The notes beneath the pieces were generated by a model. That model made no database searches, was not told the DNA's origin, and worked only from the letters and a program-made list of their open reading frames with translations. Positions 1-64,000 of a stretch of 64,000 bases of DNA are shown one piece after another. Numbering within the stretch: position 1 is the first letter of the stretch; the number at the start of each line of letters is the position of its first letter. A program made the translations under genes and the position numbers. This DNA is from Microbulbifer sediminum (lineage in GTDB: Bacteria; Pseudomonadota; Gammaproteobacteria; Pseudomonadales; Cellvibrionaceae): positions 1 to 64,000 of the forward strand of contig NZ_JAJSAP010000005.1 of NCBI RefSeq assembly GCF_021729035.1, written 5' to 3'.

Positions 1-80
1 TTCTTACCCATGGTACACCTCCGTGTTAGGCCGAAACCTAACTATACAGGGTGTCTACTAAACGTGGGTAAGTCTTAAAC

Positions 81-221
81 ATAACGCCGCCGGCAGGGGC
101 AGCTTACCTTGTGCGCGTTTTGCGCAAAAATGGGCGCGCAGCGACCTGCGCAAAACGTGCACAAGGTAAGCTGTCCCGCGGAGGGCCGAAGGCCTGGAGC
201 AAATTGTCCGGCTTTGTTAGC
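81..221 (-). repeat. attC recombination site (4th from attI)
   Basis: This is an integron attC site about 141 bp long, lying just downstream of the minus-strand cassette gene that ends at 233. On the plus strand it starts with ATAACGCCGCCGG and ends with GGCTTTGTTAGC, so the outer core sites are GTTAT and GCTAAC when read on the minus strand. Between them is a long imperfect palindrome containing ACCTTGTGC and GCACAAGGT, which would fold into the cruciform that IntI recognises. It is nearly identical to the sites at 886 and 1443. Confidence 0.85.
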
Positions 222-232
222 TATTTCATGAT

Positions 233-871
233 TCATAGAAATATTTCGCTAAGAGATTTAGTCTTTTCCTTAATACTTTCTATAAATTCATTGGGACAGT
301 CATCGGTTCGAAAACGGGTATCAATTTGATAACCTTCGCATTCACAAGGCCTAACACCCATTACTGATGAACGAAGGGTTGATAGCTCCCCCTCCTTCCC
401 ATAGGCCGAGAAATGGATACGGACTCCATTAGGACATGAAACAAACCAATATTGGCCTCGCTTTTCATTTCTTGCCGTTGAATTTAAAGGTGCGTCAATA
501 ACTGACTCAACCGACCTAGGGAAATTATCGTTGGTGACGATTTTGCCATTAATAGTGAGCTCCCCACTAAAGTATTCCATTGGTGTTTCAGGGTGTATTA
601 TAGACAGCAATACCTTTGGACCAAAGTATACTTCTAGCCAAGAAAAATCGTGGTCTAGCCGAATTCCTAGCCTATCCCAATAATAGAATTGCTGATCTAC
701 CCTGGAAGGCTCCCCGAGCGCTTCAAATACATTTTCTTCATTAGTTGATGGTGATATTTGAGTATCATTAAAGTAAATAGCATCGCTTTTAATGCTTAGG
801 CGCCCTTGAGAAGAATCAGCGAGACTGATAGATGTAGAAAAAATTAGAACAAAAAATAGAGAAGTTCTCAC
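233..871 (-). CDS. Integron cassette: exported hypothetical protein
   Basis: A 212-residue protein carried alone in a cassette between two attC sites. It starts with GTG at 871. The first 18 residues look like a Sec signal peptide: a short Arg-containing start, a hydrophobic run of Phe, Val, Leu and Ile, then a small-residue cleavage region (SISLADS). The mature part is hydrophilic and contains three Cys in the last 60 residues, which would suit disulfides in the periplasm. I recognise no domain. The gene is clearly AT-richer than the chromosome to its right, as is usual for cassette cargo of foreign origin. No promoter is obvious, so expression may depend on the integron Pc promoter or on an internal one. 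Function unknown. Confidence 0.7.
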   Translation of the reverse strand: MRTSLFFVLIFSTSISLADSSQGRLSIKSDAIYFNDTQISPSTNEENVFEALGEPSRVDQQFYYWDRLGIRLDHDFSWLEVYFGPKVLLSIIHPETPMEYFSGELTINGKIVTNDNFPRSVESVIDAPLNSTARNEKRGQYWFVSCPNGVRIHFSAYGKEGELSTLRSSVMGVRPCECEGYQIDTRFRTDDCPNEFIESIKEKTKSLSEIFL

Positions 872-885
872 GGAGGCCTCGGATA

Positions 886-1027
886 GCTAACGCCGCCAGC
901 AGGGGCAGCTTACCTTGCGCTCGTTTTGCGCGAAAATAGGAGCGAAGCGACCCGCGCAAAATGTGCACAAGGTAAGCTGTCCCGCGAAGGGCCGAAGGCC
1001 CGTAGCATCCTGCCTGGCTTTGTTAGC
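886..1027 (-). repeat. attC recombination site (3rd from attI)
   Basis: A 142-bp attC site bounded by GCTAAC (886-891) and GTTAGC (1022-1027) on the plus strand. It separates the cassette genes at 233-871 and 1023-1409. The TAA stop codon of the upstream gene (complement of 1023-1025) lies inside the core site. The inner sequence again carries the long palindrome with ACCTTGCGC and GCACAAGGT. It is the same attC family as the sites at 81 and 1443. Confidence 0.87.
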
Positions 1028-1409
1028 GACTCCAAGGTACGGGCTTGTCCCGCCAATCTAGGCCTTCGCCCAGTGCGTTCTCGGTGATTTTCAAAGCCTC
1101 AGAATGACTGCACCCTTGGCCATAGATTCCACAATCCTGACATTCACAAAGATATAAAGAATCCTTGATTTTATAGACATTCAACTCCACCAAACCACAC
1201 TGCGGACATTCATCAACTTGAACAAAAGACCGGTCTTTTGTGGCCTTCCATGCATTAGCCAGCATCTCATTGACTTCTGAGTTCGCCTCCGACTGATTCC
1301 CCTCAATCTCCCGAGCTCTTTTTGCACCTTCTGGGTCGAACTTTCCACCCACATAATTCGCAGGATTCTCTTCAGGGAAATCCTCAAAATAGTCAGACCA
1401 TTCACTCAT
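1023..1409 (-). CDS. Integron cassette: zinc-ribbon-like hypothetical protein
   Basis: A 128-residue soluble acidic protein in its own cassette. Near residues 68-100 it has a CPQC pair followed about 20 residues later by CECQDC and then a further Cys, which looks like a zinc ribbon or related metal-binding knuckle. The N-terminal 60 residues are acidic and probably helical. Its ATG at 1409 is preceded on the minus strand by an AGGAGGG-like ribosome site. The stop codon falls in the attC core. I do not recognise the family; nucleic-acid or protein binding is possible for a zinc ribbon but nothing here proves it. A second open frame overlapping it on the same strand is a shadow. Confidence 0.72.
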   Translation of the reverse strand: MSEWSDYFEDFPEENPANYVGGKFDPEGAKRAREIEGNQSEANSEVNEMLANAWKATKDRSFVQVDECPQCGLVELNVYKIKDSLYLCECQDCGIYGQGCSHSEALKITENALGEGLDWRDKPVPWSR

Positions 1410-1442
1410 TTTTAATCCCTCCTGTGGATTTATTCATTGCTC

Positions 1443-1585
1443 GCTAACGCCGCCGGCAGGGGCAGCTTGCCTTGTGCACATTTTGCGCGAAAATGGGAGC
1501 GCAGCGACCCGTGCAAAATGTGCACAAGGTAAGTTGTCCCGCGGAGGGCCGCAGGCCCGGAGCAAATTGCCCGGCCTTGTTATGC
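1443..1585 (-). repeat. attC recombination site (2nd from attI)
   Basis: A 143-bp attC site from GCTAAC (1443-1448) to GTTATGC (1579-1585), between the cassette genes at 1023-1409 and 1580-1849. The TAA stop of the latter gene overlaps the core site. The palindrome has arms around CCTTGTGCACA and TGTGCACAAGG with a mismatched centre, the typical imperfect fold of attC sites. Confidence 0.87.
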
Positions 1586-1849
1586 ATTTATGCCCCCTAA
1601 ACTCCCAACCAGGGCCACCACACCTGAAATTAATGCCAACTGAGCTATCACCCAGAAAGCTGAAAAATACAACTTTGATATTCCATGTTGTACCACAGCC
1701 GACGCGTATGCCACTTGACTTAGCTTGTCATAACCAAGCAGCAGTGGGACTAAAAGCAATAGGTACCACACAGCATCCTTCGCGATCTGACCTAGAACCA
1801 GTGCGACAAAGATGTAATACGGTATCCCTAAAAACCACAGTAACTTCAT
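1580..1849 (-). CDS. Integron cassette: small membrane protein
   Basis: An 89-residue hydrophobic protein. There appear to be three transmembrane segments, about residues 3-20, 25-40 and 62-85, with a short polar stretch around residues 41-60. It starts with ATG at 1849 and ends inside the neighbouring attC core. It has no recognised domain. Small membrane proteins are common cassette cargo, but the role of this one is unknown. Confidence 0.65.
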   Translation of the reverse strand: MKLLWFLGIPYYIFVALVLGQIAKDAVWYLLLLVPLLLGYDKLSQVAYASAVVQHGISKLYFSAFWVIAQLALISGVVALVGSLGGINA

Positions 1850-1879
1850 TATATTTCTACCGGACTACGACACCGATGC

Positions 1880-2014
1880 ATAACGCCGCGTTAATGGGCA
1901 GGCACTGCGGAGGAATTTTTGGTGTAAAATGCCGCGAAGCGGTTTACACCAAAAAGGCCGGAGTAGTGACTGTCCAGGCCAACTTGTTGGCCGAGCATTG
2001 AACGCCTTGTTAGC
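1880..2014 (-). repeat. attC recombination site (1st from attI), divergent type
   Basis: A 135-bp site running from ATAACGCCGCG on the left to GCCTTGTTAGC (GTTAGC 2009-2014) on the right. The outer core boxes match the other three sites, but the inside is different: its palindrome uses TTTTTGGTGTAAA and TTTACACCAAAAA arms around GCCGCGAAGCGG. It ends the first cassette, whose gene is at 2019-2333. Confidence 0.83.
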
Positions 2015-2018
2015 ACTT

Positions 2019-2333
2019 TTATTGCTCCACTATGATTGATTTGCCCCTGAAAAAGAAATTGTCTTTTTCTTCTTCGGACTCTAGCTCGTTGAATGGGTCT
2101 AACGAAAGATAAATACCATCATTCTTGTTTATTAATTTGCACTGACTAATAACTAGACAGCCAAAATCTTCGTATATTGAGTACTCAGATAAAGCCACTA
2201 TACGGTATTTTGTTTGTGTACCGTCAGATTCGACTACCGATAGAACAGCATAGTTTTGATTGCCATCCAAGTCATAGCCAATTGTGACCTGGACTAATGA
2301 TTTATCTCTAAAGTTTAAACTCGTGATTTCCAT
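2019..2333 (-). CDS. Integron cassette (first position): hypothetical protein
   Basis: A 104-residue protein in the cassette next to attI, the most recently inserted position in a typical integron. It starts with ATG at 2333, only about 12 bases from the attI/cassette junction, so it has almost no untranslated leader and would be the best placed for expression from an integron promoter. It is rich in beta-favouring residues with an acidic tail (an ESEEEKD run near residue 88), has no signal peptide and no membrane segment. Its AT content is high compared with the genes right of 2.6 kb. No family recognised. Confidence 0.65.
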   Translation of the reverse strand: MEITSLNFRDKSLVQVTIGYDLDGNQNYAVLSVVESDGTQTKYRIVALSEYSIYEDFGCLVISQCKLINKNDGIYLSLDPFNELESEEEKDNFFFRGKSIIVEQ

Positions 2334-2344
2334 ATTTTTTGAGT

Positions 2345-2400
2345 GCTAACAGTTTATTCAAAGGACGCATCTTGTTATCTGGCTGTCGCCTATCCGCTAA
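2345..2400 (-). other. Probable integron attI site
   Basis: On the minus strand, a GTTAGC core (2345-2350) joins the first cassette and is preceded by a stretch containing AATAAACT, which resembles the AAACAAAGTTAG layout of known attI sites. It lies between the integrase gene and the first cassette, in the position expected for attI. A second GATAACAAG-like box (about 2371-2378) could be an additional integrase-binding site. The exact left border is not definable from sequence alone. Confidence 0.6.
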
Positions 2401-2520
2401 GCGAATTATCTTCGATAATCGAGAATTTCTTTTATTTCAGTAACTTAGACTTTCTTTAAGGCACGGAAGCCCACGAAACCGCGACGTGTCGCTATCTTCT
2501 ACCAGCAATCCTGTCAATTG

Positions 2521-2548
2521 ATCTTAAGCGGTGTCCCTTGTAAGTCAA
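2521..2548 (-). promoter_or_regulatory. Candidate cassette promoter (Pc)
   Basis: On the minus strand a TTGACT -35 (complement of 2543-2548) and a TAAGAT -10 (complement of 2521-2526) are 16 bases apart and point into the cassette array, about 190 bases upstream of the first cassette gene. A weaker alternative, TTGACA (complement of 2512-2517) with TAGCGA, lies just downstream. Assigned by motif and location only. Confidence 0.4.
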
Positions 2549-2601
2549 TAAGTTACAGAAATTTGTCCGCAGATAGGCGACGCGTCGCGTTATCCTGGCA
2601 G

Positions 2602-2631
2602 TTGACAGCCTCATCCAAGCCTAAATACTGT
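2602..2631 (+). promoter_or_regulatory. Candidate integrase promoter
   Basis: A perfect -35 TTGACA (2602-2607) is followed after 18 bases by TACTGT (2626-2631), a weak -10 that overlaps the LexA box. A repressor bound there would block polymerase directly. The start of transcription would fall very close to the integrase start codon, so the leader is short. Confidence 0.5.
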
Positions 2632-2643
2632 ATATAAACACAG
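2628..2643 (+). promoter_or_regulatory. LexA (SOS) box upstream of integrase
   Basis: CTGTATATAAACACAG fits the gammaproteobacterial LexA consensus CTGT-N8-ACAG exactly, and the flanking TA before CTGT also matches the extended consensus. It overlaps the putative -10 of the integrase promoter and ends 17 bases before the favoured start codon. SOS control of integron integrases is established for class 1 and Vibrio integrons, so this site predicts the same here. Confidence 0.85.
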
Positions 2644-2660
2644 ACGGCATGGAGGGTGGT

Positions 2661-3671
2661 ATGGATGATATTCGTCATCGTATTCCCAGGGAGAAGGCCG
2701 GAAGATTCATACAGCAGCTGAGACTGCACATGCGCGAAGCTGGACTATCGTACCGCTCTGAACAGACCTATGTGCACTGGATCAAGCGGTTCATTCACTT
2801 CCATAAACTGCGCCATCCCACTGAAATGGGCCTGCCAGAGATCGAGATATTCCTGTCACACCTGGCCATAGAGCGGGATTGCTCTGTGAACACCCAGCGA
2901 ATCGCATTGAATTCGCTCGTCTACCTCTACAAGCGGTTTCTTGGCAGGGATACGGATGACCTGAACTTCAGTCCGGCACAACAGCCGCGGCGCTTGCCAG
3001 TGGTATACAGCCCAGCGGAAATCGGTGCAATCCTTCGGCAACTGCAGGGCGTGTACCGGCTGCAGGTGGAGCTGATGTACGGCACAGGCCTGAGAAGCGC
3101 GGAGCTGCTGTCATTACGAGTGAAGGATATCGATTTTGGCAGCAATAATATCTATGTACGCGCCGGGAAGGGGAACAGGGACCGAACCACCATGTTGCCG
3201 CAGACATTGCAGGCGGACCTGCGGCGGCAAATCCGGCGGGTGGAGCTGATTCACGCCCAGGATATGGTCAACGGCCTGGGCGAGGTGTACCTCCCGGATG
3301 CCCTCTCCCGTAAGTACCCGAATGCAGCACGGCAACTGGGCTGGCAATACCTGTTCCCATCTACAACGACTTCTATCGACCCTCGCTCGGGCACCGAGCG
3401 CCGGCACCACATGCATGCCTCCACGCTGACGAAGCACGTGCGCAAAGCGGTTCGCAGTGCTGGTATTCACAAGCCGGCGCGCACCCACGCCTTTCGCCAC
3501 AGTTTTGCCACCCACCTGCTGGAATGTGGCTATGACCTGCGGACCATCCAGGAACTCCTCGGTCATGCCGATATTGGCACCACTGAGATTTATACCCACG
3601 TGGTTAACCGGGGTGGCAACGGTGTATTGAGCCCGGCGGACCGGCTCAGGAGCACCCTGCGGCCCAGCTGA
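2661..3671 (+). CDS. intI: Integron integrase (tyrosine recombinase)
   Basis: IntI-type site-specific recombinase that excises and inserts cassettes at attC and attI. The N-terminal SAM-like core-binding domain covers about residues 10-95 and the catalytic domain about 105-320. The catalytic Arg sits in GTGLRSAEL, the His-x-x-Arg in HAFRHSF, and the final His and Tyr in LGHADIGTTEIYTH. The extra helix that separates IntI from other tyrosine recombinases is present around LPDALSRKYPNA. I chose the ATG at 2661 because GGAGG lies five bases before it; an in-frame ATG at 2649 overlaps that site and is less likely. The cassette array lies upstream on the opposite strand, the normal integron layout. 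Length, about 336 residues, is normal and all catalytic residues are intact, so it is probably functional. Confidence 0.95.
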   Translation: MDDIRHRIPREKAGRFIQQLRLHMREAGLSYRSEQTYVHWIKRFIHFHKLRHPTEMGLPEIEIFLSHLAIERDCSVNTQRIALNSLVYLYKRFLGRDTDDLNFSPAQQPRRLPVVYSPAEIGAILRQLQGVYRLQVELMYGTGLRSAELLSLRVKDIDFGSNNIYVRAGKGNRDRTTMLPQTLQADLRRQIRRVELIHAQDMVNGLGEVYLPDALSRKYPNAARQLGWQYLFPSTTTSIDPRSGTERRHHMHASTLTKHVRKAVRSAGIHKPARTHAFRHSFATHLLECGYDLRTIQELLGHADIGTTEIYTHVVNRGGNGVLSPADRLRSTLRPS

Positions 3672-3793
3672 TGACTCTCTTGACCTGGACCGCCCCTGAT
3701 CCGGCCAGCGTCACAGACAGGAGCCGCTTCGCTCCCGCCATGGTCCCCGTGATACCAGCCTGGCCTGTCAAGGAGGCCACTCCGCACGTTAGA

Positions 3794-4420
3794 ATGGGCG
3801 CTGAATCCACCAGCAAGACGTCCCGGATGCCCGTCGAGTTCACCAGTCTGCAGCAGCTCCTTGAGCACATCGCCGCCACCGCACGCCATCGTGAGCGCGT
3901 GTCGCTGGACCTGGTATTGCGGGTCGTGGGTAGGCGCTCGTTTGCCCCGGTGCTGCTACTGGTGGGTATTATCCTTTTCTCTCCGCTCTCCGGCATTCCG
4001 GGCCTGCCCACCACCATGGCGATCCTGGTGCTTCTGGTCACCCTGCAGCTGCTGCTCGGCCGGCATCACTTCTGGTTCCCCCAGTGGATGCTGCAGCGCT
4101 CAATCGCCAACGACAAGCTCCTGACGGCGCTCAAATGGCTGGAGAAGCCGGCGGCATTTATCGATAACTGGCTGAAACCCCGGCTGCAGTTCCTGGTGCG
4201 GCGCAGCGGGACTTTTGTCATCGCCCTGATCTGCACCCTGATCGCGCTGGCGCTGCCGGTAATGGAGGTGGTGCCCTTCTCCGCCACTATCGCCGGCATC
4301 GCCCTGACGGCTTTTGGTTTGGCCCTGATGGCCCACGACGGGATACTGGCCCTGGTCGCTTTCTGCCTGACTGCCACCACCATGGTCACGATTGGAATGG
4401 GCCTGCTCTCCGCGGCGTGA
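3794..4420 (+). CDS. ExoD-family membrane protein
   Basis: An integral membrane protein of the ExoD family, named after a Rhizobium gene affecting exopolysaccharide production; the biochemical role is not known. After a short polar start there is an N-terminal helical region (SLQQLLEHIA), then hydrophobic segments with the family-typical FSPLSGIPGLPT loop, and three or four C-terminal membrane helices. The reading frame is open back to 3671, where an ATG overlaps the integrase stop, but the first 40 residues from there are Pro-rich and unlike the family. I therefore prefer ATG 3794; ATG 3827 is also possible and none has a strong ribosome site. It follows intI by chance of position rather than as an obvious functional partner. 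Confidence 0.75.
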   Translation: MGAESTSKTSRMPVEFTSLQQLLEHIAATARHRERVSLDLVLRVVGRRSFAPVLLLVGIILFSPLSGIPGLPTTMAILVLLVTLQLLLGRHHFWFPQWMLQRSIANDKLLTALKWLEKPAAFIDNWLKPRLQFLVRRSGTFVIALICTLIALALPVMEVVPFSATIAGIALTAFGLALMAHDGILALVAFCLTATTMVTIGMGLLSAA

Positions 4421-4792
4421 GTGCCAGCCAGATGAAAGATTCCGCCTGCCTCACCCACCAGCTGCCCCCTGGCGTGCGGGGCAACCCTGATTGCCAGGTT
4501 TGCCGCCCGTCAACACCGGTACTGCTTGCTAACCGCCCCGGACTCTCTTAACTTGAAGTTTCCCTGACCACCGGATTCTCTTGCCAACCGGCTGACACAG
4601 GAAACAACTGCAGACAAGAACAACAAGACTACTTTCCGTCCCAACCCTCGATGTCCCCTATCCACCGGCGTAGCGCCCCATGGCTGGTGGTTGCAGTAAT
4701 GCGCCCGGTTACCCCGGACGCCGCTGTTGAGTACCGATGTACCAAGAGCGACCAGCCCATCCATAGTTCACGCACATGAGGGAAGCTGCACC
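4421..4792. other. Intergenic, no gene seen
   Basis: About 370 bases between the ExoD-like gene and the GH108 gene. It contains two similar short stretches, CCGGACTCTCTTAACTT and CCGGATTCTCTTGCCAA, but no convincing ORF, hairpin with a T-run, or strong promoter. Confidence 0.4.
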
Positions 4793-5332
4793 ATGAAATC
4801 TGTCAACGAAATGATCGACGATATCCTGCGCCGCGAAGGTGGCTTTGTTGACCACCCGGCAGACCGTGGTGGACCGACCAGGTACGGCATTACCCGGGCA
4901 ACACTGTCGGCGTATCTGGGCCGCGAGGCGCAGTACGCAGAAGTAAAGAACCTGGAACGGGAAGTAGCCCGGCAGATCTACCAGCGCAATTATTTCTACC
5001 AGCCACAGATAGACCAGCTGCCACCCGCGATACAACCTTTTATATTCGATTGCGCGGTCAATCACGGCCCGGGCCGGGCCATCAAGTTTGTTCAGGACGT
5101 CTGCAACCGGGCCGGGTACAAGCCGGCACTCTCGGTGGACGGGACCATGGGGCCCGATACACGCAAGGGTGCGGAGTGGGCCCAGGGCCAGCTGGGCGAG
5201 TCTTTTCTCCGCGCCCTGCTTGAGGAGCGCCTGAACTTCTATCGTCGGATTGTGGAAAGGGACCCCTCCCAGGACGTGTTCCTCGCGGGCTGGACGAACC
5301 GGGTCAATGAATTCGACGAGGACATGGTGTAA
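4793..5332 (+). CDS. GH108-family muramidase-like protein
   Basis: A 179-residue protein of glycoside hydrolase family 108, which includes phage and bacterial N-acetylmuramidases that cut peptidoglycan. The signature is at the N-terminus: REGGFV, whose Glu is the expected catalytic acid, then DRGGPTRYGIT and LSAYLG. A PG_binding_3-type C-terminal part follows (about residues 85-170). There is no signal peptide, so export would need a holin or another route. I chose ATG 4793, preceded by GAGGGA; the frame is open further upstream. A longer paralogue with the same signature lies at 10794. No phage structural genes surround it, so it is either a domesticated phage lysin or a cell-wall enzyme. 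Confidence 0.82.
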   Translation: MKSVNEMIDDILRREGGFVDHPADRGGPTRYGITRATLSAYLGREAQYAEVKNLEREVARQIYQRNYFYQPQIDQLPPAIQPFIFDCAVNHGPGRAIKFVQDVCNRAGYKPALSVDGTMGPDTRKGAEWAQGQLGESFLRALLEERLNFYRRIVERDPSQDVFLAGWTNRVNEFDEDMV

Positions 5333-5361
5333 ATCAGCCGGGCGTGTAAGCGGGGGACACA

Positions 5362-5403
5362 GACAGCAAACCGGGGCGGGAGCCCCGGGGTAGCTGTCTT
5401 TGC
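5362..5403. terminator. Hairpin terminator between convergent genes
   Basis: Nested stems GACAGC/GCTGTC (5362-5367 with 5393-5398) and CCGGGGC/GCCCCGG (5371-5377 with 5382-5388), followed by TTTG. It sits between the plus-strand GH108 gene and the minus-strand CPBP gene, where a shared terminator is expected. The T-run is short. Confidence 0.6.
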
Positions 5404-5422
5404 CCCAGACTCAGCCTTCTTT

Positions 5423-6025
5423 CTATACCACCTGCCCATCCGGGCCCAGTCCCAGCCATCCGGGCCGGCGGGTGATCACGGCAATGGCAAGCAGGTCGTA
5501 GAGGGCGTGCCAGGTCACCACCAGTAGAACACTGCCGGTCTGCCAGTAGGCGAAGCCCAGCAACAGCCCGATAACCAGGGTGAGAATAAAGTACAGGCGG
5601 GTCATGGCATGCATCAGCGCGAACAGCAGCGACGCCACCGCCACCCCCAGGGTGGGAGCGAACAGCCCCGCCAACCACTCCTGCAGCCAGACCCGGAACA
5701 GCAGTTCTTCGCCCAGCCCTGCCAGCAGGGAGACCAGTATCATTTGCGGCCACGACATGCCTGCAAGGATGGGGTGGACCATGGAGACAATGCGCCGCAG
5801 GCTGCGCCCCACCGGCAGCGACAGGCGCGTCAGCCACATGGCCAGCGCATAGCTCGCTACCGCACCGACCGCCCCCCATACGAGCGCGCCGTAACCGGTG
5901 TTACCCGGCCACGAAAAGGGCACACCGCTCCAGGCGATCAGCGCAATGGCAACCAGTAACAGGCAGCCCTGCAGCCTGATCAGAAGCGCGAACCTGGGAG
6001 TCTCGCTGGACTCGGGATGCTGCAT
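5423..6025 (-). CDS. CPBP-family intramembrane glutamic endopeptidase
   Basis: A 200-residue membrane protein of the CPBP (Abi/Rce1-like) family, which cleaves substrates within the membrane. The family motifs are visible: GLGEELLFR with the Glu-Glu and Arg (about residue 107), FALMHA with its His (about 136), and THALYDL with a second His near the C-terminus. Six or more hydrophobic segments can be traced. The start at 6025 has a perfect AGGAGG seven bases upstream. Substrates of chromosomal CPBP proteins are mostly unknown; roles in bacteriocin immunity or prenylated-peptide maturation are known for relatives. It stands alone, followed by the convergent GH108 gene. Confidence 0.85.
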   Translation of the reverse strand: MQHPESSETPRFALLIRLQGCLLLVAIALIAWSGVPFSWPGNTGYGALVWGAVGAVASYALAMWLTRLSLPVGRSLRRIVSMVHPILAGMSWPQMILVSLLAGLGEELLFRVWLQEWLAGLFAPTLGVAVASLLFALMHAMTRLYFILTLVIGLLLGFAYWQTGSVLLVVTWHALYDLLAIAVITRRPGWLGLGPDGQVV

Positions 6026-6078
6026 GCATCCTCCTTGTAACTGTCATTCACTTGCGAATAGCCCTGGCGCGCCAGTCG

Positions 6079-6603
6079 TCAGCGCGCCGTCGGTTCCTCG
6101 ACAGACACCAGCCTCGCCCGGCCATCCCCGCTGACCTTCAGGCGTGCCCGCGCCGCCTTGCGCAGTACTTTTTCCAGCCGCAGTGCTTCTTCCTTCGGGG
6201 CAAAAAAGGCCTCGATACCATAGCGAACCCGATAGGCTTCGCCGCTGTCACGAAACCAGCTGTCGCTGACACGTCCGCGCAGGAATATACCCTCCTCTGG
6301 CGGTTCCAGGCTCGCCCCGGCCAGGCGATAGACACCGGCCCCGGTTGTCTCCAGGGCAACATACACCACCTCCCCCTGCCGCAACTGCTCCTCGCCGAAC
6401 AGGGAGGCATCCAGCTCGCTGAACGGATAGCGCAGGCGGGCATAGTTTCCGCGGAACATGGAGCGCGGATCCACCGGGATGGTTTTCACCAGGATTTCCT
6501 CACCGGTCCACAGGGGTATCTGGGCTTTCAGGTACATCCCTGTCAGGACCAGGAACTGCAACAGGATCGCCAGTGCCAGCCCCACTCTGGTTATCGGTTT
6601 CAT
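6079..6603 (-). CDS. GDYXXLXY domain protein
   Basis: A 174-residue protein with one N-terminal membrane helix (residues 7-24) and a periplasmic domain. The family signature appears as FRGNYARLRY near residue 50, with Asn replacing the usual Asp. A second conserved-looking stretch, YRVRYGIEAFF, lies near residue 130. Its ATG overlaps the stop of the DUF2157 gene (TGATG at 6601-6605) and its ribosome site GGAGGAG lies within that gene, so the two are translationally coupled. DUF2157 and GDYXXLXY proteins are repeatedly found as neighbours and probably act together at the inner membrane; the function is unknown. Confidence 0.82.
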   Translation of the reverse strand: MKPITRVGLALAILLQFLVLTGMYLKAQIPLWTGEEILVKTIPVDPRSMFRGNYARLRYPFSELDASLFGEEQLRQGEVVYVALETTGAGVYRLAGASLEPPEEGIFLRGRVSDSWFRDSGEAYRVRYGIEAFFAPKEEALRLEKVLRKAARARLKVSGDGRARLVSVEEPTAR

Positions 6604-7934
6604 CAGCGCTCCTCCCGGTCGGCGTCGTCCAGCCCCGACTGGTAGTGCTTCCAGTACCGGGCTGCTCCCAGCAACAGCAGCGCAAACAGCGCAAACATCA
6701 ACGCGCCGCCGATATAGTCGCCGATCAGGTCGATGTAACGCAGGAATGCCGTGACCAGGATGGCCGCCACGCCGAGGAAAAAGTAGTGGGAAATCCCGCT
6801 GTGGATACCCCGTACCACCAGCCAGATACCGAAACCAATCATTACGAAGTTTGCAGTCACCTGGAAGTAAACCGCGTAATCGTCATTACCCAATGTTGAC
6901 ACGGTAAGGGCTGTCAGCCACAGGGCTCCCAGCAATACCGCCGGCAGGACCCAGCGTCCGGAAGCGCGCCCCAGCCACAGCGTGGGCAGCGCAAACAGGA
7001 TCAGTACCAGCCACATGCCCAGACGGTGCTGCCAGCCGGCATCCAGCAGTTCCTCCCAGGGACCGGCAAATCCCAGTACCAGCAGGGAGATCACCGCGAA
7101 ACGCAGGCACCAGACGGAAATAACCGCCGCGTAATCCCGGGCCATGTGCAGCTCGCGCCCGGACAACCAGTAGCCGAAAACAGAGAGCAACAGGAACATT
7201 GCCGCGGCCACCACCAGGTTCTCCACATGCAGGTCAAACAGGTAGAAGGAAGCGGACTCACGCCACAGGGCCGCAAGCGAATACTCGATCCAGAAACCGG
7301 TACTGGCGATCACCAGCAGCAACAGCAACACACTCTGGGGGCCGCGCAGCAGGACATACAGCATCGCGGCAATAAAAAGCGGGAACAGTGTGGGGTAAAA
7401 GCCGAAGCTTACCTCCATGAAAAACCACAGCAGGCCCAGCAGGCCGGCCTGCATGGCCAGCCATGGGTTGCGGGTGAGTAGCGCGAACGGCAGGCAGCCC
7501 AGCGCCCACCAGAAGATACCGTCGGGCATATATTCGCCCAGGTGGTAAATCTGGGCGATCAGGATGATCGAGGCCCCGAAGAACAGGTTACCCAGCAGGA
7601 ACAGCCCCACCCCGCCGCCATGATCCCCCTCCAGGTAGCGTTTCAGGCCCAGCCCCTGGGTACAGACGGTCAGGCCGATCAGGCCCCACATCCGCAGTGC
7701 CCGGGGGATATTGTCCCAGTTGGCGCCTAACAGGGTGATCAGGGCCAGGCCGATAAACAGGAACCCCAGCCCCACCAGCACGTTGTAACCGAAGGTGCGG
7801 TATCGGGCCTGCTGGTAGTCCACACCATAGCGGGCGCAGATGGCCGTCGCCTGCTCCCGGCTGATCAGCCCCTCGTCCACCCAGTCCGCGGATTCCCGGG
7901 CAAGGTCATTCTTCAGTAAACGGATCAGTCGCAT
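6603..7934 (-). CDS. DUF2157 multi-pass membrane protein
   Basis: A 443-residue inner-membrane protein. Residues 1-45 form a soluble DUF2157 head (RLLKNDLARESADW, then GLISREQA), followed by about twelve hydrophobic segments. The frame is open upstream to 8039, but ATG 7934 begins the recognisable domain. No strong ribosome site is visible. It forms a two-gene operon with the overlapping GDYXXLXY gene. Function unknown; the pair could form a membrane complex. Confidence 0.8.
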   Translation of the reverse strand: MRLIRLLKNDLARESADWVDEGLISREQATAICARYGVDYQQARYRTFGYNVLVGLGFLFIGLALITLLGANWDNIPRALRMWGLIGLTVCTQGLGLKRYLEGDHGGGVGLFLLGNLFFGASIILIAQIYHLGEYMPDGIFWWALGCLPFALLTRNPWLAMQAGLLGLLWFFMEVSFGFYPTLFPLFIAAMLYVLLRGPQSVLLLLLVIASTGFWIEYSLAALWRESASFYLFDLHVENLVVAAAMFLLLSVFGYWLSGRELHMARDYAAVISVWCLRFAVISLLVLGFAGPWEELLDAGWQHRLGMWLVLILFALPTLWLGRASGRWVLPAVLLGALWLTALTVSTLGNDDYAVYFQVTANFVMIGFGIWLVVRGIHSGISHYFFLGVAAILVTAFLRYIDLIGDYIGGALMFALFALLLLGAARYWKHYQSGLDDADREER

Positions 7935-8207
7935 GGGCCTTGGGCAAGTCCTGTTGGCTATGGGTTCTGTGGGCCGGCAAAATAAATCCGACGGTTCGGT
8001 CACAAGCCAGTATCCCACAGGCCCGGCCAGCCACACCACTCCTGCGGACAGCCGCGAAAGATCAACTATTAACTATAAGGCGCTAATTAGTCAGATCTAT
8101 CACAGCCATTTAAATAGATTATTTTTATTGATGAGGGTCACCCCATAGTATTGCACTCGTTCCAGACAAACAGACCCGAACATTCACTGCAACGAGGAGA
8201 CGACACT

Positions 8208-8774
8208 ATGTCCCGTTACATCGAATCCGAACTGAAACCCTTCCAGGCCAAGGCCTACCAGGCTGGCGACTTCTTCGACATCAGCGATGCTGATGTAAAA
8301 GGCAAGTGGTCCGTGTTCTTCTTCTACCCGGCCGACTTCACCTTTGTGTGTCCCACGGAGCTCGGCGACCTGGCCGACAACTATGAGGAGTTCAAGAAGC
8401 TGGGCGTGGAGATCTACTCCGTATCCACCGACACCCACTTCACCCACAAGGCGTGGCACGACACTTCCGAGACCATCGGCAAGATCCAGTTCCCGATGAT
8501 CGGTGACCCCACCGGCACCATCACCCGCAACTTCGGTGTGATGATCGAGGAAGAAGGCATCGCCGATCGCGGCACCTTCGTTATCGACCCGGAAGGCAAA
8601 ATCCAGCTGGTGGAGATCACTGCCGGCGGTATCGGTCGCGACGCCAGCGAGCTGCTGCGCAAGATCAAGGCCGCCCAGTATGTCGCCGAGCACCCCGGTG
8701 AGGTCTGCCCGGCCAAGTGGAAGGAAGGCGAGGAAACCCTGGCGCCGTCCCTGGACCTGGTCGGCAAGATCTAA
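8208..8774 (+). CDS. ahpC: Alkyl hydroperoxide reductase subunit C (peroxiredoxin)
   Basis: A typical two-Cys peroxiredoxin that reduces H2O2, organic peroxides and peroxynitrite in the cytoplasm. The peroxidatic Cys is in [10 protein letters not shown] (about residue 47) and the resolving Cys in EVCPAKW (about residue 165). The catalytic Thr/Pro/Cys environment (DFTFVCPTE) is intact. Length 188 matches the family. ATG 8208 follows AACGAGGAGA, a strong ribosome site. It is paired with ahpF, but a terminator lies between them, which would give more AhpC than AhpF, as the enzyme stoichiometry requires. Confidence 0.97.
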
Positions 8775-8927
8775 GTCACTTCCCAATTGATTCCGGCCCC
8801 GACCGGAATCAAACGGGGCAAGAATGCGGGGGCCCGCCTGCCAGCGGGACCCACAGAGCCTCCGGGACTGCACCGGCAGTACGGCCCCTGCGCCTTCCCT
8901 CCTCCCCCGAGGGACCACCCCCAACCT

Positions 8928-8954
8928 GGCCCGCCCCCAAGCGGGCCCTTTTTG
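8928..8954 (+). terminator. Intercistronic terminator ahpC/ahpF
   Basis: A GGCCCGC/GCGGGCC stem (8928-8934 with 8941-8947) with a CCCCAA loop, followed by CTTTTTG. It lies about 25 bases before the ahpF start, so some read-through must occur unless ahpF has its own promoter. Confidence 0.8.
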
Positions 8955-8978
8955 ACCGAATACACACAGGACACACCG

Positions 8979-10586
8979 ATGTTGGATGCAAACCTGAAGA
9001 AACAGCTGGACACCTACCTGCAGAATATCGTCGACCCGATTGAGGTGCGTGTGTCCGGTGACAACACCCCCAAGTCCGCAGAGCTGGAAGAACTGGCGAA
9101 CGAAATCGCCGGCCTCTCACAGAAGATTGAGGCCAAGACGGGCAATGCAAAACGTACGCCCAGCATGGCCGTGGGCCCGGCGGGTGAAGAGCCCCGGGTG
9201 AACTTCGCCGGCATTCCCCTGGGACACGAATTCACCTCCCTGGTGCTCGCTCTGTTACAGGCCGGGGGACACCCCTCCAAGGCCGATCCGCAGGTGCTGG
9301 AGCAGATCCGCAACCTGGAAGGCGAATTCCACTTTGAAACCTATATCTCGCTGTCGTGCCAGAACTGCCCGGACGTGGTGCAGGCACTGAACCTGATGGC
9401 GACCCTGAACCCGAACATCACCCATACGATGATCGACGGTGCCCTGTTCCAGGATGAAGTCGAGCAGCACAACGTGATGGCCGTGCCCTCCGTCTACCTG
9501 AACGGCGAGCACTTCGCCCAGGGCCGCATGACCCTGCAGGAAATCGTCGACAAGATCGATACCGGCGCCGTCGAGCGCAAGGCTGCCGAGCTGGATGAAC
9601 GCGAGCCCTACGATGTGCTGGTGGTGGGCGGTGGCCCGGCCGGCGCCGCCGCGGCCATCTATGCCGCACGCAAGGGTATTCGTACCGGCCTGGTGGCCGA
9701 GCGGTTTGGCGGACAGGTAATGGATACCGTGGGAATCGAGAATTTTATCTCCGTACCCTATACCGAAGGTCCTAAATTGTCCGCGGGACTCGAGCAGCAC
9801 GTGAAGGAATACGGTGTGGATATCATTACCGAGCAGCGCGCCGCCGCAATCCAGCGCAACAAAATGCTGGAGCTGGAACTGCAGAGCGGCGCCACCCTCG
9901 CCAGCCGTTCTGTAGTGCTGGCCACCGGCGCCCGCTGGCGCGAACTTGGGGTGCCGGGTGAGGCCGAGTACCGCACCAAAGGTGTGGCCTACTGCCCCCA
10001 CTGCGACGGCCCCTTCTTCAAGGGCAGGCATGTGGCGGTGATCGGTGGCGGTAACTCCGGTATCGAGGCGGCCATCGACCTGGCGGGTATCGTCAAACAT
10101 GTAACCGTGCTTGAGTTTGCCGACACCCTGCGGGCCGACGATGTACTGGTGCGCAAGGCGCGCTCCATGGGTAACGTGGATATCATCATGAATGCCCAGA
10201 CCACCGAGATCCTCGGCGACGGTAACAAGGTCAATGGCCTGCGCTACACCGACCGGGTGAGCAGCGAAAGCCACGATCTCGAGCTGGCAGGTGTCTTTGT
10301 GCAGATCGGCCTGGTGCCCAATACCGAGTTCCTGCGCGACAGTGCTGTCGCCATGAATCCCATGGGTGAAATCGAGATCGATAGTCGTGGCACCACCTCG
10401 ATGCCCGGGGTATTCGCTGCCGGCGACGCCACCACCGTGCCTTACAAGCAGATTGTAATCTCCATGGGCCAGGGCGCCGCCGCGGCACTGGGTGCCTTTG
10501 ACTACCTGATTCGCCATTCCGAAGAAGAGGAGGGATCGGAGGCCACTGAGAGCGCCGAGCCGGAGCAACTGGCGCAAAGCGCATAA
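8979..10586 (+). CDS. ahpF: Alkyl hydroperoxide reductase subunit F
   Basis: The NADH-dependent flavoprotein disulfide reductase that recharges AhpC. The N-terminal glutaredoxin-like double domain (about residues 1-200) carries SCQNC. The FAD site [10 protein letters not shown] is near residue 216, the redox CPHC pair near residue 350, the NADH site [11 protein letters not shown] follows, and the C-terminal FAD motif is FAAGDATT. At 535 residues it is a little longer than the usual 520, mostly from an acidic C-terminal tail ([16 protein letters not shown]). ATG 8979 has AGGA upstream; the frame is open further back, but that part crosses the terminator and is Pro-rich. Confidence 0.97.
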
Positions 10587-10604
10587 CCTCCCATCATCAA
10601 TAGG

Positions 10605-10638
10605 GCAGCCGCGGCCAGCGCGGCTGCTCTTACTTTTT
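10605..10638 (+). terminator. Rho-independent terminator after ahpF
   Basis: Nine-base stem GCAGCCGCG/CGCGGCTGC (10605-10613 with 10619-10627), five-base loop, then TCTTACTTTTTG. Confidence 0.85.
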
Positions 10639-10793
10639 GCCTCACATTCCCCACCCGGTACGCCCACGGGTCATCATTTCCCCACAGGCCATTCGCCCTG
10701 TTCCTCGCCTCGCCACCGCGAAGCGACATTTCATGTGGAAAAATCTCGCCCGGAATCCATCCTTAGGGACACGGCGCTGAAAACCGGAACGAG

Positions 10794-12107
10794 ATGACTA
10801 CTTTCTCAAAAAACAACACCGGCCTGTTGCAGCTCGCGCTGAAAGCCATGGACCTCTATGAAGGCAAGATTGACGGCATTGTGGGTCCTCTGACCCTGTC
10901 CGCCATTCAGAAAGTCGAGGCTCTGGCATGCGACCGGCCCGGGGTGGAAAAGCCCGATGCTGAGGAGCCCGCGGAAAGGGTCGACGAGGTCGAGGACATC
11001 ATCGAGGACCAGGGCGCGAGTATCGAGCACGCACTGGTTTTCACCCTCAAGAACGAGGGCGGCTATGTCGACCATAAACTAGACCGTGGCGGCCCCACCA
11101 ACAAGGGCATCACCATTGGCACCCTGTCCGCCTACCTGGGCAGGAATGTAAGCAAGGCCGAGGTCAGGAACCTGAGTTATGAAACCATCCGGGACATTTA
11201 CAAGCGCAACTACTGGGATGCACTGAACCTGGACCATGTCGTCGACCAAAGCATTGCCACCGCCCTGTTCGACATAGGTGTGCTCTGCGGGACGGGTACC
11301 GCCGCAAGGCTGTGCCAGGACGTACTGGATATTCCCGAGACAAAGAAAATGGATGCCGGCACCCTGGAGGCGATCAACAGGGTCACCGATGACGAATTTA
11401 TTCCCGCCTTTATCGACCGGAACATCAGGCGATTTGAAGCCATTGTAAAAAAGCGACCCTCGCAGCGGGTTTTCCTGCGGGGCTGGAAGAACCGCGCCAA
11501 CCGGCTGCGCACACTGATCGAGACCGATTCCGTGGACGGCAAATCGCCGGAGTCTGTGCCGGACGAACCGGTTGGTGACGGTCTCTATACCCTCGCCGAC
11601 CAGGTGGGTGTGCCGCGGGACGATATCAGCAAGATGATCAACTGGCAGAATAAAAACCACCCCACCTCCAATCCGAGGTTCTGGGCGGTATTCAGGATCC
11701 GGGAACACTCCAGGAACAAGCGTCTCTTCGTCTTCGACCGGATCGCGAAAAAAGTCGAGCAATATCACGCCACACACGGCGAGGGCAGTGACCCCAATCA
11801 CGACGGTATTGCCACGGAATTTTCCAATACCCCGAACTCCCACATGAGCTCACTGGGCCTCTATCGTACTCTCAACGAATATACCGGGCGGCATGGCAAG
11901 TCCCTGCGCCTTGAGGGACTGGAGTCGAGCAACAGTAATGCATTCAAACGGGCCATCGTTTTGCACGGGGCGCATTACGCCGGAGATGACTGGGTGCGGC
12001 GCCACGGCCGTTGTGGACGCTCCTGGGGATGCCCTGCCGTGGAACACCGGATCGCCCCCGACCTGGTCAACAGGCTCAAGCAGGGCTCTCTGCTGCTGAT
12101 TTCCTGA
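10794..12107 (+). CDS. Fusion of PG-binding, GH108 and L,D-transpeptidase-like domains
   Basis: A 437-residue protein with three parts. Residues 8-45 look like a peptidoglycan-binding PG_binding_1 fold (DGIVGPLTLSAI). Residues 78-240 are a GH108 domain with the catalytic-Glu signature NEGGYVDHKLDRGGPTNKGI. The last 170 residues match the YkuD_2 (murein L,D-transpeptidase catalytic) family: SLGLYRTLNEYTG, then VLHGAHY and GRSWGCPAV with the active Cys in SxGC. Thus one chain may both cut glycan strands and act on peptide stems. There is no signal peptide, unusual for a cell-wall enzyme. It shares DRGGPT, LSAYLG and Q-RVFLRGW-type segments with the shorter GH108 gene at 4793, so the two are paralogues. 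The fusion is clear from sequence; the dual activity is inference. Confidence 0.82.
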   Translation: MTTFSKNNTGLLQLALKAMDLYEGKIDGIVGPLTLSAIQKVEALACDRPGVEKPDAEEPAERVDEVEDIIEDQGASIEHALVFTLKNEGGYVDHKLDRGGPTNKGITIGTLSAYLGRNVSKAEVRNLSYETIRDIYKRNYWDALNLDHVVDQSIATALFDIGVLCGTGTAARLCQDVLDIPETKKMDAGTLEAINRVTDDEFIPAFIDRNIRRFEAIVKKRPSQRVFLRGWKNRANRLRTLIETDSVDGKSPESVPDEPVGDGLYTLADQVGVPRDDISKMINWQNKNHPTSNPRFWAVFRIREHSRNKRLFVFDRIAKKVEQYHATHGEGSDPNHDGIATEFSNTPNSHMSSLGLYRTLNEYTGRHGKSLRLEGLESSNSNAFKRAIVLHGAHYAGDDWVRRHGRCGRSWGCPAVEHRIAPDLVNRLKQGSLLLIS

Positions 12108-12429
12108 CCCTGGTTGCACGGGCGCTGGACGCTCGCTACCAACCAAACCTGACCCGCCATATCCCCGATACGGGAATAATTTACCAGCTGCCAGGGGTAG
12201 GATTTCCCATCACCGGCGATTCGACACTGTCCCCGCCCAGCAAATGACTTGTTGACTTATTAACCAGAGCCTATACACTGAGTGCAGCTAGAAAATCAGC
12301 TCCTGTTGACCCACTCCGGTTTCGAAGCATTAGTCATAATCCTCGTTCTGTAGCATCCAATATCAGCCAATTTTCCGGCTCCCCCGAACTTTCGGGATAC
12401 CCATTATTCATCTCTATAGGACTTAAATT
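12108..12429 (+). other. Intergenic with cold-shock promoter and long leader
   Basis: About 320 bases. The right half contains the csp promoter (12249-12277) and a leader of roughly 145 bases. The left half holds no recognised element. Confidence 0.45.
12249..12277 (+). promoter_or_regulatory. Candidate promoter for cold-shock gene
   Basis: TTGTTG (12249-12254) and TATACA (12272-12277) are 17 bases apart. Transcription would start near 12284, giving a 5' leader of about 145 bases, similar to the long structured leader of E. coli cspA mRNA. Confidence 0.55.
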
Positions 12430-12639
12430 ATGTCTAACGCAGTTAAAGGCACCGTAAAGTGGTTTGACGAATCCAAGGGCTTTGGTTTTATCCAGCAGGA
12501 GTCCGGTCCCGACGTATTCGCCCACTACAGCGCCATTTCCGATTCGGGCTTCAAGACCCTGGAAGACGGCCAGCAGGTAGAGTTCAATGTCACCAAGGGC
12601 CCGAAAGGCCTGCAGGCAGAGAACATCACCGTTATCTGA
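12430..12639 (+). CDS. Cold-shock protein (CspA family)
   Basis: A 69-residue single cold-shock domain that binds single-stranded RNA and DNA and acts as an RNA chaperone. RNP1 is KGFGFI and RNP2 is VFAHYSAI; the start [11 protein letters not shown] is typical. An AGGA ribosome site lies eight bases before ATG 12430. It is monocistronic, with its own promoter, long leader and terminator. Whether it is cold-induced cannot be told from the coding sequence, but the long leader is suggestive. Confidence 0.96.
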
Positions 12640-12703
12640 CCGGTGACAGGGCTGGCGCGACCGACTGGTGGCGCCCCCTGGTGTGACACTTACGTCGCGC
12701 AGG

Positions 12704-12732
12704 AAAAGCAGGGCCAGGGCCCTGCTTTTTTT
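12704..12732 (+). terminator. Rho-independent terminator after cold-shock gene
   Basis: GCAGGGCC/GGCCCTGC stem (12708-12715 with 12718-12725) flanked by an A-run and followed by seven T, effective on both strands. Confidence 0.88.
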
Positions 12733-13094
12733 ATGGCATGCACTAAATAACTGCGGTCATGCCGCAGACGCATCTCCCGCACAATTCCGGTAATTTAACC
12801 GCCTGCGGCATCCGCCCCTATGGCTCCTTGCACAGCCCGTGTCCCGGGGCGTCGAGCCGTTTCGACCGTGGCCCCTACCCTCCTTTAACCTGTCCTGATT
12901 GGCTGCATACCCCGCAACCCCAGCTGACAGCCCCCGACCCGGCTGATCTCCCTGATGCAGGCAAGGTCCATGCCCCTGCTAGCCATCCCCTCCTACAGGG
13001 AAAAATTTGCACACACCAGCGATTGCGCAAGTTCGATCATGCACATCCCCCCGCAGGGCGATACCATTTCCCTGAATTTTGCCTGGGACGGAAA

Positions 13095-13958
13095 ATGGAC
13101 AGCTACCAACGCTTACTGAAACTGCGGGCATATATCGGCGCGAACCTGGATGGGGACCTGGGCCTGGCCCGGCTCAGCCAGTGGGCCCACATATCACCGT
13201 ATCACCTGCACCGGCAGTTCTGCGCCACCTTCGGTTTCCCCCCGGCGCGCCTTATTGCGAGGCTGCGGTTGCGGCGGGCCTCCTACCAGCTTGCCTACCG
13301 ACCGGCACTGCCGATCACCCGGATTGCGCTGAAGACCGGCTACGCCAGTCCCGAGGCATTCTCCCGGGCCTTCAGTCGCATAGTGGGCCAGAGCCCCACG
13401 GCATTTCGCCACAGCCCCGACTGGGAACGCTGGGAAGAAAACCTCGGCGACATTGCAGAACAGGAGCCCACCAAAATGTACGACAGCACCACCCTCCGGG
13501 TCGAAATAGTGAACTTCCCCGCTTTGCGTGTGGCCCGCCTCGACCATGTGGGGCCGCCGCAATTACTCGGCAACACGCTACGGGACTTTATCCAGTGGCG
13601 CCGCGAGCAGCGGCTGCCACCCGCCCGCAGCCGCACCTTCAACCTGGTGTTCGACAACCCGGCCAGCGTGGATCCCGCAGACTACCGCCTGGGCCTCTGT
13701 GCGCAGACGGAAAAACCTGTGGAACCGAATGGGGCGGGGGTCTTGTCCGACACCATTCCCGCGGGCCGCTGCGCCCGGGTGCGTCACACCGGCCCAGACG
13801 CGGGACTCGAACCCCTGGTGCGCCGCCTCTACGGGCAGTGGTTGCCGGCCTCGGGAGAGGTGCTGCGGGATTACCCGTTATTTTTTGAACGCGTCAGCTT
13901 TTACCCGGACGTGGCCGAACCGGAGATGATCACTGATGTCTTCCTGCCACTGGCATAG
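13095..13958 (+). CDS. AraC-type regulator with GyrI-like ligand domain
   Basis: A 287-residue regulator with the DNA-binding domain first. Residues 1-105 hold the two AraC helix-turn-helix motifs: LARLSQWAHISPYHLHRQF, then ITRIALKTGYASPEAFSRAF. From about residue 130 comes a GyrI-like (SOUL/BmrR effector-like) domain with VEIVNFPALRVARLDHVGP and a C-terminal ITDVFLPL. Such MarA/Rob-like fusions bind hydrophobic or cationic ligands and control efflux or stress genes. ATG 13095 follows GGGACGG; the upstream extension is Pro-rich and probably untranslated. It sits convergent to the efflux operon at 14-21.7 kb, so a regulatory link is possible but not shown. Confidence 0.85.
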   Translation: MDSYQRLLKLRAYIGANLDGDLGLARLSQWAHISPYHLHRQFCATFGFPPARLIARLRLRRASYQLAYRPALPITRIALKTGYASPEAFSRAFSRIVGQSPTAFRHSPDWERWEENLGDIAEQEPTKMYDSTTLRVEIVNFPALRVARLDHVGPPQLLGNTLRDFIQWRREQRLPPARSRTFNLVFDNPASVDPADYRLGLCAQTEKPVEPNGAGVLSDTIPAGRCARVRHTGPDAGLEPLVRRLYGQWLPASGEVLRDYPLFFERVSFYPDVAEPEMITDVFLPLA

Positions 13959-14062
13959 GAGTATTGGCCCGGCGACTTAACCGGCACCCGGGGAACGGGT
14001 CATCGGCGATCACCCGGAAACCCCCGGCTTCTCTCCAGGCACCGACATACCTGCAAGCATTC

Positions 14063-17000
14063 TCAGGAACACTTCCCGGCGAAGAAGCGCTGGTACATCA
14101 CTGGCACCACAAGCATATTCAGCGCTGTCGAGCTGATCAGGCCGCAGAGGATCACAATAGCCATGGGTGCCTGAATCTCACTCCCGGGCTGCCCCGCGGC
14201 AAGAGCCAGCGGAACCAGGGCAAATGCCGTGGCCAGGGCGGTCATCAAAATAGGCACCAGCCGCTCCTCGGCCCCGCGCCGGATCGCAGATCCCAGGTCC
14301 AGTCCCCCGTCCCTTTGCAGCCGCCCGATATGGTCCACCAGGATCACACCGTTGCGTGTGGCAATACCGAACAACGTGATAAAGCCGATTACGGCCGCAA
14401 TGGTGACAATGCCATCGGTGAGCCAGACACCCACCACCCCGCCAATCAGGGCCAGGGGCAGGTTCAGCATCACCAGCCAGGCCTCCCGGGTATTGCCGAA
14501 GGCGGCCACCAACAACAGGAAAATCCCCACAATAACCAGTGCTCCCAGCAACATCAGGCGGGTCCCGGCGGCTTCCGCACTCTCGAACTGGCCGCCGTAC
14601 TCGATGTGGTAACCGGTGGGCAGGGAGATGCTCTCCCCTAGTGCCACACGGATGTCCTCTACCACGCTGATCAGGTCACGACCAGCGACATTCGCCATGA
14701 CCACCAGCTTGCGCTGCACATTTTCGCGGCTGATGGTGTTGGCCCCCCGCTCACGACGGATATCGGCGATCGCGGCGAATGGCACCCGTGCCCCACTGTC
14801 GAGGGTCAGCATGGTCTCGCGCAGGGTGTCGATATTGTCCCGGGCGGACTCGGGGAAACGCACCACCAGGTCGAAACTCGCCTGCCCTTCCAGGATCCTG
14901 CCCACTTCCGTGCCAGTGAAAGCGGTTTCCAGTGCCTCGGCCGCCTCAGCAACCGTCATGCCGTAGTTGGCCAGTGCCGGTCGATTGAAATTGACGGCGA
15001 CAAAGGGAATCTCGCTCTGCTGTTCCATCGCCACGTCCACGGCCCCGGGAATTTCCGCCACCCGGGACTCCACCTGTTTACCGAGGCGGCGCAGTTCAAA
15101 CAGGTCCTCACCGAAAACCTTAATCGCGATATTCGCCCGCGTGCCGGACAGCATATGGTCGATCCGGTGAGAGATGGGCTGGCCGATGATGACATTGGTA
15201 CCGGGGATGCTGGCAAAGCGCTGCCGCAGGCTCGCCAGTAACTGCGACTTGTCCCGCTCCTGCATCGCCAGAGTGACGTCGATCTCAGAGGCGAACACCT
15301 GCTGCGCATGGGGGTCCAGCTCGGCACGACCGGTGCGGCGTGCGGTGGCTACCACCTCTGGCTGCTCCAGGAGAATTTTCTCGACGCGCTGGCCGATTTC
15401 ATTTGAAGTCTCGAGTGATGTTCCCGGCAGGGTGACCACGCTGATGGTCAGGCTGCCCTCATTGAATTCCGGCAGGAAACCCCGGCCCGCCAGCATCAGC
15501 CCGGCAATGGCTGCGATAAGCAGGGCGGAGGACCCCAGCAGGACGCTGCGCCAGTAGCGCATGGCACCGGACAGGAGCGGCCGGTAACGGACCTTCAACC
15601 AGCTGATAAAGCGGGTATCGTGATCCTCATGCACCGGCTTGCTGTTGGGTAATAACAGTAGTGACAGTACTGGTGTGACGGTGACAGCAACCAGCAGCGA
15701 CGCCGCCAGCGCTACCACGTAAGCCAGGCCCAGGGGCTCAAGCAACCGCCCCTCCACGCCGCTGAGAAAAAACAGCGGCAGGAACACCAGGATGATGATC
15801 AGCGTCGCGAATACAATCGACCCCTCGATTTCGCGGGTCGCATCGAACACCACGGCGACATTGCTACGTCGCTCTGACTCCGGCAGGGCATGGTTTTCCC
15901 GCAGGCGCCGCACAATGTTTTCCACCACGATAATGGCATCGTCCACGAGCGCCCCCAGCGCGATCGCCATGCCACCCAGCGTCATGGTGTTGATGCTGCC
16001 CCCCAGGTAACGGATCACCAACACTGCCACCAGCAGCGACAGCGGGATTGCCAGCAGCGCGATGCCGGTTGCCCGTGCGCTGAACAGGAAGGCGAACATG
16101 ATCGCGACAACCAGGATGGCCCCGTCCCGGAGGGCGGCAGCGAGGTTGTCGATCGCAACGTTGATAAAATCGGCCTGGCGGAATGCATCCGTCTCGATCC
16201 GCATTCCCTCGGGCAGCGATGCCTGGATATCATCAATCACGGTATCCAGGCGTTTTGTCAGGGCCAGCGTGTTCACGTTGGGCTGTTTCTGGATACCCAG
16301 CACCACCGCCGCCTCGCCGCGGTAGGAGCCGGTACCACGCCGCGGTGCCGGACCTGTCTCGACACTGGCGAGGTCGCGCACCTGCACCGGCACTCCATCG
16401 CGGGTGGTCACCACCGCCTGGCGTATATCCTCCAGGCCTCTGGCCCGGCCGACGCCCTGGATCAGGAACTCCTGATCGTTCTCGGTGATAAAGCCGGCGG
16501 AAGAATTGCGGCTGGCGGCGGCCACCGCGTCACGCAGCTCGCCCAGGGTGACACCGTAGGTCGCCAGGCGCTCCGGTGTGGCAACCACCTGAAACTGCCG
16601 TGTCTGGCCACCGGTGGGAATCACCTCGGCTACCCCCGGCACCGCCAGCAGGCGGCGGCGCACGACCCAGTCAGCCGTGGTCTTCAGGGTCATCTCGTCG
16701 TGCACATCGGAAGAAAGGGCGATAAACAGGATCTCGCCCATGATCGAAGTAACCGGGGCAAGTACCGGTGATGGCAGGTCCGGGGGCAGCGATGCGCGTA
16801 CGGTCTGCAGCTTCTCACTGACGATCTGCCGGGCACGATAGATATCCATGCCCCACTCGAACTCCACCGTGACCACACTGATACCGATACCGCTGTTGGA
16901 GCGCACGCGCCGCACGCCGCTGGCACCATTCATGGCAGTTTCCAGCGGGAATGTAACCAGTCGCTCGACATCCTCTGGCGGCATCCCGTGCGCCTCCGCC

Positions 17001-17149
17001 ACCACCGTGACAGAGGGTGCGGTCAGGTCCGGGAAGACATCCACCGGCGCTTTCAGGGATGTCCAGGCGCCCCACACGAACAACAGGGCTGCCCCGGCCA
17101 GGACCAGCAGGCGATTCCCCAGCGACCACTGGATTATTCGATCAATCAT
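14063..17149 (-). CDS. RND efflux permease, CzcA/CusA-like
   Basis: A 1028-residue proton-driven inner-membrane pump. The start (one membrane helix, then APVDVFPDLTAPSV and the porter loops) and the C-terminal TRNGVILVDH segment match CusA/CzcA-type permeases. However TM4 reads GALVDDAIIVVEN, with the Asp-Asp pair of drug-type (HAE) pumps rather than the DFG-x2-DGA of classical metal pumps, so the substrate is uncertain. It is the last gene of a six-gene minus-strand operon, 15 bases after the adaptor. The His-rich lipoprotein and His-rich adaptor in the same operon point to metal cations. Confidence 0.88.
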   Translation of the reverse strand: MIDRIIQWSLGNRLLVLAGAALLFVWGAWTSLKAPVDVFPDLTAPSVTVVAEAHGMPPEDVERLVTFPLETAMNGASGVRRVRSNSGIGISVVTVEFEWGMDIYRARQIVSEKLQTVRASLPPDLPSPVLAPVTSIMGEILFIALSSDVHDEMTLKTTADWVVRRRLLAVPGVAEVIPTGGQTRQFQVVATPERLATYGVTLGELRDAVAAASRNSSAGFITENDQEFLIQGVGRARGLEDIRQAVVTTRDGVPVQVRDLASVETGPAPRRGTGSYRGEAAVVLGIQKQPNVNTLALTKRLDTVIDDIQASLPEGMRIETDAFRQADFINVAIDNLAAALRDGAILVVAIMFAFLFSARATGIALLAIPLSLLVAVLVIRYLGGSINTMTLGGMAIALGALVDDAIIVVENIVRRLRENHALPESERRSNVAVVFDATREIEGSIVFATLIIILVFLPLFFLSGVEGRLLEPLGLAYVVALAASLLVAVTVTPVLSLLLLPNSKPVHEDHDTRFISWLKVRYRPLLSGAMRYWRSVLLGSSALLIAAIAGLMLAGRGFLPEFNEGSLTISVVTLPGTSLETSNEIGQRVEKILLEQPEVVATARRTGRAELDPHAQQVFASEIDVTLAMQERDKSQLLASLRQRFASIPGTNVIIGQPISHRIDHMLSGTRANIAIKVFGEDLFELRRLGKQVESRVAEIPGAVDVAMEQQSEIPFVAVNFNRPALANYGMTVAEAAEALETAFTGTEVGRILEGQASFDLVVRFPESARDNIDTLRETMLTLDSGARVPFAAIADIRRERGANTISRENVQRKLVVMANVAGRDLISVVEDIRVALGESISLPTGYHIEYGGQFESAEAAGTRLMLLGALVIVGIFLLLVAAFGNTREAWLVMLNLPLALIGGVVGVWLTDGIVTIAAVIGFITLFGIATRNGVILVDHIGRLQRDGGLDLGSAIRRGAEERLVPILMTALATAFALVPLALAAGQPGSEIQAPMAIVILCGLISSTALNMLVVPVMYQRFFAGKCS

Positions 17150-17164
17150 TCACTCTTCCCAACA

Positions 17165-18775
17165 TCAGTGTGCGTGGCCGTGCCCCACTTCGTCACCACC
17201 GATAGAGGCCAGCTTGACGAAATAGGCCCCTTTCGAGGCCACCCGCTCACCCGCTGCCACGCCGTCCAGTACCTCGACCATCTCACCGTCGACAATCCCC
17301 AGCTCCACCGGGCGACGCGCGAATGTCTCACCGCCGGTCTGCACATACACCACGTTGCGGCCGCCATCATCAATCACCGCACTGCGCGGGATAGCCAGCC
17401 GCGGCTCCGCCGGCGCCGTAAACAGGTGCGCGGGCAGGCGTGCGCCGAGAATGGTTGGCCCCAGGGAAACCGGGTACTCGACCGTGACGTGCGCCGTGCG
17501 TGTTTTCGGGTCCACGGCAGAACTGACCTGCACTACACGCGCGCCACTGGCTTCATCCAGCACTACCGTGTCGCCCCCTGCAGTTTCGAGCCAGGCGCCA
17601 CTGGCCGCGGGAACATCGGCGGCAAAGCGCTCCGGCACCGCCAGGTCGAGCCAGCGACGATCCTGCGAGGCAATGCGGAAGACCCGCTCCCCGGCCCGCA
17701 CGAATGCGCCCGGGCGGGCATTGAACTCGACCACCTCGCCCGCGACCGGTGCACGCAAGGCAATGCCGGCCTCGGCACTGCCGCCCTGGTACTGTTCGAC
17801 GCGCGCCCTGGCGGCTGCGAATTCTGCCCTGGCGACCTCCAGTTCTTCCCGGGCTTCCACCAGCCGGCGCTCGGCGATCGCGCCCTGCTGGTAGAGTCGT
17901 TCCAGGCGCTCGACATCGCGCTTGGCCAGTGACAGCTGCGAACGTGTCCGCTCCATCGCTACCAGCAACTGGCCGAAGTCGGTCTCGCCGCCCAGGCGCG
18001 GTACCAGGTATCCCAGCACGGCCCCGCTCTCAACCACATCCCCGGCCCGGGCCATCCCCGCATGGGAGAAATAACCATCCGCGGGTGCCCGGATCTGGGC
18101 GCCCGCGTCCGCGGGTGCATCCACGGTGGCAAACGCCGGTACCGACGGGCGCATGGGACGCAGCTGCGCCTCGGTGGAGGCAAACGGGTTGCTCCACTGC
18201 TGCTCTTTCAGGTAAGTGATGTCACCCTCGGGTTCAGCCTGGTCAACCACCGCCTCTGCCGCCGACGGGTAGACCCGCACCATGCCCAGGTCATGGGTGG
18301 CCTGCAGCTCCCCATCCTGCACTTCGATCAGCAGGCGGAATTCCCCCGCGTCACGCGGCTTTACCCCCGGGGTAAAAATGCCGGTACGCGCGGGCTGCCG
18401 CACACGGAAACGGGCGGCTATGCTGTCGCCCCGCTTGAGGACCACGTCGACGCGCCCGCTTTCCAGCGGCGCCGAGTCGGCAAGACGGGTGACATGGGCG
18501 GCAAAGTTCGAGGTCTGCCCGGCAACCAGGGTCGGGAATTCCACAAACAATTCAGTGGTATCCGTGTAGTCGGTAAAGACCAGGGTCGGCCCCTCATCAC
18601 CGTGGCCATGTCCGCTGCCGTCGTGGCCGCCCTCTCCATGAGCGCCTCCTGCCCCATGACCGCCTCCGGGCCCGTGTGCATGGCCGTGGCCACCGCCCGC
18701 GGGTTCCCCGCAGGCAACCAGGCCGAAGCCAAGCGCGGCCAGTGCCAGCGCCCGGACAAGGTTTTTAGTGCTCAT
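17165..18775 (-). CDS. RND periplasmic adaptor with His-rich N-terminus
   Basis: A 536-residue membrane-fusion protein of the CusB/CzcB type. A lipobox (LVAC, residues 19-22) would anchor it to the inner membrane. Residues 25-62 are a His/Gly/Asp-rich segment (GHGHAHGPGGGHG and similar) that could bind Cu, Zn or related ions, followed by a beta domain that resembles the extra N-terminal domain of some CzcB proteins. The barrel-sandwich and helical hairpin lie around residues 220-380, and the C-terminus is again His-rich (GHGHAH). ATG 18775 lies inside the end of the lipoprotein gene, an 11-base overlap, so translation is coupled. Confidence 0.87.
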   Translation of the reverse strand: MSTKNLVRALALAALGFGLVACGEPAGGGHGHAHGPGGGHGAGGAHGEGGHDGSGHGHGDEGPTLVFTDYTDTTELFVEFPTLVAGQTSNFAAHVTRLADSAPLESGRVDVVLKRGDSIAARFRVRQPARTGIFTPGVKPRDAGEFRLLIEVQDGELQATHDLGMVRVYPSAAEAVVDQAEPEGDITYLKEQQWSNPFASTEAQLRPMRPSVPAFATVDAPADAGAQIRAPADGYFSHAGMARAGDVVESGAVLGYLVPRLGGETDFGQLLVAMERTRSQLSLAKRDVERLERLYQQGAIAERRLVEAREELEVARAEFAAARARVEQYQGGSAEAGIALRAPVAGEVVEFNARPGAFVRAGERVFRIASQDRRWLDLAVPERFAADVPAASGAWLETAGGDTVVLDEASGARVVQVSSAVDPKTRTAHVTVEYPVSLGPTILGARLPAHLFTAPAEPRLAIPRSAVIDDGGRNVVYVQTGGETFARRPVELGIVDGEMVEVLDGVAAGERVASKGAYFVKLASIGGDEVGHGHAH

Positions 18776-19181
18776 GCTCGGAATCGTCATCGTGGCTGTG
18801 TTCGTGGGATTCTTCCTCTGCGGCTTCTTCAGTGGTGTCGTCCTCGTGGGTGTGCGTTGCTTCACCGTGCTCGTGGCCTTCTTCCTCGCTGGCCGCACCC
18901 TCCTCTGCTGGCGCACCGGTTTCAGCTTCTTCACCGTAAAACGCCTCGGTCTCGGTTTCGTCGTGGGAGTGGGCCCCGTCGCCGTGGTCGTGCGCCGTGC
19001 CATCTTCATGCGCTGCATCATGGCCCTCGTGATGAGAGGCTTCGTCGTGGCCATGTCCGCCCTCTTCGTGGGCGTGGTCTGACTCGCCTTCATGGGGATG
19101 CCCGTGATCATCGCCCTGGCCACAAGCGGACAACAGGAACGCGGAAAACGCGATGGACAGGATCAGAGCAAGCTTGTTCAT
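18765..19181 (-). CDS. Small His/Asp/Glu-rich lipoprotein
   Basis: A 138-residue predicted lipoprotein. The signal peptide ends in a clear lipobox (LLSAC, Cys at residue 20). The rest is low-complexity and made mainly of His, Glu, Asp, Gly, Ala and Thr, with repeated HxH and HE/DH groups (DHGHPHEG, HEHSHDDD) and no other Cys. It is probably an intrinsically disordered periplasmic metal-binding tether or sponge. It overlaps tolC by four bases (ATGA) at one end and the adaptor gene by 11 bases at the other, so it is an integral part of the efflux operon. No named family recognised. Confidence 0.8.
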   Translation of the reverse strand: MNKLALILSIAFSAFLLSACGQGDDHGHPHEGESDHAHEEGGHGHDEASHHEGHDAAHEDGTAHDHGDGAHSHDETETEAFYGEEAETGAPAEEGAASEEEGHEHGEATHTHEDDTTEEAAEEESHEHSHDDDSEHEH

Positions 19182-20371
19182 AAATCACCTTTTATCAGTT
19201 GGAGTTGGATGTAGGACTGTCGCGCAGCGCGTGCGCGGCGCACCGCCTCGCGCTGCGCAGAAAGTTCAGTGCGGTGGGCATCGATCAGTTCCAGGACACT
19301 AACCTCACCCGCGTCATAGGCGCTCTCCGCAATCGATACCAGCGATCTGCCGGCAGAGGCTTCACGCGCGGTAATTGCGGCGCGCCGGCGGGCGCGCAGT
19401 TCCCGGAGTACGGCCCGGGTCTCCGCCGCGAGGCGCGTCTCGAGCAGCGCGCGTTTAGCCTGCAGTTGGTGCGAGCGGGCAGACTGCGCCCGCGCCTCGC
19501 CGGAACCGTTATCAAACAACGGCACTTCCACCCCCAGGGACAGCAGCTGGCCGTCGGCAGATACATCGGGATCCTCAAACTCACGGCGCCCCACCCCCAG
19601 GGTCAGCTCCGGCCAGCGGCGGCGTTCCTCCGCCCTGGCGGAGAGGGATGCGGCCTGCACTTCCGCCTCCAGCGCCTGCAGCATCGGATGCCCGGCGAGC
19701 ACAGCCGCCAATTCCACCGTGTCAGCAGCCGGCGGCAGGAGCCTGCTGGCCAGCGGCGCCGGTTCGGACCCGACCAGGCTGAACAAGCGGTCCGCTGCCG
19801 ATTCCGCCGCAGCCCGGGCGTCCAGCGCCTCACCGCTGACCAGGGCCAGCTCTTTCTCCAGCCGCAGGGCATCAAACTGCGAGGCATCACCCGCCCGGGC
19901 GCGGCTGGCAACTGCCCCGGCCAGGTGCGCCAGCCGATCACGCCAGCCGCTCACCGCAGCGGCCTCACGCTCAGCTGCAACCGCGGCGTAGTAGAGGCGA
20001 CGCATCTCGGCCACCAACTCACGGCGTTTCAGGTCGACGCGGGCGTTTTCCGCCAGACGCTCACTGTCCGCTGCCTCCCGCTCCAGACCATGCACGCCGG
20101 CGATATTGAAGCGCTGGGTCAGCCACAGGTAGCGCTCCTCTGCCGTGCCGCTGTCCAGGTCGAGACCTTCATTGCTGTATTCAATTTCCGGATTCGCCCA
20201 GCGCCCCGCGGCATCTGCGCGCCCCGCTGCCGCTTCACGCCGTGCGTCCAACAACGTGGCGATGTCCGGTTGCGCCAGCCCGAGCCGCACAGCCTCGGCC
20301 TCCGTGAGCCCCGGTGCGGCACGACCGGCAGCGGCCGCCAGCATCGCACCAATCAATAAAAACAGTCGCAT
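19178..20371 (-). CDS. TolC-family outer-membrane efflux protein (CzcC-like)
   Basis: A 397-residue outer-membrane channel subunit. A signal peptide (MRLFLLIGAMLAAAAGRA) is followed by long amphipathic coiled-coil helices typical of OEP repeats, rich in Ala, Arg and Glu. WANPEIEYSNEG and the second-half TLGVGRREFED region correspond to the beta-barrel strands of CzcC-type proteins. I chose ATG 20371. It starts 4 bases after the M56 gene stop and overlaps the lipoprotein gene by four bases. Together with the adaptor and permease it makes a tripartite pump. Confidence 0.87.
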   Translation of the reverse strand: MRLFLLIGAMLAAAAGRAAPGLTEAEAVRLGLAQPDIATLLDARREAAAGRADAAGRWANPEIEYSNEGLDLDSGTAEERYLWLTQRFNIAGVHGLEREAADSERLAENARVDLKRRELVAEMRRLYYAAVAAEREAAAVSGWRDRLAHLAGAVASRARAGDASQFDALRLEKELALVSGEALDARAAAESAADRLFSLVGSEPAPLASRLLPPAADTVELAAVLAGHPMLQALEAEVQAASLSARAEERRRWPELTLGVGRREFEDPDVSADGQLLSLGVEVPLFDNGSGEARAQSARSHQLQAKRALLETRLAAETRAVLRELRARRRAAITAREASAGRSLVSIAESAYDAGEVSVLELIDAHRTELSAQREAVRRARAARQSYIQLQLIKGDL

Positions 20372-20375
20372 GAAG

Positions 20376-21353
20376 TCAATGTCCCGTGAGAAGCCCGAGC
20401 AGGGTTTCGAGTTCGTGGTGTGCACCGGCAGATGACAGCGATAAAGCAAAGATGGCCGCCAGTGAGACACTGACAAACACGCGTCCATTTCGCCTGTTGT
20501 CCGCAGGGCACAGTAACCGCTCGATGCGCTTCACTGCGTCGGCTCCCGCCACCGAGAGGCCCGGCATTACCTCGCCGCGCTGCAGGCGAAAAACCTTGAG
20601 CAGGGTTGCCGCGACCTCTTCCCGGCCAAAGTGGCCCGCCACCCGGTCATCCGCGATTTCCTCCAGCGCCTGGCGCCACTCTTTGCGCAGGCGGGAAGCA
20701 GTCACCGGCAGATGTAGCAGCAGCAGGATTTCGAATACCCCGTTATAGAGCAGATCCCGCGTGCGCACGTGGGAAACTTCATGCGCTAGCACAATGCGCC
20801 GCTCACGCGCTTCCAGCCTGTCAAGCAAGCCCCGTGACAGGATCACTCGCGGGGAAAAGGCCCCGGCAGTCACTGCAAAGGGGCTCAGGCTTTCGACAGT
20901 GTGTACTCTGCGATCGGGAATGCGCCCCTCGACCAAGCGCAACAGGCTGCAGATGTGCTTGCCAGCCCGGTACTGCCGGCTGCCAAAGCCAATGATGACG
21001 TAGGTGATGCCTGCGAGAAGCAGTGCAGCCGCAACGAACTCGACAACCCCGAGATCGATTGCCGGCAGGTGCCTGAAGCAGAGATGGGGATGTCCCGGGC
21101 CGTGATACACACAATGATCTGTCATCCAGCCAAGGGACTTGCCCAGTGCCGTCACGACAACGGCGACGACCAGCGCAGCCATTGCCAGCAGTGGCAAGGT
21201 CGCGAGGGTAAAGCTGTAGCTGCGTCGCGCCACCGGTGACAGCTCCCCACGGAATACAAAGCGGGAAACCAGCTCACTGGCCAGATAGCCTATCGCCCAG
21301 CCGCCCACTGCCAGCAGGATGAACAGCCAGGCCAGGGAAAGAATGACGTTCAT
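20376..21353 (-). CDS. M56-family (BlaR1-like) membrane metallopeptidase
   Basis: A 325-residue membrane protease. Hydrophobic segments lie near residues 5-28, 45-70, 100-125 and 295-312. The zinc motif is HEVSH (about residue 190), preceded by SPFAVTAGAFSPRVILS, typical of M56 enzymes, and followed by EEIADDRV, which should give the third ligand. BlaR1 and MecR1 of this family relay a signal by cleaving a BlaI/MecI repressor. There is no C-terminal penicillin-binding sensor here, only a short tail after the last helix, so the signal is not a beta-lactam. The gene overlaps the repressor gene by four bases. Confidence 0.88.
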   Translation of the reverse strand: MNVILSLAWLFILLAVGGWAIGYLASELVSRFVFRGELSPVARRSYSFTLATLPLLAMAALVVAVVVTALGKSLGWMTDHCVYHGPGHPHLCFRHLPAIDLGVVEFVAAALLLAGITYVIIGFGSRQYRAGKHICSLLRLVEGRIPDRRVHTVESLSPFAVTAGAFSPRVILSRGLLDRLEARERRIVLAHEVSHVRTRDLLYNGVFEILLLLHLPVTASRLRKEWRQALEEIADDRVAGHFGREEVAATLLKVFRLQRGEVMPGLSVAGADAVKRIERLLCPADNRRNGRVFVSVSLAAIFALSLSSAGAHHELETLLGLLTGH

Positions 21354-21751
21354 TGGTCACGCCTCCCCTGGCGGCGCTTGCGCAATTCTTCCTCAAGGCG
21401 TGCCAGGCTGGCTTCATCGATATCCTCGACCGCCTCTACAAACGCCGCCAGGGACGAAACCGCATCGCCGCCAAAGCGGCCGAGGGTCTCGCGGATATAG
21501 GAGGCAATCAGGCGTTCCCGCTCGACAGTTGCGGTGTAGCGGTAAGCATGCCCGCGCTTGCTGCGCGTGAGCAGCTCCTTGCGGTGCAGACGCTCGAGAG
21601 TGGACTGCACGGTGTTCAGCGAGATACCCCGCGGCTGGCCAATGCGCTCGTGTACCTCTTTCGCCGAGCACTCCGGTGTCTCCCAGGTGACCTCCAGTAC
21701 CGCCACCTCCAGGTCTCCCAGTGCGGGGGTTGGTTTCGAGGATTCGCTCAC
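21350..21751 (-). CDS. BlaI/MecI/CopY-family repressor
   Basis: A 133-residue winged-helix repressor. The N-terminal domain has LGDLEVAVLEVTWETPECSA (helix 1-2), SLNTVQSTLERLHRKELL (recognition helix) and a wing with RGHAYRYTATV, all typical of the family. The C-terminal dimerisation part is SLAAFVEAVEDIDEASLARLEEEL. In this family the repressor is either cleaved through an M56 protease (BlaI) or released by copper (CopY); the CxC metal motif of CopY is absent, so protease control fits better. GTG 21751 follows CTGGAG. First gene of the efflux operon. Confidence 0.9.
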   Translation of the reverse strand: MSESSKPTPALGDLEVAVLEVTWETPECSAKEVHERIGQPRGISLNTVQSTLERLHRKELLTRSKRGHAYRYTATVERERLIASYIRETLGRFGGDAVSSLAAFVEAVEDIDEASLARLEEELRKRRQGRRDQ

Positions 21752-21793
21752 GTCGGCTCCAGAATTCCAGCAATTTCCCAGTGTATGGGCGGA

Positions 21794-21818
21794 AAAAACC
21801 GATCGTCAATCGGTTTTT
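21794..21818. promoter_or_regulatory. Perfect inverted repeat, candidate repressor operator
   Basis: AAAAACCGAT (21794-21803), a five-base centre CGTCA, and ATCGGTTTTT (21809-21818) make a perfect 10-bp inverted repeat. It lies 43 bases upstream of the repressor start and between divergent transcription units, where a terminator has no purpose. An operator for the BlaI-type repressor is the best reading, although a T-flanked hairpin acting as a terminator cannot be excluded. Confidence 0.5.
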
Positions 21819-21960
21819 CTGGAGCGGGGGGGGTCACAATGGGGTCTGGCACCGCCTGAGTCCCGGACCGCCGTGCAACAGCCGCCAAAAGACGTCAGTT
21901 GCTTTCTGCGTTAGCATGTGGAGCACAAGATCCATAACAGATTCAGGCCGGAGGTTCCTC

Positions 21961-23349
21961 GTGTCCCGATTATCCCTAGCTACCGCCCTCCTCTCTTCAC
22001 TGGCCGTGGCCGGACCTGCCCTTGCGCAGCCCGCCACCGACTCGGCACTACTCGAGCAGATCCGCCAGGACGTGTCCGCAGAGCGGATTGAAAAGGATAT
22101 CCGCACCCTGGTGGGCTTCGGCACCCGCCACACCCTTTCAGAAACGGACTCAGAAACCCGGGGTATCGGCGCCGCCCGGCGCTGGGTACATGACGAATTT
22201 GAGCGTATCAGTGCTGCATGCGGCGGCTGCCTGGAAGTCTATTACCAGTCGGAGTTCTTCGAGGATGAGAAGCGCATCCCCGAGCGCACCGAGGTGGTCA
22301 ATGTGATTGCGATCCAGCGCGGCACCGTGGATCCGGGACGCTATGTGATCATGTCCGGCGATATCGACTCGCGCGTATCCGACGTGATGGACTACACCTC
22401 GGATGCGCCGGGCGCGAACGACAATGCCTCAGGCCTCGCCGGTGCCATTGAGGCCGCACGGGTACTGAGCAAGCACAAGTTCGCCGGCTCCATTGTCTAT
22501 GCCGGCCTGTCCGGCGAGGAACAGGGACTGTTCGGGGGCCGCATCATGGCCGCCCAGGCCAGGGAAGACGGCTGGCGCATTACCGGTGTGCTGAACAATG
22601 ACATGATCGGCAATATCGAGGGCATCAACGGTGTAATCAACAACACCACCGCGCGGGTGTTTATGGAAGGTACCCGCATGAACGAGACCGCCGATGAGGC
22701 CCGCGCGCGCCGCTTCTACGGTGGCGAGGTGGACTCCCCCTCCCGCAACCTGGGGCGCTATGTGCACCGTATCGCCGAGGACTACATTCCCAACCTGGAT
22801 GTGATGATGATCTATCGCCTGGACCGCTTCGGTCGTGGCGGCCACCATCGCCCGTTCAATGACCTGGGCTATCCCGGCGTCCGCATCATGGAGACCAACG
22901 AGAACTACAACCGCCAGCACCAGGATCTGCGCACCGAGGATGGCATCCGCTACGGCGATGTGATCGAGGGGGTAAACTTCGAGTATGCCGCCAAGCTCAC
23001 CGGCCTCAACGCACTCACCATGGCCGCCCTGTCCAGGGCCCCGGCGCCGCCCGCAGATGTCACCATCGAGGGTGCGGTATCCCCCGACACCACCCTGAAA
23101 TGGAAAGCAGCCGGCGATGGCAATGACGATGTCCTGGCCGGCTACAAAGTCTACTGGCGCCTGACTTCGGAGCCCACCTGGACCAACAGCCGCTTTGTCG
23201 GCAAGGTGGATGAGTACACCCTGGAGAATATTGTGATCGACAACTACTTCTTCGGTGTCGCCGCCGTAAGCAAGGACGGCTTCGAGAGCCCGGTGGTTTT
23301 CCCCGGCCCCGCCGGATCCTTCTACCTGGATGGGTCAAAACGGGACTGA
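21961..23349 (+). CDS. Secreted M28-family metallopeptidase
   Basis: A 462-residue exported peptidase. GTG 21961 has a perfect GGAGG six bases upstream and begins a clean signal peptide ending ALAQP. The M28 domain (about residues 35-355) shows PGANDNASG (bridging Asp), SGEEQGLFGG (catalytic Glu and ligand Glu), NNDMIGN and GGHHRPF (last His). At the first zinc-ligand position the usual His-x-Asp is SGDIDS, so Asp replaces His. The C-terminal 95 residues look like a fibronectin III-type domain (TLKWKAAGDG, AGYKVYWR). Probably releases amino acids or dipeptides outside the inner membrane. It is divergent from the efflux operon. Confidence 0.88.
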   Translation: MSRLSLATALLSSLAVAGPALAQPATDSALLEQIRQDVSAERIEKDIRTLVGFGTRHTLSETDSETRGIGAARRWVHDEFERISAACGGCLEVYYQSEFFEDEKRIPERTEVVNVIAIQRGTVDPGRYVIMSGDIDSRVSDVMDYTSDAPGANDNASGLAGAIEAARVLSKHKFAGSIVYAGLSGEEQGLFGGRIMAAQAREDGWRITGVLNNDMIGNIEGINGVINNTTARVFMEGTRMNETADEARARRFYGGEVDSPSRNLGRYVHRIAEDYIPNLDVMMIYRLDRFGRGGHHRPFNDLGYPGVRIMETNENYNRQHQDLRTEDGIRYGDVIEGVNFEYAAKLTGLNALTMAALSRAPAPPADVTIEGAVSPDTTLKWKAAGDGNDDVLAGYKVYWRLTSEPTWTNSRFVGKVDEYTLENIVIDNYFFGVAAVSKDGFESPVVFPGPAGSFYLDGSKRD

Positions 23350-23625
23350 GTCTCCACAGCCTGATACCCTCCCGTATCCCCTGCCGCGCCGGAACTGCGC
23401 TCGCGCGGCAGGGGCACCTCTCCCATACTTCCCCCATACTTCTCCCGCACTTTGCCTCACCGGGACCGCCCTCCCCCCCCTTGCCAGACAATCACAGCTG
23501 CCACCGGGCTCACCCGCTGGATTGATGACTATCATTGGGAAGTGTCACCCCGCCCGCAGGAACCGCCCTGCGGGTATTGCCATTTGACGCGCCCTTTGGG
23601 CACCCCTGTGACAGGAGAAAGCTTT

Positions 23626-25152
23626 ATGGGAACCGGACCAGTCACCAGAGGCAACAGGACAGTCCATCACGCAGTCGCGATAATTACCCTGCTGCTGGTC
23701 ACTGCCGGCGCCAATCTCACCGGCTGTGGTAAAGAGGACAATGGTCACGCCGCAAAAGAGGATACAGCGCCGGCGGAGCAGCAGGAGGCGACCAGCGGAA
23801 GCGCCGAACAAGCGGAAGCCGACAAAGGCACGGGCAACGGGGCCGGACTCACCGATGAGACGCTCGAGGAACTGATTTCCCGCTCTTACCAGTACGTCGC
23901 CATGTACAACGTGAACAACAAGTTTGCCGAAAGCCAGGGAGGATGGAACACCTGTGTAGCCGACACCCAACTGAAAGACCATACCATGCGGGACATCGCA
24001 CGGCCGAATAATGACACGCTGTATATAAGCTGCCTGCTGGACCTGCGCACTGAACCAGTCGTTCTCAATATACCGGCATTCAATACCGACTATGCCTCAT
24101 TGATGATCACCGGCTATGACCATTACGTGAACATCCCGCTCAGTTCCCGTGAGGGTCACTTCAGTGAACCACAGAAAACACTGATCTACAGTGCGCGGAC
24201 GGAGGGATATGACGGCACGCCAGTAGACGGTATCGACCAGGTATTTGAAGCCACCGGGGACTTCGTCTCCGCGGTCTTTCGTGTAATGCCGCACAGTAAC
24301 GAACCGCAGCGCTTCCAGGAAATCACCGGGCAAATGCAATCCATCAAGCCGGTCACCCTCAGTGAGTACCGCGGAAATCCCCCCAAAACCAGGCAACCCG
24401 TCGACTTTCCAGCCACCGGCGAGACCGATATAGCCATCTTCGGCGACAACCTGCTCGAAGTGATGCAGTTTGTGTTCAACCACACCACCTTCGATCCTGA
24501 CAACCCACTGGACCAGCGCTTGCTTGCCATCTACAAACCGCTCGGTGTGGAGCCCGGCAGGGAATTCGATCCCGAATCTGTAAAAGAACTGGACGGTGAA
24601 CGCACTCGCGCCATGGCAAAGCGCATACGGGAAGAGTGGCTCACGAAAATGAATGACCCCGAGCTGATGAATAAAATGCAACCGAGGATGTTCCAGCCAA
24701 AGGGGGAAACCGACCTGGAGACGCTGCTGGCAGTATCCATTTACGGCCCCATTGGCGTGCCGCGCGAGGAGGCCGTCTACCCGACAGTCGATTCAAGCGA
24801 CGGCGAGCCGCTCAATGCGATGCACGACTATGTCGTCCGCATGGACAAGGACTCGCTGCCCCCTGCCGGGGCCTTCTGGTCGCTGACTCTCTACGACCTG
24901 GACAATGGCTTTTTCATCCCCAATGAGCGCAAGAAATACAGCGTGGGCAAGAACGCGGGCATGAAGCTTAATGAGGAGGGCGGTATCGATATCTATATCG
25001 CCGCGGAGAAGCCAGAAGGGGTGCCCGATGAGAACTGGTTGCCCATCGAGCGCAAAGACATGAACCTCAACCTGGTGATGCGAATTTACGAGCCCGACCT
25101 GGAACAACTGAAGGAGTGGTCACCGCCCTCCGCAGAGAAGCTTTCCGACTGA
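23626..25152 (+). CDS. DUF1254/DUF1214 lipoprotein
   Basis: A 508-residue predicted lipoprotein with lipobox LTGC (Cys about residue 35) and an acidic Glu/Ala/Thr-rich linker (residues 40-70). The DUF1254 domain follows (about 75-210, with RPNNDTLY and DHYVNIPLSS) and the DUF1214 domain occupies the C-terminal third (AFWSLTLYDLDNGFF, RKKYSVG, YIAAEKPEG, NWLPI). These paired domains are widespread in secreted proteins of unknown function. ATG 23626 has AGGAG nine bases upstream. It ends facing the RND permease gene. Confidence 0.87.
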   Translation: MGTGPVTRGNRTVHHAVAIITLLLVTAGANLTGCGKEDNGHAAKEDTAPAEQQEATSGSAEQAEADKGTGNGAGLTDETLEELISRSYQYVAMYNVNNKFAESQGGWNTCVADTQLKDHTMRDIARPNNDTLYISCLLDLRTEPVVLNIPAFNTDYASLMITGYDHYVNIPLSSREGHFSEPQKTLIYSARTEGYDGTPVDGIDQVFEATGDFVSAVFRVMPHSNEPQRFQEITGQMQSIKPVTLSEYRGNPPKTRQPVDFPATGETDIAIFGDNLLEVMQFVFNHTTFDPDNPLDQRLLAIYKPLGVEPGREFDPESVKELDGERTRAMAKRIREEWLTKMNDPELMNKMQPRMFQPKGETDLETLLAVSIYGPIGVPREEAVYPTVDSSDGEPLNAMHDYVVRMDKDSLPPAGAFWSLTLYDLDNGFFIPNERKKYSVGKNAGMKLNEEGGIDIYIAAEKPEGVPDENWLPIERKDMNLNLVMRIYEPDLEQLKEWSPPSAEKLSD

Positions 25153-25186
25153 AATCGCGGCGAACAGCGCCGGCAAACGGGGACGC

Positions 25187-25212
25187 GGATACCGGGCTGG
25201 CGCCCGGTATCC
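25187..25212. terminator. Strong hairpin between convergent genes
   Basis: GGATACCGGG/CCCGGTATCC (25187-25196 with 25203-25212), six-base loop, no T-run. It is placed between the ends of the DUF1254 gene and the RND permease gene and may protect or terminate both transcripts. Confidence 0.5.
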
Positions 25213-25229
25213 GGAGCCCTCAGGCAGGC

Positions 25230-28200
25230 TCAGTCCCGGTTGGGGACCTGGCCTTTCCCGTCACCTTCCAGGGTCTCGCTGGCACGCACCCGATGGAAAA
25301 CCGCGTACAGCACCGGTACGGCGATGAGTGTCAGCACCGTCGCGAAGCCCAGGCCGCCCATGATCGTCACCGCCATATCCGCGAAGAAGGCATCGAAGAG
25401 CAGCGGTGACATACCCAGGATAGTAGTCACTGCCGCCAGGAACACCGGCCGCAGTCGACTCACACTGGCCTGTTGAATCGCGGTCAGGCGCGGCAGGCCC
25501 GCATGGGTCTGTATCTGGATCTCATCCACCAGTACCACCGCGTTCTTGATCAGCATACCCGACAGGCTCAGCACCCCGAGCAGCGACATAAAGCCGAACG
25601 GCAGGCCGGAAGTGAGCAGGCCGATGACCACCCCCACCACCGACATGGGCACGACCAGCCAGATAATCAGCGGCTCGCGCCAGGTACCGAACAACAGGAT
25701 CGATACCAGGATCATGATCAGGAAACCAATCGGCAAACCCTTGCCCAGGGACTGCTGCGCTTCCGTGGAACGCTCATACTCGCCGCCATACTCCAGCTTG
25801 TAGCCGGGGGGCAGTTGCATACCGTCGGTCTCACCACGAATTCTCCCGAAGGCTGCCATGGCGGTCACGCCCTCCGGTGCATCACCGCTGATGGTAATCG
25901 TGGGGACGCGGTTGCGGCGCTGGATCAGCCCCTCCTCAGCGGTGGTTTCAAACTCCTCCACCAGCTGTCCGGCGGGAATATAACCCCGCTCATTGGGGCT
26001 CCATACCAGGCGGTCCGGTAACGACCCCACCCTGTTCCGATCCCCCTCGGGCAGGCGTGCAACAATCGGGATAATGCGGTCGCCGCTCTCAAACTCACCG
26101 ACCCGGTAGCCCTGGGTGGCGAACTGCACCGTGCGGCTGATGTCCGCCCCGGTTACCCCGGCAACCCGGGCCCGTTCCTCATCGAGCTGCGCGCGGATTG
26201 TCGGCTCGCGCCCGCGCCAGTCGTGGCGCACATCCTCCAGCCCCTTTTCACGGAACAATTGCTCCACGTTACCGGCCATCGCCCGCAGCTGCTTGAAATC
26301 GGGGCCGGATAGTCGCACCTCGACGTCGGCACCACCGCCCGGACCAAACACAATGCGCTTGAAAGTCACCAGTGCATCCGGGTTCGCATCGCGCAACTCG
26401 GCTTTCGCCCGCTCAATCAGCACCGGGATCTGCTCGCGGCTCTCCGTGCGCACGATCAACTGCCCGTAGGAGGGGTTGGGTGGCTCTGGCGCATAGGTAA
26501 GCATAAAGCGGTCTGCGCCGCGCCCGGTCACCGCGGTGACGGAAACCACGCTGTCCTGCGACTGCAGGAATTCCGTCGCTTCCTGCAGGGCGCGGTCGGT
26601 GCGCTCAATGTCACTGCCCTGGGGCAGGTGATAATTCACATAGAAGAGCGGCGCATTGGAATTGGGGAAGAACCCCTGCTTGACGAAGCCGAATGCCCAG
26701 TAACTGACTACTGTCACCGCCACCAGGACCGCGATGGTCAGCCCGCGCCGGCGCATTGCCCCGGACAGGGCATTGGCATACATCTGGTAAAAACGACCAC
26801 GGTACGGGTCATCCGAATCGGAATCCTTTCCCGGCCTGAACAGGTGATAACCCAGGTAGGGCGTGATGGTAATCGCCAGTACCCAGCTCAGCAGCAGCGA
26901 GATCCCGATAACTGCGAACAGGGAGAACAGGAACTCACCGGTGGCATCATCGGAGAGGCCGATACCGGAAAAAGCCATGATGCCGATAATGGTTGCGCCC
27001 AGCAGCGGCCAGAATGTCTGGCGCACCACCCGCGCGGCGGCGTGCTCGGGCTTCTCTTTCTTTTCCACCCCCATCAACATGCCCTCGGCCACTACAATGG
27101 CGTTGTCCACCAGCATGCCCATGGCAATGATCAACGCCCCGAGGGAGATCCTCTGCAGGTTCAGCCCCAGCAGGTTCATGATCAGGACAGTTCCCAGTAC
27201 CGTCAGCCCCAGCACGGCGCCGACCACGACCCCCGAGCGCCACCCCATAAACAGGCACAGCACCAGGATCACGATCACCACCGACGACACCAGGTTGAAC
27301 AGGAAGCCGTTAACACTGTCGGCCACCACCCGGTGTTGTTCGTAAATGGGGAATATCTCCACGCCGAGCGGCAGGCCCTGCTCCAGCTCCGCCAGTTTCT
27401 TTTCTACCGCCGTGCCCACGTCGACGATATTGGTGTCCTGGCCGCCGGCGATCCCGAGCAGGATCGCAGGCTTACCGTTGTAACGCGCAATAAAATCCGG
27501 GTTCTGCTCATAACCGATGGAGACATCGGCAATATCCCGCACGGCAAGCATGGCCGTGGAGCCGGGCACGCCGACCAGGATGTTGCGGATACTTTCCAGG
27601 TCATTGGCCGGGTTGTCCACCACGATACGTGTGCGCAGGTCCTTGCCTTCGATCTCACCCACCTGCTGGATGGAACTCTCTGCCTGCAATACCTGCGACA
27701 AATCGTCGAGGGAGAAACCCAGTTGCGCCAGCCGTGATTCATCGATATCGAGGAAGGCAACCTCATCAATCACCCCGGAACGGGAAACCTTGGCCACCCC
27801 TTCCACGGTCAGCAACTCACGGCGAATGGCCTTGGTGATGTCGCGCATCTCGCTTTTCGAGAATCCGTCCCCGGTGATGGCGTAATAAATCCCGAATACC
27901 TCACCAAAATCATCGTTCACCACCGGCGGCATTGCCCCACGGGGCAGTTGCCCCTGGGCATCGCGGACCTTGCGGCGCAGCTCATCCCAGATCTGGGGCA
28001 ACTGGTCCGAATCGTAGTGATCCTCGATTTCCACCCGGATTTCCGACATGCCCGGCCGGGAGGTGGAAGTAATATCCTTGAGTTGCCCGAGTTGCTGGAT
28101 GGCCACCTCGAGTTTTTCCGTGACCTCCTCTTCCACCTGGCGCGCACTGGCGCCCGGGTATGCAGTGAATACCCGCGCCTCCTTGATGGTGAATGCCGGG

Positions 28201-28310
28201 TCTTCCAGGCGCCCGATGTCGGCAATGCCCCAGAGTCCACCCAGCAGGCAGATCAGCATCAGCAGCCAGGCGTAGACCGGCTGCCGGATAAATACCTCAG
28301 ATATCTTCAC
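25230..28310 (-). CDS. RND efflux permease (HAE1-like)
   Basis: A 1026-residue multidrug-type RND pump. The N-terminal helix with RQPVYAWLLMLICLL, then DPAFTIKEARVFTAYPGAS and the porter domain, are typical of the HAE1 group that includes VexF-like permeases. TM4 reads GMLVDNAIVVAEG, with Asp-Asn in place of the Asp-Asp of AcrB. Last gene of a tetR-adaptor-permease operon, 23 bases after the adaptor. No outer-membrane partner is encoded here, so it probably borrows a TolC-like channel. Substrate unknown. Confidence 0.9.
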   Translation of the reverse strand: MKISEVFIRQPVYAWLLMLICLLGGLWGIADIGRLEDPAFTIKEARVFTAYPGASARQVEEEVTEKLEVAIQQLGQLKDITSTSRPGMSEIRVEIEDHYDSDQLPQIWDELRRKVRDAQGQLPRGAMPPVVNDDFGEVFGIYYAITGDGFSKSEMRDITKAIRRELLTVEGVAKVSRSGVIDEVAFLDIDESRLAQLGFSLDDLSQVLQAESSIQQVGEIEGKDLRTRIVVDNPANDLESIRNILVGVPGSTAMLAVRDIADVSIGYEQNPDFIARYNGKPAILLGIAGGQDTNIVDVGTAVEKKLAELEQGLPLGVEIFPIYEQHRVVADSVNGFLFNLVSSVVIVILVLCLFMGWRSGVVVGAVLGLTVLGTVLIMNLLGLNLQRISLGALIIAMGMLVDNAIVVAEGMLMGVEKKEKPEHAAARVVRQTFWPLLGATIIGIMAFSGIGLSDDATGEFLFSLFAVIGISLLLSWVLAITITPYLGYHLFRPGKDSDSDDPYRGRFYQMYANALSGAMRRRGLTIAVLVAVTVVSYWAFGFVKQGFFPNSNAPLFYVNYHLPQGSDIERTDRALQEATEFLQSQDSVVSVTAVTGRGADRFMLTYAPEPPNPSYGQLIVRTESREQIPVLIERAKAELRDANPDALVTFKRIVFGPGGGADVEVRLSGPDFKQLRAMAGNVEQLFREKGLEDVRHDWRGREPTIRAQLDEERARVAGVTGADISRTVQFATQGYRVGEFESGDRIIPIVARLPEGDRNRVGSLPDRLVWSPNERGYIPAGQLVEEFETTAEEGLIQRRNRVPTITISGDAPEGVTAMAAFGRIRGETDGMQLPPGYKLEYGGEYERSTEAQQSLGKGLPIGFLIMILVSILLFGTWREPLIIWLVVPMSVVGVVIGLLTSGLPFGFMSLLGVLSLSGMLIKNAVVLVDEIQIQTHAGLPRLTAIQQASVSRLRPVFLAAVTTILGMSPLLFDAFFADMAVTIMGGLGFATVLTLIAVPVLYAVFHRVRASETLEGDGKGQVPNRD

Positions 28311-28333
28311 CGCAAGTCCCCCTGAAAATCCGC

Positions 28334-29407
28334 TTACTGCTGCCGGCCGTTACCGGCATAGTTCCTCACCTTCGCACCGTCGTAGAGGTGCTGCCCACCG
28401 GCGGCCACCAGCCGGACACCGGGCTGCAGGCCCTCGGTCACCTGGACGGTATTACCGTCAGTGGGGCCCAGTGCCACGTTAACCCGGGATACGGTGAGGT
28501 TTTCATCAATTTGCCAGACATAGGGGGTGCCATCGGCGTTGGTCTGTACCGCGGACAGGGGCACGCGCATCTCCCCCTGCGCCTGCTTCAGGCGCAGCTT
28601 TACCCGCGCCGTCATGCCGGGCAGTATCTGCACGTTTTCCGGGCGCGGCATGCCCAGCTCTACCAGGTAGGTCTGGGTGACACTATCGGCTTCCGCCTGG
28701 TGCTCGCGGTACTCAAGCGGGAATTCCTGTCCGGGAAGGAATTCGAAGCTGGCGGTAATGGACTCCACCCGGTCGGCATCGATGGTGGCCAACAGCTTTT
28801 CCGGTACCGAGACCTGGACGCGCACCTCCGATACATTCTGCAGACGCACAATGCCCTGCCCCGGCTTCACGTTGGTGTAATTCTCCACCAGCTGCCGGGT
28901 TACCAGTGCATCAAACGGGACGGACAGCCTGGTATAGGCCAGTTCCTGCTGGGCATTTTCCAGCGCCACCTGCGCCAGCTCGTAATTGCTCTCGGTTTCA
29001 TCCAGCTGTTGCGCGGAAATCATGTCCCGTTTTTCCAGGGCCCGCTGACGCTTCAGGGTCTTCTCCAGCAACTGCACATTGACCCGGGCTTCTTTTACCC
29101 GGCGACGGAAATCCGTGGCATCCAATGCTGCAATGAGCTTGCCCCTGGGGATGATCTCACCCTCGCTGAACTTCACCTCCTCCAGTTTGCCCCCCACCTG
29201 GAACGACAGGTCCACGGTCTGCACCGCTTTTACCCGGCCGGCAAACTGGCGTGACGTAACATCGCCGCTGCTGGAGACGGTGGCGATCTTCACCGGCCAC
29301 ACGCGCTCCGCTTGCTCCTGCCCTGCCTCCCTGTCACTGCAGGCAGCGATTGTCACAATCGCCACGAGCGCCACCAGCAAGCGGCTGGCTTTACCAAAAA
29401 ATTCCAT
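28334..29407 (-). CDS. RND periplasmic adaptor (membrane-fusion) lipoprotein
   Basis: A 357-residue adaptor with a lipobox near residue 22 (TIAACS). Biotinyl-lipoyl-like halves flank a helical hairpin: VDLSFQVGGKLEEV, then LEKTLKRQRALEKRDMISAQQ (hairpin), then LSVPFDALVTRQLVENY. The beta-barrel and membrane-proximal domain end near residue 350. I prefer ATG 29407, directly before the signal peptide; an ATG seven codons earlier is possible. It works with the permease immediately downstream. Confidence 0.9.
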   Translation of the reverse strand: MEFFGKASRLLVALVAIVTIAACSDREAGQEQAERVWPVKIATVSSSGDVTSRQFAGRVKAVQTVDLSFQVGGKLEEVKFSEGEIIPRGKLIAALDATDFRRRVKEARVNVQLLEKTLKRQRALEKRDMISAQQLDETESNYELAQVALENAQQELAYTRLSVPFDALVTRQLVENYTNVKPGQGIVRLQNVSEVRVQVSVPEKLLATIDADRVESITASFEFLPGQEFPLEYREHQAEADSVTQTYLVELGMPRPENVQILPGMTARVKLRLKQAQGEMRVPLSAVQTNADGTPYVWQIDENLTVSRVNVALGPTDGNTVQVTEGLQPGVRLVAAGGQHLYDGAKVRNYAGNGRQQ

Positions 29408-29464
29408 ATTCAGGTCCCACAAGATCATTGGATAAAAAATCGGAAAATGGGCGGGAGCCCACAG

Positions 29465-29992
29465 TCAGTCGAGCTCTTTGCACATAGCCAGCAACCGCTC
29501 ACGCAACCGGTCGATCGCAGGATCGCCCGGCTCCATCACGCCGAGTACGCGGCCGAGGAAAATACCCCGTGCGGCGGACAGCAACAGCAGCGCAAGCTCG
29601 GGATCGCCGGACTGATCACAGACCTCCCGGCGCACCCGTGCCTCCTTGGCCTTGATCGGCTCCAGCAGCGAGGGATCTTCGGCCACCGCGGCAATCAGCG
29701 AGCGCGGCAGGCCCTCATCATTCTCCATCAGCGCGAACATGCACTGGACCCGCGCGGCCAGTTCGCTGCCCGGCCCCTCACCGCACTCGAGGCGGATAGC
29801 CTCTTCCTGCTCGATAGCGGACTCGAGCATGGCCTTCAGCAGCGCCTGTTTGGTGCGGAAGTGATGCAACAGGCCGCCCTTGCTCAGGCCGCACTGCGCG
29901 GCTACCGCATCGAGCGTGAGCTTGCGCGCGCCCTTCTCCCGGATCACCTCCTCGGCGGCCCGGATAATGGTGTCTTTGTCGACTCTGGACAC
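29465..29992 (-). CDS. TetR/AcrR-family repressor
   Basis: A 175-residue regulator. Residues 5-50 form the TetR helix-turn-helix (IIRAAEEVIREKGARKLTL, then GLSKGGLLHHFRTKQALL). The C-terminal ligand-binding domain has the ERG-like pattern of TetR_C_6 proteins. GTG 29992 has GGAGG five bases upstream, so the frame extending to 30028 is not needed. An 18-bp palindrome 28 bases upstream is a likely operator, implying self-control and control of the pump genes that follow. Confidence 0.9.
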   Translation of the reverse strand: MSRVDKDTIIRAAEEVIREKGARKLTLDAVAAQCGLSKGGLLHHFRTKQALLKAMLESAIEQEEAIRLECGEGPGSELAARVQCMFALMENDEGLPRSLIAAVAEDPSLLEPIKAKEARVRREVCDQSGDPELALLLLSAARGIFLGRVLGVMEPGDPAIDRLRERLLAMCKELD

Positions 29993-30019
29993 GTGACCCT
30001 CCAGACACTTTCGGTCAAA

Positions 30020-30037
30020 ACCAACCAACTGGTCGGT
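30020..30037. promoter_or_regulatory. TetR-type operator palindrome
   Basis: ACCAACCAACTGGTCGGT pairs with its own reverse complement at 14 of 18 positions and resembles the ACCGACCAGTTGGT-type operators of TetR repressors of RND pumps. It is just upstream of tetR and its pump operon. Confidence 0.6.
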
Positions 30038-30224
30038 ATGGTAGCAGTGCGAATCCGCGCGTCAATAGACAGAATGTGACAATGCGCCGCCACCAGCAGT
30101 CCCTGACGCGGTATTCCCCTCTTATAGCGGGGCAACGCGGGGCTGACCTGCCATCCGCGCGCCCACCAATGGCTATGCTTGGGTTTCAGTTGTGTAACTT
30201 CAGCATCCTTGAGGCGGTCCCCCC

Positions 30225-31529
30225 TTGGGCTCGGCAAAGAACACGCTCGGATTCAACGGCACTTGGTCTATGGCCGTCGGCGGCATGATTGGCGGTGGGA
30301 TCTTCTCCACCCTCGGGGTTGTCGTCGCGATAGCCGGCCCATGGGCCTGGCTCAGCTTCCTGGTGGCGGGGCTGATCGCCCTCGCTGCCGGTTACAGCTA
30401 TGCCGGCCTCGCCGTGCATTACCAGGAAGGCGGCGGCGCCTTTACCTTCCTGAACCGGGTGGGGGCGCACCACCTGGCCGGTAGCCTGGTGTGGGTACTG
30501 ACCGCCGGTTACGTGCTGACCAACGCGGTATATGCATTTACCTTCGGCCAATACCTTGGCCATGTGGTCGACCTGGGGGCCTGGTTCCCGCGGGCAGTCA
30601 GCGTCGCGGTCATGCTGGCATTCATCGGCCTGAACCTGCGCAGCGTCGGCGAGGCCGGCGGCGTGGAAATATTCCTGGTCTGGGCAAAGCTGCTGGTGCT
30701 GGCGGGTCTCGCCGCCTGGGGGCTCGCCCAGTGGGACCCCCCAATGCTGTCGCGCGGCTTGCCCGATGCGGGACTGACGGCCGCCATATTCGGCGCGGTC
30801 TCAGTATTCATGGCCTATGAAGGCTTCCAGCTGATCAGCTACGACTACGAGGCGATCGACTCTGTAGAACGGACGCTACCCCGGGCCATGCTGTCGGCAA
30901 TCGCGGTGGTGATCGTGGTCTATATACTGGTTGCCGTGGGGACGACGATGCTGATCGGTGCCGACCAGGTTGTCCGGCACGAGGAGGTTGCCCTGGCCTA
31001 CGCCGGCCGGGAGGCATTAGGGCTTGCGGGGCTGGTGATCGTCACCATCGCCGCCGCCTTCTCTACGGGGTCTGCAATCAACGCGACCCTGTTTGCCACC
31101 GCCCGCCTCACCCACCGGGTAACCCGCGGGGGGCAATTCCCGGCGTTCCTCGATCACAGGAACAGCTTTGATGTGCCCGACCGTGCGGTAATTGCCCTGG
31201 GCACTGCTGCCGCAATCCTGGCGGCGATAGGAAACCTGACTGCGCTGGTGGAGGCCGCAAGCCTTGCCTTCCTCATTACTTTCGCCGTGGTCTGTGCGCT
31301 GGCATTCCAGAAATCCGCAGGGCACCGTGCAATCACCGGCTTTGGCGCTGTCAGCGCGGCTGTCGCCGCCGTCGCGTTAATGAAAGAACTGCTGGAGACC
31401 TCGCCCATAGCCCTGCTCATGCTGGCGCTCCTTGCCCTGGTAGCGGTCTTCGTCCGCCCATGGATCCTCAAGCATGTGGAAACCCGGTCGCCGGACGAGG
31501 AGAACAGCAGTGCCGGCAACAGGGATTGA
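30225..31529 (+). CDS. APC-family amino acid/polyamine permease
   Basis: A 434-residue secondary transporter with about twelve membrane helices. The TM1 signature GGMIGGGIFSTLG is characteristic of the APC superfamily, and SVFMAYEGFQLISYDYEA in TM6 fits the substrate-site helix. The start codon is TTG at 30225 with GAGG about ten bases upstream; no better start exists before the TM1 motif. Substrate (amino acid, polyamine or other) cannot be told. It is divergent from the tetR operon, and the tetR operator lies about 190 bases upstream. Confidence 0.85.
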   Translation: MGSAKNTLGFNGTWSMAVGGMIGGGIFSTLGVVVAIAGPWAWLSFLVAGLIALAAGYSYAGLAVHYQEGGGAFTFLNRVGAHHLAGSLVWVLTAGYVLTNAVYAFTFGQYLGHVVDLGAWFPRAVSVAVMLAFIGLNLRSVGEAGGVEIFLVWAKLLVLAGLAAWGLAQWDPPMLSRGLPDAGLTAAIFGAVSVFMAYEGFQLISYDYEAIDSVERTLPRAMLSAIAVVIVVYILVAVGTTMLIGADQVVRHEEVALAYAGREALGLAGLVIVTIAAAFSTGSAINATLFATARLTHRVTRGGQFPAFLDHRNSFDVPDRAVIALGTAAAILAAIGNLTALVEAASLAFLITFAVVCALAFQKSAGHRAITGFGAVSAAVAAVALMKELLETSPIALLMLALLALVAVFVRPWILKHVETRSPDEENSSAGNRD

Positions 31530-31760
31530 CGCCGGCCTGCGGGATGCGGTGATTCGGAGGTGGCCGTACTGCATCGGAATAGAGAGCCCAACGAGCGCAA
31601 CCAGGCCGCCCCGGGACCAGGCCCGAACCATGCCATTCATATCCCCATCCGGGCAGTGGCGGCAATTCACGTAGTTGCGGCCATGGCTTAAGCACCTGTC
31701 CCACCCGGCGACGGAACTGTTAACATCAGGGCCTGTAAGCAACGCACGGGTCCATACGCA

Positions 31761-32141
31761 ATGCCCCACCGCCCCTGCCCCTGCTGCTCAGGTAAAACCT
31801 TTGGGCAGTGCTGCCAGCTCTATCTTTCCGGCAAGGCCTACCCCAACACTGCCGAAGCCCTGATGCGCAGCCGCTTCAGTGCCTTTGTAACCGGCAATTT
31901 GCCCTACCTGCGCAAGACGTGGCATCCGGACACCTGCCCCGACCTGTCGGCCGACGACCTGGACACACGCTGGACACGGCTCGAGGTGGTTCGCAGTAAA
32001 CGGGGCCTGAAAAAATCGATAGTCGAGTTCCGGGCCTACTTCGAGGGTGAAAGCGGTGAGCGGGAGATGCACGAGATCTCACTGTTCAGGCTTTACCGGA
32101 AGCGCTGGGTGTATGTGGAGCCGCTGCAGGAGTGGCCGTGA
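31761..32141 (+). CDS. ychJ: YchJ-family SEC-C motif protein
   Basis: A 126-residue YchJ/UPF0225 protein. The N-terminal SEC-C zinc motif is CPCCSGKTFGQCC, followed by the family-typical ALMRSRFSAFV and an NTF2-like fold ending RWVYVEP. The C-terminal SEC-C copy found in E. coli YchJ is missing, as in many short homologues. Role unknown; SEC-C motifs bind zinc and mediate protein contacts in SecA. ATG 31761 has no strong ribosome site. Confidence 0.85.
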   Translation: MPHRPCPCCSGKTFGQCCQLYLSGKAYPNTAEALMRSRFSAFVTGNLPYLRKTWHPDTCPDLSADDLDTRWTRLEVVRSKRGLKKSIVEFRAYFEGESGEREMHEISLFRLYRKRWVYVEPLQEWP

Positions 32142-32208
32142 GTAGTAGCGGGAGAACAAATTAAGGCGCTGCGGGTCCGACATGGACGCAACCGGATAAC
32201 CAGGACAA

Positions 32209-33648
32209 GTGGACGTGAAAATGACTTCCAGGGCCGGACGCCCGCTCGCACTGCTGTTAACCGCACTGCTGGCCGGCTGTGCCAGCAACGAGATAGTACT
32301 GCCAGGCTACCAGAACCAGCCCACCACAGACCCACTCAACTGTGAGAGCTACTCCCTCGCCCACGACGCCAGGACCCGGCGCGACGGCGACTTTACCCTG
32401 ATTCTGACGTTTTCCGGCGGCGGGCATCGCGCCGCTGCCCTCGCCTACGGTGTCATGCTGGGCCTGAGGGAAATCACCATTACCACCACACAGGGAAAGC
32501 GCCAGAGTCTCCTGGATGAGGCGGACATGATCAGCTCGGTGTCGGGGGGCAGCTTCCCGGCGGCCTACTATGGCCTCTACGGTGACCGGATTTTCTCCGA
32601 CTTCGAGGGCAGCTTCCTGCGCGCTGATGTATCCCGCAGCCTGGTAAAGCGGTTGCTGGACCCGTCGGCCCTGCTCGGTGAGCGCAACCGCACAGACCAT
32701 GTCGTCAGCTATTTTGAGGAAACACTGTTCCGCAACAAGACATTCGCCGATCTGAAACAGGCAGGCGGCCCGCTGATTGTGATCAACGCCACCGACCTGG
32801 GGCGGGGAGTACGGTTCTCTTTCCTGCAGGAATACTTCGACCTGCTGTGCTCGGATATCGACAGCTACCCGGTTGCGCGGGCTGTCACCGCTTCTGCCGC
32901 AGTGCCACTGGTGTTCAATCCCGTGGTACTGAGGAACTTCGGTAACTGCCGTCCCGCATGCCAATCCATGGAGCTGCTCCAGGCGGCACAACAGGATCAC
33001 GAGTCAAGCCAGGTTCGCGAGCTTGTCCGCGACTTGCAGAGCTATGGCGACGAGCAGGCGCGGCCGTTTGTCCACCTGATCGACGGCGGTATTACCGACA
33101 ACCTGGGGCTGATGGCCATTTACGAAATGGTGGAAATTACCGGGGGCGCCCCCGAGTTCATCAGGCGACTGCGCGCAAAGGCGAATCCGAACCTTGCGGT
33201 GATCACAGTGGACGCCGCAACCAACGCGCCCACCGTCATAGAGCAGTCGAGCCGGCCCCCGACGGTGAAAGACACCATAAACGCCGTTACCGATGTCCAG
33301 CTGCATCGATACAACGCCGCCACCATTGACCTGATGGGGGACCGGCTGGAACGCTGGACCGGGGAACTCGCGGCCCAGGGCATCAATGTCACACCGCACT
33401 TTGTCAGGATTGGATTCGGCAACCTGCCGGAGGCCGAGCGTCGCTACTTTGACAGTATCCCGACCGGCCTGTCCCTCACCGATATACAGGCAACCACACT
33501 GATCAACACCGGGCGCTCGTTGCTGTTCAACAACCCGGACTTCCAGCGACTGGTGCAAGCGGTGGGCGCGCAGATTCCCGACACGCCTGTACCGGTAGCC
33601 GGTGCGGCTTCCCTGCCGGCACCCGGAGCAGGGAACGGCAACCAGTAG
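32209..33648 (+). CDS. Patatin-like phospholipase lipoprotein
   Basis: A 479-residue predicted lipoprotein with a patatin (Ser-Asp dyad) domain. Signal and lipobox: LLTALLAGCAS. The oxyanion loop is FSGGGHRAAAL, the nucleophile elbow is SVSGGSF (Ser expected at its centre), and the catalytic Asp is in DGGITDN. Such enzymes hydrolyse acyl esters of phospholipids. Three starts are possible (GTG 32209, GTG 32215, ATG 32221); AGGA at 32202-32205 best suits GTG 32215. It probably acts on the inner face of the outer membrane or in the periplasm. Confidence 0.88.
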   Translation: MDVKMTSRAGRPLALLLTALLAGCASNEIVLPGYQNQPTTDPLNCESYSLAHDARTRRDGDFTLILTFSGGGHRAAALAYGVMLGLREITITTTQGKRQSLLDEADMISSVSGGSFPAAYYGLYGDRIFSDFEGSFLRADVSRSLVKRLLDPSALLGERNRTDHVVSYFEETLFRNKTFADLKQAGGPLIVINATDLGRGVRFSFLQEYFDLLCSDIDSYPVARAVTASAAVPLVFNPVVLRNFGNCRPACQSMELLQAAQQDHESSQVRELVRDLQSYGDEQARPFVHLIDGGITDNLGLMAIYEMVEITGGAPEFIRRLRAKANPNLAVITVDAATNAPTVIEQSSRPPTVKDTINAVTDVQLHRYNAATIDLMGDRLERWTGELAAQGINVTPHFVRIGFGNLPEAERRYFDSIPTGLSLTDIQATTLINTGRSLLFNNPDFQRLVQAVGAQIPDTPVPVAGAASLPAPGAGNGNQ

Positions 33649-33744
33649 AAATCTGCGGTAGCCGCCACCGTCGCGCTCTTTCTTATCCGGGCCCGTTACA
33701 GGCAGGCACATGCCAACCCCCTGTGACCCGGGCGGCATGGGCCT

Positions 33745-34044
33745 CTAACTTTTCCGCAGCGCCGGGTGCTTTCTGAACAGCCTGCCCACTCCGGGAGCGA
33801 AACGTTTGCAGGCAGCTTCCCGGGCATTGGCCAGCATGTGTCTGGCCTTGCACTCGTGGGCTTTCACCTCAATGGCATCCCGCAGTGGCTGCAGGCTGTC
33901 CGCTAGCAGGTTGGCGCGCGGCGTTACGCATACGGTATTCGCGCCACTGCCTGTATCCACTGCAACAGCTGCGGGAAGAATCATCCCCAACATCGCAATC
34001 ACAGAGTCCGCAGTGACGCCTGTACCCTGGTATACATCCGGCAT
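33745..34044 (-). CDS. Hypothetical protein, uncertain
   Basis: An open frame of 99 residues, with an internal Met start (about residue 18) leading into a hydrophobic stretch LGMILPAAVAV that could be a signal peptide. The remainder is basic and contains two Cys. There is no ribosome site and the opposite strand is open over the same stretch, so coding is doubtful. No family recognised. Confidence 0.3.
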   Translation of the reverse strand: MPDVYQGTGVTADSVIAMLGMILPAAVAVDTGSGANTVCVTPRANLLADSLQPLRDAIEVKAHECKARHMLANAREAACKRFAPGVGRLFRKHPALRKS

Positions 34045-34111
34045 CCAGGGGTAATACGCATGACATCCTTGAAATTCCTCCTCCCATTTTCATGGTCTCC
34101 TGCCCCCTGCC

Positions 34112-34138
34112 GGCACGCCCGACAGGAATCGAACCTGG
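34112..34138 (-). other. tRNA-Arg 3'-end-like fragment
   Basis: On the minus strand these bases read CCAGGTTCGATTCCTG followed by TCGGGCGTGCC, which closely resembles the T-arm and 3' acceptor strand of a gammaproteobacterial tRNA-Arg. The bases upstream do not form a D-arm, anticodon arm or matching 5' acceptor strand, so it is not a complete tRNA. It may be a remnant of an integrative-element attachment site. Confidence 0.5.
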
Positions 34139-34187
34139 CCCCATGGATTTCGATGAGCCAGGCTCAGCCAGTCAAGCGGTGGGCACA

Positions 34188-34478
34188 TTAAATACGGATA
34201 AAATTGACCCGGTCCGCAGTCCGGTAGCCGCGACCGAGCAAATACTGCATTGCCAGGTGACGATCCACCGGGGCAACCTGGCTGATCACAACACGCCCCG
34301 GCAGGGTGCGATTGCAATTTGCCCAGGCCAGGAAACCCACCAGGGACTCACGACTGGGCGTTGGTTGCAGAACCTGTAAAACCGTGACGGGAAACTCCCG
34401 CAAGAGTCGCTTCGCCGCAATATAGTTCGTTGCGCCAAGACATCCCTGCTCGAGACGGGCACCGATTATCAGCCTCAT
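34188..34478 (-). CDS. Hypothetical 96-residue protein
   Basis: Starts at ATG 34478 with a strong purine-rich ribosome site (GGAGGAGGGAGGG). The product is basic, without signal peptide or membrane helix, and has motifs RLIIGARLEQG and AMQYLLGRGYRTADRV. No family recognised. The frame stays open upstream to 34712 through a terminator hairpin, which argues against a longer protein. Confidence 0.45.
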   Translation of the reverse strand: MRLIIGARLEQGCLGATNYIAAKRLLREFPVTVLQVLQPTPSRESLVGFLAWANCNRTLPGRVVISQVAPVDRHLAMQYLLGRGYRTADRVNFIRI

Positions 34479-34646
34479 ATTGATACCCTCCCTCCTCCGG
34501 GATTTCCTCTTCGGCCAGGCACAGGGTTCAAGCCTGTGAGGTCTCCCGCAAATACGAATGCGCTTTACAGGCCCCGCCATATAACGGAATTGATTTCCGG
34601 ACAACGGCCCACAGGCCAGTTCCCAGTGCACTTTCTGCCAGACATA

Positions 34647-34679
34647 AAAAAACCCGGATGGCGGGAAGCCAACCGGGTC
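34647..34679 (-). terminator. Rho-independent terminator (minus strand)
   Basis: On the minus strand: ACCCGG stem paired with CCGGGT, an inner TGGC/GCCA stem, then seven T. It ends some transcript arising to its right, where no firm gene is seen. Confidence 0.75.
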
Positions 34680-35264
34680 CTCAAACCTTTTGCCCAAGTA
34701 TCCGGTCGGCACGCAGCCAACCAGAATGGCCTGCTACGCAGTCATTTGTTTCCCATCAGTTTCCAGGATCTTACTGAAGCTACCTGGCCGGGACACAACA
34801 TCCCGGGGCAACGCGCAGATGCAGAAGCAGCACCCTGACTTCCGGGCTGCCTCCTGTGATTGCTGTTGACGTTGCGCTATCGACACTGTTGTCTCCTCAT
34901 TACGGGGCAAGGCCACTGCCTTCACCTCCTCCCCGGACGATTGCGCCGGTACTGCTACCCTGCGCCAGGACTTCTTTTAAAACTATCATGAAACGGAGCA
35001 TATGCAACCCCGAAAATCACATTTTTTCTTTATTTTTCAATGGGTTACATAAATTCTGCGCGAGCATGGCCCTACCGCTGAGATGGCATGGAAATTTGGG
35101 CCTCGGGGCCGGTTGAGCGACTGGTCATACGCTTAGCTCTGTCCCGTTCTCGATCGTTGTGTCTGCATTGCTTCCTTCCTTCATTCCCCGGTCCGCCACG
35201 ACCCCGTACGGTTGCCGCCCACCCACCAGGCGAGAACTCTCATACAACAGGCTATCGCCCAGCC

Positions 35265-35301
35265 AAAAAAAAGCCCCCACGGGCGAACCTGCGGGGGCTT
35301 T
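35265..35301 (-). terminator. Rho-independent terminator (minus strand)
   Basis: On the minus strand: AAAGCCCCC paired with GGGGGCTTT and a run of eight T. It is 270 bases beyond the end of the phosphoesterase gene and may end that transcript. Confidence 0.8.
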
Positions 35302-35570
35302 CGGGCCGGGTCCGGAAGGCTCACTGCCTCCCGGATTCCGGAGGGCTATCAATACGGGCTATTGGTAATGGACAAAACAGACCACCGCTTCCCCTGGGAA
35401 GCGGGCAATAAACCGGGCTTTATGTACCTTGTCAGTTGCATTGGTGAGTCTCCATTGGTTGCCGGGGATTGTAGCGGCCCGCCGCGCGGACGCAAGTGAA
35501 CGCTACGACAGGATGCGCATAATCGGCGTATTTTTTTCTCACTGCAGCCGTCAGCGCTAATGGAAATGGA

Positions 35571-36494
35571 TCAGGGCACGTACGCAAAAGACGACGCTTC
35601 CAGCTCCCTCTCGCCGTCGAATCGATAGGCGACGAGCTTCCCTCCCCCAGCGACCGAATAATCCAGGCAAGCCACATTGTCAGTCAGTGGCCCTGGCTCA
35701 CCATGGAGCCAGTAGTGCCCGATAAAACAGGGGACAGCATCGACTGGATACTCGGGAACATCTTCTGGCACCCCGAGAGCTGCCGCCTGGCCGATATCCA
35801 CCCCCAACGGCAATGCGATATCGCCGAGACAGGATGCCTCTCTCTTCCACCATTGCACCCGCACAGCCTCACGGGAATTGCCATCCTTGTCGGCAAAGGC
35901 AATTCCCTCCGGCAGCGATACTTCGAAGCCCTTCAGGAGTGTTTCCACCGCACGAAACTCGGCAGTTCCTCGCGTCGAGGCGGCCACGAGCAGGTCATGG
36001 TCCAGCCGGGCATCCGGCGCCCTGTCGCGCAGCAGGTCTACATGCTCCTGGGCCCAGCAGGCATGCACCACCCTGCACCCTTCCAGTTCCAGCCACATCG
36101 GTAACTGGCGAAAAAAGTCCAGCACTTCCCGCTTCAGCGCAGGTCGATCGTCGAACTCGTTGAGGAAAGCCTGGTGCTGGCGGGTATTCCTGCGGGTACG
36201 CGGGCGCAGGGGCTCGCCCTGGTGCAGCGTGTGGAAGGCCAGGGCATTGAACTCGTGGTTGCCCATCACTGCCAGGGCGTGGCCGTTATCCACCATGGCC
36301 ATGACAATTTCAAGCAGCCGGCGGTGCTGGCGCAGGTGCTCGCCGCGATCGATAAAATCGCCGAGGAATATCACCTTACGTCCCGGGTGGCAGAAGCCGG
36401 ATCCGGTCTCCCGATAACCCAGGTGCAGGAGCAGCCGCTCCAGCTCAGCAGCATGCCCGTGGATATCCCCGATAATGTCGTAGCCCTGTGGCAA
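35571..36494 (-). CDS. PPP-type metallophosphoesterase
   Basis: A calcineurin-like phosphoesterase of about 307 residues with all metal-binding motifs: GDIHG (about residue 9), GDFIDRG (about 43) and GNHEFNAL (about 78), then later His residues in VVHACW and IGHYWL. Proteins of this type are protein phosphatases (PrpA-like) or nucleotide phosphatases such as ApaH-like enzymes. I prefer a TTG start at 36494 because AGGAG lies six bases before it; the frame is open to another TTG at 36533 without a ribosome site. Substrate unknown. Confidence 0.85.
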   Translation of the reverse strand: MPQGYDIIGDIHGHAAELERLLLHLGYRETGSGFCHPGRKVIFLGDFIDRGEHLRQHRRLLEIVMAMVDNGHALAVMGNHEFNALAFHTLHQGEPLRPRTRRNTRQHQAFLNEFDDRPALKREVLDFFRQLPMWLELEGCRVVHACWAQEHVDLLRDRAPDARLDHDLLVAASTRGTAEFRAVETLLKGFEVSLPEGIAFADKDGNSREAVRVQWWKREASCLGDIALPLGVDIGQAAALGVPEDVPEYPVDAVPCFIGHYWLHGEPGPLTDNVACLDYSVAGGGKLVAYRFDGERELEASSFAYVP

Positions 36495-36605
36495 AGCGCA
36501 CTCCTGTATTGAACTGGTATTGCTGGTCAGCAACCGGGCGGTACGGCCAACCGGTAATCAGATTACAATAGGCAGCATTTCACCACTACAGGCTGTCCGC
36601 TGTAC

Positions 36606-37337
36606 ATGGACCCCGAAATCCTCTTTGAAGATCCTTACCTGGTGGCGGCATACAAGCCCGAAGGCTGGCTGGTACATCGATCGTCGATTGATCGCCACGA
36701 GACCCGCTTCCTGCTGCAACACCTGCGTGACGTGGTGGGCTGCCACCTGTACCCGATCCACCGGCTCGACAAGCCCACCTCCGGGGTGATCCTGTTTGCC
36801 AAGAGCGGCGAAGTCGCCGCCCGCGCGCAGGCAGAGCTGGCTTCAGAGAGTTCTGTGAAAGCGTATATCGCCGTGTGCCGCGGCTGGTGCCCGGAGGAAG
36901 GCGTGATCGATTACCCGTTGGCGCCGGTCAACGATTTCAGGCACCAGCGCAAGCGCCCCAAAGCCGACCAGCCCCGCCAACCGGCGGTGACGCGTTTCCG
37001 GCGGCTGGACACTACCGAACTGCCCTATGCGGTCGACCGCTATCCTTCAAGCCGCTATTCGCTGGTGGAAGTGGAGCTGGAAACCGGGCGTCGCCACCAG
37101 ATCCGCCGCCACTTCAAGCACCTGCACCACCCGCTGATCGGCTGCCCCAAGTATGGCAAGTCGGTGCACAACCGCTTCTTCGCCCAGCAGTTCGGCTGCG
37201 CGCGCCTATTGCTGCACGCCCACCGCCTGGAACTGGATCACCCGGTGACCGGCGAACGGCTGTCTATCTGTGCTCCGCCGCAGGGCTGCTTCGCCGCACT
37301 GCTGGAGACGCTGGGCTGGGCGCTGCCGCCCCGCTGA
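36606..37337 (+). CDS. truC: tRNA pseudouridine(65) synthase TruC
   Basis: A 243-residue RluA-family pseudouridine synthase. The catalytic motif HRLDKPTSGVILFA has the active Asp at about residue 57, followed by the RHQIRRHFKHLHHPLIG segment that marks TruC-like enzymes. No S4 domain is present, as expected for TruC, which modifies U65 in several tRNAs. ATG 36606. It is convergent with the minus-strand operon that follows. Confidence 0.88.
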   Translation: MDPEILFEDPYLVAAYKPEGWLVHRSSIDRHETRFLLQHLRDVVGCHLYPIHRLDKPTSGVILFAKSGEVAARAQAELASESSVKAYIAVCRGWCPEEGVIDYPLAPVNDFRHQRKRPKADQPRQPAVTRFRRLDTTELPYAVDRYPSSRYSLVEVELETGRRHQIRRHFKHLHHPLIGCPKYGKSVHNRFFAQQFGCARLLLHAHRLELDHPVTGERLSICAPPQGCFAALLETLGWALPPR

Positions 37338-37369
37338 CTACCGGACTCCCATCGCCCCCGCCACATGAC

Positions 37370-40087
37370 TCACTCCGCAAGCACGGGAGCTGGTTGCGCC
37401 CGCTCGTCAGGGGATTGCCCACCAACAACACCCAGCTCCCCACCGTAACTCCTCAACGCTCCTGGACTGATCATGTCCTCCTCGCACAGCGTCGCCAGCG
37501 CAGCGTAGGCGATACTGGCGGCGTCCACCTCGAAATACCTGCGCAGGTCATCCCGCGCTTCGCTCAGGCCGAAACCGTCGGTACCTAACACCACGTAACG
37601 GCCGGGCACCCAGCGGGAGATACTGGTGGGCAGTGCGCGCATGTAGTCGGTGCAGGCCAACACCGGTCCCTCTATGCCCCGCAACACCCTTTGCAGATAG
37701 GGTTCCCGTTTTGCGCCGGGCTGCAGGCGGTTGTGGCGCTCCACCTGTTCGGCGTCGCGGGCGAGCTCGGTATAGCTGGTGACACTCCACACATCGGCGC
37801 ACACGCCTTTTTCGGCCAGCAGTTCCTGCGCGGCCAGCACCTGCTGCATAATGCTGCCGCTGCCGAACAACTGCACCCGGGGTGCGCCGCCCTGCGTCAA
37901 TTCCGATTCGCGGTAGAGGTAAATCCCCTTCAGCACGCCTTCCTCGATCCGCTCGAGCGCTTTTTCCGGCAGTGCGGGCATGGGGTAGTTTTCGTTGTAA
38001 ACCGTGAGGTAGTAGAACACCTGCTCGCCACGGCCGTACATTTCCTCGATGCCCTCTCGCAGGATGATCGCAAGCTCATAGGCAAAGGCCGGGTCATAGC
38101 TGCGCAGGTTGGGCACGGTGGAGGCGAGGATATGGGAGTGGCCATCCTGGTGCTGTAGCCCCTCGCCGTTGAGGGTGGTCCGCCCGGCAGTACCGCCCAG
38201 CAGGAAACCGCGGCACATACTGTCGGCCGCGGCCCAGATGAGATCCCCCACCCGCTGGAAACCGAACATGCTGTAGAAAATATACAGCGGGATGGTGGGT
38301 ACGCCGTGGTTGGCGTAGGCGGTACCGGCGGCCAGGAACGAGGCCATGGCACCGGCCTCGCAGATGCCCTCCTGCAGTATCTGGCCGTCGGCCGCCTCGC
38401 GATACGGCAGCAGGCTGTCGGCGTCCACCGGCAGGTACTTCTGCCCGCCGGGGGCATAGATGCCCGCCTCGCGAAACAGCGCCTCCATGCCAAAAGTGCG
38501 CGCCTCGTCCGGTACGATGGGGACAATATAGTTACCGATGCTTTTGTCTTTGATCAGCTTGGCCATCATGCGCACCACCGCCATGGTGGTGGAGATAGCG
38601 CGCTCGCCGCTGCCCCGGTAGAACTCGGCAAACAGCGCTCGCTCCGGTGCCGCCAGCGCCGCACAGTCAACGCGTCGCGACGGCATGGGCCCGCCGAGGG
38701 CGCGGCGCCGCTCGCGCAGGTAACGCAGCTCTTCAGAGTCCTCCGGCGGGGAGTAGAAGGCGGCCCGACCCAATGCCTCGTCATCGAGGGGAATACCCAA
38801 TCGGCGGCCGATGGCGATACGGTCCTCGCGGGAGAACTGTTTTTGCTGGTGCGCGGTGTTCTTGCCCTGGGCCGCCTCGCCCAGGCCGTCGCCCTTGACG
38901 GTTTTCACCAGGATCACCGTGGGCCGGCCGCTGCTCTCGGCCGCGCGGGCAAATGCCGCATGGATTTTTTTCGGGTCCTGGCCACCGCGCTTGATCTCGC
39001 GTACCTCGTCGTCGGTCAGGCTGCTCATCAGGGCCCTGAGTTCGGGGGAGTCTTCCACCCAGTGCTCGCGCTGGGCGCCGCCGGGCCGGGTGGAATACAG
39101 CTGGTAGTCGCCGTCCAGCGTTTCGTCCATGCGCTTCTGTAACACGCCGCGGTGGTCGTTCTGCAGCAGCGTATCCCAGCCGCTGCCCCACACCACCTTG
39201 ATCACCTGCCAGTCGGCGCCGCGGAAGCTGCGCTCCAGTTCCTGGATGATCTTGCCGTTGCCCCGCACCGGGCCATCCAGGCGCTGCAGGTTGCAGTTCA
39301 CCACCAGCACCAGGTTGTCGAGTTTTTCCCGCGCGGCAATGTTGATGGTGCCCAGCACTTCCGGCTCGTCCGCCTCGCCGTCGCCGATAAAGTTCCACAC
39401 CTTGCCACCGTTGGCAGGCTTGAGGCCGCGTGCCTCCAGGTACTTGGCGAAGCGTGCCTGGTAGATGGCCGACGGCGTGGAGAGGCCCATGGACGCGGTG
39501 GGGGCCTGCCAGAAATCCGGCATCTGCCGTGGGTGCGGGTAGGACGAGAGGCCGCCGCCCGGCTGCAGCTGGCGACGGAAATTTTTCAGTTGCTGCTCGG
39601 TAAGGCGCCCCTCCAGGAAGGCACGGGCGTAGATGCCCGGCGCGGCGTGGGCCTGCACGTTGAGCTGGTCGCCGCCGTAACGCTCGTCACGGCAGCGGAA
39701 GAAATGGTTGAAACCCACCTCGAGCATGGTGGCGGCAGAGGCGTAGGTGGCGATATGGCCGCCGACCCCGGTGCCGCTGTCCGCCGCCTGCAATACCATG
39801 GCGATGGCGTTCCAGCGGATCATGTCCTCCACCCGCCGCTCCAGCTCCAGGTCTCCCGGATAGGCAGGCTGCGCGGACAGCGGGATGGTGTTGCGGTAGG
39901 GCGTGTTCAGCGGCGCCTCGTCCAGCGGCACGCCGCTGCGCACCAGGCGCTCCTGCAGTTCGCGCAGGATTTCCCGGGCGCGGCCGGCGCCCTGGTAACG
40001 CAGGATATCCTCCAGCGCCTCGCGCCACTCCTGCAGTTCCGGGTCCTGCTCCCCGACGCAATCCTGCGGATCCACTTGTATGTTCAC
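37370..40087 (-). CDS. mdeB: PDH-E1-like 2-oxoacid dehydrogenase (MdeB type)
   Basis: A homodimeric, AceE-like thiamine diphosphate enzyme of about 905 residues. Visible marks include NTPYRNTIP and the ThDP motif GDGEADEPE...VVNCNLQ (about residues 240-275). Normal aceE is followed by aceF; here there is none. Instead it follows methionine gamma-lyase and its Lrp-type regulator, the arrangement known in Pseudomonas putida, where MdeB is an E1-like protein thought to oxidise 2-oxobutyrate made from methionine. I therefore call it MdeB; it would need E2 and E3 from another locus. GTG 40087 follows AGGGCAAG; an earlier GTG at 40126 is possible. Confidence 0.8.
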   Translation of the reverse strand: MNIQVDPQDCVGEQDPELQEWREALEDILRYQGAGRAREILRELQERLVRSGVPLDEAPLNTPYRNTIPLSAQPAYPGDLELERRVEDMIRWNAIAMVLQAADSGTGVGGHIATYASAATMLEVGFNHFFRCRDERYGGDQLNVQAHAAPGIYARAFLEGRLTEQQLKNFRRQLQPGGGLSSYPHPRQMPDFWQAPTASMGLSTPSAIYQARFAKYLEARGLKPANGGKVWNFIGDGEADEPEVLGTINIAAREKLDNLVLVVNCNLQRLDGPVRGNGKIIQELERSFRGADWQVIKVVWGSGWDTLLQNDHRGVLQKRMDETLDGDYQLYSTRPGGAQREHWVEDSPELRALMSSLTDDEVREIKRGGQDPKKIHAAFARAAESSGRPTVILVKTVKGDGLGEAAQGKNTAHQQKQFSREDRIAIGRRLGIPLDDEALGRAAFYSPPEDSEELRYLRERRRALGGPMPSRRVDCAALAAPERALFAEFYRGSGERAISTTMAVVRMMAKLIKDKSIGNYIVPIVPDEARTFGMEALFREAGIYAPGGQKYLPVDADSLLPYREAADGQILQEGICEAGAMASFLAAGTAYANHGVPTIPLYIFYSMFGFQRVGDLIWAAADSMCRGFLLGGTAGRTTLNGEGLQHQDGHSHILASTVPNLRSYDPAFAYELAIILREGIEEMYGRGEQVFYYLTVYNENYPMPALPEKALERIEEGVLKGIYLYRESELTQGGAPRVQLFGSGSIMQQVLAAQELLAEKGVCADVWSVTSYTELARDAEQVERHNRLQPGAKREPYLQRVLRGIEGPVLACTDYMRALPTSISRWVPGRYVVLGTDGFGLSEARDDLRRYFEVDAASIAYAALATLCEEDMISPGALRSYGGELGVVGGQSPDERAQPAPVLAE

Positions 40088-40135
40088 CTTGCCCTGCCCC
40101 GCTTGTCTGCTCCAGCCCAACTCCACAGGAAGATA

Positions 40136-40160
40136 CAGCCCGGCCCCGACGCCGGGGCTG
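40136..40160. other. Intercistronic GC-rich hairpin
   Basis: CAGCCC pairs with GGGCTG around a GC-rich loop between mdeA and mdeB. It lacks a T-run and could be a partial terminator or mRNA stabiliser. Confidence 0.35.
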
Positions 40161-40198
40161 CACTCCCGTTACTTCTTCGCAAATCCAGACTGTCGCTG

Positions 40199-41383
40199 TC
40201 AGCCGATACCGGCCAGCGCCTGCTCCAGGTCGGCGACGATGTCCTCGGCGTTCTCCAGCCCCACTGCCAGGCGAATCAGCGTGCGGGAGATACCCGCCGC
40301 CGCCAGTTCCTCGGGCTCGTAGGTGGAGTGGGTCATGGAGGCCGGGTGCTGGATCAGGGTCTCGGCGTCACCGAGGCTGACCGCGCGCTTGCACATCTGC
40401 AGCTTGTTGATAAAGGCCACCGCCTGCTCGAAGCCCTGCTTGAGCTCAAACGCCATCACGCCGCCAGCGCCACTCATCTGCGTACCCAGCAGCTTGTAGC
40501 CCGGGTGGCCCGGCAGCCCCGGGTAGTAGACCTTCTCGACTGCGGGGTGCTTCTCCAGGTACTCGGCCACCACCTGCCCGTTCTCGCCGTGGCGCTGCAT
40601 GCGCAGGTGCAGGGTCTTGAGGCCGCGAATCACCAGCCAGGCATCGTGCGGGCTCATCACCGCGCCCATGTCCTTGCGGGTGGTCATCTTGATCTGGTCA
40701 ATCAGTTCAGCCGGCCCGCAGAGGATGCCCGCTACCACGTCGCCATGGCCGTTCAGGTACTTGGTGGCCGAGTGCAGCACCAGGTCGATGCCGTGCTCGG
40801 CCGGGCGCTGCAGGATCGGCGACATGAAAGTGTTGTCGATCACCGTGACGATACCGCGCTCCCTGGCGATACCGGCCAGGGCGTCCAGGTCCATCACTGT
40901 CATGCAGGGATTGATCGGGGTCTCGCCGTAGATCACTTTGGTGTTCGGCTTGATGGCCTCCCGCACTGCCTGCGGGTCGGCCAGGTCCACAAAGCTGACC
41001 TCGATACCCAGCGCCGGCAGCTGGTGGTTGAACAGGGCATAGGTGCAGCCGTACAGGCGGTGGGAAGTGACAAGGTGATCGCCGGCCTTCAGCAGCGCGA
41101 AGATCGCTGCGGACACCGCGCCCATGCCGGAGCCGAAGGCGGCGGCCGCTTCGGTGCCCTCGAGGATGGCCATGCGGTTTTCCAGCTCCTCCACGGTGGG
41201 GTTGCCCAGCCGGGAATAGATGTGCCCGCCTGCCTCACCGGCGAAGCGGTCGGCACCCTGCTGCACGTCGTCGAAGACGAAGGTGGAAGTCTGGTAGATG
41301 GGTGTGGACAGGGGCCCGTGCTCACCCTGCGACTGCTTGCCGCCGTGGATGGCGTTGGTCTCGATATTCTTGGATTCCCACAT
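40199..41383 (-). CDS. mdeA: Methionine gamma-lyase
   Basis: A PLP enzyme of about 394 residues in the Cys/Met metabolism family that splits L-methionine into methanethiol, 2-oxobutyrate and ammonia. The PLP lysine is in SATKYLNGHGD. The Cys in YGCTYALF matches the active-site Cys116 that distinguishes methionine gamma-lyases from cystathionine lyases and synthases, which usually have Gly or Pro there. GSGMGAVSA and YSRLGNPT complete the PLP and substrate loops. ATG 41383 follows GAGAGG. Operon mdeR-mdeA-mdeB. Confidence 0.9.
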   Translation of the reverse strand: MWESKNIETNAIHGGKQSQGEHGPLSTPIYQTSTFVFDDVQQGADRFAGEAGGHIYSRLGNPTVEELENRMAILEGTEAAAAFGSGMGAVSAAIFALLKAGDHLVTSHRLYGCTYALFNHQLPALGIEVSFVDLADPQAVREAIKPNTKVIYGETPINPCMTVMDLDALAGIARERGIVTVIDNTFMSPILQRPAEHGIDLVLHSATKYLNGHGDVVAGILCGPAELIDQIKMTTRKDMGAVMSPHDAWLVIRGLKTLHLRMQRHGENGQVVAEYLEKHPAVEKVYYPGLPGHPGYKLLGTQMSGAGGVMAFELKQGFEQAVAFINKLQMCKRAVSLGDAETLIQHPASMTHSTYEPEELAAAGISRTLIRLAVGLENAEDIVADLEQALAGIG

Positions 41384-41440
41384 GTGTGCCTCTCTTATCG
41401 TTATACATCCGCGGGGCACACAAGCTGGTACGTGCCCCGC

Positions 41441-41923
41441 CTAGGGTTCCGGCAGATCCAGCTCGGTTGTCTGCTTCAGCGCCTTCAACACGATGCTGGT
41501 ATGGATCCGGGCAATGCCCGGCAGCGGTATCAGACGCGCGGCGATGAAGTGATCGAGCGCGCGGTTGTTCACGGTGCTGACCTTGATCATGTAGTCGTAT
41601 TCACCGGTCACGTGGTAGCACTCCAGCACCTCGGGCATGGCCACAAGGCGGTCGAGCACCTCGGCGATCCGCTCATACTGGTGCAGCTCCAGGGCGATCT
41701 CGATCAGGGCCAGGTTGTCGTGCCCCAGTTTCTCCCGGTTGAGCATCGCCGCGTAGCCGCTGATATAGCCCTCCTGTTCCAGCCGCCTGACCCGGGCCAG
41801 CGTGGCCGGCGGCGACAGGTGCACCCGGTCGGACAGCTCCACGTTACTGATCCGACCTTCGGCCTGGAGGACCCGCAGGATGGCGATATCCGTACGGTCC
41901 AGCGACGAAACAGAGGTTACCAT
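41441..41923 (-). CDS. mdeR: Lrp/AsnC-family regulator (MdeR-like)
   Basis: A 160-residue Lrp-type regulator. The helix-turn-helix is ILRVLQAEGRISNVELSDRV with LSPPATLARVRRLEQEGYI, and the RAM ligand-binding domain has YHVTGEYDYMIKV. It precedes methionine gamma-lyase on the same strand with a gap of 57 bases. MdeR of P. putida is an Lrp-type activator of mdeAB responding to methionine, although there it is divergently placed; the same role is inferred here. ATG 41923. Confidence 0.85.
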   Translation of the reverse strand: MVTSVSSLDRTDIAILRVLQAEGRISNVELSDRVHLSPPATLARVRRLEQEGYISGYAAMLNREKLGHDNLALIEIALELHQYERIAEVLDRLVAMPEVLECYHVTGEYDYMIKVSTVNNRALDHFIAARLIPLPGIARIHTSIVLKALKQTTELDLPEP

Positions 41924-42122
41924 TCGAGAAGCCTCACAGAGTATGATTAGGAAAAACTAAGATTATTCCGAATATTATTAATTCGCAATGTCCTGTCACC
42001 GGCTCAAATTAAGAAAATTCGGTTCCGCTGGCGACGGGATTTTCGGTTATTAGGTGGGCCACGGAGGGACGGCAGGCGGCGGCTGGGAATCCGGTGTGCC
42101 GGCCCGGCCGGGGGCGGCCATC

Positions 42123-42154
42123 AAAAAAGGCCAGCCCGATGCCGGGCTGGCCTT
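42123..42154 (-). terminator. Rho-independent terminator after lipase gene
   Basis: On the minus strand a perfect 12-bp stem, AAGGCCAGCCCG with CGGGCTGGCCTT (loop GCAT), followed by a T-run, ends the lipase transcript. Confidence 0.9.
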
Positions 42155-42216
42155 GGCACGGACCCCGCTGCATGCAGAGCCCCGTCATATGCCTCCCCTG
42201 GACAGGGAGGACCAGG

Positions 42217-44763
42217 TCAATCCAGGGACTTCAGGACCTCCACGTGGTTCAGGTACATCGGGTTGATATCCTTCAGGGTAAACATCCCGGTCACATCCAG
42301 GTGGTCCCAGCCGGACTTCTTGCCCATGTGCTGCCATACACCGGGTACGGGCAAGCCGTTGTAGTCCTGGTAAGGGGCTCCCATCGGCGCCACCATGCTG
42401 CTGGTGTTCACCGCACTGTCATTGGCGAACCAGCTGGAATCGACCCCAAGGTTGCTGTTCTTGTACTGCCCCATGAACAGGGACTGCGGCATAAACGGCA
42501 GGAAAGTGGAAGCAATGGGGTACTGCTTGCTCGTAAACAGTCCCTTGAAGGTGGACTGGTTCGAATAGGAAAAATAGTAAACATCCGGATAGGTGATGGC
42601 GCCACCGTAGATATAGGGTGCCCCCTCCGCACTCAGGTCATAGAGTGACGTATCCAGGGAATCTTCCCACAGGCGGTGGTCCTTTACGCGCCGGAAGTAG
42701 TCATCCCAGCTTTCCCCGGATTGGCGCGTCAGTGCCCACTGGTCCAGCTTGAGGTCGTAGACCACGTTCTCGACACTGACCAGGCCCGCCGTCCGGTAGA
42801 TGGAGGTTACCAGTTGCTCGGTGATGTCCAGTGGGTTGAAGAACTCTGTCAGCGTGGTGCCGTTGTGGGGCGTGGAAACCGTGGTGATACTGTGCACCCA
42901 GTTCCTGCCGCCCTCGAACACCGTACCGGCCTCGTAGTTCTCCTCGGGCGAGCCATCCCGCAGTAGTTTGAGCAGCACCCGGGCCGTCTGGCCGCCCTGG
43001 CTGTGGGCGATGATATGGATCTTGCTGGAGGCATTCCAGTCCGGCAGCAGCCCGCCGAAGCAGCGACCAAATTGCGCGTGCCCATGGGTCGAGGCATGGG
43101 TTGCACCATAGTTCACGCAGCCGCCCTTCAGCTGGTAGTAGGCCTCAACCGCCCGGTCCCAGTTGGAGCTGAGCGGCCCGACCGCCAGGGTGACGGTATC
43201 GTGGCCACGGGATTTCAGGTATTCCTGCAGGTCCCGCTTGCCTTTCCAGCCGCCCCCCCAGTACTTGAAACCAAACAGCTCGTTGCGGCCCCAGCCGGCG
43301 AAACCGTGCAGCAGGACAACAGTTTCATTGTTGGCGGCCTGGGCGGCGGTGTAACTGGCCGCGGTTGCCAGCGGCTGCAGCTCAAAGACCTGGTTGTCAT
43401 CGTAGTTGCAGGTGTACTGCTCCAATTCCTGGTAACCGGAGCTGAACACGCTGTTGTTAACATCCAGGCACTGGTAGCTGGACTTCGGCCGGATCACGTA
43501 GCCGGAGCCATAGGGCACGAAGCGGAAGAGCTGGTTGTCACTGCCATACCCCTCGTCCTGCTCGATTGCCGCACTGGCAGCGTCGGCAAAATTCCGCACC
43601 GAAAGTGACAGGCCACTGTTGGTGTTCTGGATATTGAAGTACCCATCGGCCTGGTGGATCAGCTCGAACGTCTGCGCGCTGGTACCGTTACAGGAGTATT
43701 GCTGGAGCTGGGTACCTGCGGTGGTGCTCGATCCCGGCACGTCCAGGCATTTACCGCTGTGCCTGGCAACAATGTTGTAGATACCATCCTGCACCGCCGC
43801 CTCATAAACCACCGGCTCGAGCGTCCATTTCTGGTTGTCACCGCCATGCTCGTCCCAGAGGTGGATTTCAGCCCCGTCGTCGGTGGAGACACCGGAGACA
43901 TCCATCGGTTTGTTGCCCGACAACGCGGTTTTTATAAAGAACTCCCCGTCACCGGTTCCCTCGACCAGGAACCGCTGGTTGCTTCCCTGGTTGCAGCTGT
44001 ACTGCTGGACAGGGGTGCCGTTGCCGGTCTGGCCCCAGTACACGTCGACGCACTTACCGCTGTTGACGTTGATGATCTCGTAGCGGCCAGCGCCTGCGTA
44101 AACAAAGTCGAACTGCTGTGCGGCGGTGCCGTTGCAGCGCCACTGCTGCAGCTGCTTGCCATTGGCGGTGCTGGAGGAGGGAACATCAAGACAGAGCCCA
44201 GAGTGCACCGCCCGGGCCGTGTACCTGCCGGGCGCCAGGGTGCGCTCACCGTCGATGGTCGGATTGATGGCAAAGGTCTGCTGTGGCGAACCGCTACAGG
44301 ACATCTGCACCAGCCGGGCCCCGTCATCCTGGGATGCACCCGAGAGCTCGACACACTTGCCCGAGTTCCTGTTCCGGAGAATATAGCCACTCCCGTTCTT
44401 CTGCGGCAGGAAGTGCTGGGAGCCGTAGTCGTACCAGCTGTACTGAACCAGTGCCGCGCCATCCGACTGGGAGCCGCCCTGCACCCGCATGGCCTTGCCG
44501 CTGTTTACATTGATAATCTTGTAATAACCGCCGCCCACCGGGCTGACATCGAAATCCTGGACGGTGGAGCCCGAGCAGTTGGCCTGCTCCAGCTGGACGT
44601 TACTGGATATGCTGCCACCGGGCACATTGACGCACTTGCCGCTGTGGGCGAGTGTCAGCTTGTACCTGTCGGCGGGTAAATTGGATGCGTGGGCGGCCAG
44701 GGGTAGCTGCAGAACAAATAGCGAAAGTATCCCGAGATAAACGGGGGTAAGTCTCTTCATCAT
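42217..44763 (-). CDS. Secreted lipase with three ricin-B lectin trefoils
   Basis: An 848-residue exported protein. Signal peptide, residues 1-27, ending AAHAS. Residues 30-470 hold nine QxF/W repeats (DFDV, QHF, QTF, QQF, QRF, QKW, QTF, QLF, QVF) in sets of three, that is three ricin-B trefoils expected to bind carbohydrate. The C-terminal 370 residues are a Gram-positive-type family I.5 lipase: LLHGFAGWG, ELFGFKYWGG, and the nucleophile pentapeptide AHSQG, with Ala for the first Gly as in Bacillus lipases. HNG and WDHLDV would supply the Asp/His parts. Single gene with its own terminator. ATG 44763 follows GAGG; a second ATG is adjacent. Confidence 0.9.
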   Translation of the reverse strand: MMKRLTPVYLGILSLFVLQLPLAAHASNLPADRYKLTLAHSGKCVNVPGGSISSNVQLEQANCSGSTVQDFDVSPVGGGYYKIINVNSGKAMRVQGGSQSDGAALVQYSWYDYGSQHFLPQKNGSGYILRNRNSGKCVELSGASQDDGARLVQMSCSGSPQQTFAINPTIDGERTLAPGRYTARAVHSGLCLDVPSSSTANGKQLQQWRCNGTAAQQFDFVYAGAGRYEIINVNSGKCVDVYWGQTGNGTPVQQYSCNQGSNQRFLVEGTGDGEFFIKTALSGNKPMDVSGVSTDDGAEIHLWDEHGGDNQKWTLEPVVYEAAVQDGIYNIVARHSGKCLDVPGSSTTAGTQLQQYSCNGTSAQTFELIHQADGYFNIQNTNSGLSLSVRNFADAASAAIEQDEGYGSDNQLFRFVPYGSGYVIRPKSSYQCLDVNNSVFSSGYQELEQYTCNYDDNQVFELQPLATAASYTAAQAANNETVVLLHGFAGWGRNELFGFKYWGGGWKGKRDLQEYLKSRGHDTVTLAVGPLSSNWDRAVEAYYQLKGGCVNYGATHASTHGHAQFGRCFGGLLPDWNASSKIHIIAHSQGGQTARVLLKLLRDGSPEENYEAGTVFEGGRNWVHSITTVSTPHNGTTLTEFFNPLDITEQLVTSIYRTAGLVSVENVVYDLKLDQWALTRQSGESWDDYFRRVKDHRLWEDSLDTSLYDLSAEGAPYIYGGAITYPDVYYFSYSNQSTFKGLFTSKQYPIASTFLPFMPQSLFMGQYKNSNLGVDSSWFANDSAVNTSSMVAPMGAPYQDYNGLPVPGVWQHMGKKSGWDHLDVTGMFTLKDINPMYLNHVEVLKSLD

Positions 44764-45632
44764 GCGCCGAACCTCATTCTCTCTGTGAACTTGATTTGGC
44801 AACACGTCAACGATCAATTAAAAGGAAAACTCCATACCTTTAGGACAGGCCGGTTTATCCAGAAGCAGACTACGGCATTACGACACTTTGGACACACGGC
44901 GGTTTGCCGGGGATTGATGATGACTTGGCGTGTTGTCGCTGTTTTTATTTGAAAAAGTTTTATTATTTTTTAAATTGTTTTTTTACTGACATCACAGCCA
45001 TGGAGAACCGCTGAAATGGCTGGCGAAATGATTCTAGTCACGAAAATGAAACAGTGTAAACAGCAAAAAAGTGACTGTACGTCCCCTGAGAAACAGCGCA
45101 CAAATAGAATAAATACAGACTTACCAGTCCCCGAACAGGCACTGCCAAAGGGGACGCCCGCCACTGCAAAGGTGTGAACGATGGCCAAAACTTCGACCGG
45201 CCAGGCTTCGAAAGATAAACGTAAAAACTCTGGCCGGGCTATTAACAGGGAGGGCTCCCCAGCTTCACCTGTCAGCCGCTCATCTCATCAAGCAGACAAT
45301 CGCCCACTCCATATCCAGCCCCGCCCTGGCGAACATCAACCCACGGCTGGAAAAAGATTATTTCGGCGCCGATTAAAAATTAAGGGCCGCGTAAAAAGGT
45401 GAAGAAAGTGCCCCCCCGGATGTGGACTGATCAATGAAGTGCAGGAAAGATCGCGAGAAAAGCTTGTAAACGGGCCTTACCTCTTGCCGCAATCGCTCGC
45501 GCAGGAAAGTCCGCAGGCGACCGGCCTGACCACCGGCGTGCAGCGTTGCGCGGCTTTCACCAAAGTCTAATCGCCCCCATGGGTCCAATCGCGTAGCATG
45601 GCCCTAAAAGGCACAAGCAAGGGGCCACCCCC
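44764..45632. other. Divergent intergenic region, mostly noncoding
   Basis: About 870 bases between the lipase and the DUF294 gene. The first 240 bases are markedly AT-rich (long T and A runs near 44940-44990) and should hold the lipase promoter. A doubtful 73-codon frame lies at 45181. I see no other element. Confidence 0.45.
45181..45402 (+). CDS. Possible small basic protein
   Basis: A 73-codon frame starting ATG after AAGGTGTGAACG. The product is Lys/Arg-rich and Pro/Ser-rich with a basic end (KRLFRRRLKIKGRVKR), no hydrophobic segment and no recognised family. It may be a chance frame in a noncoding stretch. Confidence 0.25.
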   Translation: MAKTSTGQASKDKRKNSGRAINREGSPASPVSRSSHQADNRPLHIQPRPGEHQPTAGKRLFRRRLKIKGRVKR

Positions 45633-47486
45633 ATGAATGCAGACCCAAAGCTGCCGGAAATACAGTCAGTGGTGTCCTTCCTGCGCCACTGCCCCCCCTT
45701 CGGCGGGCTGCCCAAACCCACGCAGCAGGATACAGCACGCAGGATCCGGATCACTTACCTGCGCAAGGGTGAGCAAATTCGCGCCGACTCGGCCGCCTAC
45801 GCCCTGCGTATTGTGCGCAGCGGGGCGGTGGAAATCCGCAGCGAAGACCGGCAGCTGCTGGACCGGCTCGGCGAGGGCGAGAGCTTCAATATCCACGGGC
45901 TCGACGTGGGATCAGAAGGCGTGGTGGCGGAAACCATCGAGGACACCCTGCTCTACCAGTTGCCCCGCGCCGCCTACGAGGCCCTGCGGGCGCAGTTTCG
46001 CGACTTCGACCGCCACTTCCACAGCCAGCGCAACCGGCGCCTGCGGCGCGCCGCCCGCTATCGCCCGGACACCAACCTGCTGACCCAGCCCCTGGCCAAC
46101 CATGTCACCAGCAACCCGCTGTCACTGCCGCCGGAAACCCCGCTGCAGGCAGCGGCGCGAACCATGACCGAACACCGGGTCTCCTCCCTGCTGGTGAAGG
46201 ACGGTGAGCAGTTGCTGGGCATTGTCACCGACCGCGACCTGCGCAGCCGCGCGCTCGCCAGGGGCCTGCCGGTGCACACCCCGATTCGCGACATCATGAC
46301 TTGCGAACCCAAGCGCATCGAACTGGATGCCAGCGTGTTCGACGCCGTGCTGGCCATGACCCGCGAGGGCATCCACCACCTGCCGGTGCAGCAAGATGGC
46401 AAGGTGGTAGGCATCATCACCTCCTCGGACCTGATGCTGGCGCGTGAGAACGACCCGGTTTACCTGGTCCAGCACCTCTCCCGCCAGCAGGACGTGGAGA
46501 GCCTCGCGGCCATGACCAGCTCATTGCCGTCACTGATGGTGCAGGCGGTACGCGGCGGCATGCGCGCCCACCAGCTGAGCCGCGTACTCACCGCTATCAG
46601 TGATGCGGTTACCTGCCGCCTCATTGAGCTGGCGACCGAGAAACTGGGACCGGCACCGGTGCCCTTCTGCTGGCTGGGCTTCGGCTCCCAGGGGCGCGGT
46701 GAGCAACTGGTCGGCGCCGACCAGGACAACGGCCTGTTGATCGACAACCGCGCCACCGCCAACGACATGGACTGGTTTCGCCGGCTGGCCACCTTTGTCT
46801 GCGACGGCCTGAATGCCTGCGGCTACCCCTACTGCAACGGCAAGGTGATGGCCACCACCGACCGCTGGCGCCAGCCGCTGAGTGAATGGCGCCGCACCGT
46901 GGACAACTGGACCCATGCCCCCACGCCGGAGGCCGTGATGCGTGTGTCGATTTTCTTCGACCTGCGCAGTGTCTACGGTGACGCACACCTGTGCGAGCAG
47001 CTTCAGCGGCATATGCTGTCCCGCGCTCGTCGTGACGCCATTTTCCTGGCGGCCCTGGCCGCCAACGTACTGGAACAGACCCCGCCACTGGGGATATTCC
47101 GGCGCTTCCTGGTAGAGCGCAACGGCGAGCACCGCGACGAGTTCGATATCAAGAAGCGCGGCGTACTACCCATCGTCGACCTGGCCCGTATCCACGCCCT
47201 GGCCCACGGCATACCCGCGGTAAATACGCGCGAGCGGCTGCAACACCTGGTGGACGCGCGCATCCTTACCATCGGGGACGGCCGCAACCTGCAGGACGCC
47301 TATGACACCATCCAGCAGCTACGGGTGGAAAACCAGTGTCGACAGGTTACTGACGGCCACCGCACCAGCAACCACCTGAACCCGGACGAGTTGCCCGGCC
47401 TGGAGCGCAAGCACCTGAAGGATGCCTTTACCGTGGTGCACGACGCCCAGGAAGCCATGCGCAGCCATTTCCGGCAGGGTCTCTGA
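45633..47486 (+). CDS. cNMP-binding/CBS/DUF294 nucleotidyltransferase protein
   Basis: A 617-residue cytoplasmic signalling protein with the order cNMP-binding-like domain (about 20-135), two CBS domains (about 150-275, with VTDRDLRSR and GIITSSDLMLA), DUF294 nucleotidyltransferase-like domain (about 290-430, with GFGSQGRGEQ and ADQDNGLL carrying the Gly-Ser and Asp residues) and DUF294 C-terminal domain (to about 610). The role is unknown; the architecture suggests nucleotide sensing linked to protein or small-molecule modification. Followed after three bases by an exonuclease gene, a pair seen in many Proteobacteria. Confidence 0.87.
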   Translation: MNADPKLPEIQSVVSFLRHCPPFGGLPKPTQQDTARRIRITYLRKGEQIRADSAAYALRIVRSGAVEIRSEDRQLLDRLGEGESFNIHGLDVGSEGVVAETIEDTLLYQLPRAAYEALRAQFRDFDRHFHSQRNRRLRRAARYRPDTNLLTQPLANHVTSNPLSLPPETPLQAAARTMTEHRVSSLLVKDGEQLLGIVTDRDLRSRALARGLPVHTPIRDIMTCEPKRIELDASVFDAVLAMTREGIHHLPVQQDGKVVGIITSSDLMLARENDPVYLVQHLSRQQDVESLAAMTSSLPSLMVQAVRGGMRAHQLSRVLTAISDAVTCRLIELATEKLGPAPVPFCWLGFGSQGRGEQLVGADQDNGLLIDNRATANDMDWFRRLATFVCDGLNACGYPYCNGKVMATTDRWRQPLSEWRRTVDNWTHAPTPEAVMRVSIFFDLRSVYGDAHLCEQLQRHMLSRARRDAIFLAALAANVLEQTPPLGIFRRFLVERNGEHRDEFDIKKRGVLPIVDLARIHALAHGIPAVNTRERLQHLVDARILTIGDGRNLQDAYDTIQQLRVENQCRQVTDGHRTSNHLNPDELPGLERKHLKDAFTVVHDAQEAMRSHFRQGL

Positions 47487-47489
47487 GCC

Positions 47490-48152
47490 GTGGACTGGCC
47501 CGCGCTCCTGTGGCTGGGTTTACAGCGCCGCTGGTGGCGCGGTCGCGCCCGTCACCCCGCCCTGCGGCGGGTACTCTCCCCGCCGGTGCCGACAGGCGAC
47601 GCTATGGATACCCGCTACGTGGCGGTGGACCTGGAGACCACCGGGCTCTCACCGGAAGCGGACGAAATTGCCAGTATCGGCTGGGTAGCCGTCGAACAGG
47701 GTTGCATCCTGCTGGAAACTGCACGCCACTACAGGGTGCGGCTGGAAAAAGGGGTGGGCCAGAGTGCCATCTATCACCAACTGACCGACAGCGAACTGCA
47801 ACAGGGAGAACCACTGTCTACCGTGCTCCCTCGCCTGCTGGAGGCAATCAGTGGCAGCGTGCTGATATTCCACAACGCCCAGTTGGATATGGGTTTTCTC
47901 AACCGCGCCTGCCGGTCATTGTGGGCCGCGCCGCTGCCGGTACCCATTGAAGATACGATGCAGCTGGAATTGCGCCGGCTGCAGCACCGGCAACAGTGCA
48001 TCCCAGCCGGCGCCCTGCGCCTGTTCCAGTGCCGGCATCGCTACGGGTTACCCGATGTGGCCGCGCATGACGCGCTGGGAGATGCGATTGCCACGGCAGA
48101 ACTGTGGCTGGCCATGAAAGCCGGCGAATACCAGAAATGCCCGGCGCAGTAG
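47490..48152 (+). CDS. DEDDh 3'-5' exonuclease (PolC/DnaQ-like)
   Basis: A 220-residue exonuclease-fold protein. Exo I is VAVDLETTGL (Asp, Glu), Exo II is LIFHNAQLDMGFL (Asp), and Exo III is HDALGDAIATAEL (His and Asp), the full DEDDh set. The 38-residue N-terminal extension, rich in Trp and Arg, is common in this subgroup, so I keep GTG 47490; ATG 47604 would give only the catalytic core. Operon partner of the DUF294 gene. Likely acts in DNA or RNA 3' trimming; exact role unknown. Confidence 0.87.
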   Translation: MDWPALLWLGLQRRWWRGRARHPALRRVLSPPVPTGDAMDTRYVAVDLETTGLSPEADEIASIGWVAVEQGCILLETARHYRVRLEKGVGQSAIYHQLTDSELQQGEPLSTVLPRLLEAISGSVLIFHNAQLDMGFLNRACRSLWAAPLPVPIEDTMQLELRRLQHRQQCIPAGALRLFQCRHRYGLPDVAAHDALGDAIATAELWLAMKAGEYQKCPAQ

Positions 48153-48617
48153 GCGGGAAGGTAACAGTGAAAAAACTGGCCGAAATACATAAAGCTCAAA
48201 AAACGGGCATCAGCTGGGCTTTCTGTTGACCAAACCAATTACGCGAGCCCTGGAACGAATTCTATATAAAGGTGGCGCTGCGATTCAGGTAGGTATCCCC
48301 CTGATTGGTGCTCAACTATAAAAAAGCAAGGTAAAGGTAGGTGCGAGGCCGCTCGCTCAGAGCGGCCCGGGCATGGGATATGCACCCACGCCGTCGAGTC
48401 GACCTGGCACTCGAAACCGGCAACCCCACAAACACATGATTACCTGACCTTACGCCACTCATCAAAGCAAAATGTCGCCAGACCGCACTACCCCCAGCCA
48501 AATAACCTGTCAAATTCATTAAGTTTTTTATGCCTGCTTAAGCCCCTGTTTTCCATTCCGCAATGCGTTATATTGGGAGTATCCAACATTAATAAGCATA
48601 AGAAGTTGGGCCAGTTT
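48153..48617 (+). other. Intergenic upstream of kynurenine operon
   Basis: About 465 bases. No gene is seen. Near the right end TATATT (48569-48574) may be a -10 element, and TTGGGAGTATCCAA just after it is an inverted repeat (TTGG-N6-CCAA) that could be an operator. An imperfect GGCCGCTC/GAGCGGCC hairpin lies near 48345-48366. Confidence 0.4.
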
Positions 48618-50300
48618 ATGAAGCAAATCGACCAGCCGCCAGAAATGCTGAGCGGCGGCCAGATCCTGGTCAGGAGCCTGCAGGCGCAGGGTGTTGACCG
48701 TGTTTTCGGCGTTCCCGGCGAGAGCTATCTCGCCGTGCTCGACGCGCTCTGTGATGCTCCGGATATCCAGATGATCACCTGCCGGCAGGAAGGTGGCGCC
48801 GCGATGATGGCGGAGGCCGATGGCCGCCTGGCCGGCAAACCGGGAGTATGCTTCGTCACCCGTGGCCCGGGCGCAACCAATGCGAGCGCCGGGATTCATG
48901 TCGCCTACCAGGCCTCCACCCCGATGGTGCTGTTTATTGGCCAGGTGGCACGTGCCCAGCAGGATCGCGAGGCCTTCCAGGAAATTGACTACCGGCGCAT
49001 GTTCGGTCAGATGGCCAAGTGGGTCGCGCAGGTCGAGTCCCCGGCGCGCCTGGCAGAATACGTTGATCGCGCCTTCGCGGTTGCCATGTCTGGCCGCCCC
49101 GGCCCGGTCGTAATCGCACTGCCCGAAGATATGCTGCGGGAATCCTGCGCGTTTCACCCGAATCAGAAAACTTCCGCCCTGCCGGCAGCGGCCCCGGCCC
49201 CACACGACCTGTCGGCGCTAGAGCGGTTACTTCAACAGAGCGAGCGACCGCTGCTGCTCTGCGGCGAGAGCGGCTGGAGCGATGAAGCGCGCAGGCTGGC
49301 CGAAACTTTTTGCGAAAAACACGCGGTGCCCGCGGTGGCCGCATTTCGCTGCCAGGATCGCTTCGACAACACCCACCCTGCCTATATCGGCGATTGCGGC
49401 CTGGGCATCAACCCCTCACTGCAGCGGCATATTGAAGGCGCAGACCTGGTGCTGGTGATGGGCGCACGGCTGAGTGAAATTGTCACCCAGAATTACACCA
49501 TCCTGGTGGATCCCGGTGCGCAGAAACTGGTACATGTACACCCAAGCCCCGATGAGCTGGTCACCGTGAGACAACCGGATGTCGCCATGGCCTGTGCAAT
49601 CGAACCGCTCGCCGAAGCGCTGGCCGATATTCCCGCCAATCCCGAGCGATTGGAGGGACGCCGCGCAAGGCTGCAAAAGGCGCGCGCGGAATATGAAGCC
49701 TGGTCGACACCCGCGGCCATCCCCGGTGATCTCCAGTACGGGGAAATCGTCGACTACCTGCGCGAGCAGTTACCGGCGGACGCCATTATCTGTAATGGCG
49801 CCGGCAACTATTCCATCTGGGTGCACCGATACTTCCGCTATCGCGCTGACCAGGCACAGCTCGCACCCATCAGCGGTTCGATGGGCTACGGGCTGCCTGC
49901 GGCCATCGCCGCCAAGCTCCGCTATCCCGACCGCGATGTGCTCTGTTTCGCCGGTGACGGCTGCCTGCAAATGACGGTGCAGGAGCTGGCCACCGCAAGA
50001 CAGTACGGCGCCAATATTATCGTCCTGGTCATCAACAACGGCAGCTACGGCACAATCCGCACGCACCAGGAGCGAAATTACCCCGGCCGGGTGATGGCCA
50101 CCGACCTCGTGAACCCGGACTTCACTGCGCTGGCTGCTGCCTATGGGTTTCACAGCACCAAAATCACATGCACGGAAGAATTCTACCCGGCATTCGAGGC
50201 GGCACGGGCGGCCAGCCAGCCTGCCCTGCTGGAACTGTACCTGCCCCTCGAGGCACTGACGCCATCGGTGACACTGTCGCAATTACAAAGCAATAACTGA
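48618..50300 (+). CDS. ThDP-dependent enzyme (acetolactate synthase-like)
   Basis: A 560-residue thiamine diphosphate enzyme in the PDC/ALS superfamily. The Glu that activates ThDP is in CRQEGGAAMMAEADGR (about residue 62), the middle domain follows (about 190-330), and the ThDP motif is GDGCLQMT...VINNGSYG (about 435-470). It is first in the kynurenine operon, 18 bases before the SDR. Its substrate is unknown. It may decarboxylate a 2-oxoacid formed after 2-aminomuconate deamination (4-oxalocrotonate or 2-oxoadipate), replacing the usual vinylpyruvate branch; this is inference. ATG 48618. Confidence 0.85.
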   Translation: MKQIDQPPEMLSGGQILVRSLQAQGVDRVFGVPGESYLAVLDALCDAPDIQMITCRQEGGAAMMAEADGRLAGKPGVCFVTRGPGATNASAGIHVAYQASTPMVLFIGQVARAQQDREAFQEIDYRRMFGQMAKWVAQVESPARLAEYVDRAFAVAMSGRPGPVVIALPEDMLRESCAFHPNQKTSALPAAAPAPHDLSALERLLQQSERPLLLCGESGWSDEARRLAETFCEKHAVPAVAAFRCQDRFDNTHPAYIGDCGLGINPSLQRHIEGADLVLVMGARLSEIVTQNYTILVDPGAQKLVHVHPSPDELVTVRQPDVAMACAIEPLAEALADIPANPERLEGRRARLQKARAEYEAWSTPAAIPGDLQYGEIVDYLREQLPADAIICNGAGNYSIWVHRYFRYRADQAQLAPISGSMGYGLPAAIAAKLRYPDRDVLCFAGDGCLQMTVQELATARQYGANIIVLVINNGSYGTIRTHQERNYPGRVMATDLVNPDFTALAAAYGFHSTKITCTEEFYPAFEAARAASQPALLELYLPLEALTPSVTLSQLQSNN

Positions 50301-50318
50301 AAAAAGAAGCAGAACACT

Positions 50319-51107
50319 ATGAATCTCGATCTCACAGGAAAGCGCGCCCTTGTCTGTGGTTCCAGCCAGGGACTGGGCAAGGCCAGTGCCATCGAGCTCG
50401 CCCAGCTGGGCGCATCGGTAACGCTGTTTTCACGCAACGCAGAAAAGTTGCAGGCGGTCATGCAGGAGCTGGACACCTCAAAGGGCCAGCAGCACCACGT
50501 GCTGGTCGCTGACTTTACGAACCCGCAAGAGGTCCAGTCCGCGATCGGGCAACATATCGCCGAAACCGGCAATTTCGAGATCCTGGTAAACAATACCGGC
50601 GGCCCGCCCCCGGGGGCAGCCAACTCCGCCGATGCCCAGGAATTTATCGATGGATTCAACCTGCACCTGGTGAATAACCACAACCTGGTACAGGCACTGC
50701 TGCCCGGGATGAAAGCAGCCGGCTACGGGCGCGTGATCAACGTCATTTCCACCTCGGTGAAAGCCCCGCTGAATGGCCTCGGCGTTTCCAATACCGTACG
50801 CGGCGCGGTGGCGAACTGGGCCAAGACCCTGGCCAATGAGCTGGGCCAGTTCAACATTACCGTCAATAACGTATTACCCGGCGCAACCAATACGGTCCGG
50901 CTCGAGGCGATTATCACCAACAAGGCGAAAAAGGCCGGTGTCAGTGAGGCGGACATGGCCGAGAAAGAGAAGTCCACCATTCCCATGGGCCGCTTCGGGG
51001 AAGCGCACGAATTCGGCGCAGCCGTCGCCTTCCTGGCGTCGCCGGCGGCAGGCTATATCAATGGCGTCAACCTCCCGGTCGACGGGGGCAGGACCGGGTG
51101 CCTGTAA
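50319..51107 (+). CDS. SDR-family protein without YxxxK
   Basis: A 262-residue short-chain dehydrogenase-fold protein. The nucleotide-binding motif is GSSQGLGKA, and NNTGG replaces the common NNAGG. The active-site Ser is in NVISTSVKAP, but the expected Tyr-x-x-x-Lys is SNTVR, so both Tyr and Lys are changed. A C-terminal INGVNLPVDGG is normal. It may still reduce a substrate by a different mechanism or do non-redox chemistry. The stop overlaps the next start (TAATG), so it is translated with the ALDH. Role in kynurenine breakdown inferred from position only. Confidence 0.87.
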   Translation: MNLDLTGKRALVCGSSQGLGKASAIELAQLGASVTLFSRNAEKLQAVMQELDTSKGQQHHVLVADFTNPQEVQSAIGQHIAETGNFEILVNNTGGPPPGAANSADAQEFIDGFNLHLVNNHNLVQALLPGMKAAGYGRVINVISTSVKAPLNGLGVSNTVRGAVANWAKTLANELGQFNITVNNVLPGATNTVRLEAIITNKAKKAGVSEADMAEKEKSTIPMGRFGEAHEFGAAVAFLASPAAGYINGVNLPVDGGRTGCL

Positions 51108-52549
51108 TGGAAACCCTGGAAAATTACATCGATGGCAAGCTGGTACCTCCCGGAGACGGCCGCTACCTGGACAATATCAATCCCGCTACCGGGCAGGTGT
51201 ATGGCCGGATTCCACGTTCTGGCCAGGCAGACCTGGACGCCGCGGTAACGGCCGCGGAAAAGGCCCGGGCCGGCTGGCAGGCCACCCCAGCCGAACAGCG
51301 CGCCGCACTGATGGAGCGCATCGCGGGCCTGATCGACACAAACCTGGAACTGCTCGCCACTGCAGAGTCCGAGGACAATGGCAAGCCCATCGCCCTGGCC
51401 CGCTCCCTGGATATACCCCGCGCGGCCAGTAACTTCCGCTTTTTCGCCCACGCGATTACCCAGTTTGCGTCGGAGTCGCACGCCATGGGGGAAGCTGCGA
51501 TCAATTACACCTTGCGTGACCCCATCGGAGTCGTCGGCTGTATCTCGCCGTGGAACCTGCCGCTGTACCTCTTTACATGGAAGATCGCCCCGGCGCTGGC
51601 CGCCGGCAACTGTGTGGTTGCCAAACCGTCGGAAGTTACCCCGAAGACCGCGTACCTGTTATCCCAGCTGTGCATCGAGGCGGGGCTCCCGTCGGGTGTA
51701 CTGAATATCCTGCACGGCCTGGGTGGCGAGATCGGCAATGCCATTGTCACCCACGCCGGCGTCAAGGCCATTTCCTTTACCGGCGGTACTGAAACCGGCG
51801 CGCAAATCGCGGCGCAGGCCGCCCCAAGGTTCAAGAAACTGTCACTGGAGCTGGGCGGCAAGAACCCGAGCCTGGTATTTGCAGACTGCGACCTGGACAA
51901 AGCCGTGGCCGGTGTTGCGCGTGCCGCCTTCGCCAACCAGGGCCAGATCTGCCTGTGCGGCTCCCGCATCTACGTGGAACGCAGCATCTACCCCGAGTTC
52001 CGGCAGCGCCTGCTGGACCAGGTAAAAGCTTTGCGCGTCGGCGACCCCCTGACCGACGTCCAACAGGGTGCCCTGGTATCGGAAGCGCATATGGGTAAAG
52101 TGCTCGGCGCCATCGAGACAGCCCGTGCAGAGGGAGGGAAGATCCTCTGCGGGGGTGAGCGGATTGTGCCGGACGGGCGCTGCGCCCAGGGCTATTTTGT
52201 CGCGCCCACGCTGATCGAGGGGCTGCCGCTGGCATGCGAGACCAACCAACGGGAAATATTCGGGCCGGTGGCAACGCTGCAACCCTTTGATACCGAAGAA
52301 GAGGCGATCCAGATGGCCAACGGCACCGACTATGGACTCGCCGCATCGCTCTGGACCGAAAACCTGCGCCGCAGCCACCGCATCGCCAGGCAACTGGACT
52401 TCGGCATCGTCTGGGTCAATTGCTGGTTACAGCGCGACCTCCGCACACCATTCGGCGGCATGAAGAATTCGGGTGTAGGTCGCGAGGGCGGGCTGGAGGC
52501 GCTGCGGTTCTTCACCGAGCCGAAGAACGTCTGTATCAACTACGAGTAA
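51107..52549 (+). CDS. nbaE: 2-Aminomuconate semialdehyde dehydrogenase-like ALDH
   Basis: A 480-residue NAD-dependent aldehyde dehydrogenase. Motifs: PWNLPLYLF, FTGGTETGAQ, LELGGKNPSLVF (general-base Glu) and NQGQICLCGSR (catalytic Cys). The sequence is close to the aminomuconate/hydroxymuconate semialdehyde dehydrogenase group. Its neighbours are the aminomuconate deaminase and the ACMS decarboxylase, so the oxidation of 2-aminomuconate 6-semialdehyde is the likely reaction. Start ATG 51107 overlaps the SDR stop. Confidence 0.87.
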   Translation: METLENYIDGKLVPPGDGRYLDNINPATGQVYGRIPRSGQADLDAAVTAAEKARAGWQATPAEQRAALMERIAGLIDTNLELLATAESEDNGKPIALARSLDIPRAASNFRFFAHAITQFASESHAMGEAAINYTLRDPIGVVGCISPWNLPLYLFTWKIAPALAAGNCVVAKPSEVTPKTAYLLSQLCIEAGLPSGVLNILHGLGGEIGNAIVTHAGVKAISFTGGTETGAQIAAQAAPRFKKLSLELGGKNPSLVFADCDLDKAVAGVARAAFANQGQICLCGSRIYVERSIYPEFRQRLLDQVKALRVGDPLTDVQQGALVSEAHMGKVLGAIETARAEGGKILCGGERIVPDGRCAQGYFVAPTLIEGLPLACETNQREIFGPVATLQPFDTEEEAIQMANGTDYGLAASLWTENLRRSHRIARQLDFGIVWVNCWLQRDLRTPFGGMKNSGVGREGGLEALRFFTEPKNVCINYE

Positions 52550-52572
52550 ACAGAAGCAAAACCGAGAACATC

Positions 52573-52989
52573 ATGAGCGCAGTGAAACACTCCTCCAGGG
52601 CCCCGGCTCCTGTCGGGCTCTATCCACACGCACGCAAGGTCGGTAACCTGCTGTTCCTGTCCGGTGTGGGGCCACGCAAGAAAGACAGTAAAGAAATCCC
52701 CGGCGTGACGCTGGACGATAACGGCAACATCGTCGCCTATGATATTGCCGAACAATGCCACTCGGTGTTCTCCAATGTCCGCGCAATCCTCGAGGACGCC
52801 GGATCCGGCTGGGACCGGCTCGTGGACGTCACCGTGTTCCTGACCAATATGAAAGACGACTTCAAAACCTATAACAAAATCTATGCGGAATACTTCAGGG
52901 ATAACCAGCCTTGCAGAACCACGGTCGAGGTTCTCTCCCTGCCAACCCCGATTGGCATCGAGCTAAAGTGTATCGCCACGGTCGATTAG
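52573..52989 (+). CDS. nbaF: 2-Aminomuconate deaminase (RidA family)
   Basis: A 138-residue RidA/YjgF-fold protein. The conserved Arg is in PCRTTVEV and the C-terminal Glu region is IELKCIA. It contains a longer N-terminal loop (GPRKKDSKEIPG) found in AmnD/NbaF-type deaminases, which convert 2-aminomuconate to 4-oxalocrotonate and ammonia. Placement between the ALDH and the dioxygenase fits that step. ATG 52573. Confidence 0.85.
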   Translation: MSAVKHSSRAPAPVGLYPHARKVGNLLFLSGVGPRKKDSKEIPGVTLDDNGNIVAYDIAEQCHSVFSNVRAILEDAGSGWDRLVDVTVFLTNMKDDFKTYNKIYAEYFRDNQPCRTTVEVLSLPTPIGIELKCIATVD

Positions 52990-53052
52990 GCTTCCTGGAG
53001 TTCAGCCAACCCTATACCCGTCCCTAAACAACATATTGTGAGGCATATAATA

Positions 53053-53574
53053 ATGAAAAGCATGATGCCGCCGGTCAACTTCAAACAGTGGATCGAAGAC
53101 CACCGCCAATACCTGAAGCCGCCAGTGTGTAACAAACTGGTATTCGAGGAGAACGGTTTTTTCATCATGGTGGTCGGCGGACCCAATTCACGCAAGGATT
53201 ACCACGTGGATGAGGGACCGGAGTTCTTCTACCAGGTCGAGGGCGATATGCTGCTCAAGACCGTGCAGGACGGCAAGGTTGTGGATGTGCCGATCAGGGA
53301 GGGAGAGATCTTCCTGCTGCCACCGAAGATTCCCCACTCACCACAGCGCTTTGAGAATACCGTTGGACTCGTCATAGAGCGCACCCGCCTGCCGGAGGAG
53401 AAGGATGGCCTGCAGTGGTACTGCGACAAGTGCGACCACCTCCTCTACGAGGAGTATTTCCAGCTGAAGAATATCGAGGAGGACTTCCCCCCCGTGTTCG
53501 ACCGCTTCTTCTCTTCCGAACAGAACAGGACATGCGACGCTTGCGGCCATGTCATGGAAGTACCGGGGGCGTGA
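53053..53574 (+). CDS. nbaC: 3-Hydroxyanthranilate 3,4-dioxygenase
   Basis: A 173-residue bacterial-type dioxygenase that opens the 3-hydroxyanthranilate ring to 2-amino-3-carboxymuconate semialdehyde (ACMS). The cupin iron ligands are visible in [13 protein letters not shown] (His, Glu) and PHSPQRF (His). The C-terminus has a rubredoxin-like iron site of two pairs, CDKC and CDAC, characteristic of bacterial enzymes. ATG 53053 follows GTGAGG. Its stop overlaps the start of the decarboxylase (TGATG). Confidence 0.95.
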
Positions 53575-54590
53575 TGCTGACCATTGATATCCACACCCAT
53601 ATCCTGCCCAAAGACTGGCCCAACCTGAAAGAGCGCTATGGTTACGGTGGCTTTATCCACCTGGACCATCACAAGTGCGGCTGCGCCCGCATGATGAAGG
53701 AAGACACCTTCTTCCGCGAGGTGGAGAGCAACTGCTGGGATGCAGGTGTACGCATGCAGGAGTGCGATACTCACGGCGTGCATGTGCAGGTACTCTCCAC
53801 AGTTCCGGTGATGTTCAGTTACTGGGCCAAGCCGGAGGATACACTCGACCTGTCCCGTATGCTGAATGACCATATTGCAGGTGTTGTGGCCGAACACCCG
53901 GGACGTTTCATCGGCCTCGGCACCGTACCCATGCAGGCGCCGGACCTCGCCGTCCAGGAGCTGGAGCGTTGCGTCAGGGAACTCGGCATGGCTGGCATCC
54001 AGATTGGCTCCAATGTGAACAGCTGGAACCTGGATGCGCCTGAACTCTACCCGGTGTGGGAAGCAGCGCAGGAACTCGGGGCGTCGGTCTTCGTGCATCC
54101 CTGGGAAATGATGGGACGCGAGAAAATGCCCCGCTACTGGCTGCCCTGGCTGGTCGGCATGCCGGCGGAGACCTCGCGGGCGATCTGCTCGATGATTTTC
54201 GGTGGCATCTTCGAGAAATACCCCCGTCTCAAGGTGGCGTTTGCCCATGGTGGCGGCTCCTTCCCCTCCACCATCGGCCGCATCGAGCACGGGTTCAATG
54301 TTCGCCCGGATCTCTGTGCCGTCGACAACCCGGTCAATCCCCGCAACTACCTGGACCGGATCTATTTCGACTCGCTCGTGCACGACCCGTCGATGATGAA
54401 CTACCTGCTGGAGCTCGTCGGGCCGGACCGCATTGCCATGGGCAGCGATTACCCCTTCCCACTGGGCGAACTGGAGCCCGGCTCCCTGATTCGCTCAATG
54501 GGATACAGCGAAGACGTGCAGGCCAAGTTGTTACACGGCACGGCTCTCGAATGGCTGGGACTGGAGAAATCCCACTTTATGGAGGAGTGA
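53574..54590 (+). CDS. nbaD: ACMS decarboxylase
   Basis: A 338-residue amidohydrolase-fold decarboxylase that removes CO2 from ACMS to give 2-aminomuconate 6-semialdehyde. Metal ligands: DIHTHILP (two His), a mid-chain His in VFVHPWEMMG, a further His in FAHGGG, and the Asp in GSDYPFPLG. Length matches bacterial ACMSD. Start overlaps the dioxygenase stop. Confidence 0.94.
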   Translation: MLTIDIHTHILPKDWPNLKERYGYGGFIHLDHHKCGCARMMKEDTFFREVESNCWDAGVRMQECDTHGVHVQVLSTVPVMFSYWAKPEDTLDLSRMLNDHIAGVVAEHPGRFIGLGTVPMQAPDLAVQELERCVRELGMAGIQIGSNVNSWNLDAPELYPVWEAAQELGASVFVHPWEMMGREKMPRYWLPWLVGMPAETSRAICSMIFGGIFEKYPRLKVAFAHGGGSFPSTIGRIEHGFNVRPDLCAVDNPVNPRNYLDRIYFDSLVHDPSMMNYLLELVGPDRIAMGSDYPFPLGELEPGSLIRSMGYSEDVQAKLLHGTALEWLGLEKSHFMEE

Positions 54591-54592
54591 CC

Positions 54593-55423
54593 ATGGCTAC
54601 CTATATCGAACTGGGGACTGTGCGGTACCGACTGTGCCACGAACGGGCCACCAGTATTGCCATCCCGCTCAACTTCTCGGGACCACAACCGAACCACTTT
54701 GGCGTACCCACCGCAACCACGACAACGGTGGAGGGTGGCGGCTTCGTCGGCGACACCTCTCGCGGGGGCAGCTGCAACGTGCGGACGCTGCAACTGACAC
54801 CGCACTGCAATGGCACCCATACGGAATCCATCTCCCATATCGTCGACGACGAAGTGGCGGTGGGTGAACTGCCGCTACCGATCCTGCAAAACTGCCTGCT
54901 GCTGTCGGTGCAGCCCGTGCAGCTGGCAGAAAGCGAGGAAAGTTACTGGCCCAACCCGGAGGCGGCCGACAGTATCGTAACAAAAGGCGCGTTACTGGCG
55001 GCACTGCATAACGCCGGCTTCCCCGGCCCGCCCGGCGATTGCCCGGCGCTGGTAATCCGTACGCAGCCAAACAGTCCCGAGAAATGCGCGCTCGAATACG
55101 GGGAGGACTGCCCCCCGGTATTCCTGAGCCTGGAAGCCATGGAGTGGATCAGTGAGCATTTCGATCACCTGCTGGTGGATTTCCCCAGCGTCGACAAGAT
55201 GTATGACGAGGGCCAGCTGGCGAATCACCGCCAGTTCTGGCATGTGCCCCGCGGAATCACCAGGATGGATGAGACTGCCCACACAATGCGAACCATTACT
55301 GAAATGGTCTTTGTGCCCGACTTCCTGAAGGACGGCTACTACGGCCTGAACCTGCAGGTACCGGCGTTCCGCACCGATGCTGCCCCCAGCCGGCCAATCC
55401 TCATACCGCTGGAAGAAGAATAA
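54593..55423 (+). CDS. Cyclase-family protein, kynurenine formamidase-like
   Basis: A 276-residue cyclase/kynurenine formamidase family protein. The zinc motif is HCNGTHTESISHI, a variant of HxGTHxDxPxH. Downstream are RTQPNSPEKC and VFLSLEAMEW, seen in bacterial cyclases. In this operon it probably hydrolyses N-formylkynurenine. It is longer than KynB (about 210 residues), so it may belong to a distinct subgroup. ATG 54593, two bases after the decarboxylase stop, with GGAGG upstream. Confidence 0.82.
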   Translation: MATYIELGTVRYRLCHERATSIAIPLNFSGPQPNHFGVPTATTTTVEGGGFVGDTSRGGSCNVRTLQLTPHCNGTHTESISHIVDDEVAVGELPLPILQNCLLLSVQPVQLAESEESYWPNPEAADSIVTKGALLAALHNAGFPGPPGDCPALVIRTQPNSPEKCALEYGEDCPPVFLSLEAMEWISEHFDHLLVDFPSVDKMYDEGQLANHRQFWHVPRGITRMDETAHTMRTITEMVFVPDFLKDGYYGLNLQVPAFRTDAAPSRPILIPLEEE

Positions 55424-55436
55424 AAGAGGCTTACCC

Positions 55437-56717
55437 ATGCACTATCAAACGGGTTTGGAATTCGCGCAGCAGATGGACTGCGACGACCCGCTGGCAAGAT
55501 TCCGCGAGCAGTTCTCGATTCCGCACACCTGCCACGGCACCGAGGAGATATACCTGTGCGGCAACTCCCTGGGCCTGCAGCCAAAGCTGGCGCGCGAGTA
55601 TGTTGTGCAGGAGCTGGACAAGTGGGCAAGCCTGGGCGTCAAGGGGCACTTCGACTGTGAATACCCGTGGATGCCCTACCACGAGTTCCTGGCAGAGACC
55701 GCCGCGGACCTGGTGGGCGCAAACACCGACGAAGTCGTGATGATGAATTCCCTCACGGTCAACCTGCACCTGATGATGGTGACTTTCTACCGGCCCAGTG
55801 AAACACGCTACAAGATCGTGATCGAGGACCATGCGTTTCCTTCCGACCACTACGCGGTAGAGAGCCAGTTGCGCCACCACGGTATCGACCCCGACGACGG
55901 CCTGGTGCTGCTGAAGCCGCGGGAAAACGAGGACCTCTTGCGCGAGGAGGATATCGAGGCGCTGATTGAGGAACAGGGAGATTCCATCGCACTGATACTG
56001 CTGCCCGGCGTACAGTATTACACCGGACAGGTACTGGATTTCGCGGCCATTACCCGCGCCGCGCAGGCGCGGGGCATCAAGGTGGGCTTTGACCTCGCCC
56101 ACGCGGTCGGCAACATCCCGCTTAAACTGCATGAATGGAATGTGGACTTTGCCTGCTGGTGTACCTACAAATACCTGAACTCCGGCCCCGGCTCCGTGGC
56201 CGGCTGCTTCGTCCACCGCCGCCACGCGCGGGATACCGGCCTGGACCGTTTTGCTGGCTGGTGGGGCCATGACAAGGACACACGGTTCAGGATGGAGAAT
56301 CGCTTTGTCCCGATGCCCACCGCCGAGGGCTGGCAGCTTTCCAACCCCCCTATCCTGTCGCTGGCGGCGATCCGCGCCTCTTTCGATGTGTTCAGGCAGG
56401 CCGGCGGCATGCAGCCCCTGCGCAAGAAATCGGAGAAACTCACCGGTTACCTGCGCTACCTGCTGGAAGCTGAAGTCTCCGAGTTTATCCGGGTGATCAC
56501 CCCGGAGAGCCCCGACGAATGCGGCTGCCAATTGTCACTATGCTGTGACGCCAGGCACCTGAGTGGCCGCGAGCTGTTCGGGCGCCTGGAGGCGGCAGGC
56601 ATCACTGCCGACTGGCGGGAGCCGAATGTAATCCGTATCGCCCCCGTTCCCCTCTACAACAGCTTTACGGACGTCTACAACTTTGTGCAAATCCTGAAGT
56701 CCGCCTGCAACGAGTGA
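55437..56717 (+). CDS. kynU: Kynureninase
   Basis: A 426-residue PLP-dependent hydrolase that cleaves 3-hydroxykynurenine (or kynurenine) to 3-hydroxyanthranilate and alanine. Family marks: IYLCGNSLGLQP near the start, the PLP region GFDLAHAVGN, and the PLP lysine in CWCTYKYLNSGPG. FAGWWGHD completes the active site. ATG 55437 follows AGAGG. Stop overlaps the monooxygenase start. Confidence 0.96.
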   Translation: MHYQTGLEFAQQMDCDDPLARFREQFSIPHTCHGTEEIYLCGNSLGLQPKLAREYVVQELDKWASLGVKGHFDCEYPWMPYHEFLAETAADLVGANTDEVVMMNSLTVNLHLMMVTFYRPSETRYKIVIEDHAFPSDHYAVESQLRHHGIDPDDGLVLLKPRENEDLLREEDIEALIEEQGDSIALILLPGVQYYTGQVLDFAAITRAAQARGIKVGFDLAHAVGNIPLKLHEWNVDFACWCTYKYLNSGPGSVAGCFVHRRHARDTGLDRFAGWWGHDKDTRFRMENRFVPMPTAEGWQLSNPPILSLAAIRASFDVFRQAGGMQPLRKKSEKLTGYLRYLLEAEVSEFIRVITPESPDECGCQLSLCCDARHLSGRELFGRLEAAGITADWREPNVIRIAPVPLYNSFTDVYNFVQILKSACNE

Positions 56718-58096
56718 TGGGTATGAGCAAAAACAGCAAGGAAAAAATCGTCATCGCAGGCGCCGGCCTGGTGGGCGCCATGGCCGCCTGCTTCCTGGGA
56801 CGCCGCGGCTTCGATGTGGACGTCTATGAAAGCCGGGTAGACCTGCGCCGGCACGATATCTCTGCCGGCCGTTCCATCAACCTGGCGCTGGCCAACCGGG
56901 GTATCTACCCGCTGGAACAACTGGGCCTGATGGGCAAGGTACGGGAAATGATGATCCCGATGCGCGGCCGCATGATCCACGACCTCAAGGGCGAGCAGAA
57001 CTTCCAGCCCTACGGGCAGAGCGAAGACGAAGTGATCTACTCGATTTCCCGGGGGGATCTGAACCGCCTGCTGCTGGACGCGGCGGAGGAAACCGGGCAT
57101 GTAAGGATTCATTTCTCACACCGGCTGGATTCGGTTGACTTCGACAGCAACAGCGCTGTGTTCATCGATGACGAAACCAGCTCCCCTGTCGATGTAAGCT
57201 TCTCGAGGTTGATCGGTGCGGATGGTGCGGGTTCAAGGGTTCGTCAGGCCCTGGTGGCGGCGCAGGATGGCAGCGACAGCCTGGAGCCACTGGACCACAG
57301 CTACAAGGAACTGGAGATCCCCGCAGGAACTGATGGTGGCTTCCAGATCGAAAAGCACGCGCTGCACATCTGGCCGCGGGGCGGCTTCATGCTGATCGCC
57401 CTGCCGAACCTGGACGGCAGCTTCACGGTGACCCTGTTCCTGCCAAATAAAGGCAAAGCGAGTTTTGCGGCGCTGCAGACGCGAGAGGCGGTATCGCAGT
57501 TTTTCGAGGAGTACTTCCCGGGTGTGGATGCGCTGATACCGGGACTGGTGGAAGACTTCTTTGCCAATCCCACCGGCAAGCTGGGTACCGTGCGCTGCAA
57601 CCCCTGGCATATCGCCGACAGGGCGATCCTGGTCGGGGACGCCGCCCATGCCATAGTGCCCTTCCACGGCCAGGGCATGAACTGCGGCTTCGAGGACTGC
57701 GTGGTGCTGGATCAGTGTATCGAGCAGTACGCCCCGGATTGGCACCAGGTATTTATCGAGTACGATCACCTGCGGGCGCCGAACGGCGAGGCGATTGCGG
57801 ACATGGCCCTGGAGAACTATGTGGAGATGCGCGATTCGGTAAACGATCCCCAGTTCCTGCTCAAGAAGGCCATCGGCTTCGAACTGCAGAAGCGCTGGCC
57901 GGACCTCTTTACCCCGCGCTATGGCATGGTCATGTTCCAGCGCATCCCCTACGCCGAGGCCCAGCGCCGCGGGGAGATCAACCAGCAGATCCTGGACAGG
58001 CTGGCCTCTGGCATAGAGTCAGTGGAGGATGTCGACTGGGGCCTGGCCGAAACACTGGTCAAAAAACACCTCGGCTCGACCGCCTTGACTGCCTGA
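56717..58096 (+). CDS. kmo: Kynurenine 3-monooxygenase
   Basis: A 459-residue FAD hydroxylase turning kynurenine into 3-hydroxykynurenine. The Rossmann motif is IAGAGLVGAMAA, GRSINLALA matches the family, the second FAD motif is VGDAAHAIVPFHGQGMN, and the C-terminal half carries PRYGMVMFQRIPY. An eukaryotic-type membrane anchor is absent. Translation starts at ATG 56717 or a close ATG at 56723. Last gene of the operon. Confidence 0.95.
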   Translation: MGMSKNSKEKIVIAGAGLVGAMAACFLGRRGFDVDVYESRVDLRRHDISAGRSINLALANRGIYPLEQLGLMGKVREMMIPMRGRMIHDLKGEQNFQPYGQSEDEVIYSISRGDLNRLLLDAAEETGHVRIHFSHRLDSVDFDSNSAVFIDDETSSPVDVSFSRLIGADGAGSRVRQALVAAQDGSDSLEPLDHSYKELEIPAGTDGGFQIEKHALHIWPRGGFMLIALPNLDGSFTVTLFLPNKGKASFAALQTREAVSQFFEEYFPGVDALIPGLVEDFFANPTGKLGTVRCNPWHIADRAILVGDAAHAIVPFHGQGMNCGFEDCVVLDQCIEQYAPDWHQVFIEYDHLRAPNGEAIADMALENYVEMRDSVNDPQFLLKKAIGFELQKRWPDLFTPRYGMVMFQRIPYAEAQRRGEINQQILDRLASGIESVEDVDWGLAETLVKKHLGSTALTA

Positions 58097-58369
58097 ATTG
58101 CCCTGCAGTGATCGGCTTCGAAGCCTTCGACGTGTGCCCTGCTTCTGCTCCAGGGCCGCTCCAAACGTGCCAGCCGGTGGCGCAGAGTGGACACAATATG
58201 TCGCGCAGGAGGCGGGGATTCGGCAGCGTCTAGATCCGGCAGGCCTACAGCACATCCATACAGACCACCAAAATGCCGGCGCCAATTTCGCCTTTCCCGA
58301 TCAGGCACATCACTGCCTTGGGACCAACCGCGAACCTTCAGCAATGCCAGGGATACTACTGGGCGAGGT

Positions 58370-61300
58370 TTAGGCAGAGGTAAACCAGCCCCTACGGAAC
58401 AGGGAGAGCAGCAACAACAGCAATATCGGCACCCCTATGCTCCCCCCTCCCCCACCGCTATCACTTTTGGCATCGGCCGGGCTTACCGTCACAATGCTGC
58501 TGTCTGCAGATGACTCTCCGCCGTCACTGGCGCCAGGCCCGCCCAAGTCAGCCTCGTCGGAAGACTCCCGATCATCCCCTGCTGAGCCAGTCCCCTGCTC
58601 CACACCCTCGGTATCTAGCTCAGCCTGTGTGATTGTGGCCGGGCGCCACTTCCCGTCAATACCATTACCCACCAGCTGCCCGGGCGCAAGGTCACCAGCA
58701 TAAAAGTGTAGGGGGCGCCCGGTAAGTAACACCTGGTGGCGGCCGTCCGGCAGCTCCTCGAGGCTGATATCGGCGAATTCTTTAGCTGCTTCAATCTCCT
58801 CACGGGAGTTCACAGTAAGTGGTGGCCAGAAGGCCGCACAATGAGCCACGTTAATGCCACTACAGCTATACCCCTGGTACTCAAGATCGACCAGGTACAA
58901 TGCATGCTGGGGGCGACTTGATGATCGGCCGCCCACCAGGCGGCGCCCGAGTTGCGGGTCGTCCAGAACCTTCAGGGGAAAACCAAAGCAGGCGTCCCCC
59001 TTGCCATTGCCGTCGACATCGCGCTGCATGACATTCGCCCTCAGAGGACAGTTATCAGCGTCATTCACCACTCCATCCCGGTCCAGGTCGTCATCGGCCA
59101 GCGCAGTGTTGAAGGTTCTCAGGGAGGACACGTGGATATGCTCACTGACCGGAAGGTGATTCCCTTGGTAGCCCCAGAAGTCAGCCCATACCGCAAAAGC
59201 CGCTGTGTCGGCGCCGGGTAATCTGACCTGCTCCAGTTTCTCGATTTCCGAAGCGGGGATGGGGAGCTCTACCACAAATTCACGTCGCCCTTCAGGTACC
59301 TGTGTCTGAATCACCGCCTTCGAGAAGTTTAAGTCCAAGACCGGCTGGTTACCGACCCAGGCTGTCATATGATCGAAAACCGTCGCATAGGTTTCCGGCA
59401 GTTTGACTCGAGCTGTCATACGCAGGTAGCCATCGTCCCCAACTAGCAAATGCCCCCCCTGGTGGACGTCGAGCAATTCCACATCCGGGAAATTCAGGTC
59501 GAAAACATCCCGACTGGCGGTGGGCAGTGCGGGAAGCTCGAATTCATAGAAACCATAATTCGCCCGACCCGCATTGTCATTGAAGAACAACACCACCTTT
59601 GCCGGACGCGGTTCAGGCTTCTGGAAATTGAGCAGGTTGACTTCGTGAAAAATAATACCGGTACCCCCGGTCGCCTTGGGCGGGCGTGAATAGATGCTGC
59701 GCTTTTTTCCAAGCACACTCGCCCCCAGGTGTGCAATCACCTGCGCCTTGCCTTCAAAGTCCCAGCCGTCGATGCCAATTTCACCATAATCATCCAGGAC
59801 CCGCACTGCGCCAAAAGAAGAAAAGAGCAAATGGCCCGGCACGAGGTTACTCAGCGGAATCAAGCTGATTTTGTCCTCGCTAATTATTAACCTAGGCAAC
59901 TGCGTATCACTATTCGGCGCAGGATTGCTGTTACTGGTCACCAGCCGAAATACCCCAACATCGAAATCCGTTGTCAGGTAATTTCCAGGGACATTCATGG
60001 GGTGTACATGGACGCTCAGCAGATTCTCTCCATCGAAAAAATCTGCGGTATCCAGGGTAAAGGTTGTCTGCCACATCTCTTGATCGACGAAATGGTTGTG
60101 GCCATCTGCTTCCAGCGTCCTGAAATTTTTATAAAATTGTACATGTTGACCTGTCTTACCATAAACAGTAATCCTGCCCGTTACCTCTCCCGACACAACT
60201 TGTCCGGGGTTCACGGGAGCACCGGTGATATCAAATACCTCGATGACAATCGCGGGGTTGAAGACGGACACCGCAAAAGTGAGTTCAGCCGAGCGCCCGC
60301 CGACATGTGCGCGCACCGTTAAGCGTTCCTCACCGGGAAAACCGGCAGCCTGCAGCTGTAATTCATTCCCGACCACGCTGGCAGCCAAGACATTGCTCCT
60401 GTTTTCCCTCTCGATTACATAGCCAAGCGATTCATCCGGATGGGAAAATACCCGGCCGAGATCGATCCGGACCAGGCCGTCTTGTTCGATACGCTGATCC
60501 GGAATTCCGTTTATCACCTTTGGCGCCGCCCCTGGGCCATTACGCCCGTAGGCCACGCGGTAGGCGGATAGAGTATCCCCTACCGCAAACAGTACCCCGT
60601 CCGCCAGGGCAATGGCGGGCCCGGCATTCGCCAGACGGAATCGCTCTTCCAAAGAGAAACGGTCCAGGGCGAGCACTCCTGCATAGGTCGGTAGAAACAG
60701 AGAGTCATCAGTGAGAATGGGCTGGGTATGATCGAAAACGCCCCACTCAGGGGCTAGCTCGGCAAGAACAGTGCCATCAACTTCACTGATCACGCTCAGC
60801 ATACGATCATGGGTGACATAAAGAAGGCCATCCGCCACTGCCAGCGAGTCGGGCCTTACCAGCTCAATAGACCAGTGGACGTCAAGACTGTCCTGGTCGA
60901 TAGCCATCAGGGATGCGGCACCAAGTACGTACAGCCGACCATCACTCGTATAGATATCATTGGCAAGACTATCATTTAATATCGAAGGACGATTCAGCTC
61001 CAGCGTGCGCATTAAGGCGGTCGTGGTACTGCCATACTCATCGAGCCTGTCATCACGACCGACATATACCTTGCCCCGATGTACCGTCGGTGCCAACTTA
61101 AAAGCAGTAGCGTCTGTAGGGAAGGAAAAACGCTGGTTACCACTCACAGCGTCATAACCATAAAAACTCTGCCCGGGCCTGGCCTGTACCCAGACAGTAT
61201 CTTCGGCCACTACTGGAGGTGGCAGATCACCAAAATCATCCTGGTTATAAGCCTGATAGGTCGCCTGCCAAGTTAATTCACCACTTGCGACATCAACGGC

Positions 61301-62047
61301 GAGCACTTCTCCACGGCTAGACCCGGTACCAGCGCTAACGACATTGCGCTGGAAAAATACCTGACCGCCGGCGACGCTTGGAGGAGACACCCGCAGGTCG
61401 CTATACAGACCCGAGTCCCACAAGTGCGTCCCAGTTATGGCAGAGCGTGAAACGACACTATAAGAGCGTGTCGTACTACCTGGCAGATCGTATCCGGGGA
61501 GGGGAAGGAATAGCTGGCCATCCACAACGGCAGGTGGGAGATAGTGATCGGACTCCCAGCCTTCTAAGGGATGCGCCCAGACTGTTTCTGGATCCTGGTG
61601 CCAAACAAAACCGGGCTGATAACTCTGCCGGCCCGGCCCATTTCCATAACCTGCCCAGTCACCGGGAATCTGCTCATCGCCCGCCGGCTTGACATGAAAC
61701 ACGACCAGCCCCGGGGATTCCTCCCCGCTCTCACTCACCAGGACGTAATGAAGGCGGTCATTGCCGGTGAAACCCGGGTCCGGGACATAACTGAAGGAAC
61801 CGTCCTCGAGCCAGGTGAGAGCGCCATGTTCCGGTGCCCGCGCCAAACGGCCCACCAGTAAGGCCTGCCCAACTGTGCCCTCATCATTCGCAAGCCAGCC
61901 CCCGGTTGCCCCAACTTCCAACTGGGTGTCCTGTGTTAGGCGATAGAGATCAAAGTTTGCTCGTAGGGTTTGTCCGCTGGCATTAATGGCAGCTAGCAGA
62001 AAGCCGATGAGTACCACACAACGTGCACCACTTGTCGGGCTGAACAT
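58370..62047 (-). CDS. Large GlyGly-CTERM surface protein with PQQ propeller
   Basis: A 1225-residue exported protein. Order: signal peptide (1-26), Ig/cadherin-like domain (about 30-125, with ANDEGTVGQALLVGRLA), PQQ-type beta-propeller repeats (about 150-500), further Ig-like modules, a thrombospondin type 3 calcium repeat (about 985-1020: DLDRDGVVNDADNCP), a Lipoprotein_15-type repeat (about 1040-1135: CAAFWPPL, GRPLHFYAGD), an acidic Ser/Gly/Asp linker and a GlyGly-CTERM tail (last 28 residues: GGGGGSIGVPILLLLLL, RR). That tail is cut by rhombosortase and marks type II-secreted proteins. No paralog or binding ligand known. Start ATG 62047; an earlier TTG is possible. Confidence 0.87.
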   Translation of the reverse strand: MFSPTSGARCVVLIGFLLAAINASGQTLRANFDLYRLTQDTQLEVGATGGWLANDEGTVGQALLVGRLARAPEHGALTWLEDGSFSYVPDPGFTGNDRLHYVLVSESGEESPGLVVFHVKPAGDEQIPGDWAGYGNGPGRQSYQPGFVWHQDPETVWAHPLEGWESDHYLPPAVVDGQLFLPLPGYDLPGSTTRSYSVVSRSAITGTHLWDSGLYSDLRVSPPSVAGGQVFFQRNVVSAGTGSSRGEVLAVDVASGELTWQATYQAYNQDDFGDLPPPVVAEDTVWVQARPGQSFYGYDAVSGNQRFSFPTDATAFKLAPTVHRGKVYVGRDDRLDEYGSTTTALMRTLELNRPSILNDSLANDIYTSDGRLYVLGAASLMAIDQDSLDVHWSIELVRPDSLAVADGLLYVTHDRMLSVISEVDGTVLAELAPEWGVFDHTQPILTDDSLFLPTYAGVLALDRFSLEERFRLANAGPAIALADGVLFAVGDTLSAYRVAYGRNGPGAAPKVINGIPDQRIEQDGLVRIDLGRVFSHPDESLGYVIERENRSNVLAASVVGNELQLQAAGFPGEERLTVRAHVGGRSAELTFAVSVFNPAIVIEVFDITGAPVNPGQVVSGEVTGRITVYGKTGQHVQFYKNFRTLEADGHNHFVDQEMWQTTFTLDTADFFDGENLLSVHVHPMNVPGNYLTTDFDVGVFRLVTSNSNPAPNSDTQLPRLIISEDKISLIPLSNLVPGHLLFSSFGAVRVLDDYGEIGIDGWDFEGKAQVIAHLGASVLGKKRSIYSRPPKATGGTGIIFHEVNLLNFQKPEPRPAKVVLFFNDNAGRANYGFYEFELPALPTASRDVFDLNFPDVELLDVHQGGHLLVGDDGYLRMTARVKLPETYATVFDHMTAWVGNQPVLDLNFSKAVIQTQVPEGRREFVVELPIPASEIEKLEQVRLPGADTAAFAVWADFWGYQGNHLPVSEHIHVSSLRTFNTALADDDLDRDGVVNDADNCPLRANVMQRDVDGNGKGDACFGFPLKVLDDPQLGRRLVGGRSSSRPQHALYLVDLEYQGYSCSGINVAHCAAFWPPLTVNSREEIEAAKEFADISLEELPDGRHQVLLTGRPLHFYAGDLAPGQLVGNGIDGKWRPATITQAELDTEGVEQGTGSAGDDRESSDEADLGGPGASDGGESSADSSIVTVSPADAKSDSGGGGGSIGVPILLLLLLSLFRRGWFTSA

Positions 62048-62420
62048 GATTTGGGCTCTGGCTCTTATGTCTTTGGGCAGTTGCCTTAAGGGAATTCGCA
62101 AATGCCTTGTGGGACTGCTCCGCCATAGTATTAGTTATTTGACTGTACGGGGTGTATCCGACGTTTACTCTGGTGACAAGTTACCGGGTCCCGAAAGTCA
62201 CGGCTGTTACGCCGAACCACACAGGGTCTCTTAGCCAGCATGGGCGGAGACAGGGGCTAGGGAAAGGACTTACTGGCAACCTGCACTATTATTACGATTG
62301 ATATCGCTTCTCATTTGCCTTAAGATTGCCGCAACAATGACAGGAACGGTCGTGCCCTATTCAGCCGACCTTTCCGCAACGCGTAATAGCCCGACCTTAC
62401 GACGCATCAAGGAACCGAAA
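62048..62420. other. Divergent promoter region with Fur-like site
   Basis: About 370 bases between the surface-protein gene and the TonB receptor gene. It holds the Fur-box-like site at 62297-62315. No ORF of note. Confidence 0.5.
62297..62315. promoter_or_regulatory. Fur-box-like site
   Basis: On the minus strand AATGAGAAGCGATATCAAT matches the Vibrio/Pseudomonas-type consensus AATGA-AA-ATT-TCATT at about 15 of 19 positions, with a perfect left half AATGAGAA. It lies about 106 bases upstream of the TonB receptor start. Confidence 0.5.
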
Positions 62421-64000
62421 ATGCGCTACCTGAATACCACGCTCGCCCTGGCCATTGCCGCTGCCAGTTCCGCCACCTATGCCACCGAAGATGGCGCCCG
62501 CATTGATGAGGAGGTAGTGGTAACCGCCAGCCGTACCGAGAAACCGCTGAGCAGCATCCCCAATACCGTCACCCTGATCGACGAGGCAGAGCTGACCCGG
62601 GAGCTGGCCGCCACCAATGACCTGTCCACCGTACTGGGCAACCTGGTGCCGAGCTTCTCCCCCAGCCGCCAGAAGATGACCAGTTCCGGCGAGAGCCTGC
62701 GCGGGCGCAAGCCGCTGTACCTGATCGACGGGGTCCCGCAGTCCAACCCGCTGCGCAACGGCGGCCGCGACGGCCACACCATCGACCCGCTGATGCTGGA
62801 GCGCGTTGAGGTCATCCACGGTGCCAACGCCATCCACGGCATGGGCGCCTCCGGCGGCATCATCAACCTGGTGACCCGGACGCCCAGCGAGGAATTCCAG
62901 CAGAGCCTGCGCGTGGAGTCCGCGCTGCAGCCGGAAGACCTGGGCGAGACCGCCGGTTACGGCGGCAGCTATAGCCTGTCTGGTAAAAAAGATGCGGTGG
63001 ACGTGCTGGCCAGCCTCAGCTACCGCGACACCGGTATCAGCTACGACGCCAACGGCGATGTTGTCGGCTTCGACAATACCCAGGGCGACACCATGGACAG
63101 CCAGTCCATCAATGCGTTTATCAAGACCGGCTACAGCTGGGACGACCAGCGCCTGCAGCTGACCGCCAACCACTACAAGATCGAGGGCAACAACAACTGG
63201 GTCAGCGTTGATGGCGATATCAGCGCCGGCATCCCCACCACCGCGGTGGAGGGCCAGGTCCCGGGCGACGCCCCCTCCAACGACGTCACCACCGTCAACC
63301 TGCAGTACAGCAACGAGGCGTTCCTGGGCCAGAAACTGCGAGCGCAGGTGTTTTCCCAGGACTTTGCCGGCACTTACGGCGGCGGCACCTTCGGCACGTT
63401 CCAGGACCCGGCCTTTGGTGCGGACATCTTTGACCAGTCCCAGAACAACTCCGAGAAGCACGGCCTCAAACTGACCCTGCTGAAAGACCAGGTGGCCGGC
63501 GCCCCGGTGAGCGTCGCCTACGGCGTGGATATGTTTGAGGACGAGACCTGGCAGCAGCTGGTGCAGACCGGACGCGCCTGGGTACCGCCGACCCGCTACC
63601 GCAATGTCGCCCCCTACGTGCAGGGCGAATTCACCGGCATCGAGCAGCTGACCGTCACCGCAGGCGTGCGCCACGAGCGCTCCAAACTGGTGGTGGACGA
63701 CTTCACTACCCTGTTTTCCTATGGCAGCCAGCAGGTGGAAGGCGGCTCGCCGGAGTTCAGCGAGACCCTGGGGAACATCGGCGCCACCTACGCCATCAAC
63801 GACGCCCTGCGCGCCTATGCCAATTATTCCGAAGGCTTCTCCATGCCGGACGTGGGCCGGGTGCTGCGCGGCATCAACCAGCCGGGCCAGAGTGTCGAGA
63901 GCTTCCTCGACCTGCAGCCGATCCTCACCCAGAACCGCGAGCTGGGCCTGGACTTCAGCGGCGAGCGCTTTGCCGCACAGCTGGCCTACTACAGCTCGGA
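62421..64000 (+). CDS. TonB-dependent receptor (partial, runs off the end)
   Basis: The first 526 codons of an outer-membrane receptor; the window ends before the stop. Signal peptide MRYLNTTLALAIAAASSATYA, then the TonB box EEVVVTASR, the plug domain (SGESLRGRKPLYLIDGVP, ERVEVIHGANAIHG, ASGGIINLVTR) and alternating beta strands of the barrel. It looks like a siderophore or iron-chelate receptor; ligand unknown. ATG 62421 has AAGGA upstream. The Fur-like site supports iron control. Confidence 0.93.
   Translation, partial: MRYLNTTLALAIAAASSATYATEDGARIDEEVVVTASRTEKPLSSIPNTVTLIDEAELTRELAATNDLSTVLGNLVPSFSPSRQKMTSSGESLRGRKPLYLIDGVPQSNPLRNGGRDGHTIDPLMLERVEVIHGANAIHGMGASGGIINLVTRTPSEEFQQSLRVESALQPEDLGETAGYGGSYSLSGKKDAVDVLASLSYRDTGISYDANGDVVGFDNTQGDTMDSQSINAFIKTGYSWDDQRLQLTANHYKIEGNNNWVSVDGDISAGIPTTAVEGQVPGDAPSNDVTTVNLQYSNEAFLGQKLRAQVFSQDFAGTYGGGTFGTFQDPAFGADIFDQSQNNSEKHGLKLTLLKDQVAGAPVSVAYGVDMFEDETWQQLVQTGRAWVPPTRYRNVAPYVQGEFTGIEQLTVTAGVRHERSKLVVDDFTTLFSYGSQQVEGGSPEFSETLGNIGATYAINDALRAYANYSEGFSMPDVGRVLRGINQPGQSVESFLDLQPILTQNRELGLDFSGERFAAQLAYYSS

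Follow-up and report, generated by a model that had tools for sequence, protein, structure and literature searches.

A kynurenine operon of Microbulbifer sediminum with an SDR that may provide a reductive exit from tryptophan breakdown

Introduction

In the closest described bacterial system, the nba/amn-type 3-hydroxyanthranilate pathway, a single operon encodes 3-hydroxyanthranilate 3,4-dioxygenase (3-HAO), ACMSD, an aldehyde dehydrogenase (ALDH) of the 2-aminomuconate 6-semialdehyde dehydrogenase (AMSDH) type, and a Rid-family protein, and the pathway ends in a meta-cleavage lower branch. The operon described here encodes the same four proteins, whereas in place of the lower branch it has an SDR and, in addition, a ThDP enzyme. 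Among the matches listed in a search of open-licence literature, no paper deals with an SDR or a ThDP enzyme encoded in kynurenine operons of bacteria.

The mammalian route and the route proposed for fungi run from 2-aminomuconate through 2-oxoadipate to glutaryl-CoA, and have a reductive exit in common with the bacterial route proposed below. In contrast to them, the present locus has an operon-encoded candidate reductase and a candidate non-oxidative ThDP decarboxylase, the latter replacing, or standing beside, a dehydrogenase complex. Schemes of tryptophan breakdown draw a step in which 2-aminomuconate, or the product of its deamination, is reduced to 2-oxoadipate, and we know of no gene assigned to it. 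One paper considers that 2-oxo-3-hexenedioate may be reduced to 2-oxoadipate and includes an SDR among the genes syntenic with an Aspergillus cluster (PMC7842363); another has 2-aminomuconate proceed to glutaryl-CoA (PMC13151070).

The operon SDR shares its fold with AerF (aeruginosin) and BacG, also named YwfH (bacilysin), which serve the biosynthesis of peptide antibiotics or protease inhibitors, whereas the operon SDR would serve tryptophan breakdown. The chemistry of AerF and BacG is hydride addition, with reduction of a C=C bond. Both act on unsaturated 2-oxo acids, AerF according to the title of a reference. The AruI-type 5-guanidino-2-oxopentanoate decarboxylase is a ThDP 2-oxo-acid decarboxylase that is followed by an aldehyde dehydrogenase; the decarboxylase-then-dehydrogenase logic is similar to that proposed here, but the ThDP enzyme of the operon lies outside that family (PRK07524; 265.6 bits, cut-off 500).

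Results

The window, the whole stretch of 64,000 nucleotides that was analysed, contains at 48618-58096 nine co-directional genes, with intergenic gaps of -10 to +63 bases:

48618..50300, + strand: ThDP-dependent enzyme of the PRK08199 subfamily, 560 aa, candidate 2-oxoadipate decarboxylase (NCBIfam, TPP domains, motifs, model)
50319..51107, + strand: SDR, 262 aa, candidate NADPH-dependent 4-oxalocrotonate/2-aminomuconate double-bond reductase yielding 2-oxoadipate (PF13561/PF00106 in Pfam, residues, relatives)
51107..52549, + strand: ALDH, 2-aminomuconate 6-semialdehyde dehydrogenase (best PDB matches AMSDH, E 2e-137)
52573..52989, + strand: RidA-family protein, proposed 2-aminomuconate deaminase (PF01042, 99.7 bits)
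53053..53574, + strand: 3-HAO (NF009763, 263.5 bits, cut-off 220; PF06052)
53574..54590, + strand: amidohydrolase/ACMSD (PF04909, 166.9 bits; position; His-Thr-His near the N-terminus)
54593..55423, + strand: cyclase-family protein, proposed kynurenine formamidase (PF04199, 38.9 bits; context)
55437..56717, + strand: kynureninase (TIGR01814, 484.8 bits, cut-off 246.4)
56723..58096, + strand: kynurenine 3-monooxygenase-like FAD hydroxylase (PF01494; adjoins kynureninase in survey loci)

The SDR stop codon and the ALDH ATG overlap in TAATG, and an alternative ALDH start, GTG at 51098, lies upstream of the ATG. The nine-gene order recurs in five further genomes (L050, L088, L135, L136, and L139); as the same nine genes occur in six genomes, chance clustering was rejected. 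The sequence-only reading, which had a ThDP enzyme and an SDR built into a kynurenine operon, is borne out.

Seven of the nine genes make up the upper pathway, and the ThDP enzyme and the SDR are additional. The tryptophan operon is thus real as first read, with the correction that seven genes, not nine, cover the steps from N-formylkynurenine to 4-oxalocrotonate. In particular, 3-HAO, ACMSD, an AMSDH-type ALDH, and a Rid-type deaminase are all present, ACMSD and RidA being assigned through Pfam and context only. Several curated-family scores fall below their cut-offs: ALDH scores 564 bits against TIGR03216 (cut-off 693), RidA 100.2 bits against TIGR00004 (slightly below the cut-off of 106.25), and the FAD hydroxylase 184.4 bits against its top NCBIfam model, VioC (cut-off 760); the ACMSD and formamidase candidates have no NCBIfam match. 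The solved structures closest to ALDH are AMSDHs. Specifically, counting residues from the GTG at 51098, its NFR 112-114 and RDLR 446-449 line up with AMSDH 4u3w, and their arginines are presumably Arg120 and Arg464 of the AMSDH literature numbering. The two arginines conserved only in the AMSDH/HMSDH branch of the ALDHs (PMC4286809) are, on this reading of the alignment, both present in the operon ALDH.

The sequence-only reading had also held that the usual lower branch is absent, and this was confirmed. Decarboxylase, hydratase, aldolase, and acylating dehydrogenase genes, which define the classic cluster, are all missing at the locus, the absence of the acylating dehydrogenase being a locus-level result. 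The assembly has 15 contigs and a completeness rating of 100%. Genome-wide, matches to the 4-hydroxy-2-oxovalerate aldolase family were weak throughout, the best reaching 68 bits against a cut-off of 286, and at E 0.001 nothing matched the 4-oxalocrotonate decarboxylase family, a model that catches hydratases as well. On these aldolase and decarboxylase-family searches, a lower branch elsewhere in the genome was rejected; in lower-branch genomes, matches to the decarboxylase family lie mostly below the curated cut-off, exceeding it in 2 of 18 genomes.

To compare loci, we surveyed kynurenine clusters, as the sequence-only reading had proposed. There are 22 loci with an operon-type ALDH at at least 45% identity, all with RidA: ten have the SDR without a lower branch, eight have lower-branch genes without the SDR, none has both, and four have neither (Fisher p 0.0017, uncorrected for kinship). 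SDR and lower branch are therefore mutually exclusive in this survey. The SDR also had no match at E 1e-40 in nine lower-branch genomes, comprising the eight with genes at the locus and G072, in which an aldolase lies about 12 kb away. For two genomes in that search, scoring covered 62 of 120 candidates and 62 of 165, which leaves room for a missed SDR orthologue. An aldolase above the cut-off occurs in one of 15 SDR genomes (G470, which has it together with a decarboxylase-family protein elsewhere in the genome) and in all nine lower-branch genomes, the latter count being nearly definitional and serving as a positive control. ALDH, RidA, and ACMSD of the window share 56-97% identity with their counterparts in SDR clusters and 37-48% with their counterparts in lower-branch clusters; judged by these identities, they are a clade distinct from the latter.

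At the level of the phylum, SDR orthologues, with identities of at least 53%, occur in 8 of 398 genomes, the source genome included (next best 43%; the line was set after the gap was seen, and at most six candidates were scored per genome). All eight fall among the 26 genomes with 3-HAO above the cut-off (hypergeometric 1e-10; 2e-9 without the source genome). Within those 26 alone, an aldolase accompanies the SDR in 0 of 8 genomes and is found in 5 of the 18 others, which is not significant (p 0.28). In a genus sample, the SDR occurs in 3 of 24 genomes, exactly the carriers of the operon. In four genomes (L178, L179, L192, and L193), it is away from the 3-HAO locus but still next to a related ALDH, and in two (G786 and G863) it is unlinked; in G040, a cluster with a related ALDH occurs in a genome that lacks both the SDR and an aldolase. 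In plasmids, the highest identity among the matches listed (12 of 76 records) was 42.6%.

Alignment of the SDR with two canonical SDRs having Tyr and Lys places Ser157 and Arg161 at the YxxxK positions, giving SxxxR in place of the canonical motif; both residues are invariant in 14 orthologues. Among its nearer solved relatives are AerF (sequence profile E 1.6e-58) and BacG (3.9e-48), at about 30-34% identity, and in the profile alignment AerF likewise has Ser where canonical SDRs have Tyr, and lacks their Lys. Uncharacterised Burkholderia SDRs are nearer still. The closest solved relatives are 5va8, 5idx, and 5vps, listed without a stated reaction. BacG is outranked in the profile search by 1o5i, which is named a 3-oxoacyl-ACP reductase and has the same SxxxR, and in the fold comparison by FabG ketoreductases.

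The ThDP enzyme is a full-length member of PRK08199 (802.8 bits, cut-off 539), a model whose name assigns no function. It has three TPP domains in Pfam, Glu58, and GDG(446)...NN(473), and its predicted model (pLDDT 84.8) has acetolactate synthases as nearest solved folds. Identification as an acetolactate synthase large subunit was rejected (TIGR00118, 339.6 bits, cut-off 538.35). The six operon-linked ThDP proteins form one clade (SH-aLRT 100), and their gene is the first of nine in all six genomes. Among the best 80 of 578 homologue loci, kynurenine genes lie nearby at two Microbulbifer loci only and a succinate-semialdehyde-type ALDH is a neighbour at seven; an Acinetobacter homologue directly precedes an ALDH above the SSADH cut-off (707 versus 646 bits).

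Five SDR clusters have no ThDP match at the locus, even at E 0.001, and in the survey the ThDP gene occurs in such clusters only in Microbulbifer and one relative. The pair was accordingly rejected as a single unit, and the ThDP gene is, on this distribution, a local addition to an SDR operon. The earlier proposal that the pair replaces the lower branch thus survives for the SDR, through its exclusivity, and falls for the ThDP enzyme: it is the SDR alone that appears to stand in for the lower branch.

A glutaryl-CoA dehydrogenase is present in the genome, with no CoA-transferase beside its gene. It is present also in seven tested Microbulbifer genomes without 3-HAO. Of ten SDR genomes examined for it, nine have a match, which in two cases reaches just 52-54% identity. 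We rejected it as a discriminating marker, since 23 of 25 genomes, with and without the operon, have a match.

Discussion

We propose that the upper seven enzymes would convert N-formylkynurenine through 3-hydroxyanthranilate and 2-aminomuconate to 4-oxalocrotonate (2-oxohex-3-enedioate), and that the SDR, with NADPH as hydride donor, would reduce the C=C bond conjugated with the 2-oxo acid, yielding 2-oxoadipate and replacing the exit through decarboxylase, hydratase, aldolase, and acylating dehydrogenase. In Microbulbifer, non-oxidative decarboxylation of 2-oxoadipate by the ThDP enzyme would then give glutarate semialdehyde, and an aldehyde dehydrogenase would oxidise this to glutarate; in SDR clusters that lack the ThDP gene, a 2-oxo-acid dehydrogenase complex would convert 2-oxoadipate to glutaryl-CoA. 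We infer all substrates and products of the SDR and the ThDP enzyme. The reductive exit, as the sequence-only reading had it, is well supported by comparison, through SDR/lower-branch exclusivity, co-occurrence with 3-HAO, and similarity to AerF and BacG. As a 4-oxalocrotonate (or 2-aminomuconate) reductase the SDR is the strongest candidate, and it probably reduces a C=C bond to give 2-oxoadipate. The operon content suggests that the exit for tryptophan carbon is 2-oxoadipate and not pyruvate and acetaldehyde.

The ThDP step is moderately supported: the place of its gene at the head of an operon whose order roughly reverses that of the pathway, and the semialdehyde dehydrogenase beside a homologue, favour it, but other 2-oxo acids are compatible too. 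We give a 2-oxoadipate decarboxylase about an even chance. The glutarate ending is barely supported. The full route as first read is plausible; a tryptophan operon of second architecture, with reductive exit and ThDP decarboxylation, strikes us as evenly poised, and the more specific scheme, a dedicated SDR lacking Tyr and Lys plus a Microbulbifer ThDP decarboxylase with carbon leaving as glutarate, as a little short of that.

The SDR might make 2-oxoadipate and the exit always run through a 2-oxoglutarate-type dehydrogenase complex to glutaryl-CoA, with the ThDP enzyme serving acyloin- or acetolactate-type ligation, or overflow decarboxylation of several 2-oxo acids. The five SDR clusters without the ThDP gene, the acetolactate synthase folds nearest to its predicted model, the frequency of glutaryl-CoA dehydrogenase in SDR genomes, and the lack of an adjacent CoA-transferase for free glutarate would fit; however, the score far below the acetolactate synthase cut-off, the retention of the ThDP gene at the head of the operon in six genomes, and the homologue that adjoins a semialdehyde dehydrogenase count against it, and we consider it unlikely, if still the strongest competitor of non-oxidative decarboxylation. 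The same operon content would serve if the ThDP enzyme acted on 4-oxalocrotonate to give 4-carboxybut-2-enal, which ALDH would oxidise to glutaconate, with the SDR acting before or after, on carbonyl or C=C; no result discriminates here, but the five loci that keep the SDR and have no ThDP gene imply that the shared upper pathway supplies the SDR with a substrate of its own, and this order of steps seems very improbable.

Ordinary ketone reduction or an accessory role of the SDR (detoxifying a reactive semialdehyde, for example), with 4-oxalocrotonate handled by unrecognised enzymes elsewhere, would accord with the catalytic diversity of SDRs, with the nearness of FabG-type folds and of 1o5i, and with G040, which has an operon-type ALDH but neither SDR nor aldolase. 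Against this stand the loss of YxxxK in all 14 aligned orthologues and the mutual exclusivity of SDR and lower branch, which make it quite unlikely and leave C=C reduction to 2-oxoadipate as our preferred reading. If that reading is correct, the SDR would be the first gene candidate for the 2-oxoadipate-forming reductase of tryptophan breakdown; being short, conserved, operon-encoded, and clear in phylogenetic profile, it opens the step to direct testing in bacteria and can seed searches for others. A non-oxidative ThDP 2-oxoadipate decarboxylase, if real, would be an added activity useful in glutarate chemistry. For genome modelling, 3-hydroxyanthranilate clusters are not safely assumed to finish at pyruvate and acetyl-CoA.

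Operon organization

Nine genes of the window lie on the + strand at 48618-58096, with intergenic gaps of -10 to +63 bases; the SDR stop codon overlaps the ATG of the next gene (TAATG). In 5'-3' order, the genes encode a ThDP enzyme, an SDR, a 2-aminomuconate 6-semialdehyde dehydrogenase-type protein (ALDH), RidA, 3-hydroxyanthranilate 3,4-dioxygenase (3-HAO), an amidohydrolase (ACMSD), a cyclase-type formamidase, kynureninase, and an FAD hydroxylase resembling kynurenine 3-monooxygenase (KMO). Pathway order roughly matches gene order read from the 3' end, so that the ThDP enzyme and the SDR occupy the positions of the last steps:
48618-50300, + strand, ThDP enzyme, a member of PRK08199
50319-51107, + strand, SDR, candidate 4-oxalocrotonate/2-aminomuconate double-bond reductase

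The nearest named genome found, Microbulbifer yueqingensis, has ThDP enzyme and SDR counterparts with 94% and 98% identity. The operon is real, recurrent, and informative, and represents a new version of an established pathway. Among the matches listed, which come from literature outside subscription (the original bacterial pathway work being within it), no description of this bacterial architecture was found. For fungi, PMC7842363 puts forward a reductive step to 2-oxoadipate as one of the options, and its list of genes in synteny with the Aspergillus cluster includes an SDR; the passages of PMC13151070 and PMC10143591 that state the route to glutaryl-CoA name no reductase.

The window's genome (15 contigs, 3.85 Mb, completeness rating 100%) carries a tryptophan 2,3-dioxygenase-like gene on another contig (C7:476938-477711; PF03301, E 6e-86), with a score of 288.7 bits, well below the family cut-off of 390.7 bits. 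With this gene, the operon pathway can plausibly start from tryptophan. Comparable scores occur in G470, G480, G392, and G486 (a Microbulbifer genome with a lower-branch cluster); these dioxygenase-like genes form a putative divergent type.

The SDR and the lower branch define two architectures

Searches for 3-HAO gave scores above cut-off in 16 of 369 genomes of the class sample, 10 of 120 of the family sample, and 26 of 398 of the phylum sample, these sets overlapping. Surroundings were taken for places above cut-off, one stretch covering both places in genome G412, and 46 loci besides the window were examined, including two named Microbulbifer loci. Many contain 3-HAO alone or with only kynureninase and KMO. 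We compared the 22 loci having an ALDH with at least 45% identity, all 22 of which have RidA. Three arrangements were observed: an SDR adjoining the ALDH and no lower branch (10 loci: L035, L044, L050, L088, L135, L136, L139, L149, L156, and L158, the last without ACMSD at the locus); lower-branch genes and no SDR (8 loci: L132, L133, L134, L137, L138, L140, L150, and L157); and neither in view (4 loci: L039, close to a contig end, L041, L045, and L147). No locus has both (Fisher p 0.0017, uncorrected for kinship). On checking, the lower-branch genes of L133 proved to encode two proteins with the FAA-hydrolase fold, one aldolase of the HMGL/DmpG type, and an acetaldehyde dehydrogenase; L132 and L137 have only decarboxylase/hydratase-type genes at the locus, with aldolases elsewhere in both genomes; and the L041 genome has an aldolase ~12 kb beyond the locus.

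Genome G040 (99% complete) is a counter-case to this contrast: its locus L045 is a closely related, SDR-type cluster (ALDH, RidA, 3-HAO, ACMSD, formamidase, kynureninase, and KMO), and the genome has no SDR, lower-branch aldolase, or decarboxylase match. Genome G786 is a natural hybrid. Its classic-type upper cluster (L147; ALDH 46% identical to that of the window) has no lower branch at the locus, no aldolase scores above cut-off genome-wide, and an SDR (69% identity) stands alone at L176, an arrangement that supports the SDR as a putative functional substitute for the lower branch.

The sequence-only reading had the usual lower branch missing from the operon. No lower-branch gene, including an acylating dehydrogenase, was found at the locus, and no complete branch emerged elsewhere in the genome, because aldolase family TIGR03217 gave only weak matches (best 68 bits, cut-off 286) and decarboxylase family TIGR03218, which also catches hydratases, gave none. 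The same two families were both matched in all seven lower-branch genomes tested for both, the TIGR03218 matches mostly scoring below the curated cut-off.

SDR orthologues with at least 53% identity, a line set after a gap was seen (next best matches at most 43%; at most six candidates scored per genome), are present in 8 of 398 phylum genomes, including the window's own. All eight fall among the 26 genomes with 3-HAO (hypergeometric 1e-10; 2e-9 without the window's genome). The family sample includes 24 genomes from the genus, and of these exactly the three with the operon have the SDR; no match at E 1e-40 occurs in nine lower-branch genomes. Like G040, genome G028 counts against the contrast, with no SDR match in a fragmented assembly of 93% completeness. 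An aldolase scores above cut-off in 1 of 15 SDR genomes (G470); within the 26 3-HAO genomes alone, the difference (0/8 with SDR vs 5/18 without) is not significant. Away from 3-HAO, the SDR adjoins a same-clade ALDH in four genomes (L178, L179, L192, and L193) and stands alone in two (L176 and L177). SDR pairwise distances correlate with those of ALDH, RidA, 3-HAO, kynureninase, and KMO (Pearson 0.88, 0.74, 0.73, 0.94, and 0.91), a pattern that common ancestry by itself would likewise produce.

Predicted role of the SDR

Alignment with two canonical YxxxK SDRs places Ser157 and Arg161 at the Tyr and Lys positions; both are invariant in 14 aligned orthologues. Arg39 stands after the second strand, a position that we take to indicate NADPH use, and thus suggests NADPH as the cofactor. 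By profile, the solved proteins nearest to the SDR are three from Burkholderia, all uncharacterised SDRs, together with AerF, 1o5i (which bears the name of a 3-oxoacyl-ACP reductase, yet also has SxxxR), 2z1n, and BacG/YwfH (E 3.9e-48). By fold, the Burkholderia proteins and AerF fill ranks 1-10, FabG ketoreductases follow from 11, and BacG is at 19. The model behind these ranks has pLDDT 84.8 overall, falling below 50 for the majority of the catalytic loop (residues 146-155).

In the printed alignment, AerF, like the window SDR, carries Ser in place of Tyr and lacks the Lys. The substrates of AerF and BacG are 2-oxo acids whose C=C is conjugated, and by analogy the chemistry of these two enzymes would be that needed here. 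Specifically, family and context suggest that the SDR would convert 2-oxohex-3-enedioate to 2-oxoadipate by hydride addition to the conjugated C=C. Such addition yields a stabilised enolate and makes a proton-donating Tyr unnecessary, so the loss of Tyr fits C=C reduction. Comparative evidence for the SDR as the predicted reductase to 2-oxoadipate is good.

The ThDP enzyme and the end of the route

By family scores, the ThDP enzyme falls within PRK08199 and outside the acetolactate synthases. The sequence-only reading had paired this enzyme with the SDR in the operon. The pairing holds for six operon-linked ThDP proteins and breaks down at five SDR loci (L035, L044, L149, L156, and L158), which have no ThDP match at E 0.001 within the locus, L044 extending only ~1 kb past the SDR; the six loci with the SDR away from 3-HAO likewise have none at this threshold. 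The six proteins form one clade (SH-aLRT 100 in a quick tree with long branches close by) among mostly alphaproteobacterial enzymes, and the gene was therefore probably recruited into a pre-existing SDR-type operon.

Among the best 80 named ThDP homologue loci, only two, both Microbulbifer, have kynurenine genes within the fetched flanks, and seven have an ALDH of one type directly after the ThDP gene. The one tested, from Acinetobacter, scores above the succinate-semialdehyde dehydrogenase (SSADH) subfamily cut-off, and its cluster also encodes an aspartate-transaminase-like protein. These neighbours suggest that a dicarboxylic 2-oxo acid loses CO2 to give a semialdehyde, which matches the candidate step, in which the ThDP enzyme would decarboxylate 2-oxoadipate to glutarate semialdehyde; the evidence for this step is moderate.

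Little points to glutarate, the end product proposed in the sequence-only reading. The window's genome has a glutaryl-CoA dehydrogenase (C8:435942-437135; E < 1e-180 to the best solved enzymes so named), with no CoA-transferase among the neighbours tested (efflux, glycine-transporter-family, and hydrolase genes). Of the 25 genomes tested, 23 have a match, and seven of these are Microbulbifer genomes lacking 3-HAO; the matches in G288, G040, and G750 have just 51-54% identity.

Locus L065 (2075-10246) encodes a caprolactamase-beta-like protein (below cut-off), an aspartate-transaminase-like protein, a 400-residue protein, a PRK08199-type ThDP enzyme, and an SSADH-type ALDH. Similar clusters recur in Pseudomonas and Acinetobacter (L106, L119, L121, L122, L123, and L126, assigned by similarity, L065 alone being scored); from its gene content, this cluster looks like a catabolic route via a 2-oxo acid.

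Genes flanking the operon

42217-44817, - strand, apparently secreted protein that carries several beta-trefoil lectin repeats of the ricin type and, at the C-terminus, a lipase-like domain
45633-48152, + strand, just 5' of the operon and apparently unrelated to it, CBS/DUF294 nucleotidyltransferase (cNMP-binding match weak), then DnaQ-type exonuclease
58370-62101, - strand, convergent with the operon, large protein in which PQQ-like repeats, a bacterial Ig domain, and a TSP3 repeat are combined with a hydrophobic stretch at the C-terminal end
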